Below are positions 1-64,000 of a stretch of 64,000 nt of DNA, in pieces. Under the pieces are notes generated by a model, which made no database searches, was not told where the DNA came from, and worked only from the letters and a program-made list of their open reading frames with translations. A program made the translations under genes and the position numbers. How positions within the stretch are numbered: the stretch's first letter is position 1; the number at the start of each line of letters is the position of its first letter. The DNA lies in the NCBI GenBank assembly GCA_017535325.1, contig JAFXUC010000029.1, positions 78,878 to 142,877 of the forward strand, written 5' to 3'. This DNA is from Bacteroidales bacterium (GTDB taxonomy: Bacteria > Bacteroidota > Bacteroidia > Bacteroidales > UBA3824).

Positions 1-1
1 G

Positions 2-184
2 CACAATTTGATGAAAGACGTGCCGCTAAACAAAGTCAGGGATTTTGAGAAAGAGTTTATCGAAAAACTCGAAGTCGCTCATAAAGAGGACATTCTTACG
101 CCCTTGTCAAAAGGCACAATCAACGACCAAATAACTGCGGCAATTGAAACCGTTGCAAAGGACGTTGCCTCAAATTACAAATAG
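2..184 (+). CDS. atpA: ATP synthase F1 subunit alpha, C-terminal fragment
   Basis: This is the last 60 codons of a gene that begins before the window. The frame runs open from base 2 to a TAG stop, and the peptide (with LMKDVPLNKVRDFEKEF near its start and ending VASNYK) matches the helical C-terminal domain of the F1 alpha subunit. In the family this subunit forms the alpha3beta3 hexamer of ATP synthase on the cytoplasmic face of the membrane. The gamma subunit gene starts 3 bases downstream, which is the usual atpA-atpG order and supports the call. Confidence 0.88.
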   Translation, partial: HNLMKDVPLNKVRDFEKEFIEKLEVAHKEDILTPLSKGTINDQITAAIETVAKDVASNYK

Positions 185-187
185 TAT

Positions 188-1042
188 ATGGCGAATTTAA
201 AAGAAATACGCGGAAGAATTGCCTCCGTTACCTCTACCCGTCAGATAACCTCGGCGATGAAGATGGTGGCGGCGGCTAAATTGAGGAAGGCACAAACGTT
301 TGCTTCTCAGATAGTTCCGTATAAAAACAAAATGCAGGAGATACTTTCACTTTTGGACGAAACGTTGAAGGAAAACACCGACAACGTTTTCATTCAAAAG
401 CGGGAAGTAAAAACTGTGCTTGTAGTTGCCGTAAGTTCCAACAAAGGTCTTTGCGGCGGTTTTAACGGTAATATTTTCAAACAATGCGCTGCGTTAAGAG
501 ACAATAATCCCGGTCTTGACATTCAATACTATGCAATCGGCAAAAAAATTTCCGAGCAGTTGTCAAAAGGCGGTTTTAAAGTTTTTAAATCTCGCAACGA
601 GGCAATTGACAAGGTTGAATATGCCGTTTGTGCTGAAATTGTTCAGGAGATAACGGATTTGTTTTTGGAAAAGAAGTTCGACTGCATAAAGTTGGTTTAC
701 AACGAGTTTGTCAATCCTGCGGTTCAGAATGTGAGCGAAACGGACTTTTTACCGCTGAATTTTAAGGCGGAAACTTCTAAGTTTAAGAGCGATTATATTT
801 TTGAGCCTGACAAGGAGACGATAATCACGTCCCTGATACCTCAGTGGCTTAAAACCGTGCTTTTCAGTGCGCTTGCGGAGAGTTTTGCGGGCGAGCAGGG
901 TGCGCGTATGACAGCCATGAACAAGGCAACCGACAACGCAACAGAACTTATCAAAGACCTCAATCTTCAATACAACAAAGTGCGTCAGGCTTCCATCACA
1001 AACGAAATCATCGAAATCGTTTCCGGTGCTAATGCGCATTAA
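188..1042 (+). CDS. atpG: ATP synthase F1 subunit gamma
   Basis: The 284-residue product is the rotor shaft subunit of F1-ATPase, which couples proton flow through F0 to ATP synthesis in the alpha3beta3 head. The N-terminus (MANLKEIRGRIASVTSTRQI) and the C-terminal helix (ARMTAMNKATDNATELI, then QASITNEIIEIV) are the two conserved coiled-coil strands of the family. The length is normal. The ATG lies 3 bases after the atpA stop, so the two are co-transcribed. A large palindromic element begins about 20 bases after the stop and may end the transcript. Confidence 0.97.
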   Translation: MANLKEIRGRIASVTSTRQITSAMKMVAAAKLRKAQTFASQIVPYKNKMQEILSLLDETLKENTDNVFIQKREVKTVLVVAVSSNKGLCGGFNGNIFKQCAALRDNNPGLDIQYYAIGKKISEQLSKGGFKVFKSRNEAIDKVEYAVCAEIVQEITDLFLEKKFDCIKLVYNEFVNPAVQNVSETDFLPLNFKAETSKFKSDYIFEPDKETIITSLIPQWLKTVLFSALAESFAGEQGARMTAMNKATDNATELIKDLNLQYNKVRQASITNEIIEIVSGANAH

Positions 1043-1045
1043 AAA

Positions 1046-1203
1046 CCGCTCGCCGCGGGGCGTTCCCTTTTGAAAAAGGGAACCGGAAAACTTTTAAGAG
1101 ATATTAATTAGGGAAAGCCTTTAAGGGCTTTCCCTAATTAATATCTCCGAAAGTTCTTTGGTTCTTTCTTTCAAGAAAGAACTGCCCCGCCGGCATGAGG
1201 CGG
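1046..1203. repeat. Palindromic repeat element, copy 1
   Basis: This is a nested inverted repeat between atpG and the flavodiiron gene. The left end has a small hairpin (GTTCCCTTTT, then AAAAAGGGAAC, at 1062-1082). It is followed by GGAAAACTTTTAAGAG. The right end (1152-1182) has a matching hairpin of GTTCTTTCTTTCAAGAAAGAAC. In the middle, 1099-1146 is a perfect 21-bp stem with a 6-base loop. GC-rich outer arms (1046-1061 and 1184-1203) are partly complementary. A second copy with the same ends and a different core lies at 11492-11623. It has no coding capacity. It may act as a terminator for the ATP synthase operon, but the shared ends suggest a mobile or REP-like repeat family. Confidence 0.75.
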
Positions 1204-1221
1204 TTTAATTAAAACAGAAAA

Positions 1222-2379
1222 ATGGAAAAAACAATTAATAAGGACATAATTTATATTGGCTGCGACGACAAGGAAATCACGCAGTTTGAAGGTCAGTATA
1301 TGCTTGAAGATGGTATGTGTTATAATTCTTATCTTGTTGAAGATGAGAAGATTGCTATAATGGATACTGTCGACAAGGCAAAAAAAGAGGAATGGCTTTT
1401 GTTATTGGAAAAAGCATTAAACGGCAAAACGCCCGATTATATAGTGGTTCAGCACGTAGAGCCTGATCATTCAAGCGTTTTGGGCGAACTTATTAACAAA
1501 TATCCGTCTTTGACGGTGGTTTGTTCAGCGGCGGCGCAAAAAATGTTGCCGCTTTATTTCCCTGATTTGAAGGCTAATTTCTTAACGGTTAAAGAAGGCG
1601 ACGAATTAAAATTGGGAAAATATACGCTCAAATTTTTCACTGCTCCAATGGTGCATTGGCCGGAAGTGATTGTAACATACGTAGTTGAAGCAAAAGTTTT
1701 GTTTTCGGCTGACGGTTTTGGAAAATTTGGCGTTTACGATTCCGAGCCTGACGATTGGTCGTGCGAGGCAAGACGTTATTATTTCAATATATGCGGAAAA
1801 TACGGGGCGCAGGTTCAGGCTCTTTTGAAAAAAGCCTCAGCGTTGGATATTCAAATGATTTGTCCGCTTCACGGTCCTATTTTGAAAGGCGAAATGCTCT
1901 CTGAGGCAGTAAGACTTTACGATATTTGGTCAAAATATGACGTTGAAACCGAAGGTGTTTTCATTGCTTATTGTACTATGCACTCAAACACGGGTAGTGC
2001 GGCTGAATATTTGGCGAAAGTGTTAAAAAAGAAAACCTCTAAGCACATTGCAATCGCAAATCTTTGTCAGGAAGATTGGGCTGAGGCTGTTGAAGATGCT
2101 TTTAGACATGATACTTTGGTTTTGGCTGCTCCGACATACGACGGCGGACTTTTCCCGAAGATGGTTGATTTTATCCATCATCTCAAAATCAAAAACTTTC
2201 AAAAACGCAAAATCGCGTTTATCGAAAACGGCTCGTGGGCACCGCAAGCCGCACGCATTATGAAAGACCTTGTCAAAGATTTTAAGGACGTGGAAATCAT
2301 TGAAGAACAGGTTACTATCAGAGGCGCGTTTAAAGAAAATGACAAAAAAGCGGTCGAAAAATTAGCAGAAAAATTATAA
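1222..2379 (+). CDS. fprA: Flavodiiron protein (FprA family A-type flavoprotein)
   Basis: The 385-residue product is a soluble flavodiiron protein, a family that reduces O2 to water or NO to N2O and protects anaerobes. The N-terminal metallo-beta-lactamase-like domain (about 1-245) carries the di-iron ligands: H78-x-E80-x-D82-H83 in QHVEPDHSS, a His in APMVHWPE, an Asp in FSADGFGKF and a His in CPLHGP. The C-terminal part (about 247-385) is a flavodoxin domain that begins VFIAYCTMHSNTGSAAEYLA, where FMN binds. There is no rubredoxin extension, so it is the simple class A form. A hairpin shared with the convergent regulator gene follows the stop. Confidence 0.93.
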   Translation: MEKTINKDIIYIGCDDKEITQFEGQYMLEDGMCYNSYLVEDEKIAIMDTVDKAKKEEWLLLLEKALNGKTPDYIVVQHVEPDHSSVLGELINKYPSLTVVCSAAAQKMLPLYFPDLKANFLTVKEGDELKLGKYTLKFFTAPMVHWPEVIVTYVVEAKVLFSADGFGKFGVYDSEPDDWSCEARRYYFNICGKYGAQVQALLKKASALDIQMICPLHGPILKGEMLSEAVRLYDIWSKYDVETEGVFIAYCTMHSNTGSAAEYLAKVLKKKTSKHIAIANLCQEDWAEAVEDAFRHDTLVLAAPTYDGGLFPKMVDFIHHLKIKNFQKRKIAFIENGSWAPQAARIMKDLVKDFKDVEIIEEQVTIRGAFKENDKKAVEKLAEKL

Positions 2380-2380
2380 A

Positions 2381-2404
2381 AAAACGAGGCTTTATGCCTC
2401 GTTT
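2381..2404. terminator. Bidirectional terminator between fprA and the HTCS gene
   Basis: AAAACGAGGC, a 4-base loop and GCCTCGTTTT form a perfect 10-bp stem flanked by A and T runs. It lies 1 base after the fprA stop and overlaps the last codons and stop of the convergent minus-strand gene, so it can serve both. Confidence 0.8.
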
Positions 2405-5400
2405 TCATTTTCTATGTCGTCTTCCGTTGCGTTTTGCATTTTCGCATAATCTTTCGGCGAAATTCCAAAATGCTGTTTAAACACCTTGGAAAAATGTCCT
2501 ACGTTGTTGAATCCTACCGCGTAGGCTATTTCGCTTATCGTATTTGAGGTTTCGCTCAACATTCTGCCCGCTTGTTCAAGCCTGATGTTACGGATTAAGT
2601 TTGAGGCGTTTATGCCCGCAAAATCTTTCAATTTGCGGTGAAGTTGAACGCGGCTTATTCCGACGTTTTCTGCAAGTGCGGTAACGTTGAAATCCGGGTC
2701 GGCTAAGTTTTCGTTGATATTTTTGATAACTTTTTCAACGATTTCTTTATCGGGATTGCTTACTTGGACATCTTTGACGTTCTGCTCCAAAAAGTCCTGA
2801 TTACCAGAATATTTGCTTTTTAGAATCGTGTTCTTTTTCAGAAGGTTTTTTATCATAACGTTCAACTCTTCGATGATAAAAGGTTTTGCTAAAAAACCGT
2901 CTGCGCCGCGGCTTAAACCTTCAAGACGGTTGGCAATTTCCGATTGTCCTGAAAGTAAAACTACGGGTATGTGGTTGGTTTTGTTGTTGCTTTTTATCAT
3001 TCTTAGAAGCGTTAAACCGTCCATTACAGGCATCATTATGTCGCTGATAACAAGGTCGATGTTTTCTTCCATCAAAACTTTCAAAGCGTCTTTGCCGTTG
3101 TGACGGACTTGAAAATTGAAACTGCCTGAGAGTTCCGACAAAATATAATTGCAAATGTCTTCGCTGTCGTCTACGAGCAGAATTTTTGACGACGGCGTGT
3201 TTTTGCTTTGTGCGGCTGTCGGAGCGGGCGTTTCAGGCTCTTCGGCTATTTCCTCCAATTTCAAATGGCTTGTCCCGAGCGGAATCGTTACGCTGAAAAC
3301 GCTGCCCCGGCAGTCTTCGCGGTTTTTCGCAGAAATTGTGCCGTGATGTTTTTCTACAATAATTTTGCAAATGTTAAGTCCTATGCCCGTGCCTTCGGTT
3401 TTTACTTCGGGACGGCTGCTGCTCTGGTAAAACCTCGTGAAAATGTTTTTTATGTCGTTTTCGTTGAGGCCTTGTCCCGTGTCGCTGACCTCAATCAGCG
3501 CGTTTTCGCTGTCTTTTGAAAGACTGACGGTGATTTCGCCGCCGTCGGGAGTGTATTTGAAAGCGTTGGAAATTATATTGTTAATAACTTTGTCAAAATT
3601 GTCGTTGTCAACGTATGCCTCAACTGCGGTCTGCGCGTTGAAAGTAAAGTCGATGTCCCTTTGTTTGGCGGTGTCTTCAAACAGTCTTATGCTCCGCATG
3701 ATGTAGTTTTTCAAATCCGTTTTGCGGCACAAAATGCCCGCCTGCTGCTTGTCGATTTTGCGCAGGAAAAGAATCTGGTTTATAAGGTCAAGAATCTTGT
3801 CAGCATTGCGGCTTATGGTCATAAGACGGCGGCGTTTATCGTCAGAGGTTTCCTCTTTTAGCAGTTGGTTTAAGGGCGAAATTATCATCGTAAGGGGCGT
3901 ACGTATGTCGTGCGTAGCGTTGATGAGAAATTGCGTTTTTTCCTCATAGATTCTGTGTTTTTTTACCTTGATTATGCGGATTATGATGTATATTATTATC
4001 GCAATACATGTAAAAATGTATAGCAAAATTGCGACGGTGGATTTGTACCACGGCTCTTTTACGAGGATTGAAATTCTGCGTTTTTCAGAAACTCCGCCGT
4101 TGTTGTTTGTTGCAGTGATGTCCATTTTGTATCTGCCCGCCGGAAGGTTGTAAAGCGAAACCGAATTTTCTCCCGCAGGCAGTTTTACTTTCGGATTGCC
4201 GTTGAGGGAATACTCGTATGAAATGTTTTTGGTGGAGGCGTAGTCAAAAACCGTGAAATTCATAATGACGGAATTGTCGCGGTATTCCAAAACGGGAGAA
4301 TTTTTTTCTTCACCGGTTATCTTGTTGCCGCTGATAAAAACGTCCGTCAGAAAAGGCGTGCCGGGTTTGTCGGTCTCAAAACTGTCGAATTTAGGATTGA
4401 ATGCCGTAAAGCCTTTTGAATTGCCGAAAACCGACAGATCGGGCAGAATGTTGATGCCGATGTTTTCGGAATATTCTTTGTCAACAAGTCCGTCGCTCCC
4501 GATATACGGGATAAAAATGTTTTCCTTGTATTTGTAGTGCCAGATACCGTTTGAGGTGCTTATCCACAAATTGCCGTCGTTGTTGAGTATTTTTTTGATG
4601 GTTATGCCCTCCAATGACGACGAGTTCGGAAAAACCTCAACCGTTTGTTTGTCGGAATAATAAGCGTAGAGACCTTTTTCCGTGCCGATAACCGTTACCG
4701 TCGGAGAGATTTTTTCAAGACATGTACAGTTTATGTCGTTAAGAATGTGCGTTTTGCCGTCCAAAGAAAACTCTTTTGTCTTGATGTCGTAACAGGTAAC
4801 TCCCGAAACGGTTGCTATCCAAAGCATATTGCTGTCAAGGAGCATGTCGTTGATCCAGTCGTTGCAAAGAAAACCGCCGTTTCTTGAAATCTGGTACATG
4901 TTGAGGTTTTCGGCGTCAAGGGTTTTTAAGTTGAAGATTTCCAAACCTTTGCCGTGCCTTGCGATATACAGGCTGCCGTCTTTTTCGATGATTGAGGTAA
5001 TTCTTTCGCAGTCGAGATGCGCTTTCAGAAGTTTGTTTGTGCCGGTTTCGGGGTTGAAACTGTAAACCGCGTTTTGTGTTGCGGAATACATTTTTCCGTC
5101 CTGAGTCTGACAGATATAGCACATATTTTCTTCGCCTTTGACGGTTTTGACGATTTGTCCGCTGCTGTCAACTTCTACCGCGCTGCCGTTGCTGAGGCTG
5201 CACCAGAGAGTGCCTTTTGACGAAAGCGCAGCCGCGTTTACAACCGTAAAATCGCTCTGGCTGTCAGATGGAATGTTCCAAGTGGAAAAGTAGGATTGTT
5301 TGGCTGAAATAAAAATAATGCCTTTATTTTTTGATGCCGCCCAAATGTTGCCGTCCCTGTCTTCAAAAAGCGCGGTAACGGAGGCTGTCGGTACAAAATT

Positions 5401-6231
5401 GCCGGTTATCTGACAATCACCGCCGCTTATGTCTATGTTGACAACGCCCTGAGTCTGTGTGCCGAGCAAAATTGTGTTGTTTTTCAGTTTTACGGCAGAG
5501 GTGATTCCGAAGTTTTTTAAAGCGATTTTCTGGGTTTCGCCGTCTTTGAAAAGTATAATGCCGTCGCCGCAGACTATAAACACGGTGCCGTCTTTTTCCA
5601 AAATGTTCTGGGGCTTTCCAAAATCGGATTTTTCCCTGAAAATCAGTTTTTTGCCCTCTTTCGGAAAACAACTTATGACGTTGTTGTTGTCGGTTTTCCA
5701 GATTCTTTCCTTGGAGTCTTGAAAAATTATGTAATAAAAATCGTTGTTGTCGTCTACGGAATAGTCATGAAACCTGTGTTCCGAAAGTGTGCTTTTGTCG
5801 ATTTCGTAGAGTCCGTAACTTGAAGTTCCGAGCAAAAGCCTTCCGTCTTTCAGCGGACAGAAAACTTCCGCTCTCGGCTTTGTACGGCTGTGCCAAATGG
5901 GAATTATTTCGTCGTGTTCGCGGTCGTAATAGCAGAAACCCTTGCGCGTGCCTATCCAGAGACCGTTTTCAGGGTCGGTGTACAGCGAAGTGATATTGTT
6001 GTCGCTCAGGGAGTTTTCTTTGCCGGGGTCGCTGAGATAGACGGTAAAATTATAACCGTCAAAACGGTTGAGACCGTACTGCGTTCCTATCCAGATATAT
6101 CCGCTGCTGTCCTGACAAAAGCACGTTATGTTGTTCGATGAAAGTTTGTCGCTTGCATACAGCGAAGTGTTTTGTGCTTTCAAACAGCAACCGGCTAATA
6201 TTATCAGTACAATCGTGTATAATAATCTCAT
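2392..6231 (-). CDS. Hybrid two-component system regulator (HTCS)
   Basis: The 1279-residue one-protein signalling system senses a carbohydrate in the periplasm and activates transcription. A signal peptide (about 1-19) precedes a double seven-bladed propeller of Reg_prop repeats (motifs such as IWIGTQYGLNRFDG), a Y_Y_Y domain (about 640-725) and a membrane helix (731-756). The HisKA phospho-acceptor is H774 in ATHDIRTPL. An HATPase domain follows, with an N-box in NIISNAFKYTP and glycine boxes DTGQGL and GTGIGL. The receiver domain has phospho-acceptor D1064 (ISDIMMPVMDG). A C-terminal AraC helix-turn-helix region (about 1155-1265) ends the protein. LAGC at 12-15 also fits a lipobox. It could regulate the xylan locus 10-30 kb away, but that is inference because housekeeping genes lie between. 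Confidence 0.93.
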   Translation of the reverse strand: MRLLYTIVLIILAGCCLKAQNTSLYASDKLSSNNITCFCQDSSGYIWIGTQYGLNRFDGYNFTVYLSDPGKENSLSDNNITSLYTDPENGLWIGTRKGFCYYDREHDEIIPIWHSRTKPRAEVFCPLKDGRLLLGTSSYGLYEIDKSTLSEHRFHDYSVDDNNDFYYIIFQDSKERIWKTDNNNVISCFPKEGKKLIFREKSDFGKPQNILEKDGTVFIVCGDGIILFKDGETQKIALKNFGITSAVKLKNNTILLGTQTQGVVNIDISGGDCQITGNFVPTASVTALFEDRDGNIWAASKNKGIIFISAKQSYFSTWNIPSDSQSDFTVVNAAALSSKGTLWCSLSNGSAVEVDSSGQIVKTVKGEENMCYICQTQDGKMYSATQNAVYSFNPETGTNKLLKAHLDCERITSIIEKDGSLYIARHGKGLEIFNLKTLDAENLNMYQISRNGGFLCNDWINDMLLDSNMLWIATVSGVTCYDIKTKEFSLDGKTHILNDINCTCLEKISPTVTVIGTEKGLYAYYSDKQTVEVFPNSSSLEGITIKKILNNDGNLWISTSNGIWHYKYKENIFIPYIGSDGLVDKEYSENIGINILPDLSVFGNSKGFTAFNPKFDSFETDKPGTPFLTDVFISGNKITGEEKNSPVLEYRDNSVIMNFTVFDYASTKNISYEYSLNGNPKVKLPAGENSVSLYNLPAGRYKMDITATNNNGGVSEKRRISILVKEPWYKSTVAILLYIFTCIAIIIYIIIRIIKVKKHRIYEEKTQFLINATHDIRTPLTMIISPLNQLLKEETSDDKRRRLMTISRNADKILDLINQILFLRKIDKQQAGILCRKTDLKNYIMRSIRLFEDTAKQRDIDFTFNAQTAVEAYVDNDNFDKVINNIISNAFKYTPDGGEITVSLSKDSENALIEVSDTGQGLNENDIKNIFTRFYQSSSRPEVKTEGTGIGLNICKIIVEKHHGTISAKNREDCRGSVFSVTIPLGTSHLKLEEIAEEPETPAPTAAQSKNTPSSKILLVDDSEDICNYILSELSGSFNFQVRHNGKDALKVLMEENIDLVISDIMMPVMDGLTLLRMIKSNNKTNHIPVVLLSGQSEIANRLEGLSRGADGFLAKPFIIEELNVMIKNLLKKNTILKSKYSGNQDFLEQNVKDVQVSNPDKEIVEKVIKNINENLADPDFNVTALAENVGISRVQLHRKLKDFAGINASNLIRNIRLEQAGRMLSETSNTISEIAYAVGFNNVGHFSKVFKQHFGISPKDYAKMQNATEDDIENENEA

Positions 6232-6258
6232 TTTGATACGAAAATTGTTTCAGAGCGA

Positions 6259-6266
6259 CAAAATTA
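6259..6266 (-). promoter_or_regulatory. Possible -7 promoter box for the HTCS gene
   Basis: On the minus strand this reads TAATTTTG, which fits the Bacteroidota -7 consensus TAnnTTTG and sits 28 bases before the HTCS start. The -33 element is weak (TTAC at the expected spacing). Confidence 0.35.
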
Positions 6267-6316
6267 AACAAAAAAAGCGGATTTTGTAACCCGGTTTATA
6301 AAAAATTGAAACAAAT

Positions 6317-6332
6317 TTGCAAAAATTTGCAA
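6317..6332. promoter_or_regulatory. Short palindrome in the divergent HTCS/DUF4254 promoter region
   Basis: TTGCAAA-AA-TTTGCAA is a perfect 7-bp inverted repeat with a 2-base spacer. It lies between two divergent promoters in an AT-rich stretch. The position suits an operator, but such palindromes also arise by chance in AT-rich DNA, and no binding protein can be named. Confidence 0.25.
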
Positions 6333-6373
6333 TTTTTAAAATCTGACTAAAATTTTTCTCCGCGCAATATTTT

Positions 6374-6405
6374 TTTGCTGTTTTTGCAAAAAATCATTAC
6401 TTTTG
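6374..6405 (+). promoter_or_regulatory. Promoter of the DUF4254 operon
   Basis: TTTG (6374-6377), a 20-base spacer and TACTTTTG (6398-6405) match the Bacteroidota -33/-7 consensus. The start codon is 24 bases downstream. The whole box and its spacer closely resemble the promoter at 53693-53724. Confidence 0.7.
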
Positions 6406-6429
6406 CCTCAAAAATAATTTCATAAAAAT

Positions 6430-7035
6430 ATGACATTCACCGAAAAATCTTGGAAAATTTTTGAGCAGTCCATTGATGACTATCATAAAAATGACAATGT
6501 TGATACACCTATTGTTAACCCGTTTGAAATCAGAACGATAGAGTATTATCTTTATCTTAAAAACTGGATTGACACCGTTCAGTGGCATTTGGAAGATATT
6601 ATTAGAAATCCTGAAATCGACCCGAAAGAGGCTCTTTTAATCAAACGCCGTATCGACAAAAGTAATCAGGACAGAACTGATTTGGTGGAACTTATCGACA
6701 GTTATTTTCTTGACTTTTACAAAAACGTAACGGTAAAAAGCGGTGCGGTTATCAACACCGAATCTCCGGCATGGGCGGTTGACAGGTTCAGTATTCTGGC
6801 TCTGAAAATTTACCACATGCAGGAGCAGGTTTCGAGAACGGATTCCTCAGACGAGCATAAAGCGCAGTGTCAGAAGAAGTTGGATATTTTGTTAGAACAG
6901 AAAAAAGATCTTTCTACGGCAATAGACCAACTTTTGGACGATATTTCCGAGGGTAAAAAGTACATGAAAGTTTATAAACAGATGAAAATGTACAACGACC
7001 CCGAACTTAACCCCGTACTCTACGGCTCAAAGTAA
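6430..7035 (+). CDS. DUF4254 family protein
   Basis: The 201-residue product is a soluble, helix-rich protein with no signal peptide or membrane segment. Its N-terminal pattern (IVNPFEIRTIEYYLYLKNWI) and the segment LLIKRRIDKSNQDRTDLVE match the Bacteroidota DUF4254 family, whose function is not established. Its stop overlaps the start of the GT9 glycosyltransferase by one base (TAATG), so the two are translationally coupled. DUF4254 and GT9 genes are often neighbours in this phylum, which hints at a shared role in cell-surface glycan assembly. That role is inference. Confidence 0.85.
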   Translation: MTFTEKSWKIFEQSIDDYHKNDNVDTPIVNPFEIRTIEYYLYLKNWIDTVQWHLEDIIRNPEIDPKEALLIKRRIDKSNQDRTDLVELIDSYFLDFYKNVTVKSGAVINTESPAWAVDRFSILALKIYHMQEQVSRTDSSDEHKAQCQKKLDILLEQKKDLSTAIDQLLDDISEGKKYMKVYKQMKMYNDPELNPVLYGSK

Positions 7036-8072
7036 TGGACATCAGGCGTTTGTTGATAACACGTTTTTCGGCGGCGGGCGATGTCGCAATGTGTGTGCCC
7101 GTTGTTAAGGCTTTGGCGGAAAAGTATCCTGAGGTGGAAATTGTTTTTCTGAGCAGGAAAAATTTTGCGCCGCTGTTTGGTTTTATGCCTAAAAACGTAA
7201 AGTTTTTGGGCGTTGACGTAAAAAACGATTATAAGGGCGTCGGCGGGCTTAACAGATTGTTCTCCGAGTTAAAAGCCTTGAAAATAGACGCATACGCTGA
7301 TTTTCACGATGTTCTTAGGACAAAGTTTTTGCGTCTGAGGGCGTTTTTTGCGGGCATTAAAACTGCCAAAATTGACAAAGGCAGAAAAGAGAAAAAAAGT
7401 CTTACAAGGCTTGGCGCGTTAAAATCTCCCGCACTTAAAACTACGGTTGAGCGTTACAAAGACGTTTTAAAGAAACTCGGTTTTGAATTTGAGTTGAATT
7501 TTTCGCCTGTCTTTGGTGAAAAATTGCCGGAACTGCCCTCAGAGATTAAGACGCTTGCCGGTGAAAAGACTCAGAAATGGGTCGGTGTTGCACCGTTTGC
7601 CGCACACGAAGGCAAAATTCTGCCGTTGGAGACCATGGAAAAAGTTGTCAGAATGCTTTCAGAAAAAGGCGCGAGGGTTTTTCTTTTCGGTTTTGGCGAC
7701 AAAGAAAAATCTGTTACCGAAAAGTGGCAAAACGCTTACTCAAACGTTGTTAGCCTTGTCGGAAAATCGGGCGGTTTAAGGAACGAACTTCTTTTGATTT
7801 CGCATCTTGACTGTATGGTTTCGATGGACAGCGCAAACATGCACTTTGCATCTTTGATGTCGGTCAGAGTGGTCTCGGTCTGGGGCGCGACACATACGAA
7901 AGCCGGATTTTTGGGCTTAAATCAAAAAGAGGACGATGCGGTTCAAATTCCGCTGCCGTGCCGTCCGTGTTCTGTCTACGGCAACAAAGAGTGCCGTTTG
8001 ACAGAAAAGTATAAATGTCTGAGGGATATTCAGGCGGAACAAATTGTTGAAAAAGTTTTTCAAAAAATATAA
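7035..8072 (+). CDS. Glycosyltransferase family 9 (heptosyltransferase-like)
   Basis: The 345-residue product belongs to GT9, GT-B fold enzymes that transfer heptose or related sugars to the lipopolysaccharide core in the cytoplasm. The N-terminus (LITRFSAAGDVAMCVPVVKA) is the conserved acceptor-side start. The C-terminal donor-binding motif is SMDSANMHFASLM followed by VVSVWGATHTKAGF. The length is typical. It is coupled to the DUF4254 gene upstream, and carA starts 5 bases after its stop. The exact sugar cannot be read from the sequence. Confidence 0.88.
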   Translation: MDIRRLLITRFSAAGDVAMCVPVVKALAEKYPEVEIVFLSRKNFAPLFGFMPKNVKFLGVDVKNDYKGVGGLNRLFSELKALKIDAYADFHDVLRTKFLRLRAFFAGIKTAKIDKGRKEKKSLTRLGALKSPALKTTVERYKDVLKKLGFEFELNFSPVFGEKLPELPSEIKTLAGEKTQKWVGVAPFAAHEGKILPLETMEKVVRMLSEKGARVFLFGFGDKEKSVTEKWQNAYSNVVSLVGKSGGLRNELLLISHLDCMVSMDSANMHFASLMSVRVVSVWGATHTKAGFLGLNQKEDDAVQIPLPCRPCSVYGNKECRLTEKYKCLRDIQAEQIVEKVFQKI

Positions 8073-8077
8073 TAAAA

Positions 8078-9148
8078 ATGAATAATCTTAAAAAGGCCGT
8101 TTTGGAGTTGGAGGACGGCACCAAATATACTGGCTATTCTTTCGGTTACGAAGGCTCGGTTGCCGGCGAAGTGGTTTTTAATACGGCGATGACGGGTTAC
8201 ACCGAAAGTCTTACCGACCCCTCATACGAAGGACAGATTCTCACCGCAACTTATCCTATGATAGGCAATTACGGCATTCCGGGCGGTGAAACGGAAGACG
8301 GTATGCAAAAATTTTTCGAGTCTGACAGAATACACGTCAAGGCTTTTGTAGTGGCTGATTATTCGTTTGAATACAGTCATTGGAACGCTGAGCGCAGCCT
8401 TGCCGACTGGTTGAAATCGCAGAAAGTTCCCGGCGTCACCGGCATTGACACCCGCGCTCTGACAAAGCGTCTCAGGGAAAAAGGCTCTATGCTCGGCAGG
8501 ATTATAATTGATGACAAGGCGGTTGATTTTTACGACCCTAACAAGGACAATCTTGTGGCTCAGGTCAGTTGCAAGGACGTTGAGGTTTACAACGAGGGCG
8601 GCAGCAAAACGGTTGTTCTTGTGGACTGCGGCGTTAAAAACAACATTATCCGCTGTTTTACAAAACGCGGCGCAAAAGTTATCCGTGTGCCTTGGAATTA
8701 TGATTTTTCGGAGATTAATTACGACGGTCTTTTCATTTCCAACGGTCCGGGCGACCCGAAAATGTGCGGCGAAACGATTGCGCATATCAAGAAGGCGTTA
8801 ACAGAAAACCGTCCGATTTACGGAATTTGTTTAGGCAATCAGTTGTTGGCGTTAGCGGCGGGTTTTGATACTTACAAACTCAAATACGGACACCGTTCTC
8901 ACAATCAGCCCGTGTTGTTGGAAGGTACCGACAAGTGCCACATAACAAGTCAGAATCACGGTTTTGCGATTGATATGAACACTATTTCGGGCGATTGGGA
9001 GCCTATGTTTGTCAACGTTAACGACAACACGTGCGAAGGCATAAGGCACAAGACAAAGCCGTTTTTCTCGACTCAGTTTCACCCTGAGGCTTGCGGCGGC
9101 CCCGTTGACACGGAATATCTGTTCGATGAGTTTTTGAAGTTGTTGTAA
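8078..9148 (+). CDS. carA: Carbamoyl-phosphate synthase small subunit
   Basis: The 356-residue product is the glutaminase subunit that feeds ammonia to CarB for carbamoyl phosphate, a precursor of arginine and pyrimidines. The N-terminal CarA domain shows GEVVFNTAMTGYTESLTDPS. The C-terminal class I amidotransferase has nucleophile C251 in YGICLGNQ and the partner His and Glu in TQFHPEA (H335, E337). The length fits. No carB gene lies within the window. The next gene is argH, so the local grouping points towards arginine synthesis. Confidence 0.96.
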   Translation: MNNLKKAVLELEDGTKYTGYSFGYEGSVAGEVVFNTAMTGYTESLTDPSYEGQILTATYPMIGNYGIPGGETEDGMQKFFESDRIHVKAFVVADYSFEYSHWNAERSLADWLKSQKVPGVTGIDTRALTKRLREKGSMLGRIIIDDKAVDFYDPNKDNLVAQVSCKDVEVYNEGGSKTVVLVDCGVKNNIIRCFTKRGAKVIRVPWNYDFSEINYDGLFISNGPGDPKMCGETIAHIKKALTENRPIYGICLGNQLLALAAGFDTYKLKYGHRSHNQPVLLEGTDKCHITSQNHGFAIDMNTISGDWEPMFVNVNDNTCEGIRHKTKPFFSTQFHPEACGGPVDTEYLFDEFLKLL

Positions 9149-9167
9149 GATGAAAATTTAATTGATT

Positions 9168-10499
9168 ATGAAACTTTGGGACAAAGGTTTTGACACTGCC
9201 GAATTTGTTAACACTTTTACGGTGGGTAGAGACCGCGAAATGGATTTATATTTAGCCGAATACGATACTCTCGGCTGTATGGCTCATGCTCAAATGCTCT
9301 CTGAATGCGGACTTTTGAGTAAAGAGGACAACGAAAAACTCCAAAAAGAGTTGAAAAACATTTTTAAGACGGCAAAGGACGGAAAGTTTACTATCGCTGA
9401 CGATGTTGAAGACGTTCATTCGCAGATAGAATTTCTTCTGACCGAAAAACTCGGCGATCCGGGCAAGCGTATTCACACCGCCCGCAGCCGCAACGACCAG
9501 GTTGTTACTGCCGTAAGACTTTTCACGAGAGCAAAACTGAAAAAAATAATCGAAACCGTAAAAGGCGTTTTTGAAACTTTTATCAGCCTCAGCGAAAAAT
9601 ACAAAAACGTACTTCTGCCCGGTTATACGCATTTGCAAATCGCAATGCCGAGCAGTTTCGCTTTGTGGTTCGGCTGTTACGCGGAAAGCCTTGCCGACGA
9701 CCTTCAAACGTTACTTTCAGCGTGGAAAATCAACAACAGAAATCCGCTCGGAAGTGTGGCTCGTTACGGTTCGTCGTTCCCGATTGACCGTCAGCGTACT
9801 TCGGATTTGTTGGGCTTTGATTCACCTGATTACAACTCTGTTTATGCGCAGATGACACGTGGGAAAGTTGAAACCGTGGTTGCGAGCGCGTTAGCACAGT
9901 TGTCGCAGACCTTGGCAAAATTTGCCGCTGACTGCTGTCTGTTTATGAGTCAGAACTTTAAGTTTATCTCTTTGCCGAAAGAATACACGACAGGTTCGTC
10001 CATAATGCCGCATAAGGCTAACCCAGACGTTTTTGAACTTATGCGCGGTTATTGCAACAAAATCAGCGTGTTACCGTTTGAACTTAACCGCATAACAGGA
10101 AACTTAACTTGCGGTTATTTCCGCGATTTGCAACTTTTGAAAGAGAGTTATCTGCCCGTTTTTGAAAGAATGCAAATGTGTTTGGATTTTATGGAGTTTA
10201 TTCTGCCGAAAATTCAGCCCCGCGAAGACATTTTGAAAGACGAAATGTACCAGCCGATTTTTACGGTTGAAGCCTTGAACGAAATGGTGGTTCAGGGCGT
10301 GCCGTTCAGAGACGCTTATAAAGAAGTCGGACATCAGGTTTTTGAAGGTAAGTTCCATTGGGACAAGCCGTTGAACCACACTCACATCGGCAGTCTCGGA
10401 AACCTTTGTAACGATAAGATTTCAGACCTTTTTAACACGGTTTATTCACAGTTCGCTTTTGAAAAGGTGGAAAAAGCGGTAAAAAACTTGACAGAGTAA
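9168..10499 (+). CDS. argH: Argininosuccinate lyase
   Basis: The product of 443 residues splits argininosuccinate into arginine and fumarate, the last step of arginine synthesis. The family signature is GSSIMPHKANPD with its catalytic Ser. Earlier conserved stretches are RIHTARSRNDQVVTAVRLF and LLPGYTHLQIAMP. I chose the ATG at 9168 (MKLWDKGFDT), because an in-frame TTG at 9162 would add only two residues and is a poorer start. The gene follows carA by 19 bases and is probably in the same transcript. Confidence 0.95.
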   Translation: MKLWDKGFDTAEFVNTFTVGRDREMDLYLAEYDTLGCMAHAQMLSECGLLSKEDNEKLQKELKNIFKTAKDGKFTIADDVEDVHSQIEFLLTEKLGDPGKRIHTARSRNDQVVTAVRLFTRAKLKKIIETVKGVFETFISLSEKYKNVLLPGYTHLQIAMPSSFALWFGCYAESLADDLQTLLSAWKINNRNPLGSVARYGSSFPIDRQRTSDLLGFDSPDYNSVYAQMTRGKVETVVASALAQLSQTLAKFAADCCLFMSQNFKFISLPKEYTTGSSIMPHKANPDVFELMRGYCNKISVLPFELNRITGNLTCGYFRDLQLLKESYLPVFERMQMCLDFMEFILPKIQPREDILKDEMYQPIFTVEALNEMVVQGVPFRDAYKEVGHQVFEGKFHWDKPLNHTHIGSLGNLCNDKISDLFNTVYSQFAFEKVEKAVKNLTE

Positions 10500-10519
10500 A
10501 ATTTTTTTATTTATCTTTG
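10487..10519 (+). promoter_or_regulatory. Promoter of the ROK kinase gene
   Basis: TATCTTTG (10512-10519) fits the -7 consensus. CTTG at 10487-10490 lies about 21 bases upstream and may serve as the -33 box. It overlaps the end of argH. The start codon is 26 bases downstream. Confidence 0.6.
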
Positions 10520-10545
10520 CCGATAATTACTAAAATTTTTTAACG

Positions 10546-11487
10546 ATGAAAAACATAGCAGTAGGTATTGACATAGGCGGTACAAACACCGTTATGGGTG
10601 TTGTGACCGAAGATGCAAAAATTTTGGCGGAGGCTTCCATCTCCACGCAGCAATACGTTGAACTTGCGGACTATATCTCCGCACTTGCCACTAACATCAA
10701 AACGTTGCTTTCAAAAGCGGAAGGTTACAACCTCAAAGGCATTGGTATAGGTGCGCCTAACGGAAACTTCTATACGGGAACTATCGAAAAAGCCCCGAAT
10801 CTTCCGTGGAAAGGCGTTGTAAGGCTCTCTGACGAGTTGAAACGTCATTTTGACTGCAAAATCGTCGTAACAAACGATGCAAAAGCCGCAACTATCGGCG
10901 AAATGGTTTACGGCGGCGCAAAAGGCATGAAAAACTTCGTTATGATAACCCTCGGCACGGGTCTGGGTTCGGGCGTTGTGGTAAACGGCAGTTTGGTTTA
11001 CGGCTCTGACGGTTTTGCCGGCGAGTTCGGACACGTTACGGCTGTTGAAAACGGAAGAATGTGCGGCTGCGGACGAAAGGGCTGTCTTGAAACTTACGCC
11101 TCGGCGACAGGTATCAAACGCACCGCTTTTGAACTTCTTGCCCGATACAACGACGCTTCAAAAATGCGCGATATTCCATTCTCTGAATTAACAAGCAAGG
11201 ATATTTACACTTTTGCAACCCAAGGCGACAAACTCGCTTTGAAAGCCTTTGATTTTACGGCTGACATTCTCGGCAGAAAACTCGCTGATTTATGCACCGT
11301 TTTGTCGCCGGAGGCTGTCTTTATCTTCGGAGGACTCGCAAACGCAAAAGAGTTGATTATCGATGCAACAAAAAATTATATGGAAAAATACATGATGCCC
11401 GTTTACAAAGGCAAAGTGAAAGTTTTGCCGTCGGCGTTGCTCGGTACTAACATCGCTGTTCTTGGTGCATCGGCATTAGTAATGTAA
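10546..11487 (+). CDS. ROK family sugar kinase (glucokinase-like)
   Basis: The 313-residue product is an ATP-dependent hexose kinase of the ROK family, probably glucokinase. It has the phosphate-binding motif GIDIGGTNTVMGVV at the start, the substrate region NDAKAATIGEMVYGGAKG, a second glycine motif (TLGTGLGSGVV) and the ROK zinc site, in which GHVTAVENG is followed by CGCGRKGCLETYAS. The length is standard. It has its own promoter, and the palindromic element copy 2 begins right after the stop. The exact sugar (glucose, mannose or an N-acetyl sugar) is not certain. Confidence 0.9.
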   Translation: MKNIAVGIDIGGTNTVMGVVTEDAKILAEASISTQQYVELADYISALATNIKTLLSKAEGYNLKGIGIGAPNGNFYTGTIEKAPNLPWKGVVRLSDELKRHFDCKIVVTNDAKAATIGEMVYGGAKGMKNFVMITLGTGLGSGVVVNGSLVYGSDGFAGEFGHVTAVENGRMCGCGRKGCLETYASATGIKRTAFELLARYNDASKMRDIPFSELTSKDIYTFATQGDKLALKAFDFTADILGRKLADLCTVLSPEAVFIFGGLANAKELIIDATKNYMEKYMMPVYKGKVKVLPSALLGTNIAVLGASALVM

Positions 11488-11491
11488 ATTA

Positions 11492-11623
11492 GTTCCCTTT
11501 TAAAAAAGGGAACCGGAAAACTTTTAAGAGCGGCTCATTTCGTTCGCCGGAGTATCGTATATAACTTACTCCGCGCGAAGCGCGTGCTTAAAAGTTTTTT
11601 GGTTCTTTTTTTCAAAAAAGAAC
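11492..11623. repeat. Palindromic repeat element, copy 2
   Basis: The ends match copy 1 at 1062-1182. The left hairpin is GTTCCCTTTT, then AAAAAAGGGAAC, followed by CGGAAAACTTTTAAGAG. The right end is CTTAAAAGTTTTTTGGTTC followed by a T-rich/A-rich hairpin. The left and right ends are inverted repeats of each other over about 19 bases with two mismatches. The core (about 11530-11588) differs completely from copy 1 and holds its own small hairpins (GGAGTA/TACTCC, and a CGCG-rich one). It fills the gap between the ROK kinase and the next gene. Confidence 0.75.
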
Positions 11624-11640
11624 AGAAAATATTAAAAACT

Positions 11641-13323
11641 ATGAGTAATAAAGTAACTGTTACAAACGCGGAAAACTCCGGCGACGTGGTTTTGGTTGTA
11701 AAGCGGAAAAAGTTTCCGTGGTGGATTTTTCTGCTGCTTTTGCCGCTCGTGCTGTTGATACCTGTTAAAAGGGACATTAACGTTGAGTTTTTGGAAGGCG
11801 GAACGGGAATTGCGGTTGCAGAGACTCCTGCGGCGGTGGTTTATCCTGAGATTTCGACTTTCGGCGGCGTTGTTGAAAAGACATTTTCCGGCAATACCGA
11901 CACCGAGGGAAAGGTCGTTGTAAAGGATGCTAAAATGCCGCTTTGGTACAAACTTTTTGGCGGGTTAAGAGACTCTGTTTCTGTTAGTTGTGAAAATGAT
12001 TGTAATGGAATCGCAGGTCTGAAAGACAGTTATAAGTCTTTCCCTGAAAATTCTTTTAAGCAGGTTCATCTTTCGGCAAAAACAAGCGTTGAAACCGTAA
12101 AAGTTATTGACGTTGACGACAACGAGCCGCTTCCTGAGGCTACGGTTACGATTTCAGGCGACGGTTTGGAGAAAAGCACCGTCATAACCGACGTTTCGGG
12201 TGCTGTTGACATCAATTCGATGCCCGTCTGCGGTACTGTGAGAATTATCGCGTCAAGAGACGGTTACGAAAGCGACACGCTTGAAGCCACGCTTTTTGAC
12301 CTCAACAACATGTCGGAACACGAAAAAGTCTTGAAACTCCGTCCGCTTAAAGGCTGCGTTAAGGTAATCGTCAAGAATCTTAAAACCAAAACTTTATTAG
12401 CAGGCGCAACTGTTACGCTTACTATCGACGGTCAGAGTCAGAAACTTACCACCAACACCAACGGTGTCGGAATCGGACAGTTTGACTCGCTGAGGATAAC
12501 GCAGCAGTTGAATTTCTTGGCGTCAAAATCTGGCTATGCTGACACAACTTTGTCGGGTTACAACGTAAAAGACTTTATGGCGTTGGACGAGGAAAAACGG
12601 ACGATGTATCTCCGTCCTCTTACAACTTCGCTCGTCTTTATCAACACCGACAACAACAACGTTTTGGAAGGCGTTACCAACAAGATTTACAAAAACGGCT
12701 CTTTGGTTGCAACGGAATACAGCAATTCAAAAGGCGAGTTTATCGTAAGCAATATCGGTGAAAACGACAAGATTTCGATAGTCGCCTCCAAGACTGGTTA
12801 TTCTACCAATTCTACGAAGGTTAAGAACCAGACTTTGGCAAACCTTAACACTCAGGCTTCGAGGACTATACCGCTCACTAAAAACGAGCAGCCCAAGCCC
12901 ACGCCGCCTACTCCGCCTAACAACAACGTCAATCCGCCGGATTTGAAAGGTCAGAGCGGTGATTTGCGTGTCAATTTGCAGTGGTATACCAAAACAGACC
13001 TTGACCTTCACGTTATTGACCCGTGCGGCAACGAGATTTACTTCTCAAAACGCCGTGCTTCATGCGGCGGCGGTGTCGGCACGCTTGATTTGGACGCCAA
13101 CGCGCTTTTCGGCACAACGTCCCGTCCTCAGGAGAATATTTATTGGAACTCGCCTTCAAAAGGCACGTATACGATAAAAGTTCACTGTTTTAAATGGCGC
13201 GAAAGAGTCCCGACCCCGATAACCTACAACGTTACGGTTATTGACAAGGGTGTTAGAACTGACAAACGCGGTCAGATTTCAAGCGGTGGAAATATTGTGG
13301 TATTAAAACATACGGTAAATTAG
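11641..13323 (+). CDS. Membrane-anchored protein with repeated regulatory-like beta-sandwich domains and a C-terminal DUF2135-like domain
   Basis: I place the start at the ATG of 11641 (560 residues). A GTG at 11584 in the same frame lies inside the palindromic element and is unlikely. A short cytoplasmic N-terminus with KRKKFPWW precedes one membrane helix (about 24-40). A periplasmic region follows with three carboxypeptidase-regulatory/PEGA-like repeats; each has a PLPEATVTISGDG- or LLAGATVTLTIDG-type strand and ends in a LRPL-like segment. After a Pro/Asn-rich linker (PKPTPPTPPNNN), the last 130 residues resemble YfaP/DUF2135 beta-sandwiches (DLDLHVIDPCGNEIYFS, then GTYTIKVHCF). The role is unknown. 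A structural or adhesive envelope role is possible. Confidence 0.75.
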   Translation: MSNKVTVTNAENSGDVVLVVKRKKFPWWIFLLLLPLVLLIPVKRDINVEFLEGGTGIAVAETPAAVVYPEISTFGGVVEKTFSGNTDTEGKVVVKDAKMPLWYKLFGGLRDSVSVSCENDCNGIAGLKDSYKSFPENSFKQVHLSAKTSVETVKVIDVDDNEPLPEATVTISGDGLEKSTVITDVSGAVDINSMPVCGTVRIIASRDGYESDTLEATLFDLNNMSEHEKVLKLRPLKGCVKVIVKNLKTKTLLAGATVTLTIDGQSQKLTTNTNGVGIGQFDSLRITQQLNFLASKSGYADTTLSGYNVKDFMALDEEKRTMYLRPLTTSLVFINTDNNNVLEGVTNKIYKNGSLVATEYSNSKGEFIVSNIGENDKISIVASKTGYSTNSTKVKNQTLANLNTQASRTIPLTKNEQPKPTPPTPPNNNVNPPDLKGQSGDLRVNLQWYTKTDLDLHVIDPCGNEIYFSKRRASCGGGVGTLDLDANALFGTTSRPQENIYWNSPSKGTYTIKVHCFKWRERVPTPITYNVTVIDKGVRTDKRGQISSGGNIVVLKHTVN

Positions 13324-13324
13324 T

Positions 13325-13357
13325 AAAAAAAGAGTCGCAAAATTGCGGCTCTTTTTT
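13325..13357. terminator. Bidirectional terminator
   Basis: The stem pairs AAGAGTCGCA with TGCGGCTCTT (one G-U pair) around a short AAAT loop, with A and T runs on either side. It lies between two convergent genes and can serve both. Confidence 0.8.
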
Positions 13358-15022
13358 TTATCTTGTTCTGAATCTCCATTTGAAAACTTTTTCGTTTCCG
13401 CAGGCGTCCTCAACCCTTGCTTCCAAATCGTGAAAACCGGCTTCAAGACCGAGTTTTTTAACTGGTGAAATAAGGCGTGCGTTTTTGTAGTCAAACTCAA
13501 AAAGTTTCCACTTTCCGTCAATATAGCAGTCGTATTTTGATATTCCGCTGAAATTGTCAGAAACGCCTATCATTATATTGTTGCTGTTTGAAAGCACCGT
13601 AACGGAATTTTTGCTGTAAACTTTCGGCGCAACGGTGTCCGTGGCAATTACAAAATGTCCGAACTGACGGGTCTCGGCAACAATCAAATCGCCGCTGAGT
13701 TTTCCGCCGATGTAGCCAAGAGAGTTTTTTTTGCCGGTTCTCGCTATAAAAACCTGACTTTCAGATAATTCCTTTCCGATATGACTTTTGATGCTGTCAG
13801 GGACGGGAATTGTGAGAAAAAAGTTCTGATGCGCCGGGATTCCCGCATTTCCGACCGTGTAGACAGTCCGCTTGAAAATTGTGGAATCTTCCCTTGAAAA
13901 CTCCAAAAATTCGTTCTTATAAAAGGTGCTGTCTTTTATCATGACGTAAATTCCGAGCGTGTCAATGATGTGGTCTTTCTTCCAGTCAAACTCTTGAAAC
14001 ACAGGTTTTCCTTTTACAAAAGCCGCGTTTTTATGACCTTTTACGCTGAATTTTACCGTCTTTTTGTTGCCGTTGAAGTCTGTAAGTTCATATCTCATGT
14101 TGTGAACCTCGCCTTCTTTTACGATGACGGGGCGGCAGGTCTTGTAAATGTCCAAAAAGTTGCCGGGTTCGATGAAACTTTTCTGAATGTAACGGTTGTC
14201 GCTCTGAACCTCCGCATAATCCACAAAACTGTTGATATACCGCGACTTGTCAAAAGGAATGTTTTCCAATTCGGAATGGAAGACAAGTGTGTCGTTGTCA
14301 AAAAGCCTTACGCCTACAACGCCGCACGGACGTCCGCCGATGTCAAAAAAGTCAACCGCGTTGATTCCGAAACCTACGTGTCCGAAAGCCTCGATTGTAC
14401 GGTTTTGAATCAGGTTGAGAGTGTAATATTTTTCGTTGACCGCTGAGGTGTCATCAAGCGCGTATACTTTTATGCCGTAGACGGTCGGAGCCTGGTGGTC
14501 GGCAACCTCGTCTAAAAATTCAAGCGGATTGAGGGCTGCGTCGGCTTTTGTGTCCCTGACTTCAAAATGAAGGTGTGGCCCGCCGGAAGAGCCTGTGTTG
14601 CCGGAATATGCGATGATTTCGCCTTTTTTGACCGGCAATTCGTCTTCTTTTGGAAAATAGTCGGCAGTAAAACTTTCGATACGGTACTGCTCTTTTCTGA
14701 TGACAGAGTCGATTTTGGGCGCGTATTCGCTCAGATGTCCGTAAACTGTTGTATGTCCGTCATAATGAGTAATATACAAGCCGTAGCCGTAACCGTAGGG
14801 CGAGACTTTTATCCGCGAGACATAGCCGTCGGCAACGCTCTTGACGGGTACGCCTATAACGCCGCCCGTCGAAATGTCCAATCCGGCGTGAAAATGGTTC
14901 GGGCGCAACTCCGCAAACGACGCGCTCAAAACATTTTGAATGTCCATAGGAGAGGGGTATTTCTGCGCTTTTGCGCCGAAGTACCCCAAAATGCAAAATA
15001 AAAATATAAGTTTTGATTTCAT
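13358..15022 (-). CDS. M23 family metallopeptidase, secreted
   Basis: The 554-residue product has a signal peptide (about 1-19, ending GAKAQ). A LytM/M23 zinc peptidase domain lies unusually close to the N-terminus (about 35-175). The zinc ligands are in HFHAGLDIS and GGPHLHFEVRD. M23 enzymes cut peptidoglycan cross-bridges or stems in the periplasm. The remaining 370 or so residues form a beta-rich region of unknown role, as in many Bacteroidota M23 proteins. Its start codon abuts the stop codon of the GH43 gene with no gap, so the two are probably co-transcribed, though a functional link to xylan use is not evident. Confidence 0.88.
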   Translation of the reverse strand: MKSKLIFLFCILGYFGAKAQKYPSPMDIQNVLSASFAELRPNHFHAGLDISTGGVIGVPVKSVADGYVSRIKVSPYGYGYGLYITHYDGHTTVYGHLSEYAPKIDSVIRKEQYRIESFTADYFPKEDELPVKKGEIIAYSGNTGSSGGPHLHFEVRDTKADAALNPLEFLDEVADHQAPTVYGIKVYALDDTSAVNEKYYTLNLIQNRTIEAFGHVGFGINAVDFFDIGGRPCGVVGVRLFDNDTLVFHSELENIPFDKSRYINSFVDYAEVQSDNRYIQKSFIEPGNFLDIYKTCRPVIVKEGEVHNMRYELTDFNGNKKTVKFSVKGHKNAAFVKGKPVFQEFDWKKDHIIDTLGIYVMIKDSTFYKNEFLEFSREDSTIFKRTVYTVGNAGIPAHQNFFLTIPVPDSIKSHIGKELSESQVFIARTGKKNSLGYIGGKLSGDLIVAETRQFGHFVIATDTVAPKVYSKNSVTVLSNSNNIMIGVSDNFSGISKYDCYIDGKWKLFEFDYKNARLISPVKKLGLEAGFHDLEARVEDACGNEKVFKWRFRTR

Positions 15023-16606
15023 TTACTCACAGATTTTAAACCAGTCAAAATCCGCGTATCCGCCTTCTTCTTTGGTAGAATAGTTGAAAAGCGCGAATCT
15101 CTGTCCCATAAAGTGGTCGAGACGGTATACCATTTGAAGTTTGCCGCCGAGAGGTTTCCATTCCAAACCGTCAACAGAATAGAAAAAGTTGGCAGTGTCG
15201 GCGCGGTCTTTGAAATCGCAGTCCGCTTTTAAATATACGGTATTGCTTTCAACAGCCGTGCTTTCAACCTCGTGCTGAACGCCGTTTAAAGAGTCCGTAG
15301 GCTGGTTGTCAACGATTGTGACAAAGTTTTTGCCGCCGTCTTTTTTTACGCCGATGTAGCCGAACTGTCCCGCCAAAAGCGCAAGACCTGCAACATCGCC
15401 GTCTTTTAAGTTGGTAACGTCAAGACATACCGAGCCGGAGCATTTAGGACCGAAAGTTCTCTGTGTCAACATGTTGCGGCATTGTGTAAAAATACTGTCA
15501 ATTCTGCCGGTTTTCAGTCTCAAAAAGCCCTGACGTTCTGAGAGCGACCATAATTCGTTGACGGGATTGTGATTCCACTGCCAAACGAGTTTGAGTTTCT
15601 CTGACGAAAAATCGTCGCTGTCCACGATGCCGGGAATAAGGCTTTTGTTGACCGGAAGAGCCAGTGTGTCAGGAACTTTGCCGTTAACACCCAAAACAGG
15701 CCAGCCGTCTTTCCATTCAACGGGTACGAGGTAGGGAATACGTCCTACCGCGCCTCTGTCGCCGAAAAGATATGCAAACCAGCGTCCGTCGGGAGTGTCA
15801 ACAAGACCGCCCTGTGCAACGCCTTGGTCTTCAAGCAGAACTTTGCCCTCGTAAGGTCCGAAAATGTTGTCGGCGCGGTGGCAGACAACGGTGCGCATTC
15901 CGCCTTTGGGCCAGATAATGTTGAAAAGGTAGTATTTGCCGTCAATTTTGAACATCTGGGAGCCTTCCGCGTTGAGCATCATTTTTTCTTTGCCGCCCGC
16001 AGGTAGTCCGCCGTCTTCGATTAAAACTTTTTCGCTTTCAGGCTTTATGCCGCTGAAATCAGGCTCTATTTCGCGGATTGAAAGCCGTCCGTTGCCGTTA
16101 ATCATATAAATGTGTCCGTCGTCTTCAAATACGATTGTGTGGTCGTGAAGCGAGGGAGCAAATTCGTGTCTTTCCCATTTGCCGGTCTCAATGCTGTCCG
16201 TTAAGAAAAAATATGTCTTGTTTGTAACCTGGTCAAAGGTGCTGACGAAGAATTTTTTGCCGACTTTGCGTATGCAACTTGCCCACGAGCCTCTGCCGTA
16301 GGTGTTTTTGCCGTTTTTGAGGGTTGTTTCGTCCATTGTGCCGAGGGTGTCGTAACAGTAACTTACGATTTCCCAGTTAGAAAGGTCTTTTGACCGCATG
16401 ACGGGAACGCCGGGGTTAAGGTGCATCGTCGTGCTTGTCATGTAATAGTATCCGCCGTTTCTAATCATTGAAAGGTCCGGAACATCAGACCAGATGACCG
16501 GATTTGTGCAGCCGGATTCATAAACCGGGGCTGCTTGTTTGTTTTGACAGGAGTAAAGTGCGAGACCCGCCGAAAGGAGTCCGATTGATAAAATTTTACG
16601 TTTCAT
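15023..16606 (-). CDS. GH43 family glycosidase lipoprotein (beta-xylosidase/arabinofuranosidase type)
   Basis: The 527-residue product is a lipoprotein (lipobox LYSC near residue 20) with a five-bladed GH43 propeller and a C-terminal beta-sandwich of about 190 residues. The catalytic base Asp lies in WSDVPDLSMIRNG, the pKa-modulating Asp region is DHTIVFEDDGHIYM, and the general acid Glu is in NAEGSQMFKIDGKYYLF. The two-domain layout fits GH43 subfamily 12-like enzymes acting on arabinoxylan or xylo-oligosaccharides. It is divergent to the CE6-CE1 esterase gene and so belongs to the xylan locus. Exact specificity (xylose or arabinose) cannot be decided here. Confidence 0.88.
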   Translation of the reverse strand: MKRKILSIGLLSAGLALYSCQNKQAAPVYESGCTNPVIWSDVPDLSMIRNGGYYYMTSTTMHLNPGVPVMRSKDLSNWEIVSYCYDTLGTMDETTLKNGKNTYGRGSWASCIRKVGKKFFVSTFDQVTNKTYFFLTDSIETGKWERHEFAPSLHDHTIVFEDDGHIYMINGNGRLSIREIEPDFSGIKPESEKVLIEDGGLPAGGKEKMMLNAEGSQMFKIDGKYYLFNIIWPKGGMRTVVCHRADNIFGPYEGKVLLEDQGVAQGGLVDTPDGRWFAYLFGDRGAVGRIPYLVPVEWKDGWPVLGVNGKVPDTLALPVNKSLIPGIVDSDDFSSEKLKLVWQWNHNPVNELWSLSERQGFLRLKTGRIDSIFTQCRNMLTQRTFGPKCSGSVCLDVTNLKDGDVAGLALLAGQFGYIGVKKDGGKNFVTIVDNQPTDSLNGVQHEVESTAVESNTVYLKADCDFKDRADTANFFYSVDGLEWKPLGGKLQMVYRLDHFMGQRFALFNYSTKEEGGYADFDWFKICE

Positions 16607-16756
16607 TTTTTTTAAAAATTATTTTTGCGCGAAATTATCAGTTTTTGTTTAATATAACAAATTTTTGCGCTTTTTTGAAACATAAAGATAAAATTTTGAA
16701 ACAAAAAAACATTGAATTTGTTTTATATTTACATAACTTTGCAAAGTAATTGTTAA

Positions 16757-18712
<1,956 letters not shown>

Positions 18713-18744
18713 TATTTACTGACATATTGACACTATAAAAAAAG

Positions 18745-18787
18745 TTAAGCCGGTCTTTTAAAAGCATTTTTTTTAAAGACCGGCTTA
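18745..18787 (+). terminator. Terminator of the CE6-CE1 gene
   Basis: TAAGCCGGTCTTT and AAAGACCGGCTTA form a perfect 13-bp stem, extended by an A/T-rich inner part, and are followed by a T run. Confidence 0.85.
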
Positions 18788-19140
18788 TTTTTAGGTGTGT
18801 TAACTACAATCATTTTTAATGTTAAATAAATGTTTCGTAAAACGGATATTTTTTCTATTTGAAACAAAAATACAAAAAAATACGGCATTTTGTTACTAAA
18901 ATGTAAACTTTTGAAACATTCAGATTAGTCTGTCTAAGGTTTTTGTGTTAATTTCACACTGCAAAAAAATACAAAAGGATTGTTAAATTTTTTAAAAAAG
19001 CGGAGGTAAAGAAAAGTAATGAAAGAAACTTAAAACAAATTATTTTTCGGATTATGACAATTTGTCAGCCCGGAAAGAATTAAAGAAAAACATTAAAACA
19101 TAAAAAGGTATTTTAATTTAATCTCAATTTTTTATTTTTT
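18788..19140 (+). promoter_or_regulatory. Leader region of the Xus operon
   Basis: This 353-base stretch has no gene. It is very AT-rich. A candidate promoter is TTTG (18910-18913) with TAAGGTTTTTG (18935-18945), spaced 21 bases apart but a poor match to the -7 consensus. If correct, the transcript has a leader of about 190 bases before the SusC start, which is common for SusC genes. I cannot identify a regulator site or a named riboswitch. Confidence 0.35.
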
Positions 19141-22100
19141 ATGAAAGACAAGTTAAACAGAAAAGTCTGCCCTCGTGGTATGAAGTCATTTCTGATGACA
19201 ATGCTGCTGACATTGTTCTTCGGAGTGCTTTCGGCTCAGGCGCAGACCAAGCAAATCACGGGAACGGTTACCGACGAAGCCGGAGAACCGTTGCCGGGTG
19301 TTACCGTGATGGTGGAAGGCACCACCTCGGGTACGATTACCGATTTGGACGGTAAATATCAAATTTCCGTTCCTGACGGTGCAAAACTCGTTTTCTCGTT
19401 TATCGGTTACGAGACGATTACGATGGATGCTGTCAACAATTTGAAAGTTACTCTTCCGGAGGAGACCTCTGAGATCGAAGAGGTTGTTATTGTCGGTTAC
19501 GGACAGCAGAAAAAAGCCTCGGTTGTCGGTGCAATTACGCAGGCCAATTCCGAAACCTTGCAGCGTGCAGCCGGTGTTCCCGATTTGGGTCAGGCTCTTA
19601 CCGGTAATCTTCCCGGTCTTGTTACAATGCAATCCACCGGTATGCCTGGTGAAGAAAACCCCGATATTGTTATTCGTGGTTCAAGTTCATGGAACTCAAG
19701 CGCACCATTAGTGTTGGTAGACGGTATCGAACGTCCTATGAACAGTGTAGATGTATCGTCTGTTGCAAGCATCTCTGTATTGAAAGACGCTTCTGCAACT
19801 GCAATCTACGGTGTCAAAGGTGCTAACGGCGTTATCATCATCACAACAAAACGTGGTAGTGAAGGTCGCGCCCAAATCAATGCATCTTTCTCTTCTACCA
19901 TGAAGACAGTCAGCAAACTTCCTGGTAAGTATGATTCTTACGATGCGTTAATGGCTCGTAATACGGCTATTGAAAACGAACTTAGTCTTAATCCTGAAAG
20001 TTGGAACAAGATTGAAAATCAATTGTTTATTAACAACTACCGCAATCAGGATCCTAATGCCCGCGATGAAAAAGGCAATCTTATCATTGAGCGTTACCCG
20101 AATATCGATTGGCAAGACTACCTTTTTAAAAACCAGGCAATGGCATACAACGCCAATGTGAACATTTCTGGTGGTAGCAAGTTTGTACGTTATTATTCTT
20201 CTATCGACTGGACAAACGAGTCAGACCTTTTTAAACGTTTCGAAAACAACAGAGGATACGAATCAGGTTATGCATACAACCGTATTAACGTGCGTTCAAA
20301 CCTTGACTTCAACATTACCAAGACTACGGTTTTGAAAACCAACCTCGCCGGAAGCGTAGGTATGCAGAATACGCCTATGGCCAATACCGGTTATTCTAAC
20401 CTTGGCGAGTGGGCTCTTTCACAACAGTGGGCCGGTGTTTATGGTATTCCTTCTAATGCTTATTATCCTCAATATGAAGACGGTGCATGGGGTAACTATG
20501 ACGTGTTCGGTATCAAAAACGTAAGCAACGGTGCTCAGTCAATGGCATACGGCGACGGTACAAACCGTACTACAACTACCAATATTGCTACCGACGTTAT
20601 TTTGGAGCAGGATTTGAAATTCATTACCAAAGGTCTTTCACTTACCGGTATGATATCTTGGGACAACCGTTTCACCGAAAAAGAGCGTGGTATTGTGGAT
20701 AGATACAACAGCCCCTTGGTCAAAAATATTGATCCTCATACAGGAGAATCTTTTTACGAACCTACCGACGGATATGACAAAACAAACCGTTACGATTTTT
20801 CAGACCCCGTAGATTGGAGTACCAACGGCGGTAATGTAAACCATTGGACTGCTCCGCCGTACAAAAATCTTAACTATCAGATCCGTTTGAACTGGGATCG
20901 CTCTTTCGACAAACATAACATTACTGCAATGGGCTTGTTTGAACGTCAGGAGCAGACCAACGGCTCTGAAATTCCGCGTTTGAGGGAAAACTGGTGTTTC
21001 CGTTTTACCTACAACTGGAACAACCGTTATTTCTTTGAATACAACGGTGCTTACAACGGTTCTGAGAAATTCTCTGAGGACAACCGTTTTGCATTCTTCA
21101 ATTCAGGTGCTCTCGGTTGGACGGTTTCCAATGAGGCCTTTATGAACAGTCTCCGTGAAAGCGGCATAATAGAACACTTGAAAATCCGTGCTTCTTATGG
21201 TGAAATCGGTGATGACTCTTATGGTGCATGGGACAACAGCAAACGTTGGCTCTATGTTTCAACATGGGGTACGGGCGGTTCTGCATATATGAACGAAATG
21301 CACGGCGGTTGGAGCGGCAACGACAACAAGAGTATCTACAATTATTATTACGAAGGTACTGTTGGTAACGAAGATGTACACTGGGAAGTTGTCCGCAAGT
21401 TTAATGTAGGTGTTGATTATTCTTTCTTAAAAGGTATGTTCATGGGTAACTTTGATATCTTCCGTGACCGTCGTACTGACATTCTCATCGGCGGTGGCGA
21501 TCGTACTGCTGTTCCCCGCTACTTGGGTATGGCTGCACCTACGGCAAACCTCGGCGAAGTAAAAACCAAAGGTTATGAGGTTGAACTCAAATTCAACAAA
21601 GATATTCCCGCAGTCAAAGGTTTGAACGTATGGGCTAACCTCAATATGACACACGCTGAAAATGAGGTTATTAAAAAAGAGGACAGCGAATTGTTGCCTT
21701 CATACCGTAAACAAGCCGGATTTGCTATCGGTCAAACAACTTCACAATTGAGTAACGGCTTTATGCAGACTTATGATGACATATATGCAAGCCCGCAGTT
21801 TGATACACAGGATAACTTCAAACTTCCCGGCGATTATTACTATGTGGATTTTAACGGCGATGGTGTTATCAACAGCGATGACAGAGCACCCGTCTATTAT
21901 TCTAATGTGCCTCAAAACACTTACAATGCAACTTTGGGTGTTAGCTACAAAGGTTGGAGTGCATTCGTTCAATTCTATGGCGTAACCAATGTAACCCGTG
22001 ATGTTTCACTTAGTTCTTTTGGTCTCGATCACTTGGACAATGTTTACGATACTGGAACTTGGTGGGCAGAAGACCATGACAACGCTGATGTCGTAACACC

Positions 22101-22377
22101 CCGTTATCTTACTTCTGATGCCAACAGACCTGGTACTCAGTTCCTTTATGATGGTTCATATATACGATTGAAAAATGCCGAAATTTCTTACACATTCAAC
22201 TCTTTGAAAGTAGGCCGTTATAAATTCAACAATGTGAAGATTTATCTCAACGGCAACAACCTTTGGGTTTACACAAGGATGCCTGATGACCGCGAATCGA
22301 ACCTTTCCGGTGTGGGCTACCAAGGTCAGTATCCTACTGTCAAGAGGTTTACTTTAGGTTTGAAATTCTCACTTTAA
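19141..22377 (+). CDS. xusA: SusC/RagA-type TonB-dependent outer membrane receptor (XusA-like)
   Basis: The 1078-residue product is the channel of a SusCD transporter that imports oligosaccharides across the outer membrane. It has a signal peptide (about 1-35; M14 is an alternative start), a carboxypeptidase-regulatory-like domain (about 38-108, GTVTDEAGEPLPGVTVMVEG), a clear TonB box at 113-121 (EEVVIVGYG), a plug with LVLVDGIERPMN and GVKGANGVIIITTKRG, and a 22-strand barrel ending KRFTLGLKFSL. It is first in a six-gene operon in the order of the XusABCDE-Xyn10C xylan core of Prevotella and Bacteroides. The symbol rests on order and type, not on a sequence search. Confidence 0.92.
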   Translation: MKDKLNRKVCPRGMKSFLMTMLLTLFFGVLSAQAQTKQITGTVTDEAGEPLPGVTVMVEGTTSGTITDLDGKYQISVPDGAKLVFSFIGYETITMDAVNNLKVTLPEETSEIEEVVIVGYGQQKKASVVGAITQANSETLQRAAGVPDLGQALTGNLPGLVTMQSTGMPGEENPDIVIRGSSSWNSSAPLVLVDGIERPMNSVDVSSVASISVLKDASATAIYGVKGANGVIIITTKRGSEGRAQINASFSSTMKTVSKLPGKYDSYDALMARNTAIENELSLNPESWNKIENQLFINNYRNQDPNARDEKGNLIIERYPNIDWQDYLFKNQAMAYNANVNISGGSKFVRYYSSIDWTNESDLFKRFENNRGYESGYAYNRINVRSNLDFNITKTTVLKTNLAGSVGMQNTPMANTGYSNLGEWALSQQWAGVYGIPSNAYYPQYEDGAWGNYDVFGIKNVSNGAQSMAYGDGTNRTTTTNIATDVILEQDLKFITKGLSLTGMISWDNRFTEKERGIVDRYNSPLVKNIDPHTGESFYEPTDGYDKTNRYDFSDPVDWSTNGGNVNHWTAPPYKNLNYQIRLNWDRSFDKHNITAMGLFERQEQTNGSEIPRLRENWCFRFTYNWNNRYFFEYNGAYNGSEKFSEDNRFAFFNSGALGWTVSNEAFMNSLRESGIIEHLKIRASYGEIGDDSYGAWDNSKRWLYVSTWGTGGSAYMNEMHGGWSGNDNKSIYNYYYEGTVGNEDVHWEVVRKFNVGVDYSFLKGMFMGNFDIFRDRRTDILIGGGDRTAVPRYLGMAAPTANLGEVKTKGYEVELKFNKDIPAVKGLNVWANLNMTHAENEVIKKEDSELLPSYRKQAGFAIGQTTSQLSNGFMQTYDDIYASPQFDTQDNFKLPGDYYYVDFNGDGVINSDDRAPVYYSNVPQNTYNATLGVSYKGWSAFVQFYGVTNVTRDVSLSSFGLDHLDNVYDTGTWWAEDHDNADVVTPRYLTSDANRPGTQFLYDGSYIRLKNAEISYTFNSLKVGRYKFNNVKIYLNGNNLWVYTRMPDDRESNLSGVGYQGQYPTVKRFTLGLKFSL

Positions 22378-22397
22378 TAAATAGTATAATTTAAATT

Positions 22398-24353
22398 ATG
22401 AAAAAATTTATCAATATAATGTCGGTGGCGTTGGCTTTGTCGGTGTCGGTCGGTTTTTCAAGTTGTACTGACTATCTCGACAAGGAGCCGGATTCCGATG
22501 TCTCTACAGAGGCTCCCTTTCAAAATTTTAAAAATTTTCAGGGTTTCGTAGAGGAAATATACAACAGCATTCCTCATAAGATAGGCAATTATTGGGAGAC
22601 AGCTTTCAACTGGGGTGAAGACGAGTATGTAAACCCTGCAGGTTCTCACCTTTTGACACGTCCTATGGACAACGGTAACTTCCGCGCATGGTTTGGTGAA
22701 GGCGGTGCTTGGGGCGGCAGTTATTTCTACCATGGCGGCGACGAAGATTACCGTAGTGGCGACCGTATGAAACACCACATCTATTCGGCTGCTTTTTACA
22801 ATATCCGTAAAGCAAACCTCGGTCTTGCCAATATGGACTTGCTTACTGATGCTACCCAAGAGCAGAAGAACGCTATTATGGGACAATTGCTTTTCTTCCG
22901 TGCATGGTGGCATGAGGAAGTTATGATTTACATGGGCGGTATTCCTTATATTGACCAGGTACTTGACGGTACTGAGAAGTTGCCCCGCCCGACATTCCAG
23001 GAATGTGCAAAAAGAGCGGCAGAGGATTTTGGCGAGGCAGCCAAGTATCTGCCTGACAACTGGGATAATTCGTCGGCTGGTACTGCCACATTGGGCAAAA
23101 ACAATATCCGTATTACCAAGTCTACTGCTCTTGCTTATCAAGGTAAGATGTTGCTTTATGCTGCAAGCCCCCTTGCAACAAACGGTGCTCAGGTTGGTGG
23201 TGGACAAACATATAGTTACGATACAGAACTTGCAAAAGCGGCTGCCGAGGCTTTGGGTCAGTCAATAGAACTTATAGAAACCGGCAAGACTCCTTATAAA
23301 TGGGCAGAATACAACTACGCTTCTGTTAAGGATCTTACCGACCACAAACAGTCGTCTGACAACAGTTACGATGATATTTTTTATACCATCGATGCTAACT
23401 GTAAGCAACCTGGTGCTAAGGAAGCTATGATGCGTGGCACTCCGTTTAGCCAATTAAACGCTGCCGACTGGGGATTTGCATGTACTTGGGGTCCTCAGTT
23501 AGACAACTTGTGCCAGTCATCAACAATCAATATGCCTACAGCAAATTATGTTGATTATGCTTACGGTATGAAAAACGGACTTCCGTTAAGCGACCCCGAA
23601 TCCGGCTGGGATAAAACTCACCCGTTTAAAGACCGCGATCCGCGTTTCTATCACGACATCATTTTTGACGGTGTCAGATATATTCTTGCTGATGTGAAAG
23701 GTACCAACCATGAGTATTTGGCGTATGCAACTCTGTACACCGGAGGCGCAATGCGTGACGAAACTCAGGCGAGCCGTACTGGATATTTTGAACAGAAACT
23801 TGTTCCACATCAGGCTAACTCTGACGACAAATGGTTGAGGAGTTCCCGTCTGGCATGTTATGTTCCTTATATGCGTATTGCTGATGTCTACTTGATGTAT
23901 GCAGAGGCTGGTTCGGCAGCATCAGGCTGCTCAAACAGCACTTACAAGGCAAGTTCATGCAGTCTTACTGCTGTTGACGCTGTCAACAAAATCCGTGAAA
24001 GAGTTGGCGTGGATCCTGTATCGGGTAAATATCTTTCCGGAACTGACTTTATGGACTGTGTACGTCGTGAACGCGCCTGCGAACTTGCATTCGAGGGTTT
24101 CCGTTTCAACGACCTCCAACGCTGGTTGCTGCTCACCGAGGCTCCTTATACAGAGAAGCGCGCAGCGTCGTTTACTCGTGTAGAAAACGACGAATGGTAT
24201 ACTAAAAATGACCCGTCGGAAGCTGAAGTAAAAGACTATAATCTTGATGACTTGATTATCAAGCGCAACTATACGTCAAAACATTACTGGTTCCCGTTTA
24301 TGGACAATGATGTTTACCTGTATAAAGACTTCCCCCAAAATCCGGGTTGGTAG
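22398..24353 (+). CDS. xusB: SusD-family xylan-oligosaccharide binding lipoprotein (XusB-like)
   Basis: The 651-residue product is a surface lipoprotein (lipobox FSSC, Cys 23) of the SusD/RagB fold. It forms a lid on the preceding SusC and captures oligosaccharides. The TPR-rich core shows ALAYQGKMLLYAASPLA, YLMYAEAG and the conserved RERACELAFEGFRFNDLQRW near the C-terminus. It starts 20 bases after the SusC stop. The ligand is inferred to be xylan fragments from the surrounding GH10, GH43 and esterase genes. Confidence 0.92.
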   Translation: MKKFINIMSVALALSVSVGFSSCTDYLDKEPDSDVSTEAPFQNFKNFQGFVEEIYNSIPHKIGNYWETAFNWGEDEYVNPAGSHLLTRPMDNGNFRAWFGEGGAWGGSYFYHGGDEDYRSGDRMKHHIYSAAFYNIRKANLGLANMDLLTDATQEQKNAIMGQLLFFRAWWHEEVMIYMGGIPYIDQVLDGTEKLPRPTFQECAKRAAEDFGEAAKYLPDNWDNSSAGTATLGKNNIRITKSTALAYQGKMLLYAASPLATNGAQVGGGQTYSYDTELAKAAAEALGQSIELIETGKTPYKWAEYNYASVKDLTDHKQSSDNSYDDIFYTIDANCKQPGAKEAMMRGTPFSQLNAADWGFACTWGPQLDNLCQSSTINMPTANYVDYAYGMKNGLPLSDPESGWDKTHPFKDRDPRFYHDIIFDGVRYILADVKGTNHEYLAYATLYTGGAMRDETQASRTGYFEQKLVPHQANSDDKWLRSSRLACYVPYMRIADVYLMYAEAGSAASGCSNSTYKASSCSLTAVDAVNKIRERVGVDPVSGKYLSGTDFMDCVRRERACELAFEGFRFNDLQRWLLLTEAPYTEKRAASFTRVENDEWYTKNDPSEAEVKDYNLDDLIIKRNYTSKHYWFPFMDNDVYLYKDFPQNPGW

Positions 24354-24401
24354 CATTTAGAAAATTGTAAATTGATTTTTATTGAAAATTTTTAGGATAA
24401 A

Positions 24402-27400
24402 ATGAAAAAATTGACAAATATATTGGTTGCTTGTTCACTTGCCGGTTTTCCGCTCAGCGCGGGTGCGGTTGATGCCGCTTCTGCTGTGGAAATCACATCA
24501 GATGTGAACGACAACATCACCGTTACGGGAAAAGTGAAAGCCCAGGACGGTACGCCGTTGCCGGGTGTTTCGGTAGTGCTCAAAGGCACTACTGCCGGCA
24601 CAATCAGCGACTCGGAAGGCGTATTTTCCATTTCAGTTCCCGATGATGGAACTTTGGTATTCTCTTTCGTCGGTTACAAATCAAAAGAAGTTCCGGTGGG
24701 AGGCAATACAGACCTTGGAACCGTTACTCTTGAATTGGAGGGAGAAGATTCTGAAGGTTTGGTGCATATCGCGTTTAGAGACGAAAAAGCCGATGAAATC
24801 TTGGGCGGCGTATCTTACGTAAATGTTCAGGACATTATTGACAAAAACTACTTTACCTATACGATGGACAACCTCTACACATTTGTAAGCGGCTACAACG
24901 GTGGCAGTGTATGGGGTTATTCTGAGGTTTTGGCAATAGTGGACGGTGTTCCTCGTTCTTTGGATAATGTAATGCCTTCCGAAATAGAAAGCATTACTTT
25001 CTTAAAAGGTGCGCAGGCAGTGGCATTGTATGGAAGCCGTGGTGCTAATGGTGCGATACTTGTTACCACCAAACGCGGCAAGGAGCAGGAGATGAAAATT
25101 TCGGCGCGTGCAAACACCGGAATTTATGTGGACAAGGTTTATCCCGAATATCTCGGCGCAGCCGAATATATGAACTATTACAATCAGGCCCGTAAAAATG
25201 ACGGTCTCACTCCGCTCTACTCTGACGAGGATATTTACTATACCTCTACCGGCGACAATCCTTACCGTTACCCGGATGTGGATTTCTATTCTTCCGACTA
25301 TATCCGCAAGATTAGCAACCGCACCGATGTAACAGCAGAAATCAATGGTGGTAGCAAGTTTGCTCGTTATTATTCTAATGTAAGTTACTACACAGCCAAC
25401 AGCAACCTTAAATTTGGTGAAGGAGAAAACCTCGGTACCGACCGTTTCAATATCCGAGGTAACGTTGATATGAACTTCAACGAATATATTTCGGCAGCCG
25501 TTGACGCAAACGTAACTATGTACAACAGCAAGGGATACGTGGTTAACAGTGCAGATTATTGGAGTGCGGCATCTTCATGGCGTCCCAACAGGGTTTCTCC
25601 GTTTATCCCGACCTCGCTGATTAGTGAATATGCAACAGAGGCTCAGGAACTTATAAAGTTGGAAGATAATATATACGACGGTAAGTTCTTGGCTGGTAGT
25701 ACAACCGATCAAAATAATGTTTTCGCCGATCTTTTGTACGCTGGAAAAACAAAATCAACCATCAGACAGTTTCAATTTGACCTGAGACTTGATTTTGACC
25801 TCTCTCAGTTGTTGAAAGGTTTCTCTTTCCATACACAGGCTTCTATGGACTATAATACTGCATATAACACAAGTTTTACTGACAAATATGCAGTATATGC
25901 TCCGCAATGGACTAATGTTAATGGTAAGGATGAAATTATCGGTCTTGAAAAAATTAATGAGGATCAACATTCTGGTGTTCAAAACATTAGCGCAAGATAC
26001 AACAACCGTACGACTGCATTCTTCGCTCATTTTGACTACAATCGTATATTTGGTTCTCATACAGTAAATGCTATGTTGCTTGCCAACGGTTTTCAAATTG
26101 AAAACTCAGGTGAATATCACCACGTAGCCAACGCCAACTTAGGTTTGGATGTTCACTACGATTTCGACAAACGCTATTTCGCCGCATTTACTGCTGCAAT
26201 GCCGTATTCCGCAAAATTGGAGGAAGGTTCGCGTGCCGGATTCTCTCCTTCGCTTTCTTTTGGTTGGAATATTTCCAATGAAGATTTCTTCAATAAGGGA
26301 CTTATCAGCAGTCTTATGCTTAGCGTCAGCGCAAGCGATTTGAGTCAGGATGTTGATATTGATGATTATTATATGTATCTTGGTGCATACGCAACAGGCG
26401 GTTATGTATCTTGGGGTAATAGCGGCAGTCAACCTGGTTTCCAGAGCAAAAATGCCGACAATCCTGACTTCGGATATGTTCATCGCAAAGAACTTTCTAC
26501 AAACTTGCGTCTTGGCATGATGAATAATAGTCTTACATTCGACTTCTCGGCTTATACAAACCTTACAACAGGTCTGATATATCAGCCGACGGGAGCATAT
26601 CCCTCGTATTTCAACTACAACGGTTCTAACTTTATTCCCAACCTCAACTATAATGACGATTTGCGCCGCGGTTTTGACCTGGCAATCAACTATCGTACAA
26701 AAATCGGAGAGGTTAATTTTGGCGCAGGTCTCAATTTTACATACGTAAATGTTAAAGCCAACAAGCGCGACGACTCACAGTATGAATACGAATACCAGCA
26801 TCGTGAAGGCACTGCCCTCAACGCTCACTGGGGATATGAATGTTTGGGATTTTTCCAAGACGAAACCGACATCGCCAACTCTCCTGACCAGAGTTCTTTC
26901 GGTGCCACAATCAAACCCGGCGACCTTAAATACAAAGATCAGAACGGCGACGGTATAATTGACAACAAGGACATTGTAGATCTTGGTGAGGTTAACGGCT
27001 GGGCGTATGGTGCTCCTTACGCTATGGGTGTCAACCTTTCTGCTTCGTACAAAGGATTCACACTTTATATGTTGGGTATTGGTCAAACCGGATATTCGTC
27101 ACTCTACAACAATAGTTACTACTGGCCTGCCGGCGAGGAAAAATATTCTGCCAACGTCCGCAGCGCATGGACTCCCGAAACTGCGGCTACCGCAGAGTAT
27201 CCGCGTCTGACGACAGGGTCATCTGCAAACAACCGTCAGACATCCGATTTTTGGATGAAAAAAATCTCTCGTTTTGATCTCACGAGGGTTCAACTTACAT
27301 ACGATTTGCCCTCTACTATGTTCCAAAACATTGGTTTTATATCGGGCGTGTCGGTATATGTTAGCGGAAGCAACCTTGCTACCATATCCAAAGAGAGAGA

Positions 27401-27473
27401 AAAACTTACTCTCAATGTTGGCGCGGCTGCACAAACCCGTTTTTATAACTTAGGTGTTAAAGTTAACTTCTAA
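24402..27473 (+). CDS. xusC: Second SusC-type TonB-dependent receptor (XusC-like) with a divergent TonB box
   Basis: The 1023-residue product has a signal peptide, a carboxypeptidase-regulatory-like domain (about 40-115, GKVKAQDGTPLPGVSVVLKG), a plug with LAIVDGVPRSLDNV and GSRGANGAILVTTKRG, and a C-terminal barrel ending NLGVKVNF. Where the first receptor has VVIVGYG, this one has EGLVHIAFRDEKADEILGG, so no standard TonB box is visible. The segment DIIDKNYFTYTMDNLYTFVS is typical of the second receptor of xylan loci. It forms a pair with the following SusD gene and would import larger or differently decorated xylan fragments. Confidence 0.9.
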   Translation: MKKLTNILVACSLAGFPLSAGAVDAASAVEITSDVNDNITVTGKVKAQDGTPLPGVSVVLKGTTAGTISDSEGVFSISVPDDGTLVFSFVGYKSKEVPVGGNTDLGTVTLELEGEDSEGLVHIAFRDEKADEILGGVSYVNVQDIIDKNYFTYTMDNLYTFVSGYNGGSVWGYSEVLAIVDGVPRSLDNVMPSEIESITFLKGAQAVALYGSRGANGAILVTTKRGKEQEMKISARANTGIYVDKVYPEYLGAAEYMNYYNQARKNDGLTPLYSDEDIYYTSTGDNPYRYPDVDFYSSDYIRKISNRTDVTAEINGGSKFARYYSNVSYYTANSNLKFGEGENLGTDRFNIRGNVDMNFNEYISAAVDANVTMYNSKGYVVNSADYWSAASSWRPNRVSPFIPTSLISEYATEAQELIKLEDNIYDGKFLAGSTTDQNNVFADLLYAGKTKSTIRQFQFDLRLDFDLSQLLKGFSFHTQASMDYNTAYNTSFTDKYAVYAPQWTNVNGKDEIIGLEKINEDQHSGVQNISARYNNRTTAFFAHFDYNRIFGSHTVNAMLLANGFQIENSGEYHHVANANLGLDVHYDFDKRYFAAFTAAMPYSAKLEEGSRAGFSPSLSFGWNISNEDFFNKGLISSLMLSVSASDLSQDVDIDDYYMYLGAYATGGYVSWGNSGSQPGFQSKNADNPDFGYVHRKELSTNLRLGMMNNSLTFDFSAYTNLTTGLIYQPTGAYPSYFNYNGSNFIPNLNYNDDLRRGFDLAINYRTKIGEVNFGAGLNFTYVNVKANKRDDSQYEYEYQHREGTALNAHWGYECLGFFQDETDIANSPDQSSFGATIKPGDLKYKDQNGDGIIDNKDIVDLGEVNGWAYGAPYAMGVNLSASYKGFTLYMLGIGQTGYSSLYNNSYYWPAGEEKYSANVRSAWTPETAATAEYPRLTTGSSANNRQTSDFWMKKISRFDLTRVQLTYDLPSTMFQNIGFISGVSVYVSGSNLATISKEREKLTLNVGAAAQTRFYNLGVKVNF

Positions 27474-27487
27474 ATTTTAATAAAGAA

Positions 27488-29332
27488 ATGAAATTAAGAA
27501 AATCTTATATATTCCCGTTGTTTGCAGCAGCAGGTTTGTTGTGCGCGTGTGAAGACGTATTTGAACCCGCACCCGAAAACAAAAGCGAGCTGGAGGCAAT
27601 CTACGACAGTCCAAGAAGGGCGCAGGGACTTATTGGCCAGGTTTATTCGATGGTAGACGGGTTGTACCCTTCTACTCCGCAGAGCGACTTGGCTACCGAT
27701 GATGCGGTCTCCAACAAGACAAACAATTCTTATTCTGTCATAGCACAAGGCGGTTGGAAATCTGATTACAACCCCCTTTCAAGATGGGACAATTGTTATG
27801 CGGCTATCAATTATTGTAATATTTTTCTCGACAATGCCGATAAAATTACTTGGGTAAAAGCCGATGATGTTTTAAATAAATATTATTCAGATCGTTTCAA
27901 GGCTGAGGCATACGCATACAGGGCAATTTTCCATTACAAACTGCTTGAGGCTCACGCAGGTATGGTGGGAGGTACTCTTATGGGTATTCCTATTCATGAC
28001 AAGGCTGAAAGTGACGGTAATTTTATTCAGACTCGTTCTACGTTTAAGGAATGTGTTGATTTTATTATGAACGACTTCAACACTGCCCTCAAATATCTTC
28101 CCGCACAATTCGGAGATATAGAATCTCAGGATGATGTGCCGGAAAATATCAAACAGATTATGGGTGATGGTAAAGGCGAAGTTAATCTTAGCAGTTACAA
28201 CCGTGTATACGGCACACAGAATATTGGTAAAATAGACGGCACTATTATCAAGACCATAAGATCTCAGTTTGAATTTATGGTTGCCTCGCCGGCATATCAA
28301 TCGGCTAATACCGGTATTGACTGGTCTGTTGCCGCACAAGATGCTGCAAAAGTATTAGCCGATGCTGGCAAAACAGCCTCCTCTATGGATAAGGACGGAT
28401 GGTTCTGGTTTGACGATTCACGTGTGGACAATTTTAAGCCGTTGGAAGGCAAGTCAACCCACGGTGAAGTTTTGTGGCACAATTATAGTGAAAACGAAAA
28501 CCGCAGCCTCGAATCCGATTGTTATCCTCCGTCTATTTATGGCGGCGGCGACATCAATCCTACACAAAACCTTGTTGATGCATTCCCGATGGAAAACGGT
28601 TATCCTATTACCGACGTGACCAACAGCGGTTATGACAAAAACAACCCCTATGCCGGACGTGATCCCCGTCTTAAAAAATACATTTTGGTTAACGGCGATG
28701 TGTTAGGCAACAACAGCAAAACCATATCCGTGGTGATGCCCGCTACCGGCGAAAGCAACATTGATGCCAACAATCAGGAAAACGGAAAGTCTACAAAAAC
28801 AGGTTATTACCTTAAAAAACTTCTCCGTTCAAAAGGTGTGAACTTGGATCCTTCGTCCGGAGTAAATGCTAAGCACCTTGTTGCACGCATACGTTACACT
28901 GAAATTTTCCTGAATTTTGCCGAAGCCGCCAACGAGGCGGTAGGTCCCAAGGCTTTGGTAGGTGATGCATCCTTCTCTGCATACGATGTCATTAAGGCAA
29001 TCCGCGAAAGGGCAGGCATTACCGACACAAGGTATTTGGACGAGTGTGCCGGCGACAAAGACAAGTTCCGCGAACTTATCCGCAATGAAAGACGCCTTGA
29101 ACTTTGTTTCGAGAACAAGCGTTTTTGGGATTTAAGACGTTGGATGGTGGAACTTCCGCTGCTTAACGAAAATGCAAATGGCGTTACAATTACGGAAAAC
29201 GCAGACAAAACACTCAATTTTACATATAGTGAAGTTGAGAGACGTGATTACAAGGATTACCAGTACTATGGACCGATTCCATACTATGAGTGCTTGAAAT
29301 TTTCTGAACTTACTCAAAACACCGGCTGGTAA
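27488..29332 (+). CDS. xusD: Second SusD-family lipoprotein (XusD-like)
   Basis: The 614-residue product has a lipobox (LCAC, Cys 21) and a SusD/RagB fold. Conserved parts are DRFKAEAYAYRAIFHYKLLE, RYTEIFLNFAEAANEA and RNERRLELCFENKRFWDLRR. It starts 14 bases after the second SusC stop and is its lid protein. It differs clearly from the first SusD in sequence, in keeping with two transporters of different range in one operon. A hairpin lies between this gene and the next. Confidence 0.92.
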   Translation: MKLRKSYIFPLFAAAGLLCACEDVFEPAPENKSELEAIYDSPRRAQGLIGQVYSMVDGLYPSTPQSDLATDDAVSNKTNNSYSVIAQGGWKSDYNPLSRWDNCYAAINYCNIFLDNADKITWVKADDVLNKYYSDRFKAEAYAYRAIFHYKLLEAHAGMVGGTLMGIPIHDKAESDGNFIQTRSTFKECVDFIMNDFNTALKYLPAQFGDIESQDDVPENIKQIMGDGKGEVNLSSYNRVYGTQNIGKIDGTIIKTIRSQFEFMVASPAYQSANTGIDWSVAAQDAAKVLADAGKTASSMDKDGWFWFDDSRVDNFKPLEGKSTHGEVLWHNYSENENRSLESDCYPPSIYGGGDINPTQNLVDAFPMENGYPITDVTNSGYDKNNPYAGRDPRLKKYILVNGDVLGNNSKTISVVMPATGESNIDANNQENGKSTKTGYYLKKLLRSKGVNLDPSSGVNAKHLVARIRYTEIFLNFAEAANEAVGPKALVGDASFSAYDVIKAIRERAGITDTRYLDECAGDKDKFRELIRNERRLELCFENKRFWDLRRWMVELPLLNENANGVTITENADKTLNFTYSEVERRDYKDYQYYGPIPYYECLKFSELTQNTGW

Positions 29333-29365
29333 TTGTTTAATAATTTATAGAAAATAAAGATTATC

Positions 29366-29389
29366 GGGGTTGTCCCAAAAGACAGCCCC
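29366..29389 (+). terminator. Intercistronic hairpin between xusD and xusE
   Basis: GGGGTTGTC, CCAAAA and GACAGCCCC form a 9-bp stem with one G-U pair and a 6-base loop. It is followed by TTTAATAAAAAA, a weak T run. It may lower expression of the two downstream genes or mark an RNA processing site rather than end the operon. Confidence 0.5.
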
Positions 29390-29429
29390 TTTAATAAAAA
29401 AATGTTAAATAACACAAATGTTTATTGAA

Positions 29430-30512
29430 ATGAAAAATTTGTACAAATATATTTCAGTTTCTTTGTTGGCGTTTGCGGGATTAAACTCCTGCAAAAACGC
29501 TGACAAAGATTTTGAAGATTATGAAGGCGGCGTATCTGTTTACTTTGCCTACCAGACTCCGATAAGGACTTTGGTCATGGGCGAAGACACCTACAATACC
29601 GACCTCGACAATGCCCACATGTGTAAAATATCTGCTACTATGGGCGGCGCATACAAAGGCAAGAATATTACCGTAAACGTAGAAAAGGACGAATCGCTTC
29701 TTACTAACCTTTATTTTAAAGGCGGCGACAAAATTGAGTCTATGCCTGAAAATTATTACTCTCTGTCTTCTACAGCTATGAATTTTGACGGCAAAATGAC
29801 AGGCTCAATTACAGTAAGTCTTGCAGATGCGTTTTTTGAAGACGAAAAAGCCGTTACAGGCGGTTATGTAATACCTTTGGTTATCACCAGCCAGAGCGGT
29901 GCTGACCATATTAATACAGGTAAATATGATGAGAGTGTGTATTCGTCAGCTCCGCAACGCACCAATACTGACGCGTGGAAGGAAGCACCGAAAGACTACA
30001 CATTGTTCTGCATCAATTACATCAGCAAATATGAGGGCTATTTTATGCGCCGCATTACAAGTATCAATGGAAAGGACTCTATTCACGTGGTTGCACTGCC
30101 CGAACTGCCCGATTATCCTGTCGCAGTAGGCGATTTCCGCTATCAGCAGGGCAACGACTCTATTCGCAGGTATTATATCAGAAACGCCAACGAGCCTATT
30201 GTAAATACCAAGACTGTAAACCTCAACAAGGTAACATACGTTGCAGGTCTTGACGGAACTAATTACAATCTCGTTCTTGACTTTGCAACAGGAATGGTAT
30301 CTGCTCCTGACGGTGCGTCTTACACCGTTGAGAATGGCTCTTGCGTGTACAAAGACCATTCTGAAACGAAGGCGTGGGGCAACAAAGACCGCGACGGATT
30401 GTACCTCGATTATACCGTTATAGACGGCGAGAAAAAAATCCCCGTAAAGGAGACCCTCGTTTTGCAGCGTAGGGGCGTAGTTCTCAATACTTTTGAAACA
30501 GAAATCAAATAA
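29430..30512 (+). CDS. xusE: DUF1735-type surface glycan-binding lipoprotein (XusE-like)
   Basis: I start the gene at the ATG of 29430 (360 residues), because MKNLYKYISVSLLAFAGLNSC gives a proper lipoprotein signal with Cys 21, whereas the in-frame ATG at 29418 only adds four residues. The N-terminal third resembles the DUF1735 beta-sandwich of Bacteroidota surface glycan-binding proteins (segments such as VSVYFAYQTPIRTLVMGED and YVIPLVITSQSG). In xylan loci the gene in this position encodes a non-catalytic surface binding protein. Direct evidence of xylan binding is not visible in the sequence. Confidence 0.8.
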   Translation: MKNLYKYISVSLLAFAGLNSCKNADKDFEDYEGGVSVYFAYQTPIRTLVMGEDTYNTDLDNAHMCKISATMGGAYKGKNITVNVEKDESLLTNLYFKGGDKIESMPENYYSLSSTAMNFDGKMTGSITVSLADAFFEDEKAVTGGYVIPLVITSQSGADHINTGKYDESVYSSAPQRTNTDAWKEAPKDYTLFCINYISKYEGYFMRRITSINGKDSIHVVALPELPDYPVAVGDFRYQQGNDSIRRYYIRNANEPIVNTKTVNLNKVTYVAGLDGTNYNLVLDFATGMVSAPDGASYTVENGSCVYKDHSETKAWGNKDRDGLYLDYTVIDGEKKIPVKETLVLQRRGVVLNTFETEIK

Positions 30513-30522
30513 CGAAATCATT

Positions 30523-33186
30523 ATGAAACAATATAGATATTATTATTTGGCGGCACTTTCGCTGGGACTTTTGTCTTCTTGTGCCGACGATTTGACTCAG
30601 AATATGCCTGTCGAGAGCGTTCCGCTCTCTGTGCAGGTGATGGAGGAATTGAAAAATCTTGAGCCTTTGAAGTCATACAAGACGGCTTCCAATATGTCGC
30701 AGGATTTTAAAGTCGGCGGCGCGGTTTCTGCCGGGGAGTTCGCAAAAGGCGGCAATGTAGGTGCTTTGGCGGCTGCTAACCTTGACGAGATTACCACTAA
30801 AACAGAAATGTTGTATGGTAGTTGCATAGCAGACGACGGTACAATGGATTTTAGCAATGTCAATACTTTGGTTGATGCTGCAAAAAAAGCAAATGTAGGC
30901 GTTTTTGGTTCTGCTCTTGTTTGGAACTCGAACCAAAGACCGAATTATTATCAGGCTCTGTTTGAAAAAAGAGACGAAGAGATAAAAGAGGAAAAAAAGA
31001 AAGAACGCGAAGCAAGGGGAGGACAGACCGTTCAGGGTAGTGTTACGGATCTTGAAGCATCCCAGTTTGATAAAGTTTCTTGGCGTCCTGATGGCATAGC
31101 GGATAAAATTACTTTTAATGACGGTGTTATTGAAGTAAATAATCCTGAGGCTACCCCGAATTTTTGGGATGTGCAATACAATGTTGTCGGAGGTGTTAAT
31201 ACGAAAGCGGGTGTTAAATATACCGTTACTATTACAATGAAAGGTTCTACGGCAGGCAAAGCACATTATAAGGTCGGCAATTGGAGTGAAGGAAAAACTG
31301 GTGAAATTTCTTTTACTGATGATTGGTCGGATGTCGTAATTACAGGAACAGATTTCTTGGATATTGAGGGTGGATTCTTAATGTTGCAGCATGGAGATTT
31401 TGTAGGTACAGTTTACATTAAATCTGTAAAGATTGCTCATGAGGAAGAAATGATGATGCCAACAACCGAGGAAGTTGTAGATGTTGATGCAACTAAAATT
31501 ACTGCATTGGCATGGGATGGAACAGGAGATAACGCTAATGTTACTTTTAATGACGGTGTTGTTGCTATTGAAACTCCTCAAGCGGCAGAAAACTTTTGGA
31601 ATGTGCAGTATAATGTTGTCGGAGGTTTTAATACAAAAGCCGGTGTTAAATACGCAGTTGTTCTTAATATGAAAGGATCGTCAGCTGGTAAGGCTCATTA
31701 CAAAGTCGGCAATTGGAGTGAAGGAAAAACTGGTGAAATTTCTTTTACTGATGATTGGTCGGATGTCGTAATCACAGGAACCGATTTCTTTGATATTGAG
31801 GGTGGATTCTTAATGTTGCAACATGGTGATTTTGTAGGTACTGTTTATATCAAATCTGTAAAGGTGCTGCATTATGAGGAAGTTAAAGATGATGAACCTG
31901 CAACTATAGAGAAAAACATTGTTGAAAACAGCGATTGTGAAGGCTCAGAAAACGGAAATTATGTACTCCGTATACAAGGTGCTGGTGGCGATGTTAACGC
32001 ATCATTCACTGATGGCGGCAAAGACGGTAAATGTATTAAAATAGATGTCGCAGCAAAGACTGCTAATGCATGGGACAACCAGTTTTTTATTACAGTTCCT
32101 GATTATAAGGAGAAGTTTGATCCTACTGCAAATGTAACTCTTGTTATGGACGTAAAAGCGGCTGTTGCACAGAAGATTTCGGTTCAGACTCATGCTGCTG
32201 CGGGTGATTATACCGGCGGTTTTGGCGATATAAACGCAGAAACGGAGTGGAAAACCTTTACATTGAAGGGTTCTATGCCTAAACATGCAGAAAAAGGTCA
32301 GTCTTATTCTTTGGCTTTCAACCTTAACGACGGCGATGGTGTTACAAATACTTTCTATTTTGACAACATAAAACTTTTGGTAGAGGAAAAACTTCCCGCC
32401 GGAGAAATCGCTCCTGAGGAAAAAGCCGCTGTTCTTGTAAAGGCTATGGATTCATGGATTTTCAATATGATGGACAACACCTCTGGCTACGTAAAAGCAT
32501 GGGATATTGTTTCTGATCCGCTTTCTGACGGCGCAGTACAGAAGGACGGTATTTACGGACTTCAAAGCACTGAAAAACCGAATACAAAGAAAGAATATAA
32601 TGACGTATTCTTCTGGCAGGATTATCTCGGCGATGTAGATTATGTTCGTTATGCAGTATCGTCTGCCCGCAGACATTTTAAAGGTTCAAAAGAAGATTTG
32701 AAACTTTTCGTAAACGAGTACGGTCTTGACAGCGACGAGAAAAAATGTGCGAGCCTTGTAAACTGGGTTAACACATGGGAAAACGATACCGTAAAAATTG
32801 ATGGTATCGGCGTTCAGTTGCATCTTAACTGTTCTACCGATGCATCGGCAAACGAGCAGACTTTGAGCAAAGTTTCGACTATGTTGCAAACTTTGTCCGG
32901 CACAGGTAAACTTATAAGAATTTCTGAATTGGACATCAACTTTGTTGACAATTCAGGTTCTTCAATCAAAGCAAGTGATGTTTCTGACGCAGACATCAAT
33001 ACTTTGGCTGCATTCTATACGTCAGTAATCAGGACTTATCTTGCAAATGTTCCTGCTGGACAGCAGTACGGCATTTGTCAGTGGTCTCTTACAGACGAGA
33101 ACGGTTTGCCGAAAGGTCTTTGGACGGACAAATTCCTGCGTAAGCAGACGTTCAAAGGTTTTGCTGACGGTTTGAGCGGAAATTAG
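30523..33186 (+). CDS. GH10-fold lipoprotein with three inserted carbohydrate-binding modules and a degenerate active site
   Basis: The start is the ATG at 30523, 10 bases after xusE (887 residues); a TTG at 30493 inside xusE is unlikely. Lipobox LSSC leads into a GH10 barrel split by an insertion of about 440 residues. The insertion holds two near-identical CBM4/22-like modules (about 177-308 and 320-452) and a third module (about 465-620). The nucleophile is kept (E802 in RISELDI). The acid/base motif, normally WDxVNE, reads WDIVSD (W660 to D665), and the usual GHTLxWH reads GSALVWN (129-135). The intact paralogue at 33448 has both motifs. It sits where xyn10C lies in known loci, but may bind rather than cut xylan. 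Confidence 0.85.
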   Translation: MKQYRYYYLAALSLGLLSSCADDLTQNMPVESVPLSVQVMEELKNLEPLKSYKTASNMSQDFKVGGAVSAGEFAKGGNVGALAAANLDEITTKTEMLYGSCIADDGTMDFSNVNTLVDAAKKANVGVFGSALVWNSNQRPNYYQALFEKRDEEIKEEKKKEREARGGQTVQGSVTDLEASQFDKVSWRPDGIADKITFNDGVIEVNNPEATPNFWDVQYNVVGGVNTKAGVKYTVTITMKGSTAGKAHYKVGNWSEGKTGEISFTDDWSDVVITGTDFLDIEGGFLMLQHGDFVGTVYIKSVKIAHEEEMMMPTTEEVVDVDATKITALAWDGTGDNANVTFNDGVVAIETPQAAENFWNVQYNVVGGFNTKAGVKYAVVLNMKGSSAGKAHYKVGNWSEGKTGEISFTDDWSDVVITGTDFFDIEGGFLMLQHGDFVGTVYIKSVKVLHYEEVKDDEPATIEKNIVENSDCEGSENGNYVLRIQGAGGDVNASFTDGGKDGKCIKIDVAAKTANAWDNQFFITVPDYKEKFDPTANVTLVMDVKAAVAQKISVQTHAAAGDYTGGFGDINAETEWKTFTLKGSMPKHAEKGQSYSLAFNLNDGDGVTNTFYFDNIKLLVEEKLPAGEIAPEEKAAVLVKAMDSWIFNMMDNTSGYVKAWDIVSDPLSDGAVQKDGIYGLQSTEKPNTKKEYNDVFFWQDYLGDVDYVRYAVSSARRHFKGSKEDLKLFVNEYGLDSDEKKCASLVNWVNTWENDTVKIDGIGVQLHLNCSTDASANEQTLSKVSTMLQTLSGTGKLIRISELDINFVDNSGSSIKASDVSDADINTLAAFYTSVIRTYLANVPAGQQYGICQWSLTDENGLPKGLWTDKFLRKQTFKGFADGLSGN
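31273..31437 (+). repeat. Internal DNA repeat, copy A (CBM module 1)
   Basis: This segment is about 95% identical in DNA to 31705-31869, 432 bases (144 codons) downstream. I count eight differences over 160 bases, and only one changes an amino acid (Leu to Phe). It encodes VGNWSEGKTGEISFTDDW and onward to YIKSVK. A recent in-frame tandem duplication or gene conversion explains it. Confidence 0.85.
31705..31869 (+). repeat. Internal DNA repeat, copy B (CBM module 2)
   Basis: This is the partner of 31273-31437. Identity drops sharply upstream of both copies, where the modules are only related at the protein level. That points to conversion of the 3' half rather than a wholly new duplication. 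Confidence 0.85.
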
Positions 33187-33214
33187 TCAAAACAGAAGCA
33201 CAGTTAACTATAAG

Positions 33215-33258
33215 ATCCGGCGTTTTCTGCTGCAAAAGCGGAAACGCCGGATTTTTTT
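33215..33258 (+). terminator. Terminator of the Xus operon
   Basis: ATCCGGCGTTT and AAACGCCGGAT form a perfect 11-bp stem with a T run after it, 29 bases after the last gene of the operon. Confidence 0.88.
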
Positions 33259-33308
33259 ATTCTATATTAATTTAACGTAATCAATCGGTAGAAAAAATGT
33301 TAACTTTA

Positions 33309-33340
33309 TTTGATTAAACCGAAAATTGTTATTATCTTTG
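33309..33340 (+). promoter_or_regulatory. Promoter of the GH10/CE6-GH5 unit
   Basis: TTTG (33309-33312), a 20-base spacer and TATCTTTG (33333-33340) are an exact match to the Bacteroidota consensus. A leader of about 100 bases precedes the xylanase start. This separates the unit from the Xus operon upstream. Confidence 0.75.
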
Positions 33341-33447
33341 CAGCGTTAAATTTTACTATTCTGACGTTAAGAGCAATTTAATTTTACAGGTTATCGAAAT
33401 TTTCTGATTAAAAATAAATCAATTTATAAAAAAGTACATAAATTATT

Positions 33448-35286
33448 ATGAGAAATTTTTTCCTTTATTCCTTGGTTGCGGCTGCTGTTTTGGCAGGTTG
33501 CAGCAAAGAGGATAGCAAACCGGTCAATCCTTGGAATCCCAATGACGGTAAGGATACGTCTGCTGTTGAACCTACTCCGACGCCGACTCCTACTCCTGAA
33601 CCGACTCCTACTCCGGAGCCTGTTCCCTCGGATTTTGACGGGTCTAAATTCTTAAAAGAGTATATTGACAGAGCAAAACATCCGATATTCAAGTTTTCGG
33701 GCGCGTTGGCCGTTAATGAATTTCACGCCAACACTAACGGCATAAAGGATACTGTTTCTGTGCATTTTGACGAAATAGTTGCAGGAAACGCCATGAAATA
33801 CGGCTCTGTTGTTAACGGCAACGGTCAGATGAATTTCGACAACGTAAAGATGTTCTGTGCTGACGCAAAGGCGGCTAATCTTACTATTTACGGTCATACG
33901 CTCGCATGGCATTCGCAGCAACAGCCGGGCTATCTTTTGGGTCTTATGAAAGACAGAGTTGTTCAGGATCCGAACGCCGAACCCGTTGAAATAACCGACC
34001 TTTCTGTTGATTACAAGGGGATGTCCTCTTACAATATGTGGCACGGCGAGTTTCAAAATGCTGACAACAATGTTGATTACGATGTCAGGATTGAAAACGG
34101 ACTTCTGCATTGCGTAAACAAAAAAGAGGCTAAGCTGTTTTACAGTGTGCAGTATTTTATCGCTGACAATATTCCGACCGAAACCGGCGGCAATTATGAG
34201 GTTACGTTAAAGATAAAAGCGTCTGAGTCCTGCAAAATCACCTTTGTAATGGGCGGCTGGTCAAAGACTTTCAATACGAAAATAGACGTTTCTGAAACTA
34301 TGTCGGAAGTGAAGATTCCTGTTGAAAACCTTGCCGAGGGCGGCGGACATGTTATGTTGCAGTCCGGCGACTTTGTCGGCGATATTTGGGTTGAAAGCGT
34401 TAAAATCACGCATTGGGGCAGCGACAAGACCGTTCCGCTTACCGAAGAACAGAAACGCGACACCCTCAAATGGGCTATGGACAACTGGATTAAAGGCATG
34501 ATGGAGGCAACTGACGGTTTTGTAACGGCTTGGGATGCTGTAAACGAGGCACTTTCTGGCGGTGACAAAGACGGCGACGGAATCTGCGACTTGCAGAATT
34601 ACGAAAACAACAACATTTCCGACCCGTCAAATGTTTCGTCAGGAGTTTTCTATTGGCAGGCTTTCATGGGCGACCTTGAATATGTCCGCACTGTAATTGC
34701 CTCGGCAAGAAAGCATTACAAAGGAAATCCTGATGATTTGAAACTTTTTATCAACGACTACAACCTCGAAAGCGACTGGGACGACAACTGGAAAGTCAGA
34801 AGCCTTGTTGAATGGGTTAAAAGGTGGGAAGCCGACGGTGTAACCAAAATCGACGGACTCGGTACTCAGATGCACATCAGTTGCTACGAAAACGAACAGT
34901 TGCAAAAAAGTGCGGAAGACCATATCGTAAAGATGTTCCAGATAATGGCTAACTCCGGCAAACTCGTCCGTATCTCGGAACTTGACATGGGCTATGTCAG
35001 GGGCAGCAACAAATGGGCAGGTTCTATTGCAACAGAGCAGGTAACGGACGCAGAGCACAAAAAAATGGCTGACTTTTATAAGTTTATCATTAAAAAATAT
35101 TTTGAAATAGTTCCCCAGGCGCAGCAGTACGGTATTTGTCAGTGGTGTCTTACCGACGCGCCGGGAAAGATAACCGATCAGGGCGGTTGGCGTAACGGTC
35201 AGCCCGTCGGTATCTGGACTTTAGGGTTCAAGAAGAGAAAGGAGGCTTACAGAGGCTTCGCCGAAGGTCTTGCTGAAAGGGATTAA
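33448..35286 (+). CDS. GH10 endo-1,4-beta-xylanase lipoprotein with an inserted binding module
   Basis: The 612-residue product is an endo-xylanase placed on the cell surface or periplasmic face by a lipobox (LAGC). A linker of Pro-Thr repeats (about 40-58) follows WNPNDGKDTS. The GH10 barrel has H150 and H155 in YGHTLAWH, acid/base E367 in WDAVNEA and nucleophile E511 in RISELDM, so it looks active. One CBM4/22-like module (about 172-328, with HVMLQSGDFVGDIWVESVK) is inserted into the barrel at the same place as the three modules of the GH10-like protein upstream. Its stop lies 20 bases before the CE6-GH5 gene. Confidence 0.94.
   Translation: MRNFFLYSLVAAAVLAGCSKEDSKPVNPWNPNDGKDTSAVEPTPTPTPTPEPTPTPEPVPSDFDGSKFLKEYIDRAKHPIFKFSGALAVNEFHANTNGIKDTVSVHFDEIVAGNAMKYGSVVNGNGQMNFDNVKMFCADAKAANLTIYGHTLAWHSQQQPGYLLGLMKDRVVQDPNAEPVEITDLSVDYKGMSSYNMWHGEFQNADNNVDYDVRIENGLLHCVNKKEAKLFYSVQYFIADNIPTETGGNYEVTLKIKASESCKITFVMGGWSKTFNTKIDVSETMSEVKIPVENLAEGGGHVMLQSGDFVGDIWVESVKITHWGSDKTVPLTEEQKRDTLKWAMDNWIKGMMEATDGFVTAWDAVNEALSGGDKDGDGICDLQNYENNNISDPSNVSSGVFYWQAFMGDLEYVRTVIASARKHYKGNPDDLKLFINDYNLESDWDDNWKVRSLVEWVKRWEADGVTKIDGLGTQMHISCYENEQLQKSAEDHIVKMFQIMANSGKLVRISELDMGYVRGSNKWAGSIATEQVTDAEHKKMADFYKFIIKKYFEIVPQAQQYGICQWCLTDAPGKITDQGGWRNGQPVGIWTLGFKKRKEAYRGFAEGLAERD
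33568..33629 (+). repeat. Pro-Thr coding microrepeat in the xylanase linker
   Basis: Short imperfect repeats of CCGACG, CCTACT and related units encode a Pro-Thr/Pro-Glu linker between the lipid anchor and the GH10 domain. The copy number could vary between strains. Confidence 0.7.
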
Positions 35287-35306
35287 CAATGTAAACCAAT
35301 TATAAA

Positions 35307-38009
35307 ATGAAGAAAAAATTTTTTTTGATTTCGTGTTTAGCGGCGTTGTTTTTTGCCGCTTGCCACAAGGATGAGGACAAACCGGAGGTCAAGCCTTGGA
35401 ATCCTGATGAAGGAAAGGATACCTCAACCGTTGTTCCTCCTCAGCCTGAACCGGTTCCTGACGGCAAGATGTCTGTTTTCCTGTGTTTCGGACAGTCCAA
35501 CATGGAGGGCAACGCTGCTGTTGAGGAACAGGACAGAACCGGTATTCCCGACAATTTCAAGACGATGATTGTCGCAAACTGCGACGTTGAGCATTACGGT
35601 GCAAAGCGTTACACTTGGCGAAAGGCAGATCCGCCTTTGGCGCGTTTTACTACGGGGCTTACTCCGGCTGACTATTTCGGACGTAAGGTCGCTTCAAAAC
35701 TTCCTTCCGGCGAAAGGGTAGGAGTGGTGATGGTTGCAATCGGCGGTGCGTCAATTGAGGCCTTTGAAAAAGAGACTTGTGAGGCTTACTGCAACAAGTC
35801 CGACCATGCCGACTGGTACAAGGCTTATCTCAAAGAGTATGACAACAACCCTTACAAAACGCTTATTGACGCTGCGAAAGAGGCTCAGAAAAGCGGTGTT
35901 ATCAAAGGTATACTTCTTCATCAGGGAGAGACCAACAACACTGATCCGACATGGCCGGAACGTGTAAAGAAAATTTACGACAACATTATTGCCGACCTTG
36001 GTCTTAATCCGCAGAATTGTCCTCTGCTTGCAGGAGAAATGCTGCGTCAGGAGAACGGCGGAATTTGCTACGGTCATAATGAAGTTATCGCTAAACTTCC
36101 CGATGTTTTGCCTAATTCTTACGTTATTTCGTCCGAAGGCTGTGAAGGCAACGGTCAGGACGGTTTCCATTTCAACGCCGAAGGTTACAGAATCTTAGGT
36201 GAAAGGTACGCTTCAAAAATGCTTGCTCTTATGGGTATAGCCTCTGACGGCGAGTATGTCGGATTTCATGTTGAAGGACGTTTCTTGAAAGATATGAACG
36301 GACAAATTGTCAACCTTCACGGTTTCGGACAGACTTATAGTCCGTGGTTCAACGAGCAGGGAACTAAATGGAACGGCGAAGATGTTGAGGGTTGTCTAAA
36401 ATACAATCAGGGACTTATCCGCGACATTATGGACGCCGGCTGGGAAATGACATGGATGCGTCTTCACATGGATCCGCATTGGACGGTTAAGCAAAACAGT
36501 GGTTATAACGGCGAGGCTGTGGCTCATCTGTATTTCGACGAGACAAGGTTTAAAAAATATCTTGACGAGGTTTTTGTCCCGATGACGAAATTTTGTATTA
36601 ACAATTATAAATTGGCTGTTGTAATGCGTCCTCCGGGAGTTTGCGGCGATGGAGAATTAAAATACGGTGATGATTATCAAAAGTATCTGTTAAAAGTTTG
36701 GGGTATAGTTTCATCTCATCCGTATCTTAAAAATAATCCGTATGTTATGTTTGAACTCGCTAACGAGCCGGTTAGGTTTAATGGCGGCGACGAGAAGTAC
36801 AGCAAGTATTTTCAGGACGTAGTAGACCTTATCCGCACTAACTGCGAAAACGTAGTTTGGGTTCCTGGGCTTGCATATCAGCAGGATTACAAGGCTTTTG
36901 CCAATTATCCGATAAAAGGCAAGAATGTCGGTTATGCGGTTCACTGTTATCCGGGTTGGTACGGTTCGCCGGCACAAGTCAGTGCTGAGGAGTTCAACAC
37001 TCCGCTTGACGGAAACGAGGAAAAATTCCGTGCGGGTTTTGCTGCAAACGTAGGCTGTGTTGCAAGTTTCGCGCCTATTATTATAACGGAGATGGACTGG
37101 TCTCCGCACGAGTACAACGAAAACCATCACGTTGCGTGGGGAAGTTCTACAACCTCGGCTTTCGGCGAGCCTTTCAAGAGAATTGCTGACGAGTACGGAA
37201 ACGTCAGTTGGATGATTTTTACTTCACCGCATCTTTTGGCTAAATACAAAAATCATTCAAGTCTTGACGAAAGGTCGCAGAAATTTCTTGAAGATCCGGA
37301 GGCTTGTCCTACGGCGGCTTACAACTGGTACAAAGAATATGCCGGCGGCGAGGTCAGTCATGGAAAGGTTACAGGAATTGAGGTTTCTGCTCCTAATGCC
37401 GTAATGCAGGGTGCGTCGGTACGCATAAATGTGAAACTCAAATACGAGGACGGTTACAAAATTGCCACGACTGACGGACTGAGTTTTGAAATTGCTGACG
37501 CTGCTGTTCTTAAAGACTTGGGCGAAGGACGTTTTTCTGCCGAGACTATCGGTGAAACAACTGTGAAAGTAACCTGCGGTGATTTTTCTGAGGACGTAAA
37601 AATCAGTGTTGTAGGGCTGTTTGATTTGGCGACCTTCAATCCGAGCATTTATGAAACGGGAACCTTTGACCTTGAAACAAGAACTTTTACAACCGGACAG
37701 TACGGTTTTGCCGGCTGGAAATATGAGTCTCCTGTGGATTTGTCTGCATACAAGTATTTGGTTGTAGAAATGGAGGACTGTGAGGCACTCAATTCATACG
37801 AATTTTCGTTCCGGGTGTTTGATTCCGACAATTATTGGGGCGGTTGCGCTACGTATAAATTCGAGGGCAATACGACGGTTAAAGTTGAACTTGCCAAATT
37901 AGCAAAGGACGACGGAACAAAGATGGACGCTTCGCATGTTTATTGTGCAGGTTTTTGGTCAATCGGCAATGTGAAGGCTGTTATCAAGGAGATAAGATTT
38001 GAGAATTAG
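35307..38009 (+). CDS. Multidomain lipoprotein: CE6-like acetyl esterase fused to a GH5 glycosidase and C-terminal beta-sandwich domains
   Basis: The 900-residue product has a lipobox (FAAC), a linker with WNPDEGKDTS, a CE6/SGNH esterase (about 55-310; S64 in [10 protein letters not shown]-x-x-H in DGFHFNAEGY), and a GH5 barrel (about 320-680; acid/base E487 in ELANEPV, nucleophile E595 in ITEMDW). An Ig-like domain (about 690-770) and a CBM-like beta-sandwich (about 775-900) follow. It would deacetylate and cut xylan or an associated beta-glycan at the surface. The GH5 subfamily cannot be fixed from motifs alone. A strong terminator follows. Confidence 0.88.
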   Translation: MKKKFFLISCLAALFFAACHKDEDKPEVKPWNPDEGKDTSTVVPPQPEPVPDGKMSVFLCFGQSNMEGNAAVEEQDRTGIPDNFKTMIVANCDVEHYGAKRYTWRKADPPLARFTTGLTPADYFGRKVASKLPSGERVGVVMVAIGGASIEAFEKETCEAYCNKSDHADWYKAYLKEYDNNPYKTLIDAAKEAQKSGVIKGILLHQGETNNTDPTWPERVKKIYDNIIADLGLNPQNCPLLAGEMLRQENGGICYGHNEVIAKLPDVLPNSYVISSEGCEGNGQDGFHFNAEGYRILGERYASKMLALMGIASDGEYVGFHVEGRFLKDMNGQIVNLHGFGQTYSPWFNEQGTKWNGEDVEGCLKYNQGLIRDIMDAGWEMTWMRLHMDPHWTVKQNSGYNGEAVAHLYFDETRFKKYLDEVFVPMTKFCINNYKLAVVMRPPGVCGDGELKYGDDYQKYLLKVWGIVSSHPYLKNNPYVMFELANEPVRFNGGDEKYSKYFQDVVDLIRTNCENVVWVPGLAYQQDYKAFANYPIKGKNVGYAVHCYPGWYGSPAQVSAEEFNTPLDGNEEKFRAGFAANVGCVASFAPIIITEMDWSPHEYNENHHVAWGSSTTSAFGEPFKRIADEYGNVSWMIFTSPHLLAKYKNHSSLDERSQKFLEDPEACPTAAYNWYKEYAGGEVSHGKVTGIEVSAPNAVMQGASVRINVKLKYEDGYKIATTDGLSFEIADAAVLKDLGEGRFSAETIGETTVKVTCGDFSEDVKISVVGLFDLATFNPSIYETGTFDLETRTFTTGQYGFAGWKYESPVDLSAYKYLVVEMEDCEALNSYEFSFRVFDSDNYWGGCATYKFEGNTTVKVELAKLAKDDGTKMDASHVYCAGFWSIGNVKAVIKEIRFEN

Positions 38010-38031
38010 TGATTTTTCATTTTGTTTTTTT

Positions 38032-38073
38032 TAAAAAAAGCCGCTGGTGTTTTGGTTGACGGCGGCTTTTTTT
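38032..38073 (+). terminator. Terminator of the GH10/CE6-GH5 unit
   Basis: AAAAAAAGCCGC and GCGGCTTTTTTT form a 12-bp stem around a loop of about 17 bases. The next promoter (38051-38082) lies within the loop and the distal arm of this terminator. Confidence 0.85.
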
Positions 38074-38082
38074 GTATTTTTG
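38051..38082 (+). promoter_or_regulatory. Promoter of the DUF6057 gene, overlapping a terminator and adjoining the start codon
   Basis: TTTG (38051-38054), a 20-base spacer and TATTTTTG (38075-38082) match the consensus. The start codon of the gene begins 5 bases after the -7 box, so transcription should begin at or near the A of ATG, giving a leaderless mRNA. Confidence 0.65.
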
Positions 38083-38086
38083 CGGC

Positions 38087-39739
38087 ATGGATAAAAAGAG
38101 AATTATTGCGGCGGTTTTTGCCGTTCTTGCCTTTTGTTTCTGGGCATTTATGCGTCCTGAATGGCTGAGTTACCACGAGCAGTATCAGATGTTTCTGTTT
38201 TCGTTTGACTATCTGAAAGAGCATCTTCTTCTGCCGGGAGGTTTTGCTGTATGGACGGCTGAATTTTTGGTTCAGTTTTTTTATAATACTTTTTCCGGCG
38301 CGGCAGTTGTCGCGGGTGTTTTGACAGGGATTTTTTTATTGTTGAAAAATAATGAAAATCAGTTTGCCGCGTTGTTGCCGTCTGTTTTGATTTGGGTTTA
38401 TTCAGGCGATGAGAGTATGATGTTTACTTTCCCGGTGGCTGTGCTTTTGTCGCTTGCCGCAACAAAAATCAACACTGACAAAATCCCGTGGATTCAGTTT
38501 TTGATTATTCCGCTGATTTACTGGCTTATAGGATATTGTGTGTGGATTTACGTACTTTTGAGGGCGCGGAACGTGTTTAAAATTCTTACCCTTGTGTTTT
38601 TTCAGTTTTTTGTCGCGTACGTTACTACGCGGAATTATCCGCTTATAGACATTTTCTGTGGAATAGACTATTATCGTCTCAGAATGGAAATACCTGTATG
38701 GCAACATCTTACGGCGGTATCATGCGTTTTGGCGGCTTTTGTGAAAATTCCTGAGAAAAAGTGGCTGTTTTATACTCAATGTGCTGCGATTTTATCAGTT
38801 TTGGTTTTTGGAGTGATAAAAAAATATGATAATTTACGTTATGATTATATAAAAGTTGATTATTTCTCCCGTTTCGGAAAGTGGGAGAGTCTATTGAAGT
38901 TCGCCGAAAAAAACAATTTGAAATCCGATTTCGCGTCCACGGGCATAAACCTTGCCCTTGCTATGACCAATCAGATGCCGGACAGGGTTTTTGAGTTTTC
39001 TCAGAGCGGCAACAACGGTCTGATTTCTCAGTTTGACTACACGTGTTTTTCGTGCGGACCTACCGCCGAGGCGTGTTATTATTTAGGTCTTAACAATTCC
39101 GTTCTGAGGTATAATTTTGATATGCAGTCTGGAATTTTGAACTGTAAAAATAGCGGAAGGTTTTTTAAGCGTATTGCCGGGGCGTACATTCTTAACCGCC
39201 GCTACGACGTGGCACAACGTTATCTAAACAAGTTGAAAAAGACTTTGTTTTACCGTTCATGGGCTTTACAGGCTGAGGATTGTCTTTATGACGAAGAAAA
39301 AATCAGGCAAAATCCAGAATGGGCGGGAATTTTGAGTCAGAGGTTTGAGAACGGTTTGAATTTCTCAAATTCGGATTTGGACAAAATGTTAATTTGTCTG
39401 TTTGAAAACCGTCCAATAAACCGTATGGCGTTGAATTACGCTTTGTGTTCAACATTGATTAACAGAAATTTAGGGGCTTTTGTAAAATATTTTCCGCTTT
39501 ATACCAAGCATTTTGGCACGGCAGAAATTCCGGAGATTTATCAGCAGGCGTTTTTGTATGCGTGTTTTCAGGGCGGGTATGCGTTTGAAAATATGCCGAA
39601 ATTTATTTCTGAGAAAGTTAAGGACGATTTCAGGGAGTTTGACCGCGCATATCTGATAAATCCTAAAAGCAAGGTTTTTACAACCGGAAAATTTTCTAAA
39701 TCCTTTTGGAAGTATTGTTTATTTGACACGCGACAATGA
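38087..39739 (+). CDS. DUF6057 family integral membrane protein
   Basis: The start is the ATG at 38087 (550 residues); a TTG five codons earlier lies within the promoter. The N-terminal 260 or so residues hold about eight to nine membrane helices (for example IIAAVFAVLAFCFWAFM and GAAVVAGVLTGIFLLL). The C-terminal half is soluble and helix-rich (ILNRRYDVAQRYLNKLKKTL), like a TPR-type domain. This layout matches the Bacteroidota DUF6057 family, whose role is unknown. It overlaps the next gene by 4 bases (ATGA), so the two are coupled and probably work together at the envelope. Confidence 0.8.
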   Translation: MDKKRIIAAVFAVLAFCFWAFMRPEWLSYHEQYQMFLFSFDYLKEHLLLPGGFAVWTAEFLVQFFYNTFSGAAVVAGVLTGIFLLLKNNENQFAALLPSVLIWVYSGDESMMFTFPVAVLLSLAATKINTDKIPWIQFLIIPLIYWLIGYCVWIYVLLRARNVFKILTLVFFQFFVAYVTTRNYPLIDIFCGIDYYRLRMEIPVWQHLTAVSCVLAAFVKIPEKKWLFYTQCAAILSVLVFGVIKKYDNLRYDYIKVDYFSRFGKWESLLKFAEKNNLKSDFASTGINLALAMTNQMPDRVFEFSQSGNNGLISQFDYTCFSCGPTAEACYYLGLNNSVLRYNFDMQSGILNCKNSGRFFKRIAGAYILNRRYDVAQRYLNKLKKTLFYRSWALQAEDCLYDEEKIRQNPEWAGILSQRFENGLNFSNSDLDKMLICLFENRPINRMALNYALCSTLINRNLGAFVKYFPLYTKHFGTAEIPEIYQQAFLYACFQGGYAFENMPKFISEKVKDDFREFDRAYLINPKSKVFTTGKFSKSFWKYCLFDTRQ

Positions 39740-41196
39740 AAAAATTTTTATACTTATTTTTGTTTTGTTTTTTGACGTTTTCATGTACTGAAAGTCCTGA
39801 AAATGTGCAGATTGTTGATGCTTTGCCTGAAATTTTTCCTGATTATGAAGGTGTTACTGTTCCTGCCGGCATTGCACCGCTTAATTTTAACGTGAAAAAT
39901 TCAGAGAAGGTTTATGTTGAAATAACCGGTGATGACGGCTCAAAACTTTTATCGTCAGGAAGTTATGCCGGTTTTGATATTGAAGAATGGCATGACCTGA
40001 CTTTCAAAAACACCGGCGGCAAAATCACCGTCTCCGTAACGGTAAAAAATAACGGCGTATGGAAAAAATACCGTGATTTTTTTATTTATGTCAGCAAAGA
40101 TTCCCTCAATGATTACGGTCTGACTTACAGGCTGATACCCCCAGGTTATGAGACTTTTGCACATATCGGGATTTTTCAGAGGGATATTCATACGTTTGAC
40201 GAAGAGGCTGTTATTGACGGTATGGCGATTCAGGGCGAGTGTATGAACTGCCATGTTCCCAACCGTTGCAATCCGAACCAGTTTCAAGTTCATATTCGCG
40301 GCAAAAACTCTGCGACACTTATTCAGCAGGGCGGTAAAAGAAAACTTTTGCAGACAGCAACTGACTCCACCATAGCGAATTGTATGTATGCGTACTGGCA
40401 TCCGACAGGAAAATATATTGCCTATTCGCTGAATCTTATTCATCAGACTTTCTTTGAGGATACAGTAAAATACATTGAAGTTTTTGACATGGCCTCAGAC
40501 GCTCTTGTTATGGACGTTGAAAAAAACGAGTTGATTCTATGCGAGAGCCTGATGACGAAAGACTTTGAGAGTTATCCTGTTTTTTCTGCTGACGGAAAGA
40601 CTATATATTACTGTACTTCAAAGCCATACGTTCTTGATGGTGATCTTAACGCTATGCGTTACAGTCTTGTCAAGACGTCTTTTGATGCAGAAAAAGGCAA
40701 AATAGGTCCGGATTTCGATACTCTTGTCAACGCTGAGGAAATAAAAAAGAGTATAACGCATCCGCGTCCGAGTTACGACGGGCGGTTTTTGATGTTTTGT
40801 GTGGCGGATTACAGCGTTTTTCCGATTCACCACAAGGAGTCGGATTTATATGTTATGAATTTGGCTGACAGTACAATACACCCGTTAAAAGAAGTCAATT
40901 CTGACTGTGCTGAAACTTTTCACAACTTTTCGACAAATTCGAGGTGGTTTGTTTTCAACAGCCGGAGAATTGATAAAATCAACAATCTGCTGTTTATCAG
41001 TCATATTGACGAGAACGGAAATTGTACAAAACCGTTTTTGCTTCCTCAGAAAAATCCGGCGGAGTTTTACGGCAACCTGTTTTTTTCCTATAACGTCCCC
41101 GATTTTACCTCCGAAAAAGTTGATTTGGACATACGCGCGTTTGCAAGGGAGATTTACAGCGGCGAAAGGATTCAGGTCGGAGTAAGACGGAATTAA
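39736..41196 (+). CDS. TolB-like beta-propeller lipoprotein with a c-type heme motif
   Basis: The 486-residue product has a lipobox (LTFSC, Cys 17), an N-terminal beta-sandwich (about 30-130), a CMNCH motif (a CxxCH site for covalent heme c) near residue 173 in GECMNCHVPNRC, and a C-terminal WD40/PD40-like propeller with repeats such as YPVFSADGKTIYYCTSKP and HPRPSYDGRFLMFC. It is coupled to the DUF6057 gene. A single heme site in a propeller lipoprotein suggests a redox or sensing role on the periplasmic side. No substrate can be named, and whether heme is attached is not shown by the sequence. Confidence 0.78.
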   Translation: MKKFLYLFLFCFLTFSCTESPENVQIVDALPEIFPDYEGVTVPAGIAPLNFNVKNSEKVYVEITGDDGSKLLSSGSYAGFDIEEWHDLTFKNTGGKITVSVTVKNNGVWKKYRDFFIYVSKDSLNDYGLTYRLIPPGYETFAHIGIFQRDIHTFDEEAVIDGMAIQGECMNCHVPNRCNPNQFQVHIRGKNSATLIQQGGKRKLLQTATDSTIANCMYAYWHPTGKYIAYSLNLIHQTFFEDTVKYIEVFDMASDALVMDVEKNELILCESLMTKDFESYPVFSADGKTIYYCTSKPYVLDGDLNAMRYSLVKTSFDAEKGKIGPDFDTLVNAEEIKKSITHPRPSYDGRFLMFCVADYSVFPIHHKESDLYVMNLADSTIHPLKEVNSDCAETFHNFSTNSRWFVFNSRRIDKINNLLFISHIDENGNCTKPFLLPQKNPAEFYGNLFFSYNVPDFTSEKVDLDIRAFAREIYSGERIQVGVRRN

Positions 41197-41261
41197 AAAA
41201 AATTAACTTTTTTTCTACGCGAAAACGGTTTATTTTTATCTTTTGAAAAAAATTGAAGAAT

Positions 41262-42938
41262 ATGGAGAAAAAAACTTTGGATATATATTGCGTTAACACC
41301 GATGTTACAAAACAATATCCGCTCGGTACAACGCTTGAAGAAATAGCAGAGGATCAGAATATTACTCTTGATAAACCTTTGTTGGGTGCTTTTGTCAACA
41401 ACAAGGTCAAAGAACTTAACTACTCGCTTTTTAAGCCGAAAGTGATTAAGTTTTTTGACATGGAGAGCGTTGACGGTCAGAAAATGTATCAGCGTTCTTT
41501 GTGCTTTTTGCTTGTTAAAGCCTTGCACGATGTGGATAAAACTTTGAAAATTACTATCGATCATAGTATCAGCAAGGGTTTTTACTGCGAACTTTCCACT
41601 TTTGACAACAAGGATTTTAAGCCGACGGAAGAACTCGTTCAAAAGGTTAAAAGCCGTATGCAACAACTTGTTAACGTGAAACTTCCGATTGACAGAAAAG
41701 AAATCCTCTCTACCGAGGCTGCGGAAATTTTCAAAAAACAGGGCATGACCGAGAGGGTGGAAATGTTTGAAAACAGAGGACGTTTTTTCTCGTCCGTTTA
41801 TTCGATTGACGGTTTTCAGGATTATTACACCTCATATCTTGTGCCTAATACTAAGTTTTTGACAGTCTTTGACTTAATACTATATTATGACGGTTTGTTG
41901 TTGAGGTTTCCGACAGATTTTAAGACGATGACTATTTCGCCGCTTGAAAAGCAGAAAAAACTTTTTGAAGTTTTTCGCGAGTACAAATCTTGGGGCAAAC
42001 TTCTTGGTATTTCCACCGTTGACAGTCTTAACAAAGCCGCTAAAAACGGTTGCGGCGGCGACATCATAAAAATTGCCGAGGCGTTGCATGAGAAAAAAAT
42101 CGCTCAAATCGCCGATTTAATCAAACAGCGCGGCAACGTGAAACTCGTTTTGATTGCCGGTCCGTCGTCTTCGGGAAAAACCACGACTTCAAAACGCCTT
42201 TGCGTTCAACTGAGGGTTGCGGGCTTGAAACCCGTCCAAATCTCTTTGGACAATTATTTTGTAAACCGCGAAAACACGCCCCGCGACGAAAAAGGCGAAT
42301 ACGATTTTGAAGCCCTCGAAGCCGTTGACTACGAACAATTTAACCGCGATATTTTGGATATGATGGCGGGCAAAAAAGTTGAAATGCCCGTTTATAATTT
42401 CCATACCGGAAAGCGTGAATACAAAGGCGAGTTTATGTCAGCCGACGAAAAAACAGTCTTTGTCGTAGAAGGCATTCACGGTCTTAACCCGAAAATGAGC
42501 GGCATGATTCCCCCGGAAAACAAATTCAAAATCTACGTTTCTGCTCTGACACCAATCGGAATCGACTCGCACAACAGAATTCCGACCACCGACAACAGAC
42601 TTTTAAGACGTATTATCAGAGATTTCCGTTACCGTCATTACTCAGCCGAGGAGACAATCCGCCGCTGGCCGAGCGTCAGAAGAGGCGAAAACAAAAATAT
42701 TTTCCCGTTTCAGGAGGAGGCTGACGTGATGTTTAATTCGGCTTTGCCTTACGAGTTGGGCGTTATAAAAGTATATGCAGAGCCGATTTTGCAAAACGTT
42801 ACCGAAACTGTGCCTGAATATGCAGAGGCTCAGAGACTTATAAAATTTTTGTCGTATTTCAAGGAGTTCCCTGACAACGAGATTCCTCCGACATCAATTT
42901 TGAGGGAGTTTTTAACGGGCAGTTCGTTCCATTATTAA
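41262..42938 (+). CDS. Nucleoside kinase with TGS and threonyl-tRNA-synthetase-like N-terminal domains
   Basis: I use the ATG at 41262 (558 residues); a TTG at 41253 adds three residues. The N-terminal 60 residues form a TGS-like domain (YPLGTTLEEIAEDQNITLD), followed by a region like the second additional domain of threonyl-tRNA synthetase. The C-terminal half is a uridine kinase/phosphoribulokinase domain with a P-loop (IAGPSSSGKTTTSKRL, about 297-312) and SLDNYFVNRENTP. This three-part protein is widespread in Bacteroidota and annotated as a nucleoside kinase. It is soluble and cytoplasmic. The substrate, probably uridine or another nucleoside, is not proven here. Confidence 0.88.
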   Translation: MEKKTLDIYCVNTDVTKQYPLGTTLEEIAEDQNITLDKPLLGAFVNNKVKELNYSLFKPKVIKFFDMESVDGQKMYQRSLCFLLVKALHDVDKTLKITIDHSISKGFYCELSTFDNKDFKPTEELVQKVKSRMQQLVNVKLPIDRKEILSTEAAEIFKKQGMTERVEMFENRGRFFSSVYSIDGFQDYYTSYLVPNTKFLTVFDLILYYDGLLLRFPTDFKTMTISPLEKQKKLFEVFREYKSWGKLLGISTVDSLNKAAKNGCGGDIIKIAEALHEKKIAQIADLIKQRGNVKLVLIAGPSSSGKTTTSKRLCVQLRVAGLKPVQISLDNYFVNRENTPRDEKGEYDFEALEAVDYEQFNRDILDMMAGKKVEMPVYNFHTGKREYKGEFMSADEKTVFVVEGIHGLNPKMSGMIPPENKFKIYVSALTPIGIDSHNRIPTTDNRLLRRIIRDFRYRHYSAEETIRRWPSVRRGENKNIFPFQEEADVMFNSALPYELGVIKVYAEPILQNVTETVPEYAEAQRLIKFLSYFKEFPDNEIPPTSILREFLTGSSFHY

Positions 42939-42944
42939 TAAGGT

Positions 42945-44087
42945 ATGCAGTTTCAAGACATTCAGGGCAACGACGGAGTAAAACGTTTTCTCTTGCATTC
43001 CGTTAAGGAAAACCGCATAAGCCACGGACAGTTGTTTTTAGGGCCTCCGGGCTCAGGAAAACTGTCTACGGCTATTGCCTACGCACAATATATTTCTTGC
43101 AAAAACCGCACAGAAACAGACAGTTGCGGGGTTTGTCCCTCGTGTATAAAATTTCAGAAACTTATACATCCGGATTTGCATTTTGTATATCCCGTGGTAA
43201 CAGGCACGTCCGCAAAAAAGCCCGTTTCTGACGATTACATCGCGCAGTGGCGGCAGTTTGTTTTGAAAAGCATGTACCACGGCATTGACGACTGGTACGA
43301 TTTTATCGGCAGCGAAAACGCGCAGGGAGCAATTTTTGCGCAGGAGAGTCAGGAGATTATCAGAAAACTCAATCTCAAAACTTTTGAGGGCGAATACAAG
43401 GTCATGATTATCTGGATGGCGGAAAAAATGAACGAAACCGCCGCCAACAAACTTCTTAAAATACTTGAAGAGCCGCCCGCAAAAACGCTTTTCGTACTTG
43501 TCGCCGAAAACGAAGAACAGATTCTGACGACTATACGGTCGAGGGTTCAACTTGTAAAATTTTCCGCTTTGACGACCGAAGAGACTTCCAAGGCATTGGA
43601 GCGGGAGTTTCCAGAGGCGGATAAGGAGAATATTCAAAATGCGTCGATTCTCTCAGGCGGTGATTTTTTGGAGGCTGTTTCTATTTTGAACCAGTTCCTG
43701 AGCGGCGAGGGAAATCCTGATTTTGAACTCTTTACGGCTTTGATGAGGGAGAGTTTCTCCTCGCATTACGACAAAATCATAAAACTCTCCGACGACCTTT
43801 CAAAACTCGGACGCGAAAAGCAGAAACGCTTTTTTGATTATTGTCAGAGAATGATCCGCGAATGTTTTATGTTGGGCAGCGTATCAAAAGAACTTGTCAG
43901 AATGACACCTTCGGAGATGTCTTTTGCGGAAAAATTTGCGCCGTTTATCCACATTGGAAACATTTCTGATTTGACGGAACTTTTTTCGGAGGCCTCGCGC
44001 AATATCGAAAGAAACGCTTACGGAAAACTTGTCTTTACGGATTTGGCGATAAAAATTTCGGCGCAGTTGCACGTAAAAAAGCCGTGA
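42945..44087 (+). CDS. holB: DNA polymerase III subunit delta'
   Basis: The 380-residue product is part of the clamp loader that places the sliding clamp on DNA. The N-terminal AAA+ domain has a Walker A-like motif (LGPPGSGKLSTA), a zinc-binding cysteine cluster (CGVCPSC, with an earlier Cys in YISCKNR) and a DEXX-region replaced by MIIWMAEKMNETAANKLLKI, as is normal for delta'. The sensor region LEEPPAKTLFVLVAE follows. It starts 6 bases after the nucleoside kinase stop. Confidence 0.92.
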   Translation: MQFQDIQGNDGVKRFLLHSVKENRISHGQLFLGPPGSGKLSTAIAYAQYISCKNRTETDSCGVCPSCIKFQKLIHPDLHFVYPVVTGTSAKKPVSDDYIAQWRQFVLKSMYHGIDDWYDFIGSENAQGAIFAQESQEIIRKLNLKTFEGEYKVMIIWMAEKMNETAANKLLKILEEPPAKTLFVLVAENEEQILTTIRSRVQLVKFSALTTEETSKALEREFPEADKENIQNASILSGGDFLEAVSILNQFLSGEGNPDFELFTALMRESFSSHYDKIIKLSDDLSKLGREKQKRFFDYCQRMIRECFMLGSVSKELVRMTPSEMSFAEKFAPFIHIGNISDLTELFSEASRNIERNAYGKLVFTDLAIKISAQLHVKKP

Positions 44088-44096
44088 AAATTTTCT

Positions 44097-44127
44097 TTTG
44101 GCGGCAAAGATTTTTTTTGTATCTTTG
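44097..44127 (+). promoter_or_regulatory. Promoter of the small membrane protein and mutL
   Basis: TTTG (44097-44100), a 19-base spacer and TATCTTTG (44120-44127) match the consensus. The start codon lies 32 bases downstream. Confidence 0.72.
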
Positions 44128-44159
44128 TCGGAAATTTTTGTTAAAACTTTAAATTTATT

Positions 44160-44453
44160 ATGGGATTACCGAGATTTTTTCCTGAAAACAAAATACATGA
44201 GTTTGAGTACATTCCGCGTTATTACGACCCCGTGCAGGACGAAATCAACCGCAGGGTTGACGAAATTCACGCCGAAATGGGCGTTGAAAACAACTCGGGC
44301 GAAAATGTAAGGCTCATTCAGAAAGGAACTTTCAAACGCCGTTATGAGCGTCAGCACAAAGAATTGAAACAGAGTAATTTAAGAATTTTTGTGCTGGTCG
44401 TGATTTTGGGTTTGATTTGTTATTTTGTTAACCGGTATTTCGGCTTTATGTAA
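44160..44453 (+). CDS. Small tail-anchored membrane protein, unknown function
   Basis: The 97-residue product has a soluble charged N-terminal part (INRRVDEIHAEMG, then FKRRYERQHKELKQ) and one C-terminal membrane helix (about 73-94, RIFVLVVILGLICYFVNRYF). I do not recognise a named family. It has its own promoter and a good reading frame, and mutL starts 8 bases after its stop. Conserved small proteins of this shape are common upstream of mutL and rhomboid genes in Bacteroidota, but no function is known to me. Confidence 0.8.
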   Translation: MGLPRFFPENKIHEFEYIPRYYDPVQDEINRRVDEIHAEMGVENNSGENVRLIQKGTFKRRYERQHKELKQSNLRIFVLVVILGLICYFVNRYFGFM

Positions 44454-44461
44454 AAAAAATC

Positions 44462-46261
44462 ATGGCGGAAGTTATAAAACTGATGTCGGAGGCACTTGCC
44501 AATCAAATTGCTGCCGGAGAGGTTATCCAGCGGCCTGCTTCCGTTGTAAAGGAACTCGTTGAAAATTCCGTTGATGCGGGTGCGGACAAAATCACTGTCA
44601 ACATAAAAGATGCCGGAAGAACTCTTATTCAGGTTATTGACAATGGTTGCGGAATGAGTGAAAAGGACGCTTTGAAGAGTTTTGAACGTCACGCCACAAG
44701 CAAAATTTATAAAACCGACGACCTTTTTTGTATTTATACAAAAGGTTTTAGGGGAGAGGCTCTTGCCTCAATTTCTTCGGTTGCAGAGGTAGAACTCAAA
44801 ACTGCACAGGAAGGCGACGAAACGGGTACGCAGGTGATTTTTAGCGGCGGACAGTTTATCTCGCAGAGCCCGGTCTCTACGCCAAAGGGTACAAATTTTG
44901 CCGTTAAGTCGCTGTTTTTTAATGTGCCGGCACGAAGGAAATTCTTGAAAGCCGATTCTACGGAGTTTCAGCACATAATAACTGAGTTTCAGAGAGTTGC
45001 CTTGACACACCCGATGATAGAGTTTTATCTTTACCATAATTCTCAGACGGTGTATTCTTTGCCGAAAGCCACTCTTAAACAGAGGATTATCGCAATTTGT
45101 GGAAAAAATCTTAATCAGGATTTAATTCCCGTGGAAATAGATACTTCAATCGTAAAAATCACAGGCTTTACCGGCAAACCTCAGTCTGCAAAAAAACGTA
45201 ACGACAAGCAGTATTTTTTTGTTAACAACCGTTATATGAAAAATCCGTATTTTAATAAAGCGGTTTTGTTGGCATACGAAAAATTGATTTCGCCGGATAC
45301 TACGCCGCCGTATTTTTTGTATTTTGAGGTTGACCCGCGAACAATAGACGTTAATGTACATCCGACAAAAACGGAAATCAATTTTGAAAACGCTTCGGAT
45401 ATTTTCAAACTCGTTCAGGCGGGTATACGAGAAACGCTGAATAAAAACGATGTTGCCCCAGCAATAGATTTTGACAATGCGGAAGCGGCTTCGTTGCCGT
45501 ATTTTTCTAAGGATATGGAAATTCCCGAAATGCCGAAGGAGAATTTTAATCCCTATTATAATCCGTTTGAAAGTACACGGACAAGTTATAGTTCAGGTAA
45601 TTATCAGCCGGTACAAGAAAAACACAATCTTGAAAACTGGCAAAAACTTTATGAAACTGAGGATACTTTTTTCGTTTCGGACAAGTCGGCGGTCGAAGGC
45701 GAGAAAAAAATCATTCAGGTAAAGGAAAAATACATTGTCAGCCCAATAAAATCCGGTTTGATGATAATCGACCAGTACAGAGCGCATTACAGAGTTTTGT
45801 ATAATAAGTATCTTTTACAAATTGACAACAACGCTGACAGTATTCAGAAGTTGCTTTATCCTGAAAAGTTGAGCCTTGACACGCTTTCAGCCTCAATGCT
45901 TTATGATTTGAGGGACGAGGTTCTTTCAATCGGTTTTGACTTGGATTTTACGGACATAACTTTGCCGGTTTTGAAAGGTATTCCGCCGTATATTGATAAA
46001 AATCAGGCGGTTGAAGTTTTGACTGACATTATAGAAAATTACAAGGAAGAGCACGGTAATATCAAGACTTCAATAAAAGATATTGTGGCAAAATCGCTTG
46101 CAAGACGTCAGGCGATAAAAGCGGGACGTCAACTTAACGTTCAAGAAATGAATAATTTAATCGACGATTTGTTTGCCACTGGCGAGCCGAATTATTCGCC
46201 GGACGGTAAAACTGCTGTTGTGATTTTGACAGTTGAAGAGTTGGAAAAAAAATTTTTATAA
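44462..46261 (+). CDS. mutL: DNA mismatch repair protein MutL, with degenerate endonuclease motifs
   Basis: The 599-residue product links MutS mismatch recognition to strand removal. The GHKL ATPase domain is intact: NQIAAGEVIQRPASVVKELV, DNGCGM and GFRGEALASI, and the transducer domain follows (FFNVPARRKFLK). In nicking MutL proteins the C-terminal domain has DQHA-x2-E-x4-E and a CPHGRP motif. Here the first reads DQYRAHYRVLYN (from residue 437) and the second reads SPDGKT (from residue 579). The zinc ligands are therefore missing and nicking activity is doubtful. The gene is followed 3 bases later by a rhomboid gene. Confidence 0.93.
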   Translation: MAEVIKLMSEALANQIAAGEVIQRPASVVKELVENSVDAGADKITVNIKDAGRTLIQVIDNGCGMSEKDALKSFERHATSKIYKTDDLFCIYTKGFRGEALASISSVAEVELKTAQEGDETGTQVIFSGGQFISQSPVSTPKGTNFAVKSLFFNVPARRKFLKADSTEFQHIITEFQRVALTHPMIEFYLYHNSQTVYSLPKATLKQRIIAICGKNLNQDLIPVEIDTSIVKITGFTGKPQSAKKRNDKQYFFVNNRYMKNPYFNKAVLLAYEKLISPDTTPPYFLYFEVDPRTIDVNVHPTKTEINFENASDIFKLVQAGIRETLNKNDVAPAIDFDNAEAASLPYFSKDMEIPEMPKENFNPYYNPFESTRTSYSSGNYQPVQEKHNLENWQKLYETEDTFFVSDKSAVEGEKKIIQVKEKYIVSPIKSGLMIIDQYRAHYRVLYNKYLLQIDNNADSIQKLLYPEKLSLDTLSASMLYDLRDEVLSIGFDLDFTDITLPVLKGIPPYIDKNQAVEVLTDIIENYKEEHGNIKTSIKDIVAKSLARRQAIKAGRQLNVQEMNNLIDDLFATGEPNYSPDGKTAVVILTVEELEKKFL

Positions 46262-46264
46262 GAG

Positions 46265-47053
46265 ATGGTAAATTTGACACCTATTGTTAAATACTTGCTG
46301 ATTGCTAACATTGCGGTTTATGCTTTGTGCGCGTTGTTTGAACCTGTCGGCGAATATTTGGCTCTTTATTATATTAAGGCGGAGCAATTTCGTCCTTACC
46401 AGTTTTTCTCGTATATGTTTGTTCATGCGGGACTTACGCACATATTTTTCAATATGTTTGCGCTTTATCAGTTTGGCAGCGTGATTGAAAGCGTTTGGGG
46501 AAGCAAGCGTTTTTCTTTTTATTACATTGTCTGCGGTTTGGGAGCGGCGTTAACTAATATGATTGTCAATTATTATCAGATTGTACCTATGGAGGAGGCC
46601 TCTAACTCTCTGATTAACAATCCGTCCGTGGAAGGTTTGAAGGCTTTTGCGAGCGAGTATAGTTATCTTTTTAATATGCCGAAACTTGACGATTTTATTT
46701 CGGAATACAAAAACGACCCCGGATTTTCGCAATTTGTAGTGCAACTGATGCAAGATATGCAAAAAAGTTTTGTGGCAAGACCGATTGTAGGTGCTTCGGG
46801 TGCGGTTTTTGGGTTGTTATTGGCTTTTGGAATGATGTTTCCCGACATGAAACTGCAATTTATGTTTATTCCGATTGGGATAAAAGCAAAATATTTTGTA
46901 CTTTTGTACGGCGCGGCTGAGTTGTTTTTTGGCGTCAACGATTTTAATGGTGATAACATTGCACATTTCGCACATCTTGGCGGAATGTTGTTCGGAATAC
47001 TTTTGATTTTGTGGTGGAGAAAACACCCGCACAACGAATTTTTTAATAGTTAG
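46265..47053 (+). CDS. Rhomboid family intramembrane serine protease 1
   Basis: The 262-residue product has six or seven membrane helices. The catalytic Ser is S178 in GASGAVFGLLLAFG and the catalytic His is H237 in HFAHLGGMLFG. The loop motif LTHIFFNMFALYQFG is also present. A soluble insertion of about 50 residues (about 112-165) separates helices 3 and 4, as in Bacteroidota rhomboids. It cuts membrane protein substrates within the bilayer; the substrate is unknown. A second rhomboid gene follows 5 bases later. Confidence 0.92.
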   Translation: MVNLTPIVKYLLIANIAVYALCALFEPVGEYLALYYIKAEQFRPYQFFSYMFVHAGLTHIFFNMFALYQFGSVIESVWGSKRFSFYYIVCGLGAALTNMIVNYYQIVPMEEASNSLINNPSVEGLKAFASEYSYLFNMPKLDDFISEYKNDPGFSQFVVQLMQDMQKSFVARPIVGASGAVFGLLLAFGMMFPDMKLQFMFIPIGIKAKYFVLLYGAAELFFGVNDFNGDNIAHFAHLGGMLFGILLILWWRKHPHNEFFNS

Positions 47054-47058
47054 AAAAA

Positions 47059-47970
47059 ATGGACACAAATTTTATAAGGACGGCTTTTAAACAGTCGATT
47101 GTCAACAAAATATTGATTATCAATATTGCTGTGTTTTTGTTTATTTCCGTGGCTGACGTTCTGTTTTATCTGTTTGGAATGCAAGGCTATATGGAATATC
47201 TCGCGGTGAAATATTTAGCGATGCCTGCCGCGCTTGACAAGTTGGCGTTCAGGTTTTACACGCCTTTGACGTATATGTTTTTGCACACGGATTTTTGGCA
47301 TATTTTTGCCAACATGCTGTGGCTCTTCTGCATAAAACAGATTTTGGAGTCGCTGTTAAACAACCGTCAGTTGCTTGGAGTTTATCTTTTGGGCGGACTT
47401 ACGGGAGCGGCTGTTTATCTCTTGAGTTACAATGTTTTTCCTGTGTTTCAAGCGGCTTTGCCGACTTCTGTTTGTTTGGGCGCGTCGGCGGCTGTAACGG
47501 CGTATATTGTTTTGATTGCCGTTTTGCAGCCTGATTACAGGGTTTTGTTTTTCGGAATTTTGCCGGTAACGTTCAAGTGGATAGCCCTTGCATACGTTGT
47601 GTTTGACGTTTTTCAGTTGACGGGCGGCAATGCGGGCGGACATTTTGCGCACTTGGGCGGCGCGTTGTTCGGCTTGTTGTTTGCCGTTAACCTCAAAAAA
47701 GGAAAAGACATAACCGTCGGTTTCAACAATCTGATTGACAAGATTGTGTCTCTGTTTTCGTTTTCTTCTACCAGAAGACGCCAGCCCGAAATGAAAGTCA
47801 GTTATCAAAATACAAAAGACGTCCGCGAAATGACTGACGCCGAGTTCAATCAAAACAAGGCCGAAGACCAAAAACGCACGGACGAGATTTTGGAAAAAAT
47901 TTCAAAATCCGGTTACGACAATTTGACAAAAGAAGAAAAAGCGTTTTTGTTTAGAATGAGCAGAAAATAA
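47059..47970 (+). CDS. Rhomboid family intramembrane serine protease 2 with a C-terminal DUF6576-like tail
   Basis: The 303-residue product has the rhomboid core with S143 in GASAAVTAYIV and H198 in HFAHLGGALFG, and FWHIFANMLWLF in the first loop. After the last helix there is a cytoplasmic tail of about 85 residues ending in a helical domain (EMTDAEFNQNKAEDQKRTDE, then GYDNLTKEEKAFLFRMS). That tail is typical of the DUF6576 domain found on Bacteroidota rhomboids. The pair with the preceding gene suggests two proteases of different specificity in one operon. Confidence 0.91.
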   Translation: MDTNFIRTAFKQSIVNKILIINIAVFLFISVADVLFYLFGMQGYMEYLAVKYLAMPAALDKLAFRFYTPLTYMFLHTDFWHIFANMLWLFCIKQILESLLNNRQLLGVYLLGGLTGAAVYLLSYNVFPVFQAALPTSVCLGASAAVTAYIVLIAVLQPDYRVLFFGILPVTFKWIALAYVVFDVFQLTGGNAGGHFAHLGGALFGLLFAVNLKKGKDITVGFNNLIDKIVSLFSFSSTRRRQPEMKVSYQNTKDVREMTDAEFNQNKAEDQKRTDEILEKISKSGYDNLTKEEKAFLFRMSRK

Positions 47971-47972
47971 AA

Positions 47973-49262
47973 ATGAGTACAGAACAAATTCGTAATATTG
48001 CTTCGCGCCAGCCCAATTTTTTGGCACTTACGCCGCTGATTGTCTTTCTTTTGGTGTATCTTGTTACATCGCTGATTTTCAACGATTTTTATAAAGTGCC
48101 GATAACTGTCGCGTTTATAGTTTCGGCTGTCTATGCAGTAGCAATTACAAGAAAACTTACTCTTAATCAGAGGATTACGCGGTTCAGCCGTGGCGCGGGA
48201 AACAAAAACATAATGCTGATGATTTGGATTTTCGTGCTTGCGGGCGCGTTTGCGCAGAGTGCGAAAACAACCGGCGGCGTTCAGGCTGCTGTTGACATCG
48301 CGCTTATGGTTCTGCCTGAAAATTTTCTGCTGCCGGGCATGTTTCTGACATCGTGTTTTATTTCGCTTGCGGTCGGCACTTCTGTCGGGACTATTGCCGC
48401 GCTTATGCCTGTCGCTGCGGGTATGGCATCTCAGACGGGTATTGATACCGCTCTGATGGCGGGCGTAATAACGGGCGGCGCATATTTCGGGGACAACCTG
48501 TCGTTTATTTCAGACACTACCGTCGTTGCGACAAAAACTCAGGGCTGCATGATGAAGGACAAATTCCGCGAAAATTTTATTATAGCCCTGCCCGCCGCGC
48601 TGATTACCGCCGTCATATATTTCTTTTTGGGACGCGGATATGCAGTCGGAGTGCCGCAGACGGATGTTGAGGTAATAAAAATTCTGCCTTACATTGCGGT
48701 TCTTGTTTTGGCGGTATGCGGTCTTAATGTTCTTGCTGTGCTTTTCTTAGGGACAGTTCTTGCCGGTCTTACGGGTATATTTACCGGCGGCTATGACTTT
48801 TTCGGCTGGCTCTCTGAGATGAGCGAAGGCATTCTCGGAATGTCAGAACTGATAATCGTTACGCTTTTGGCGGGCGGAATGTTGGAATTGATTCGCTACA
48901 ACGGCGGCATGGACTATCTTGTGGAAAAACTTTGCCGCAAAATTTCCGGACGGCGCAGCGCGGGATTCAGCATTGCGGCTCTGGTGTTTTTTGCCGACCT
49001 CTGCACCGCCAACAATACCGTCGCGATTATAACAGTCGGTCATCCGGCTTTGAAAATAGCCCAGAAATTCGGAATCAGCCCCAAACGCTCGGCAAGTATT
49101 CTTGATACTTTTTCATGTTTTGCCCAAGGTATAATTCCTTACGGTGCTCAGATGCTTTTGGCGGCGGGATTGTGCAAAATCGCGCCTTCTGAAATTACTC
49201 CGTATCTTTTTTATCCGTTTTTGTTGGGGATATGCGCATCGGTGGCGGTTTTTAGAAAATAA
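47973..49262 (+). CDS. NhaC family Na+/H+ antiporter
   Basis: The 429-residue product is a membrane transporter with about eleven helices. Conserved segments are IAALMPVAAGMASQTGIDTA, GGAYFGDNLSFISDTTVVAT and DLCTANNTVAIITVGHPALK, which match NhaC-type antiporters that exchange sodium (sometimes with malate or lactate) for protons in the inner membrane. It starts 2 bases after the second rhomboid gene, so it may be the last gene of the mutL-rhomboid transcript. The precise ions cannot be read from the sequence. Confidence 0.88.
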   Translation: MSTEQIRNIASRQPNFLALTPLIVFLLVYLVTSLIFNDFYKVPITVAFIVSAVYAVAITRKLTLNQRITRFSRGAGNKNIMLMIWIFVLAGAFAQSAKTTGGVQAAVDIALMVLPENFLLPGMFLTSCFISLAVGTSVGTIAALMPVAAGMASQTGIDTALMAGVITGGAYFGDNLSFISDTTVVATKTQGCMMKDKFRENFIIALPAALITAVIYFFLGRGYAVGVPQTDVEVIKILPYIAVLVLAVCGLNVLAVLFLGTVLAGLTGIFTGGYDFFGWLSEMSEGILGMSELIIVTLLAGGMLELIRYNGGMDYLVEKLCRKISGRRSAGFSIAALVFFADLCTANNTVAIITVGHPALKIAQKFGISPKRSASILDTFSCFAQGIIPYGAQMLLAAGLCKIAPSEITPYLFYPFLLGICASVAVFRK

Positions 49263-49274
49263 TTCAAAAAAAAT

Positions 49275-49305
49275 TTTGCCGTCCCGAAAAATATCCGTAT
49301 CTTTG
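49275..49305 (+). promoter_or_regulatory. Promoter of rpsO
   Basis: TTTG (49275-49278), a 19-base spacer and TATCTTTG (49298-49305) match the consensus. The leader to the start codon is about 38 bases. Confidence 0.75.
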
Positions 49306-49347
49306 CGCCCGTTACAATTGTAGAAATTTTATAAATAGTTAAAAATT

Positions 49348-49617
49348 ATGTATTTAGACGCTGAAAAGAAACAAGAGATTTTCACAACTTACGGAAAGTC
49401 TAATAAAGACACCGGCTCGGTTGAAAGCCAAGTTGCCTTATTTTCCTACCGTATTCAGCATTTGACCGAACACTTGAAAAACAACATTCACGATTTCGGT
49501 ACAAAAAGAGCATTGACAAAATTGGTAGGTAAAAGACGTTCACTCCTTGATTACCTCAAAGGAAAGGACATCGAAAGATATAGAGCATTGATTAAGGCTT
49601 TGAACCTTAGAAAGTAA
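49348..49617 (+). CDS. rpsO: 30S ribosomal protein S15
   Basis: The 89-residue product binds 16S rRNA early in assembly of the small subunit platform. The conserved core is TGSVESQVALFSYRIQHLTE, followed by the family segment around KRALTKLVGKRRSLLDYLKG. The length is exact for the family. It has its own promoter and terminator, with pnp following as in many bacteria. Confidence 0.97.
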   Translation: MYLDAEKKQEIFTTYGKSNKDTGSVESQVALFSYRIQHLTEHLKNNIHDFGTKRALTKLVGKRRSLLDYLKGKDIERYRALIKALNLRK

Positions 49618-49630
49618 TCTTAAAAAGTCT

Positions 49631-49662
49631 GAAAGGCTGTTTCACGCAGCCTTTCTTTTTTC
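49631..49662 (+). terminator. Terminator of rpsO
   Basis: GAAAGGCTG and CAGCCTTTC form a perfect 9-bp stem around a 7-base loop, followed by a T run. It ends 19 bases before pnp, so pnp probably depends on read-through. Confidence 0.82.
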
Positions 49663-49680
49663 AAAAAATTTTTTCTCACA

Positions 49681-51942
49681 ATGAATATTATTACCAAAGA
49701 AATAGCCCTTCCCGACGGACGTATTGTTACTATTGAAACCGGAAAACTCGCTAAACAGGCAGACGGTTCGGTTGTTTTGCGTCAGGGCAACACCGTACTT
49801 TTGGCAACGGTGTGTTCGGCAAAAGAATCAAACCCCGAGGCGGATTTTATGCCGCTGACGGTGGAATACCAAGAAAAATATTACGCAAACGGAAGATTTC
49901 CGGGCGGTTTCTTAAAACGTGAAGGTAAAGCCTCTGATTATGAGATTCTTACAGCCCGCCTTATTGACCGCGCTTTGCGTCCCCTTTTCCCGAAAGACTA
50001 TCACTCTGAAACTTTTGTAAATGTATATCTTCTCTCGGCAGACAAAGAGACAATGCCCGATGCTTACGCAGGACTTGCCGCTTCGTGCGCTTTAAGCGTT
50101 TCTGACGTGCCGATTCAGGAGCCGATTGCAGAGGTTAGAGTTGCAAGAGTTGACGGACAAATCGTTATCAACCCCACTTTTGAACAGACTGCAAAGGCTG
50201 ATATTGAGATGGTTGTCGGCGCAACTTACGACAATATCCTTATGGTTGAAGGCGAGATGAACGAGGTTTCGGAAGCCGAAATGTTGGAGGCTATCAAAGC
50301 CGCTCACGAGGCTATCAAACCTATGTGTCAGGCTCAGAAAGAAATGGCTCAGGAAAAAGGCGTTGTAAAACGTGAATACGAACCTGAAATTTCCGACCCC
50401 GAACTTCAACAGAAAATCAAAGACGAACTTTATCAAAAGATTTACGATACAGCAAAACAGGGTCTCGGCAAACAGGAAAGAGCAGAGGCTTTTGACAAAA
50501 TCGAACAGGATTTTATCGAAAGTTTGGGCTTGACCGAAGAGGAACTCGAAGAAAAACAGATACTTATCGACCGTTATTTCCACGACGAACTCCGCACTGC
50601 TGTCCGCCGCTTAATTCTTGACGAAGGCAAACGTTTAGATTCCCGTAAAACCGACGAAATCCGTCCGATTTGGTGCGAGGCTGACGTTTTACCGTCTGTT
50701 CACGGTTCGGCAATCTTTACCCGTGGTGAAACTCAATCACTTGCAACTTGTACTCTCGGAACAAAACTTGACGAGCAGATTATCGACAACGTTTTGGAGA
50801 CCGGCCGCAACAACTTCCTTCTTCACTACAACTTCCCCGCGTTTGCAACGGGCGAGGCAAAAGCCGCAAGAGGCGTTTCAAGACGTGAGGTAGGACACGG
50901 CAACTTGGCTCACAGAGCATTGAAAAAAGTTCTACCTTCAATCGAAGAGAATCCTTATACAATCCGCGTTGTTTCTGACATTTTGGAGTCTAACGGCTCT
51001 TCTTCAATGGCGAGCGTTTGCGGCGGCTGTTTGGCTTTGATGGACGCAGGCGTTAAAATCAAACGTCCCGTTTCAGGTATTGCAATGGGCTTGATAACCG
51101 ACACAGAATCAGATAAATACGCTGTTCTTTCGGATATTCTCGGCGACGAAGACCACTTAGGCGATATGGACTTTAAAGTAGCCGGAACGCCAGAAGGTAT
51201 TACGGCTTGTCAGATGGATATCAAAGTTGACGGTCTGAGTTACGAAATCCTTGCAAAAGCACTTCAACAGGCAAAAGAAGGTCGCGCACACATTTTGAAT
51301 ATTATGTTGCAGACCATCGACAAACCGAGAGAAGATTACAAACCGTTTGTTCCGAGAATGGAGAAATTCACGATTGCGAAAGACTACATCGGAGCGGTTA
51401 TCGGACCCGGCGGCAAGATTATTCAAGAAATTCAAGCGCAGACCAATTCAGTTATTACCATTGACGAGGTTGACGGCGTAGGAATCGTTTCTATTTCGGC
51501 TGTTAACAAGGAAGATATGGACGCAGCAGTTGCAAAAGTAAAAGCAATAGTTGCAGAGCCTGAAATCGGCGAAGTTTACAAAGGCGTTGTAAAATCGGTT
51601 GTAGAGTTTGGCGCATTTGTTGAAATTCTCCCCGGTAAAGAAGGACTTCTTCACGTTTCAGAAATAGATTGGAAACGTATTGAAAACGTCAGCGAAGTTT
51701 TGAAAGAAGGCGATGAAATCGACGTTAAACTTCTTGACATTGACAAGAAAACCGGCAAACTCAAACTTTCGCACAAAGTTTTGATTCCCAAACCCGAAGG
51801 TTACGTTGAAAGACCTGCGCGTCCGCAGGGTGAAAGACCTTTCAACCCCCGTCCCAACAACGGTGGTTTTGGCAGAGGTCCAAGAAACGACAACCGTCAG
51901 GGCGGCAACGGCGGTTTCCGTCCCAAAAAAGGTGAGTTTTAA
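49681..51942 (+). CDS. pnp: Polynucleotide phosphorylase
   Basis: The 753-residue product degrades RNA 3' to 5' with phosphate. Two RNase PH domains are present ([17 protein letters not shown] in the first; [18 protein letters not shown] and [17 protein letters not shown] in the second), then a KH domain ([15 protein letters not shown]) and an S1 domain ([20 protein letters not shown]). The last 40 residues are an Arg/Gly/Asn-rich tail ([18 protein letters not shown]), probably an RNA-contacting disordered end. A terminator follows. Confidence 0.97.
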
Positions 51943-51958
51943 AAATTAATGATTATAT

Positions 51959-51999
51959 AAATGCCCGGCTTTTTTTGACAAGGTCGGGCATTTTTTTGT
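51959..51999 (+). terminator. Terminator of pnp
   Basis: AAATGCCCGGC and GTCGGGCATTT pair with one G-U around a T-rich loop, followed by a T run. Confidence 0.82.
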
Positions 52000-52031
52000 G
52001 TGTATAATTAATATTAATTTAACATATATTC

Positions 52032-52063
52032 TTTGTTTTTAAATGTTTTTTACACTTACTTTG
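52032..52063 (+). promoter_or_regulatory. Promoter of the micro-ORF and attenuator leader
   Basis: TTTG (52032-52035), a 20-base spacer and TTACTTTG (52056-52063) match the consensus with one mismatch in the -7 box. Transcription should start near 52069. No other promoter is visible between here and the peptide gene at 52256, so this one probably serves 52256-53629. Confidence 0.6.
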
Positions 52064-52086
52064 CGGCATTAATAACAAAGATAACT

Positions 52087-52143
52087 ATGATTAAAGTAAC
52101 TCAAAATATAATAAAAGTACAGAATACTTTACGGGGGGGGTAA
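52087..52143 (+). CDS. Putative 18-residue leader peptide ending in a G8 tract
   Basis: The frame reads MIKVTQNIIKVQNTLRGG and stops at a TAA directly after eight consecutive G (52133-52140). It lies between a promoter and a strong terminator hairpin. No ribosome binding site of the Shine-Dalgarno type is seen, but this is normal in Bacteroidota. With nine G the frame would instead stay open to about 52230, through the terminator. A role as a leader peptide or slippage site is inference. Confidence 0.4.
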   Translation: MIKVTQNIIKVQNTLRGG

Positions 52144-52171
52144 AACTCAGTTCCCGTATTTTAAGATATAA

Positions 52172-52230
52172 ACAAAAATCCCTTGCGGACGGTAATACAA
52201 TGCTGTCCGCAAGGGATTTTTGTTTTTAGT
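52172..52230 (+). terminator. Perfect 19-bp terminator or attenuator hairpin
   Basis: ACAAAAATCCCTTGCGGAC (52172-52190) and its exact complement (52205-52223) enclose a 14-base loop, followed by a T-rich run. It lies 33 bases before the next gene with no promoter in between, so the downstream genes depend on read-through or anti-termination. From 51994 to 52255 there is otherwise only the promoter and the micro-ORF. Confidence 0.82.
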
Positions 52231-52255
52231 AATAATTTTAATTTTTTTTCATACG

Positions 52256-52417
52256 ATGAAAGAACAGATTCAAAAAGTCGTTAGTACACCGACGAGAAAA
52301 AAGTACGTTAAGCCCGATTTTGAGGTAATCGACCTCGAAGACACGCCGAAACTTTTGGCGGCAAGCGGACCGAACACAGGTGCAACCTTAGGTGCTTCAA
52401 ATTATCAATCTTGGTAA
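52256..52417 (+). CDS. Small peptide of 53 residues, KP-x-x-EV/LLAASG type, unknown function
   Basis: The product starts MKEQIQKVV and has a charged N-terminal part with KKYVKPDFEVIDLEDTPKLL, then AASGPNTGATLGASNYQSW. It has no signal peptide. Short Bacteroidales proteins with a YxKP-x-x-EV motif followed by a Leu-rich step and a Gly/Ser/Ala-rich tail are familiar, but have no proven function. The leader-core look resembles a peptide precursor. No maturation enzyme or exporter gene is adjacent. It is 18 bases upstream of the lipoprotein gene and surely co-transcribed with it. Confidence 0.7.
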   Translation: MKEQIQKVVSTPTRKKYVKPDFEVIDLEDTPKLLAASGPNTGATLGASNYQSW

Positions 52418-52435
52418 AAAAGGGAGGAAAAAGAA

Positions 52436-53629
52436 ATGAAAAGAACTTTTTTAAGAATTCTGCCTTTGGCAGTAGCCGTTTTGCTTGCAACCTCTTGCAG
52501 CAAAGACGAGAACAATGACAATGCAGTTGTAAACAACGGACAAGAAACCGTTCAGACTAAAACCTTGCCGATTTCAATTACGGTAAATCAAAAAGGTCTT
52601 TCAAAACTCAGTTGTACCGGCGATATGGAAGAGGATCTTCAACCGATTTTTGAGCCCGGTGATGAACTCAAAATTTATTATAAGGACGGCGGTTTGTTGA
52701 AGACGTTAGTGGTTGCAGAAGAAAATATCACTAATGACGGCAAAACTGCGGTCTTTGAAGGCGAAATCGTTGGTGGCGGACTTGTAGACGATGTGACAGA
52801 GTTAACCGCAAAAATAGGTACTCCGATTACAGCGGCAGTAACCGCAACTTCCCGTGAAGATGCTGTAAAAAAAGGCTGTTATCAGACAGCGGATTTTATA
52901 TATTCTGCTGAGGGAAACCATATTTCTTTGGAAGAACAAAACGCTTATATTGAAGTTGTTTGGAAAAACAAAGGCGGAGAAACTGTTAATTTTTCGATAG
53001 ACGGCAACCCTGTTACTTTGAATTTGAACGGCAGCGGACAAGGTTGGATAGTTGTTCCCGACGAAGTATCGCTTACATGTGAAGACCTTGGCATTACGGA
53101 GGCAAAAACGGCAGAAAAGGCTAATATTTACGGAATAATCCGTAAGTTTGTTCCCGACGGTTACGTTGACCTCGGCGTTGTATTGGACGATGGAACAGAA
53201 GTTTATTTTTCGAGCACTGTTACTTCTACGGGTGTTAAGTGGAGTGACAAAACTGATGAAGAACGAGCAGATTGGCCTACTGTTGATGAATTTGCAAACC
53301 TTGTATCTGATTGTTATTGGCGGTGGGACAATACACAAGGTCATAAAGGTTATTATGTTTTCAAAATTCATGCCGATGCGGATAAAGGTAAGATTACTAA
53401 TTCGAGCATTAATTATTCACCAAGTACTGCATATAGTATAGAGAACGACTCGTACATTTTTCTTCCGGTTTCAGATGGCAACTACGGCTATTACTGGTCG
53501 AGAGAGTCCGACGACGTTGACCTCGCGTTTTGTTTGTACTTCCTCGAGAACGACGTGTCCCCGGACAACTACCTCTATTCGAAGGACCGCGGTAAGCCGG
53601 GGGTTGTTACGGTTCGGCACAGCAATTAA
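52436..53629 (+). CDS. Lipoprotein with a C-terminal C-type-lectin-like (FISUMP/DUF1566-type) domain and a candidate DGR variable region
   Basis: The 397-residue product has a lipobox (LATSC, Cys 21), an N-terminal beta-rich region (about 40-230, fimbrillin-like in style) and a C-terminal domain beginning GYVDLGVVLDDGTEVYFS. This C-terminal part matches the FISUMP/DUF1566 lectin-like fold that usually ends in GFSVRPV; here the end is VVTVRHSN. From about residue 349 the text (YYWSRESDDVDLAFCLYF, then PDNYLYSKDRG) has the spacing of retroelement-diversified proteins, and the DNA there becomes markedly richer in G and C. It probably binds a ligand at the cell surface. Confidence 0.75.
   Translation: MKRTFLRILPLAVAVLLATSCSKDENNDNAVVNNGQETVQTKTLPISITVNQKGLSKLSCTGDMEEDLQPIFEPGDELKIYYKDGGLLKTLVVAEENITNDGKTAVFEGEIVGGGLVDDVTELTAKIGTPITAAVTATSREDAVKKGCYQTADFIYSAEGNHISLEEQNAYIEVVWKNKGGETVNFSIDGNPVTLNLNGSGQGWIVVPDEVSLTCEDLGITEAKTAEKANIYGIIRKFVPDGYVDLGVVLDDGTEVYFSSTVTSTGVKWSDKTDEERADWPTVDEFANLVSDCYWRWDNTQGHKGYYVFKIHADADKGKITNSSINYSPSTAYSIENDSYIFLPVSDGNYGYYWSRESDDVDLAFCLYFLENDVSPDNYLYSKDRGKPGVVTVRHSN
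53491..53625 (+). other. Candidate variable region (VR) of a diversity-generating retroelement target
   Basis: The last 45 or so codons of the lipoprotein switch to C- and G-ending codons (TCC, GAC, CTC, GCG, TTC, CCG, CGC), unlike the A/T-ending codons just upstream. They encode the exposed end of a lectin-like fold with WSRESDDVDLAFCLYF. Both features are typical of VRs copied from a GC-rich template repeat with AAC/TAC codons. No template repeat and no reverse transcriptase are present in this window. Confidence 0.55.
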
Positions 53630-53650
53630 CCATGCTTGAATGAATTTTAT

Positions 53651-53695
53651 AAAAAAACGATTGTCGAAATGCTTTTTTCGGTAGTCGTTTTTTTT
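53651..53695 (+). terminator. Terminator after the candidate DGR target
   Basis: AAAACGATTGTCGAAA and TTTTCGGTAGTCGTTTT pair imperfectly with G-U pairs around a short loop, followed by a T run. The T run merges with the -33 region of the next promoter. A hairpin just after a VR is also a known feature of DGR targets. Confidence 0.7.
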
Positions 53696-53724
53696 GCTGT
53701 TTTATCAAAAAATCATTATCTTTG
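53693..53724 (+). promoter_or_regulatory. Promoter of the Rpn-family gene
   Basis: TTTG (53693-53696), a 20-base spacer and TATCTTTG (53717-53724) match the consensus. It starts inside the T run of the preceding terminator. The spacer closely resembles that of the promoter at 6374-6405. Confidence 0.75.
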
Positions 53725-53758
53725 CCGTCAATAAATAACTCGAAAAACAATCCGCACC

Positions 53759-54706
53759 ATGGAATCAGAATTTCTCATACGTTTTGACTATGCCATTAAG
53801 CACATGCTTAGGGATAAGGCTAACTTCGGCATTTTGGAGGGCTTCATCGAAGTCTTTCTGAAAAAGAAATGCAAAATTATGGAAATTCTTGAAAGCGAAA
53901 GTAATCAGGACAACGCTGACGATAAATACAACCGTGTTGACATTAAGGCGGTAGATGAACAGGGCGAAATTTTCATTGTTGAGGTTCAGACCACACGTTA
54001 TACATATTATTTGGAACGTATACTTTACGGTGTTTCCAAAGCCGTAACGGAACAAATAGGTTCTGGCAGAGATTACGACAAAATTAAACAGGTTTTCTCT
54101 ATATCTATTGTTTATTATGATTTGGGTGTCGGCGACGATTATTTTTATGAGTGCAAATCTGATTTTATAGGTGTACACACGCACAATCCTTTGCAACTGA
54201 GCCGCAGGGAAGAACTTACCGTTGAGCAGATAAAGCAAATTAAAGACGAAACGGGTAAAGACCAAATGTACACTTATAAAAAGATAACATCGGGCGATGT
54301 TTTTCCGAGGTATTATCTTATAAGAATAAATGCTTTCCGCAAAGTCGTTGCCGATGCTATGGACGAGTGGATTAATTTTCTTAAAAACAACAGCATCAAA
54401 CCCGATACTACTGCTCCCGGTTTGGCTGAGGCGCGTAAAAAGTTGGTTTATGCCCGTATGTCCAAGGAAGAACAACTCCGTTATGACCGCCGCCTTGAAT
54501 CTCTTGTCAACGAAAAAGAGGCAATGTTTGAGTCGGAAATACGCGGCGAGGAAAGAGGTCTGAAAAAAGGCGAAAAACTCGGCATTGAAAAAGGTGAAAA
54601 ACAAAGAGCCGTAGAAACTGCCCGTATGATGAAAGCCGACAACGAACCTCTTGAAAAAATCATACGGTATTCAGGCTTAACAAAAGACGAAATTTTAGCC
54701 TTATAA
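53759..54706 (+). CDS. Rpn family PD-(D/E)XK nuclease/putative transposase
   Basis: The 315-residue product belongs to the Rpn/PDDEXK family of recombination-promoting nucleases, often annotated as transposases. The start has FDYAIKHMLRDKANFGILEG; the nuclease core has D61 region YNRVDIKAVDEQGEIFIVEV followed by QTTR. The C-terminal quarter is charged and helical (GEERGLKKGEKLGIEKGEK), ending in a small helical motif (IRYSGLTKDEILAL). Family members cut DNA and may move within genomes, but no inverted repeats or target duplications flank this gene. Many copies per genome are common in Bacteroidales. Confidence 0.88.
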   Translation: MESEFLIRFDYAIKHMLRDKANFGILEGFIEVFLKKKCKIMEILESESNQDNADDKYNRVDIKAVDEQGEIFIVEVQTTRYTYYLERILYGVSKAVTEQIGSGRDYDKIKQVFSISIVYYDLGVGDDYFYECKSDFIGVHTHNPLQLSRREELTVEQIKQIKDETGKDQMYTYKKITSGDVFPRYYLIRINAFRKVVADAMDEWINFLKNNSIKPDTTAPGLAEARKKLVYARMSKEEQLRYDRRLESLVNEKEAMFESEIRGEERGLKKGEKLGIEKGEKQRAVETARMMKADNEPLEKIIRYSGLTKDEILAL

Positions 54707-54722
54707 ATTCAAAAAAAATTTC

Positions 54723-54730
54723 TACCTTTG
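54723..54730 (+). promoter_or_regulatory. -7 promoter box of the C1 peptidase gene
   Basis: TACCTTTG fits TAnnTTTG and lies 38 bases before the start codon. No convincing -33 TTTG is seen at the right distance. Confidence 0.5.
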
Positions 54731-54768
54731 CATCTGATTTTTGGATTCATTAATTTTAAAAAACAAAA

Positions 54769-55944
54769 ATGATAAAAAAGGTACTTTTAAGTGTTTTGGC
54801 TGCCGGTGTAATGTATCCTGCTGCCGCACAGTTTGAATTTAAGACGGTAAAAGAATTACCGATTTCAAGCGTTAAAAATCAACACCGCAGCAGCACGTGC
54901 TGGTGTTTTTCTACGCTCAGTTATTTTGAAAGCGAACTTATGCGCTTGGGCAAAGGTGAACTGGACTTTTCTGAGGCTTTCGTTGTCAACAAAACAATGA
55001 TGGACAGAGCCGAAAAAGCAGTGAGAACGCATGGCGACGTATCTTTTTCGCCCGGAGGATTTGCTTATGATGTGGCTTATTGCTGGAAATATTACGGAAT
55101 TATTCCGCAAGAAGCAATGCCAACAATGGGAACTCTTTACGGTGATAGTCTTCCTAACAACAACGAACTTGACAAAATCACTGAAAGTTACGTTACGGCA
55201 ATCGCAAAAAGTGATGCGAAAAAACTTTCTCCGCTTTGGAAACAAGGACTTCAATCAATTTACGACACATATCTCGGCAAATGTCCCGAAAAATTTACCT
55301 ACAAAGGCAAAGAATATACACCTCAGTCTTATGCAGCGTCTTTGGGCTTAAACATGGACGACTATGTTTCGATAACCTCTTTCACACATCATCCTTTTTA
55401 CGAGAAAATGGTTATAGAAGTTCAAGACAACTGGCGTTGGGATTTGGCTTACAATGTTCCGATGGACGAAATGATGAAAATCATCGACAACGCCGTTGAC
55501 AAAGGTTATACTTTGGCTTGGGGTGCTGACGTTTCGGAACTCGGTTTCTCACGCAACGGTATCGGACAACTTCCCGATGTTAAATCAGCAGAATTTTCAG
55601 GCTCTGACCAAGCGCGTTGGACGGGACTTACTTCTGACTGGTCAAAACGCGAATTTTTGACCTCAAAACCGCTTCCCGAAATCAAAGCAACTCAGGCGCT
55701 CCGTCAGTTAGGCTACGACAACTGGGAAACTACCGATGACCACGGTATGTTAATCTACGGTATCGCAAAAGACCAAAACGGCAAAGAATATTACATGGCT
55801 AAAAACTCTTGGGGAACCGACAATCAATACAAAGGCACTTGGTATTTCACCAAAACGTTTGTCGCCATGAAAACCATTGATGTTATGGTTCATAAAGATG
55901 CAATTCCGGCAGACATCGCTAAAAAATTAGGCTTGAAAAAATAA
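54769..55944 (+). CDS. pepC: C1 family cysteine peptidase (bleomycin hydrolase/aminopeptidase C type), secreted
   Basis: The 391-residue product has a signal peptide (about 1-21, ending AAAQF). The catalytic triad of the papain/bleomycin hydrolase family is visible: Q38 and C44 in KNQHRSSTCWCFST, the His in DDHGMLIYG and the Asn in AKNSWGTD. It therefore acts as an aminopeptidase in the periplasm or outside, trimming peptides. The length is shorter than cytoplasmic PepC (about 440-450), as in secreted Bacteroidota members. It may share a transcript with the acyltransferase gene 6 bases downstream. Confidence 0.9.
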   Translation: MIKKVLLSVLAAGVMYPAAAQFEFKTVKELPISSVKNQHRSSTCWCFSTLSYFESELMRLGKGELDFSEAFVVNKTMMDRAEKAVRTHGDVSFSPGGFAYDVAYCWKYYGIIPQEAMPTMGTLYGDSLPNNNELDKITESYVTAIAKSDAKKLSPLWKQGLQSIYDTYLGKCPEKFTYKGKEYTPQSYAASLGLNMDDYVSITSFTHHPFYEKMVIEVQDNWRWDLAYNVPMDEMMKIIDNAVDKGYTLAWGADVSELGFSRNGIGQLPDVKSAEFSGSDQARWTGLTSDWSKREFLTSKPLPEIKATQALRQLGYDNWETTDDHGMLIYGIAKDQNGKEYYMAKNSWGTDNQYKGTWYFTKTFVAMKTIDVMVHKDAIPADIAKKLGLKK

Positions 55945-55950
55945 TTTTTG

Positions 55951-56841
55951 ATGGCTGTAACGGAATCAGATAAATGGAAAGGAGTAACAGGAGGCGGAAA
56001 TTTCGGTCAGAAATTTCTGATCCTCCTGTTTAAATATTGCGACGTGAGAATCGGGTATTTTTTTATGTATCTGACAATTCCGTTTTATATGCTTTTTGGC
56101 GTCAAAGCCAGAAAGTCAATTCAACATTACTTTCAAAAGGTTTACGGCTATGGTGTTTTCAAGACATTTTTTAAAACTTGGAAAACATACAACACTTTTG
56201 GCAAAGTCTTAATGGACAGATTTTCAATATTTTCAGGGCAAAAACTTAAATTCACGGTTGAAGACGACGGCAACTATCTCTTTTATGACCTCGTTAAGAA
56301 AAACGACGGTTTTATGATGGTCGGCTCGCATACGGGAAATTTTGAAATCTGTGGTTATTTGTTAAGACAAGACATAAAAAAAATCTACGCTTTGGTTTTC
56401 GGAGGCGAAGGGCAAATGCTTCAACATCAGAGGCTTATAAAATTCAAAGAAAACAACGTAGAAATGCTTGCCGTTGAAGACGATATGTCGCACCTTTTTA
56501 AAATCAATTCCGCTTTGCAAGACGGCGACATCGTAACAATGCCCGCTGACAGAGCCTTAGGCAGCCCGAAAACAATCCGTTGTAAATTCGGGTTGACGGA
56601 GGCGGAATTTCCGACAGGACCTTTTTCTGTTGCGGCGATACGCGGCGTGCCGGTTTTGGCGGTTTTTGTCTTCCGTGAAAAAACTTATCATTACAAGGTG
56701 ATTGTCAGGGAGTTGAAGGCAGAAGAGGAAAACAGTCCGCGAAAAAAAGCCGCGCTTTTGGCTCAGAAATTTGCCGCAGAACTCGAAACTCAAATCAAAA
56801 ATTATCCGTGTCAGTGGTTTAACTTTTTTGAATTTTTTTAA
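55951..56841 (+). CDS. Lysophospholipid/lipid A acyltransferase family protein (LpxL/HtrB-like)
   Basis: I start at the ATG of 55951 (296 residues). The product has one or two N-terminal hydrophobic segments (IGYFFMYLTIPFYMLFGV), then the acyltransferase motif H-x4-E in GSHTGNFEICGYLL and a second block with MPADRALGSPKTI. Members transfer acyl chains to lipid A or related lipids on the inner membrane. Here it begins a tight operon with a ketosynthase, a ketosynthase-like protein and an SMR-type membrane protein, so it may act on a specialised acyl product rather than on lipid A. That is inference. Confidence 0.85.
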   Translation: MAVTESDKWKGVTGGGNFGQKFLILLFKYCDVRIGYFFMYLTIPFYMLFGVKARKSIQHYFQKVYGYGVFKTFFKTWKTYNTFGKVLMDRFSIFSGQKLKFTVEDDGNYLFYDLVKKNDGFMMVGSHTGNFEICGYLLRQDIKKIYALVFGGEGQMLQHQRLIKFKENNVEMLAVEDDMSHLFKINSALQDGDIVTMPADRALGSPKTIRCKFGLTEAEFPTGPFSVAAIRGVPVLAVFVFREKTYHYKVIVRELKAEEENSPRKKAALLAQKFAAELETQIKNYPCQWFNFFEFF

Positions 56842-56844
56842 AAC

Positions 56845-57924
56845 ATGGTTGAAATCTTTTCCGACAATATTATCTCGCCTTTGGGTTTTACGACAAAGGA
56901 GAATTATGACAACGTAAAACTTTCAAAATCAGGACTTAAAACCGTTGAAAATCTTTTCGGTTTGGACGGAAAATTCACTGTCTCGGAAATAGAAAACGAA
57001 CTCTTGAACTCGGAATTTGAGAATTTTTTTCATAAAAACGCCGCTGAATTTTCAAAACTTGAAAAAATGGCTTTGCTGTCAACTGGCAAGGCAATTTCTG
57101 ATACTGATGTAACAAACAACAGAACAGCGTTTTATTTCTCGTCAACAAAAGGAGAACTTAAAGAGAGCCTTTGGCAAACTGCCCAAAAAATAGCGGAATT
57201 TTTCGGTATAAAAACTACTCCCGTTGTGGTTTCAAATGCCTGCGTTTCGGGACTTTGCGCTGTGATTGCGGCGGCGCGGGCAATTAATTCAGGTCGTATT
57301 GACACGGCGGTCATTACGGGTGCTGACGTGTTGAGTAAGTTTACCGTTTCGGGCTTTTCATCGCTGAAAGCCTTGTCGTCAAAGCCCTGCCGCCCGTTTG
57401 ACATTGAGCGCAACGGCTTAAATCTCGGCGAGGCGTCTTCGACTGTCGTCTTAAAAAAATCCGACTGTGGAAATTTTGTCTCAGGCTCTGTCCGAAACGA
57501 CGCTTATCATATTTCAAGTCCGTCAAAAACTGCCGAAGGTGCTGTTAACGCGCTTAATGACGTGCTGAAAAACGTTGACAAAAATGACATCGCTTTTGTT
57601 TCGGCGCACGGCACGGCAACTTTTTTCAACGACGAAATGGAGGCTAACGCGCTTTTTAGTGTGGGGCTTTTCGATGTGCCGGTCAGCGGTCTGAAAGGCT
57701 GTTACGGACACACTCTAGGCGCGGCGGGGCTTATTGAAACGGTGCTTTCGTTTAATGCCTTAAAGAGGGGAGAGGTTTTGAAAACTCTTGGCTATGAAAC
57801 GCAGGGTGTCAGCAAAAAAATTAACATCGCAACCGAAAACCTAAAAACCGACAAAAAATATTTCGTAAAACTGATTTCAGGATTCGGCGGAGTAAATGCC
57901 GCAGCGGTTTTTAAAAAGAATTAA
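56845..57924 (+). CDS. Beta-ketoacyl-ACP synthase (KAS II-like)
   Basis: The 359-residue product is a condensing enzyme with an intact triad: C133 in SNACVSGLCAV, H255 in SAHGTATFFND and H289 in YGHTLGAAGLIE. It is shorter than FabF (about 415) and clearly different from the fabF at 61726. Such extra ketosynthases occur in aryl-polyene and related specialised lipid clusters of Bacteroidota. It starts 3 bases after the acyltransferase gene and is followed by a gene for a ketosynthase-like protein without a catalytic Cys. Confidence 0.88.
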   Translation: MVEIFSDNIISPLGFTTKENYDNVKLSKSGLKTVENLFGLDGKFTVSEIENELLNSEFENFFHKNAAEFSKLEKMALLSTGKAISDTDVTNNRTAFYFSSTKGELKESLWQTAQKIAEFFGIKTTPVVVSNACVSGLCAVIAAARAINSGRIDTAVITGADVLSKFTVSGFSSLKALSSKPCRPFDIERNGLNLGEASSTVVLKKSDCGNFVSGSVRNDAYHISSPSKTAEGAVNALNDVLKNVDKNDIAFVSAHGTATFFNDEMEANALFSVGLFDVPVSGLKGCYGHTLGAAGLIETVLSFNALKRGEVLKTLGYETQGVSKKINIATENLKTDKKYFVKLISGFGGVNAAAVFKKN

Positions 57925-57928
57925 AAAA

Positions 57929-58543
57929 ATGGCGTTTATAAAAAGTTTTTCATTCTTAAATTGCAGCAATTCTTCATACGGAAAAAATGGAGAAAAGCAA
58001 TTCTTGTCTGATAGTGAAACTCTTGAAAACAACTTTCTTACTATGGTTTACCGTAAGGAAAACTTTAATTATCCGAAATTTTTTAAGATGGATTCAGCCT
58101 CAAAAGCGGGTTTTTTGTGCGCGGAACTCATAAAAGACGGCTTTCCGGAAGACAAAAACAATTTTTCAGTGATAATGATGAATAACTTTTCGTCAAGCGA
58201 AACCGACAAAAACTTTGAGAAGACGATTAGCGACACAGAGGATTACTATCCTTCGCCGTCAATTTTCGTGTATACGCTGCCGAATATTATGACCGGAGAA
58301 ATCTGCATACGGCACGGTTTTAAGGGCGAGAGTTCGTTTTATGTTTTTGAGAAGTTTTTGCCGGAAGAGTTCGTAAATATTGTGGGTGACAGTCTTGAAT
58401 TTTGTGATTACGCTTTGGCGGGCTGGTCTGAATCGGGCGAAAACTCAGCCTTAAAATCGGTTGTGTTTTTAGTCTCGAAAACCTCTGAATCTGAAAAAAT
58501 ATTTGATAAAGAAACCGTAGAAAAAATTTACAAACAATGTTGA
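57929..58543 (+). CDS. Ketosynthase-like protein lacking the catalytic cysteine
   Basis: I prefer the ATG at 57929 (204 residues), 4 bases after the ketosynthase stop; an earlier ATG at 57896 overlaps that gene. The product resembles the N-terminal half of beta-ketoacyl synthases as found in small Bacteroidota proteins annotated 3-oxoacyl-ACP synthase. The segment YPSPSIFVYTLPNIMTGEI is followed by CIRHGFKGESSFYVFE. Where a ketosynthase would have its Cys motif there is none, so it probably acts as a chain-length or partner subunit of the preceding enzyme. This heterodimer idea is inference. Confidence 0.7.
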   Translation: MAFIKSFSFLNCSNSSYGKNGEKQFLSDSETLENNFLTMVYRKENFNYPKFFKMDSASKAGFLCAELIKDGFPEDKNNFSVIMMNNFSSSETDKNFEKTISDTEDYYPSPSIFVYTLPNIMTGEICIRHGFKGESSFYVFEKFLPEEFVNIVGDSLEFCDYALAGWSESGENSALKSVVFLVSKTSESEKIFDKETVEKIYKQC

Positions 58544-58890
58544 AACTTTTGTTGTTATCGCTTTTGCAGTGCGCATGTTTGGCCTTCGGGCAGGTTTTCT
58601 TGAAAATTGCGATGTCAAAAGCCGAAAAATTCCGCTTTGAATGGGAAATCATAAAATCGTATTTAACAAATTGGCATTTGCTATACAGCGGACTTTGCAT
58701 GACAGCCGCAATGCTAATTTGGTTTTACATTTTAAGACATTTTGAATTTTCCGTTGCCTATCCGCTGACAAGTTTCAGTTACGTATTCGGTGTCTTGGCA
58801 GCGGTTTGGATTTTTGGCGAGGCTGTCCCGTTAACGCGATGGATTGGTTTGGGTTTGATAGTTTTGGGAACGTTTTTGTTGTTGAAATAA
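58537..58890 (+). CDS. Small multidrug resistance/EamA-like four-helix membrane protein
   Basis: The 117-residue product has four membrane helices (LLLLSLLQCACLAFGQVFLK, a second near LLYSGLCMTAAMLIWFYI, then SFSYVFGVLAAVWIFGE and WIGLGLIVLGTFLLL) with the Glu and loop pattern of SMR or ArnE/F-type half-transporters. Such proteins work as dimers and move small cations or lipid-linked sugars across the inner membrane. It overlaps the preceding gene by 7 bases, so it is part of the same operon and may flip the product of the acyltransferase/ketosynthase genes. Confidence 0.82.
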   Translation: MLKLLLLSLLQCACLAFGQVFLKIAMSKAEKFRFEWEIIKSYLTNWHLLYSGLCMTAAMLIWFYILRHFEFSVAYPLTSFSYVFGVLAAVWIFGEAVPLTRWIGLGLIVLGTFLLLK

Positions 58891-58896
58891 AAAAAA

Positions 58897-59706
58897 ATGC
58901 GGAAAATTTTGTTTTTGCTGTTTATAGTTTTGTTTGCGGAATCCAAGGCTCAGACCTGCGTAAAACTTTGGGGCGAAAATCCTGACGATTACCGTAAAAA
59001 CAAAGTTAAACTTTATTGTTATCCTGCTGACAGGCAAAAAGATAACAAATGCGCGGTGATTTTTTGTCCGGGCGGCAGTTATTGTTATTTAGCAAAAGAA
59101 AACGAAGGTTTTTATCCGGCAAAAGTATTTCAAAATCAAGGATTTAACAGTTTTGTACTGCTTTATAGACGCGGCATAAAAGGCAACCATTATCCCTCGC
59201 AAATGCAAGATTTGGAAAAAGCATTGGAATATGTAAGAGAGAATTTCAGTTTTCAGAAAATCGGCGTTTGCGGCTTTTCGGCAGGCGGACACCTTTCAGG
59301 AACCTCAGCCGTTTACTTAAAGACTGACTTTAATATAATGATATATCCTGTTGTAACAATGCAAGATGGCTATGTTCACAAAAAATCTCGACGCAATCTG
59401 TTAGGACAGCATTATACCAAAGCGCAAAAAGATTCAATGTCGTTGGAACTCAATACGCAAAAAAAATTGCCGCCTATTTTTCTCATCGCCTGCAAAGACG
59501 ACCCGATAGTAAAATATCAAAATTCTGTCATGCTTGCCGACTCCTTAAAAGCCAGCAATCAGAATTTTAAATTCACACTTTATGAACATGGCGGACACGG
59601 TTTTGGTGTTAACCCGAAACTGATAAAAGGTGCCGACAAAAAAGCCGCTTTTTGGTACGAGGATTTTTTCAACTGGTTTGAGACTGTCGTCTTTTCTTCT
59701 TTTTAG
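58897..59706 (+). CDS. Secreted alpha/beta hydrolase (esterase/lipase, BD-FAE type)
   Basis: The 269-residue product has a signal peptide (about 1-18, ending ESKAQ) and an alpha/beta hydrolase fold. The oxyanion region is FCPGGSYCYLA, the nucleophile Ser is in GVCGFSAGGHL, the acid is near CKDDPIV and the His is in HGGHGFGV. These features match a family that includes bifunctional xylan esterases, but it lies far from the xylan locus and the substrate cannot be told. Its last 38 bases overlap the end of the convergent M1 peptidase gene. Confidence 0.85.
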   Translation: MRKILFLLFIVLFAESKAQTCVKLWGENPDDYRKNKVKLYCYPADRQKDNKCAVIFCPGGSYCYLAKENEGFYPAKVFQNQGFNSFVLLYRRGIKGNHYPSQMQDLEKALEYVRENFSFQKIGVCGFSAGGHLSGTSAVYLKTDFNIMIYPVVTMQDGYVHKKSRRNLLGQHYTKAQKDSMSLELNTQKKLPPIFLIACKDDPIVKYQNSVMLADSLKASNQNFKFTLYEHGGHGFGVNPKLIKGADKKAAFWYEDFFNWFETVVFSSF

Positions 59707-61300
59707 ACTTTTTATCGAAAATAAATTGCGTTTTTTTGACAATAGAGTTTGTAGTTAAAACATCGTTGTAGGGATCAAAAATTATCGCGCTGACATAAAA
59801 GTTGAGCGGAATGTTAAAATCTTGATCTTGCAAGTAATTGTTAAGACGGTAAAACACCTTTTCGCCGTTTTCGCCGCAAACCATCAACGGAATTTTTGAG
59901 CGGAAAAACGGTGTCAGACTGTCTGTTGTCTGCTGCGAAATGCGGATATTCAAAATTGTTTCGTGCTCTTGTTGCCATTTAATTTCGTAAACGGGATACC
60001 CCGCACCGTAAAACCACTGCGCAAAAAACCAGTCAAGATTACGACCTGAAACCGTTTTCACAATGTTTATAAAATCTTCCACTGTGGCATTTTGATAGCG
60101 TAATCTGCTGTCTTTCAGATATTCCCGTATGCAGTTGAAAAACACTCCGTCGCCTAACTCCTTTCTTAACTGATGAAGCACCATCGCGCCTTTTGAATAA
60201 GAGTTGCGGCTGTCAAAAAGTTGGTGTATGTCGTTGGTGTCAGGAATGTTGAGCGAGGATTTTTTGAGTTGGCAGGCTTTCAGGACGGTAACTTTTCTCC
60301 ACTGCGAGTCGTCATAACAACTTGAAAAACCTTTTTCCGCCGCTAAACATTCACAATACGTCGCAAAACCTTCGTGCAGGAAAACGTCGCGCCAACTTCT
60401 CCCCGTTATCATATTGCCAAACCACTGATGCGCCAATTCGTGAATCATCAAATCTAGGTCAAAGTCTCTGATAAAACTCATTGTCTGATGTTCCATGCCG
60501 CCTGCCCAGCCGAACTGCGCGTGTCCGTATTTCTCTTTTATAAAAGGATATTCCCCGAATGAGTCGCAGAGCATTTTGAAAGCCGGAGCGAGCCGCCAGG
60601 TTTTTCTTTTAGCCTGCTCGTAACGCTCAGGGTAGACGTAATTTAAGATTTTGACGGTGTCTTTTCCGGTTACAACGTAGTCGGAATATTCCTTGTATTG
60701 CGTAACGGCAACCGCCAGAAGATAATACGCGCAAGGGTATTTGTGCCGCCATTCTGTAATGCGGGTGCTGTCTGAGACGGTTTCGCTGAAAAGGCTGCCG
60801 TTGGAGACGGCGCGGTATTTTTCAGGACATTCAATAATTATAAAGGCGGAATCTATTTTGTCAGAAATGTCCTGTCTGCACGGAAACCAGTCTTTTGCGC
60901 CGTACGGCTCGCTGAGTGTCCAAAAAACCGGTATGCCGTTGTGCGCGGAAAAACTGACCGACCCCAAGCCCGAACTTTGCGGTACGCCTTCGTAGTCAAC
61001 GGTGATGCTGTCGGTCTCTGACCATCTTCTGTCAGGGGGTATGATTAACAGGTTTTCGCTGCGGTAAAAGGCGACGGTGTCCTTCCCGTGTAAAACGAAA
61101 TTTACTTTTAAGGAGTCCGACAAGTCGATTTTCAGCGGCAAAAGGGAGTTGTCGGTTGAAAAAACTTCCGTTGCTGTGCCTTTTATATATCTGACGGCAG
61201 GGTCAACGCTGAGGCGCAGACGCAAAAATTTCATGTCGAGAGCATACACGCCCGGCACAAAAAGCACTGTTAAGAGATATGACAAGAAAAATTTTAACAT
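59669..61300 (-). CDS. M1 family metallo-aminopeptidase, secreted
   Basis: The 543-residue product has a signal peptide (about 1-20), an N-terminal beta-saddle domain and a catalytic gluzincin domain with H287-E-L-A-H291 and E310 (HEXXH-x18-E). The substrate motif GAMEN is replaced by GGMEH in WAGGMEHQTMSF. It removes N-terminal amino acids from peptides in the periplasm or outside. It lacks the long C-terminal ERAP-type domain. It is convergent with, and overlaps by 38 bases, the alpha/beta hydrolase gene, so no terminator fits between them. Confidence 0.9.
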   Translation of the reverse strand: MLKFFLSYLLTVLFVPGVYALDMKFLRLRLSVDPAVRYIKGTATEVFSTDNSLLPLKIDLSDSLKVNFVLHGKDTVAFYRSENLLIIPPDRRWSETDSITVDYEGVPQSSGLGSVSFSAHNGIPVFWTLSEPYGAKDWFPCRQDISDKIDSAFIIIECPEKYRAVSNGSLFSETVSDSTRITEWRHKYPCAYYLLAVAVTQYKEYSDYVVTGKDTVKILNYVYPERYEQAKRKTWRLAPAFKMLCDSFGEYPFIKEKYGHAQFGWAGGMEHQTMSFIRDFDLDLMIHELAHQWFGNMITGRSWRDVFLHEGFATYCECLAAEKGFSSCYDDSQWRKVTVLKACQLKKSSLNIPDTNDIHQLFDSRNSYSKGAMVLHQLRKELGDGVFFNCIREYLKDSRLRYQNATVEDFINIVKTVSGRNLDWFFAQWFYGAGYPVYEIKWQQEHETILNIRISQQTTDSLTPFFRSKIPLMVCGENGEKVFYRLNNYLQDQDFNIPLNFYVSAIIFDPYNDVLTTNSIVKKTQFIFDKKSKKKKRRQSQTS

Positions 61301-61464
61301 TTTTTATAACAGAAATACGCCGTCAAACTTATTTAAATGTTAAGAAATAAAAATTCACGCTGCAAACTTATAAAAAAATTTTTTTTTTCGCTTGAAAATT
61401 GTTTATTTTGCACCCGAAAATTTTAAACAGAAAACATATTTAAAAACTAAAATTTAAATTAATT

Positions 61465-61701
61465 ATGTCAGACATTTCATCACGCGTAAAAGCAATTATC
61501 GTAGACAAATTAGGTGTTGACGAGTCAGAAGTAACCAACGAAGCAAGTTTTACCAATGATTTGGGAGCAGACTCGCTTGATACCGTAGAGTTGATTATGC
61601 AGTTTGAGAAGGAATTTTCAATTGATATTCCGGATGAGCAGGCTGAAAAAATCATCACGGTAGGCGATGCTATTGCTTACGTTGAAAACAACACCAAGTA
61701 A
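61465..61701 (+). CDS. acpP: Acyl carrier protein
   Basis: The 78-residue acidic product carries growing acyl chains in fatty acid synthesis. The 4'-phosphopantetheine site is S37 in [11 protein letters not shown]. The length is normal. A short AT-rich upstream region (61301-61464) holds a possible -7 box near 61402-61410 (TTTATTTTG), without a clear -33 partner. fabF and rnc follow in the order usual for Bacteroidota. Confidence 0.97.
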
Positions 61702-61725
61702 TAATTAAAAAAAAGAGAAAATTTT

Positions 61726-62973
61726 ATGGAATTAAAACGAGTAGTTGTAACCGGCATCGGAGCCATAACTCCGATTGGCCACAATATAACCGAGTTTTGG
61801 GATAGCTTAAAAACCGGGGTAAGCGGTGCAGGTCCAATTACCCGTTTTAATCCCGAAAAATTCAAAACACGGTTTGCTTGCGAGGTTAAGGATTACGACC
61901 CGACAAAATATTTTGACAGAAAGGCGGTTGCGAAAATGGACTTGTTTACGCAGTTTGCCCTTATTGCCACGGCGGAAGGCCTTGAAAATTCGGGACTTCT
62001 TGCCTCGGACTTCAAGCATGAACGTGCCGGTGTGATTTGGGGATCCGGTATCGGCGGTATCAACGTGATGACTGCCGAGGTTATGGATTTTGCGCAGGGC
62101 GACGGTACGCCTAAGTTTTCGCCGTTTTTTATCCCGAAAATGATTAGCGACATAGCCGCAGGTTATATTTCGATGAAATATGATTTCAGAGGACCCAATT
62201 ATGCCACAGTATCGGCATGTGCATCTTCGGCACACGCCATCATAGACGCTTTCAACTGGATAAGGCTCGGCAAGGCTGACGTTATTGTAACGGGCGGCTC
62301 TGAGTCTCCTATCGGAATAGCGGCTCTTGCCGGATTCAATTCGATGAAAGCCCTTTCTACCCGCAACGACGACCCGAAAACCGCATCAAGACCTTTTGAC
62401 AAGGACAGAGACGGTTTTGTAATAGGCGAGGGCGCGGGCTGTCTTGTTTTGGAAGAATACGAACACGCCAAAGCAAGAGGCGCAAAAATACTTTGTGAAA
62501 TAGGCGGCGGCGGTGCTTCTGCCGATGCCCATCACATTACGGCTCCCCATCCTGAGGGAAAAGGTGCTATTCAGGTTATGAACATGGCAATCGAAGACGC
62601 CGGCTTAAAACCTGAGGATATTGACTACATCAATGTTCACGGTACTTCTACCGGACTCGGCGACAAGGCGGAGGCAATTGCGATAAAAGAGGTTTTCAAA
62701 GAACACGCATACAATTTGAGCATTTCAAGTACAAAGAGTATGACGGGTCATTTGCTTGGCGGTGCCGGAGCGATAGAGTCTATTGCCTGCGTTCTTGCAA
62801 TGCAGAACAATCTCGTTCCCCCGACAATCAACTTCCAGACACCTGATCCGGATATTGACCCGAGGCTTGATATTACACCGAATAAGGCAAAGGCAAAAAC
62901 AATCAATGCAGCCCTGAACAATACTTTTGGTTTCGGCGGTCATAACGCATCGGTTGTTTTCAAGAAGTTGTAG
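61726..62973 (+). CDS. fabF: 3-oxoacyl-ACP synthase II
   Basis: The 415-residue product elongates fatty acids by condensing malonyl-ACP with acyl-ACP. Catalytic residues are C165 in TVSACASSAHA, a His in INVHGTSTGLGD and a His in SMTGHLLGGAGAIE. The length is normal. It follows acpP by 24 bases and precedes rnc, so the three form one operon. It is the housekeeping enzyme, distinct from the ketosynthase at 56845. Confidence 0.97.
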   Translation: MELKRVVVTGIGAITPIGHNITEFWDSLKTGVSGAGPITRFNPEKFKTRFACEVKDYDPTKYFDRKAVAKMDLFTQFALIATAEGLENSGLLASDFKHERAGVIWGSGIGGINVMTAEVMDFAQGDGTPKFSPFFIPKMISDIAAGYISMKYDFRGPNYATVSACASSAHAIIDAFNWIRLGKADVIVTGGSESPIGIAALAGFNSMKALSTRNDDPKTASRPFDKDRDGFVIGEGAGCLVLEEYEHAKARGAKILCEIGGGGASADAHHITAPHPEGKGAIQVMNMAIEDAGLKPEDIDYINVHGTSTGLGDKAEAIAIKEVFKEHAYNLSISSTKSMTGHLLGGAGAIESIACVLAMQNNLVPPTINFQTPDPDIDPRLDITPNKAKAKTINAALNNTFGFGGHNASVVFKKL

Positions 62974-63001
62974 TCTTTGTCTAAAAAAATGAAAACAAAC
63001 A

Positions 63002-63733
63002 GTGTTTACTGATTTATTGTCATTTTTGAAATTTTTATTCCGTTCCGACAAGAAATTTGTCTTAGAAATAAGACGTATTACGGGTTTTTTCCCAAACCGG
63101 CTTGAATATTACAAGACGGCTTTGATTCACCGTTCGAGGTCTTTGCGCAAGCAGGACGGCTTTTATATCAACAACGAGCGGCTTGAATTTCTCGGCGATT
63201 CGGTTTTGGATTTGCTGATAGGGGAGTACCTTTACAAGAAATTTCCTGAGGAGCAGGAGGGCTTTTTAACGCAGTGCCGTTCGAGGATTGTCAACGGTGA
63301 AAACCTTACGGAACTCACCAAGCATATCGGTCTTGACAAGTTGGTAAGAACGAATGTAAAGAACGGACTTCACGGCGTTCATCTTTACGGTGATGCGTTT
63401 GAGGCTTTTTTGGGTGCGGTTTATTTGGACCGTGGTTTCAAGAAGGCGGGAAAATACATCATCAAGAGGATAATGCCCAAATATTTGAATATAGTTGAAT
63501 TGGAACATCATAATTACAACTATAAATCACAAATGATAGAGTGGGGGCAAAAACACAAAAAAACGGTTGCTTTTGAAACCGACATTGATGCTCCCGGCAG
63601 TAAATATTTTGTGTCAATTTTGAAAGTCGGCGACACCGAGATGTCTTCCGGGATAGGCAATTCAAAAAAAGAGGCAGAGCAAAAAGCCGCTCATGTCTGT
63701 CTTAGAAAACTCGGCGTAATAAAAAGTGAATAA
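63002..63733 (+). CDS. rnc: Ribonuclease III
   Basis: The 243-residue product cuts double-stranded RNA in rRNA and mRNA processing. The signature is NERLEFLGDSVLDLLIGEYL, with the second acidic site in YGDAFEAFLGAVYLD. A C-terminal double-stranded RNA-binding domain follows (GIGNSKKEAEQKAAHVCLRK). The start is a GTG at 63002: an ATG at 62989 leads to an early stop in frame, and the residues after the GTG (FLKFLFRSDKKF) match the usual N-terminal stretch. A terminator follows. Confidence 0.95.
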   Translation: MFTDLLSFLKFLFRSDKKFVLEIRRITGFFPNRLEYYKTALIHRSRSLRKQDGFYINNERLEFLGDSVLDLLIGEYLYKKFPEEQEGFLTQCRSRIVNGENLTELTKHIGLDKLVRTNVKNGLHGVHLYGDAFEAFLGAVYLDRGFKKAGKYIIKRIMPKYLNIVELEHHNYNYKSQMIEWGQKHKKTVAFETDIDAPGSKYFVSILKVGDTEMSSGIGNSKKEAEQKAAHVCLRKLGVIKSE

Positions 63734-63741
63734 GATTTTGA

Positions 63742-63787
63742 AAAAAATGAAGATTCTAATAAAAAAACAGAATCTTCATTTTTTTTG
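63742..63787 (+). terminator. Terminator of the acpP-fabF-rnc operon
   Basis: AAAAAATGAAGATTCT and AGAATCTTCATTTTTT form a perfect 16-bp stem around an 11-base A-rich loop. The T run merges with the -33 box of the next promoter. Confidence 0.88.
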
Positions 63788-63816
63788 CAGTTTTTTTCAA
63801 AAAAACATTATATTTG
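63784..63816 (+). promoter_or_regulatory. Promoter of the last, partial gene
   Basis: TTTG (63784-63787), a 21-base spacer and TATATTTG (63809-63816) match the consensus. It begins in the T run of the terminator before it. Confidence 0.65.
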
Positions 63817-63875
63817 TGCGGTTCATTAGGAACAAAATTTGATGTATTTTTTTTTGTTGAAAAAAAACTGCAACA

Positions 63876-64000
63876 ATGCGTATACTGCTATTAACCATAT
63901 TACTTTTAACAGCCTTTGTCAACTATTGTAGGGGGCAGTTTGAGTACGTTTACAACCAAATCCGCTGCGAGGAGGAACAACGTATCACCACACCCCTGAA
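63876..64000 (+). CDS. Partial secreted protein of unknown function (5' end only)
   Basis: The frame opens with MRILLLTILLLTAFVNYCRG and stays open to the window edge. The first 18 residues form a hydrophobic signal sequence and NYC at 16-18 could be a weak lipobox. The rest (QFEYVYNQIRCEEEQRI) is not recognised. It is preceded by a good promoter about 60 bases upstream, which supports a real gene. Confidence 0.55.
   Translation, partial: MRILLLTILLLTAFVNYCRGQFEYVYNQIRCEEEQRITTPL

Follow-up and report, generated by a model that had tools for sequence, protein, structure and literature searches.

Does a xylanase gene that has lost its catalytic motifs still serve the operon in which it lies, and in what capacity? 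The question is raised by a 64,000-nt stretch of DNA, hereafter the window, of a Bacteroidales bacterium (UBA3824; GCA_017535325.1, contig JAFXUC010000029.1, positions 78,878 to 142,877 of the forward strand), in which a GH10 gene with altered motifs precedes an intact paralogue. The original prediction, made from the letters of the window, proposed that a xylanase had here been converted into a surface xylan-binding scaffold, losing catalysis and gaining binding modules.

Organization of the locus

The degenerate GH10 frame opens with an ATG at 30523, closes with a stop codon ending at 33186 and begins 10 bases 3' of the gene for a XusE-like protein. It occupies the position of Xyn10C, directly after xusE, with modules inserted after β3, and the insert divides its match to Pfam PF00331 (GH10) into two stretches. 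The features of the locus are as follows.

19141..29332, + strand: two susC/susD pairs (19141-22377, 22398-24353, 24402-27473 and 27488-29332; frames, Pfam, synteny with relatives)
29418..30512, + strand: XusE-like protein (BT_3987-like N domain, DUF5627; Pfam)
30523..33186, + strand: degenerate GH10 lipoprotein, 887 aa (open frame; Pfam GH10, 133.5 bits)
30523..30582, + strand: signal peptide with lipobox LLSSC-ADD (Cys20; sequence, lipoprotein call from the motif alone)
30655..31017, + strand: GH10 barrel part 1 (β1-β3), with T94, L97, S130 and N135 replacing N, K, H and H (alignment)
31081..31470, + strand: inserted CBM4-like module A, residues 187-316, resembling the inserted GH10 modules 4mgs/4qpw
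31489..31890, + strand: inserted module B, residues 323-456, which duplicates A in tandem and is 77% (aa) and 84% (nt) identical to it
31915..32400, + strand: inserted module C, residues 465-626, of the second type found in canonical Xus GH10s (module comparison)
32410..33174, + strand: GH10 barrel part 2 (β4-β8; Pfam stretch 634-863, model)
32500..32517, + strand: WDIVSD, residues 660-665, acid/base Glu replaced by D665 and the preceding Asn by S664 (alignment)
32917..32937, + strand: RISELDI, residues 799-805, nucleophile E802 kept (alignment)
33213..33258, + strand: predicted intrinsic terminator behind the degenerate gene, hairpin of -27.4 kcal/mol then T7 (hairpin analysis)
33310..33340, + strand: promoter-like site of Bacteroides type, TTG-N20-TATCTTTG, preceding the intact paralogue (motif match to TTG-N20-TAnnTTTG only)
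33448..35286, + strand: intact GH10 xylanase, a lipoprotein with a single inserted module, starting 261 bases 3' of the degenerate gene (frame, Pfam, alignment)
35307..38009, + strand: SASA-type esterase and GH5-like protein (Pfam)

The order susC-susD-susC-susD-xusE-first GH10 recurs across the window's genus, and the first GH10 is followed by a strong hairpin and a run of T, both in the window and in the majority of the relatives inspected; a consensus terminator scan did not flag the hairpin at 33213-33258. The terminator after the degenerate gene and the promoter-like site before the paralogue suggest separate transcription units, the susCD-xusE transcript ending with the degenerate gene and the intact enzyme having a unit to itself. 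Further downstream lies a gene pair encoding a probably membrane-bound protein of 555 aa (38072-39739) and a PD40 propeller protein (39736-41196), which also accompanies Xus GH10 loci in G012, G006, G013, L088, L087, L090, L094, L098 and L104 (G and L numbers being our handles for genomes and loci).

Catalytic residues and fold

The degenerate protein reads GSALVWN at residues 129-135, has the altered WDIVSD and keeps RISELDI, whereas the paralogue is intact at all three motifs (GHTLAWH, WDAVNE and RISELD). The original prediction had read these sites correctly in both proteins, albeit incompletely, the catalytic damage being larger, as judged by alignment, than three motifs convey. We aligned 74 module-inserted GH10 proteins from the window's genus and other Bacteroidales and defined near-invariant columns on the 61 intact ones. 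The degenerate protein was changed in 10 of the 21 active-site columns and in 7 of the 38 columns outside the active site, as against 0/21 and 0/38 in the paralogue and in the three closest intact orthologues (G012, G006, G016); an active-site difference of this size is far beyond what drift would be expected to leave at comparable divergence. The -2 subsite has exchanged its Asn for T94 and its Lys for L97, the loop-3 histidines are S130 and N135, the acid/base Glu of WDxxNE (β4) and the Asn before it are D665 and S664, the motif NDYNLE reads NEYGLD (E732 and D736), the loop-8 Trp is deleted and the loop-8 Arg has become E859. The subsite roles given here are assigned from what is established on GH10 structures. 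The loop-3 His pair and the acid/base Glu were present without exception in the 61 intact homologues, and from the active-site losses the degenerate protein is predicted to be devoid of endo-xylanase activity.

The residues kept are the nucleophile E802 (in RISELD, β7), H767, Q765, W134 and W854, and the exchange of Glu for Asp, the mildest possible change at the acid/base, retains a carboxylate. A trace of activity is conceivable, and the protein might be a weak or specialized enzyme, with D665 as acid/base and E802 as nucleophile, that hydrolyzes slowly, transglycosylates or acts on activated or unusual substrates. We consider such an enzyme unlikely, given that the Asn before the acid/base, the invariant loop-3 His pair, the -2 Asn and Lys and the loop-8 Trp and Arg were all lost together and that a bulky Lys takes the place of that Asn in the orthologue of G008. 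A literature search on activities of GH10 enzymes with a Glu to Asp acid/base exchange returned nothing usable.

An AlphaFold2 model of the degenerate protein, built with 42 homologues, reached a mean pLDDT of 83.2, with the barrel blocks mostly above 90. In VIA-align the model matched Cellvibrio japonicus Xyn10C (1us3) with Z 37.0 and an rmsd of 2.7 Å over 330 residues, and many other GH10s with Z of about 34-35. According to the model, the GH10 (β/α)8 barrel is complete, with only the catalytic set gone.

Inserted modules

The predicted module counts, three in the degenerate copy and one in the paralogue, agree with our delimitation. Residues that are conserved in the modules of intact proteins are kept at 10 of 10 positions in A, 10 of 10 in B and 19 of 25 in C, the last figure comparing with 20/25 in the intact sister. 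A gain of modules alongside the loss of catalysis, the other half of the proposed conversion, found no support. The usual Xus GH10 insert comprises two modules (about 360 aa), intact homologues at L086, L087 and L119 also carry three, the insert of the intact sister orthologue in G012 is of similar size (569 aa versus 524 aa in the degenerate protein), and the one-module paralogue belongs in the tree to a separate clade rather than representing the ancestral state; there is therefore no link between the number of modules and inactivation. On account of the intact three-module proteins and the insert of G012 we rejected module gain as cause or companion of inactivation. The tandem duplication of A and B extends over 354 bases and looks young, judged from its nucleotide identity.

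Orthologues and selection

Related loci were recovered with an alignment query, a single-protein query of the degenerate GH10 having given none. The orthologue in G008 (L038 8481-11255) has the same losses (WDVVKD, NEYGLD), as does that in G014 (L039 3-812; WDVVSD, NEYGLD), of which only the second barrel half is present, the gene being cut by the contig end. The first GH10 is intact in G012, G006, G016 and G009, and that of G010, cut by a contig end, reads GQSLIWH. Intact orthologues at this position carry WDVVNE and GHTLxWH, so the degenerate motif is not the standard of active orthologues. In a barrel tree built with the active-site columns excluded, the copies of the window, G008 and G014 formed one clade (100/100) with a stem of 0.77 and tips of 0.09-0.21; its sister was the intact G012 copy (98/82), with the intact copies of G006 and G016 next.

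The long branch to the window clade (0.77 changes per site) might be expected of a decaying pseudogene, left without present function after duplication of the xylanase. Against this, full-length frames are found in both species in which the whole degenerate gene is present, the lipobox and the module residues are kept, and at 28 core positions the window clade agrees on a residue found in no intact row. Among the degenerate orthologues dN/dS was 0.16-0.18 (Nei-Gojobori), with 0.16 at dS 0.75 for G008 versus G014 and the other pairs at dS >1. We rejected decay on the basis of dN/dS and the shared derived residues and hold it to be highly improbable, since losses that are shared with two other species under purifying selection are not decay. 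For the same species pair, the adjoining intact gene gave a dN/dS of 0.046 versus 0.16 for the degenerate gene. The inactive state is thus old, common to three species and constrained, though more loosely than the enzyme.

Origins of degenerate GH10 proteins

Degenerate first copies also occur within the genus in G002, G011, G005 and G001, the one in G005 having lost both catalytic Glu residues, and beyond the genus in L164 (Prevotellaceae) and in the GH98-bearing Bacteroides loci L182, L184, L185 and L186. The copy at L185 8925-11177 is very probably BACOVA_03431, judging from context, as its neighbours fit the published PUL-XylL and another locus of the genome fits PUL-XylS. Two more degenerate GH10s, L187 2608-4890 (G396) and L216 2872-4503 (G278), immediately follow xusE in genomes of other families within the order, and we found no mention of either in the literature searched. 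An order-wide XusE survey yielded 13 xusE-GH10 pairs outside the genus, of which these two were the degenerate ones; GH10 neighbours were few because XusE-like proteins also occur in other loci.

On a 50-row tree the degenerate state requires six changes, at least four of them forced by well supported branches. A single inactivation shared by all degenerate copies was rejected (AU p 0.0028), as was a single origin for the window clade and the Bacteroides type (AU p 0.019), but one origin for all degenerate copies except the window clade was not (AU p 0.289). At least two independent conversions from enzyme to binding protein in the GH10 slot after xusE are firmly supported by these comparisons, and more than two are likely, several long branches limiting the trust to be placed in the count.

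An intact second module-bearing GH10 accompanied the degenerate first copy in 8/8 loci (seven genomes of the genus plus L164), whereas intact first copies were paired with a second module-bearing GH10 in 2/41 loci (Fisher p 1e-7, a value that ignores kinship, the loci not being phylogenetically independent). The eight include G001, although its second GH10 has no inserted module. Where these loci have a second GH10, those of B. ovatus type carry endo-xylanases of GH30 and GH98 (PMC4491172). The intact second-type GH10 of G396 lies on a different contig.

Matches downstream in the Muribaculaceae loci that had been labelled as degenerate GH10s proved on reading to be module-only secreted proteins with CBM4-like modules (L117 8263-9399, L120 8321-9418, L150 8212-9393, L115 8287-9309 and L156 8303-9445). 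Such proteins, found also at L164 3572-5710, adjoin the intact GH10 of Xus loci in Muribaculaceae and Prevotellaceae and have a tail resembling a type IX secretion signal; they may represent another route to more binding capacity at a Xus locus.

The replacements S130, N135, N137, E732 and G734 (GSxLxxN and NExG) recur in G002/G011 and L164 (L049, L050 and L164), lineages kept apart by the tree built without active-site columns, and Asn at the second His position is also found in the Bacteroides-type degenerate GH10s. The recurrence would reflect either convergence or gene exchange. The barrel cleft itself may have been rebuilt to bind a ligand in a new way, xylan side chains being one example, and the shared replacements would then recur by virtue of forming that site; such a rebuilding would refine a binding function rather than compete with it. 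This idea draws on the recurrence of the same five residues in other degenerate lineages although the active-site columns had been excluded from the tree, but those lineages may have arisen only once (AU p 0.29), which leaves the count of independent repeats uncertain, and in termite-gut Pm25 it is the modules that drive most of the xylan binding (PMC7848910). We regard a rebuilt cleft as rather doubtful.

Comparison with known systems and proposed function

A single inactive GH10 with a binding function was previously on record, BACOVA_03431 of Bacteroides ovatus PUL-XylL, a surface lipoprotein that binds xylans, and Rogowski et al. (2015) knew no other inactive GH10 (PMC4491172). It resembles the window protein in its slot (susC-D-C-D-xusE, then GH10), as a lipoprotein, in its inserted modules and in the loss of the catalytic machinery and the -2 subsite, but there it is the nucleophile that is missing, whereas the window protein retains its nucleophile and has lost the acid/base. 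The two are about 30% identical in the barrel, and their inactivations are independent according to the AU test (p 0.019). Behind the inactive GH10, B. ovatus has endo-xylanases of GH30 and GH98 (PMC4491172) and the window has the intact GH10 paralogue. In everything that can be read from sequence the window protein would work like BACOVA_03431, to which it adds an independently evolved case at the corresponding place in the operon.

Xyn10C-type xylanases of Xus loci (BACOVA_04390; Pm25, PMC7848910; 4mgs/4qpw) share with the window protein the modules after β3, the lipoprotein signal and the position after xusE, but they are active, with WDxxNE, GHTLxWH and full -1/-2 subsites that the window protein no longer has. 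Xylan binding by Pm25 is driven largely by its two inserted modules (PMC7848910), which lends support to binding by the window protein in the absence of catalysis. A hydrolase fold turned binding protein is likewise seen in GH18 chitin-binding lectins devoid of catalytic residues, a comparison made for BACOVA_03431 (PMC4491172), although family and ligand are unrelated.

The degenerate gene most likely encodes a pseudo-xylanase of Xyn10C type that serves as a surface xylan-binding protein (probability roughly 0.8), its display, binding, inactivity and co-transcription being deduced from sequence and analogy. Of the proposed conversion of a xylanase into a surface scaffold, the module gain is not supported, while the core is supported by the lost machinery, the kept modules, the Xyn10C position, the lipoprotein signal, the stability in relatives and the precedent of BACOVA_03431. 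As we picture it, the GH10 barrel of this Xus-locus lipoprotein would still fold, with the -2/-1 subsites and the acid/base dismantled; the three CBM4-like modules would hold xylan at the SusC/SusD porters, perhaps aided by the remaining cleft, and the intact paralogue, from its own transcription unit, would cut it.

The relatives cover every stage, from an intact first copy alone through an intact first with a second copy and a degenerate first with an intact second to a heavily eroded first copy, and since all stages are present in close relatives, the conversion is testable on near-identical backgrounds. For annotation, PF00331 or 'xylanase' labels at Xus loci include non-enzymes. A bolder reading, which we hold to be less likely than not, makes the position behind xusE a recurrent switch point in Bacteroidales: a GH10 xylanase there would become a binding protein time after time once another surface endo-xylanase is available, and the recurring GSxLxxN and NExG replacements would not simply destroy the cleft but remodel it for binding.

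Circularly permuted paralogues

Five genomes of the genus carry the second-type intact GH10 in circularly permuted form.

G016: L040 11158-13038 (identical to L088 8538-10418)
G013: L044 7000-8856, - strand
G015: L046 5453-7210, - strand
G003: L047 10479-12236
G011: L050 11668-13506

Full-length permuted matches were found in the window's genus only, among 393 genomes of the order. In the literature searched we met no GH10 described as circularly permuted in nature, although this does not establish novelty. The permuted and unpermuted forms did not each form one clade in the tree, but a single origin was not rejected (AU p 0.24). In a structure model of the permuted form, pLDDT was below 50 from residue 507 on, that half having been modelled without an alignment. 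The N part (residues about 31-74 to 426-463) matches residues 204-219 to 609-612 of the window paralogue and the C part (about 431-477 to 582-623) matches residues 62-69 to 213-215, so that β4-β8 precede β1-β3; the cut lies within the inserted module, whose first ~40 residues are now C-terminal. The unpermuted window paralogue (33448-35286) is 53-63% identical to the permuted forms in the two pieces, and these have open frames, lipobox-like starts and all catalytic residues kept.

Follow-up and report, generated by a model that had tools for sequence, protein, structure and literature searches.

The window, by which we mean the whole stretch of 64,000 nucleotides that was analysed (contig JAFXUC010000029.1 of the Bacteroidales assembly GCA_017535325.1), contains a gene for a 397-residue protein that begins with an apparent lipoprotein signal (MKRTFLRILPLAVAVLLATSC; ...LLATSC). 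We refer to it as the target gene. The features of the locus are as follows:

52256..52417, + strand: small ORF of 53 aa, traced at the fetched family loci by tblastn
52436..53629, + strand: target lipoprotein gene, an ORF of 397 aa
53477..53620, + strand: putative variable region (VR), delimited by a breakpoint in third-position GC at 53477 and by codons that differ from the orthologue at locus L033
53624..53637, + strand: 14-nt motif, AATTAACCATGCTT, overlapping the stop codon at the 3' edge of the VR
53651..53694, + strand: terminator-like hairpin with 19-nt arms, not conserved among VR genes
53759..54706, + strand: gene of the Rpn/PD-(D/E)XK family, neighbour of the target gene

An earlier reading of the window, made from the sequence only, had claimed that codons ending in A or T give way abruptly to codons ending in C or G at the end of this lipoprotein gene, and counting bears this out. 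GC at third codon positions (GC3) rises from 0.34 to 0.78 at 53477, with 35 of the last 45 codons ending in G or C, compared with 121 of the 352 before them (Fisher p=2.8e-8). The target gene ranks first among 36 non-overlapping ORFs in the window on two counts, the GC3 of its richest 45-codon stretch (0.80) and the shift in GC3 at its end (0.43; the next ORF reaches 0.17). The maximum-likelihood breakpoint falls at codon 348 (53477), 14 nt upstream of the position at which the sequence-only reading had begun its region (53491-53625); the shift that it described is there, and its start has to be moved.

In a diversity-generating retroelement (DGR), an adenine-rich template RNA is copied into cDNA with its adenines misread, and the cDNA then takes the place of the gene's 3' end. 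Misreading of such a template would turn asparagine-type codons (AAC and alike) into the NNC codons of the tail, and DGR action would thereby leave a C/G-ending tail whose changes fall on the first two codon positions of an otherwise conserved backbone.

By scanning the whole collection we found a copy of the target gene in a Bacteroidales metagenome-assembled genome from red deer (L033, judged to be contig C11 of genome G016). Over codons 1-347 the two copies are identical at 985 of 1041 sites (~95%). From codon 348 onwards, 20 of the 48 compared codons differ, all of them non-synonymously, and 15 of the changed codons are multi-hit. The variable codons are numbers 349, 350, 359, 360, 362, 363, 368, 370, 372, 373, 377-385 and 395. 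Changed codons are strongly enriched in the VR (20/48, against 40/347 in the body; p=1.5e-6), and the differences within it are distributed 14/18/7 over codon positions 1/2/3; the tests for multi-hit codons and for sparing of third positions give p=0.002 and p=0.02, respectively. The first variable codon lies at 53480-53482 and the last at 53618-53620, and between the replaced codons the VR backbone is unchanged, for example at GGCTATTACTGGTCGAGAGAGTCC, GCGTTTTGTTTG and GGGGTTGTTACGGTTCGGC. We thus observe hypervariability at codon positions 1 and 2 on a conserved backbone, with some upstream patches varying too. Comparison with homologues had been proposed as a check on the sequence-only reading, and the tail differences that it yields, all non-synonymous and mostly at the first two codon positions, follow the pattern expected of a DGR variable region. 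The two tails also differ by a one-codon indel, and 7 of the 39 VR differences are at third positions, so that the two alleles did not arise from one identical template repeat (TR) by mutagenesis of adenines alone; they can probably be traced to slightly different templates.

Of the codons changed upstream of the VR, 31 of 40 are changed non-synonymously and in a patchy manner, which indicates that further diversifying or recombination processes act on the target gene. Two patches, at about 52705-52750 and 53290-53345, have dense, mostly non-synonymous differences to L033, as if recombined with paralogues. The surroundings of the two copies differ as well: the window has pnp upstream of the gene, and L033 has ribosomal protein genes and fusA downstream. 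The gene body is ~95% identical, with long tracts of full identity, whereas for fusA the identity between G016 and the genome of the window (G000, hereafter the own genome) is only 81%; given this and the different neighbourhoods, the gene has moved between species and the tails have diverged afterwards. The simplest reading is a recent interspecies transfer of the gene, followed by rewriting of its tail.

A protein search of the own genome returned at least 15 loci of this family. The genome has at least six sister genes of the target, on contigs C52, C123, C5, C115, C31 and C104; their C-termini resemble that of the target, with the form YWS...(variable)...VRxVR and NNC codons, and the GC3-shifted tail recurs in all five whose composition was measured. 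Their backbones are of more than one type: C52 and C123 share one, C5 and C115 share another, and the window tail is separate from the C5/C115 type. Contig ends are often close to the family loci, 8 of 15 being no more than 1.5 kb from one (p=8e-5); this placement is expected where repeats break an assembly, and a cassette of TR and reverse transcriptase (RT) could therefore have dropped out there.

DGR-type RTs are present in 4 of 17 congeners (G001:C92, G006:C32, G014:C151 and G015:C134). In three of these, G001, G014 and G015, and in two phage contigs, TR and VR form clean pairs that differ at 16-22 adenines and at 0-1 other sites, from which we conclude that the search method works here. 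The fourth, G006:C32, has a canonical DGR whose parts stand in a row: the terminal part of a VR gene, then an accessory ORF, the TR (...NAYYLNFNSGNANVNNNNRNYGQS...) and an RT with the GLPIGNLTSQ signature. Its TR differs from the C115 VR of the own genome (L019) at 21 of 43 A sites and 10 of 144 others (p=3.7e-9), from the C5 VR (L017) at 20/43 and 19/144 (p=1e-5) and from a VR of G003 at 21/43 and 16/144 (p=4.5e-7). As this TR belongs to a different species, leftover differences at sites other than A are expected as drift, and the adenine bias of the match identifies the sister tails C115 and C5 as DGR VRs.

Several further observations concern these congeneric loci. The accessory protein of G006:C32 (L071:223-774) belongs to the same family (...EWSAWL...) as a phage copy at L105:2939-3619, with 26% identity, and has no match in Pfam, NCBIfam or PHROGs. 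Loci L072, L073 and L074 (G014, G001 and G015) contain complete DGRs with the TR after the RT, and by eye their VRs lie in large proteins with ends like those of formylglycine-generating enzymes. The first 200 bases of L080 (G005:C43, minus strand), which follow a VR gene, resemble by eye the start of a group II intron.

Taking the orthologues, the paralogues and the congener's TR that matches sister VRs together, we regard the assignment of the tail to a DGR as well supported. The stretch from codon 348 to codon 395 in this gene for an outer-surface lipoprotein is thus very probably a DGR variable region, as the sequence-only reading had suspected. Counting against it are the third-position differences, the indel and the upstream replacements described above, and the outcome of the TR and RT searches given below.

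The 3' edge of the VR carries a shared motif, written here as AATTAACCATGYTT and also given as AATTAACCATGTTT. The own genome has six copies of it, each at the 3' end of a VR, and across 18 genomes there are 16, of which 14 are at VR genes; the remaining two represent a single unrelated position that is orthologous between G005 and G009. On C31 the motif DNA is read in another frame, so it is conserved as DNA. TR/VR likeness ends just before the 14 nt of the motif, and the DNA downstream varies widely among VR genes. We propose the motif as a candidate cis-acting homing boundary that may be IMH-like. The hairpin at 53651-53694 had been likened to the hairpins that follow known DGR targets. It is present, with its 19-nt arms, but it is terminator-like and differs among VR genes. 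A DGR cruciform is not supported, as different VR genes are followed by several unrelated hairpins, and this one is probably an ordinary terminator and not a DGR signal.

The genes on either side of the target gene have counterparts elsewhere. The small ORF at 52256-52417 precedes most lipoprotein genes of the family in several genomes of the genus, with the pattern KKYVKPDFEVI(D/N/E)L...LLAASG; its C52 copy has an in-frame stop, and a search of Pfam and NCBIfam gave no match to it. Upstream of it, at 52174-52221, is a long GC-rich terminator-like hairpin of 20 pairs. Rpn/PD-(D/E)XK genes repeatedly follow VR genes or a DGR RT (window 53759-54706, L033:11258-12130, L071:2393-3313 and L122:381-1427), among them orthologues of the target gene and the RT of the G006 DGR. 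The gene is probably a neighbour that stands outside the mechanism.

The window protein has no significant match in Pfam, NCBIfam or PHROGs. Its full-length model is of moderate confidence (pLDDT 74), and Foldseek matches the N-terminal part to Bacteroides cell adhesion/fimbrial proteins at E ~1e-5 with low TM scores (0.24-0.29); in the model, therefore, this part resembles Bacteroides fimbrillin/pilin domains. The C-terminal domain (residues 243-397) is modelled confidently (pLDDT 84) and found no match in the PDB or among viral structures. Among the 15 family members, eight match Lcl_C (formerly DUF1566) weakly, the window protein itself not being one of them, and two match Fib_succ_major weakly. 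A relationship of the C-terminal domain to the Lcl_C group is hinted at by the former matches, and a C-type-lectin fold for the VR domain is plausible from both. The lectin-like fold that had been claimed for this end of the protein is thus hinted at by the weak matches of its relatives and was not recovered by the structure search.

The sequence-only reading had also claimed that the gene is an orphan, with no RT or template repeat in the 64 kb; none was found near the gene within the window, and the orphan status of the locus holds. That reading had further proposed a search of the whole genome for a DGR RT and a matching TR, and neither turned up in the assembly. With a completeness of 98.4% in 140 contigs, the assembly does not prove that the genome lacks a DGR RT. 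An RVT_1 search of the own genome returned one RT, on another contig (G000:C86, L002:4067-5305, minus strand), which is a member of the UG26 (DRT-type) group, matching RT_UG26 at E=1.7e-149 and carrying RGAMAGIPVSAFF where DGR RTs have GLPIGNLTSQ. With the G006 RT as query, a low-stringency search of the own genome gave two matches, this UG26 RT at E=0.01 and one at chance level (E=0.17), and the G006 accessory protein had no match among the fetched own-genome loci. As TR queries we used the VR itself, a reconstructed TR of two types and TR-like patterns, which returned just VR genes or nothing: there is no TR-like copy in the own genome and no window-type TR in the 18 genomes of the genus or in the phage, plasmid and viral collections. 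G016 contains no RT of any kind. UG26-type RTs are related to defence RTs, and their motif GAMAG(V/I/A)P(V/I)SAF was seen in ~10 of 18 congeneric genomes.

Could the tail have arisen without a DGR acting on it? The C86 enzyme, being the sole RT in the assembly, might be put forward as the mutagenic RT for the lipoprotein targets, but we give this next to no credence: its RT_UG26 match (E=1.7e-149) comes without the DGR signature, no TR is seen by eye beside its gene, and its occurrence does not track that of the VR motif, which is present in G016 without an RT and missing from G002, G004, G011 and G012, which have UG26-like RTs. On family and motif it was rejected for that role. Positive selection of the ordinary kind on an exposed loop, combined with a local anomaly of codon usage or a foreign last domain, would draw on the facts that third-position GC alone could mark foreign DNA and that upstream parts of the gene also have an excess of non-synonymous change. 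We hold it to be very improbable, since the shift begins inside the domain rather than at its border and at the same place in sister genes, the variation is multi-hit and largely spares the third base, and sister tails match the congener's TR with differences biased to adenines. Conversion between paralogous genes of the lipoprotein family, shuffling tails with no RT acting on the target gene, fits the at least 15 paralogous loci and the patchy upstream replacements, which suggest recombination among family members; it is nevertheless improbable as the source of the tail. No donor tails with the observed combinations were found in the genome, the differences sit at codon positions 1 and 2 on an identical backbone and not in blocks, and even if conversion had moved the tail, the donor tails themselves carry the DGR signature.

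If the tail is a DGR variable region, it remains to be weighed where its retroelement is. At the locus of the target gene the cassette of accessory gene, TR and RT is absent, and we infer that a DGR elsewhere in the cell, either not captured by the assembly or carried on an unbinned element, would have diversified the tail in trans, now or until recently; within the DGR explanation we put continued or recent service in trans at about an even chance. A serious competitor, to which we give somewhat less than an even chance, is that the gene is a relic: a former target in cis whose accessory-TR-RT cassette was deleted, with diversification over and the tail drifting slowly. Stubs of RT 3' ends do stand behind VR genes in G006. 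On C85, a window-type gene at a contig end is followed ~110 nt on by 18 codons of an RT 3' end (L118:10631-10684), and on C81 a VR gene is followed by ~88 codons of one, out of context (L117:7020-7283); RT cassettes therefore once stood at these places and have since been lost by deletion. Behind the window gene, the threshold used revealed no stub of this kind. Deletion also agrees with the lack of a DGR RT or TR in the G000 and G016 assemblies and with isolates of Treponema denticola that have targets without RT and TR (PMC4891356). What speaks for continued activity is that the VR differs strongly from that of L033 on bodies 95% identical across species, so that at least one lineage was still diversifying the tail once the transfer had taken place, and that the reading frame, the lipoprotein signal and the 3' motif are all intact. 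The orphan part of the earlier claim is thus supported, and present action of a retroelement in trans is a possibility: with no cognate TR or DGR RT in the assembly and with the decayed RT stubs in G006, a leftover target is about equally possible. We also entertain, as a more speculative and rather doubtful extension, that these lipoprotein genes are mobile DGR targets that spread without a retroelement, their 3' tag AATTAACCATGYTT being read in trans by any compatible host DGR.

Hypermutable surface lipoproteins are documented here in an uncultured Bacteroidales genus, with one relative from a red deer metagenome, and such targets cross species with the body nearly unchanged and the tail rewritten. 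Surveys centred on the RT miss orphan targets of this kind, and one such survey states that its own method misses remote targets (PMC8144416). A compositional break in the raw sequence sufficed to find one, and the shared 3' motif is a simple handle both for finding others and for testing what marks genes for retrohoming.

Comparable systems have been described. In Treponema denticola, TvpA is accompanied by remote target lipoproteins, and remnant targets persist in isolates without the core DGR (PMC4891356). As here, genes for surface lipoproteins with the VR at the C-terminal end are dispersed, away from the RT/TR core; the phylum is another, however, and there a TR and RT that directly match the targets are known in sister isolates (PMC4891356), whereas the TR of the window gene was not found. 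Thiohalocapsa PB-PSB1, with degenerate and remote DGR loci, likewise has several VR loci in its genome, some without RT or TR and diversified in trans or in a subpopulation, although its targets are putative sensors of conflict systems with TR matches found (PMC10907252), and ours are Bacteroidales lipoproteins. In human microbiomes, DUF1566 (now Lcl_C) is the commonest DGR target domain, with the VR at the gene end (PMC4159848). The weak Lcl_C matches of our family members recall these DUF1566/Fib_succ_major targets, which differ in having RT and TR nearby (PMC4159848), neither of which is near the window gene. A parallel within the genus is offered by G006:C32, whose order of VR, accessory gene, TR and RT is that of the phage DGRs L103 and L105 (IMG/VR), with RTs 46% identical, and whose TR backbone resembles VRs of the own genome, although it is of the C5/C115 type and not of the window type. 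DGR target lipoproteins that are remote from an RT or lack one are thus already known, and the window gene adds one more case, of which the parts worth following are the movement of the target across species and its 3' tag.
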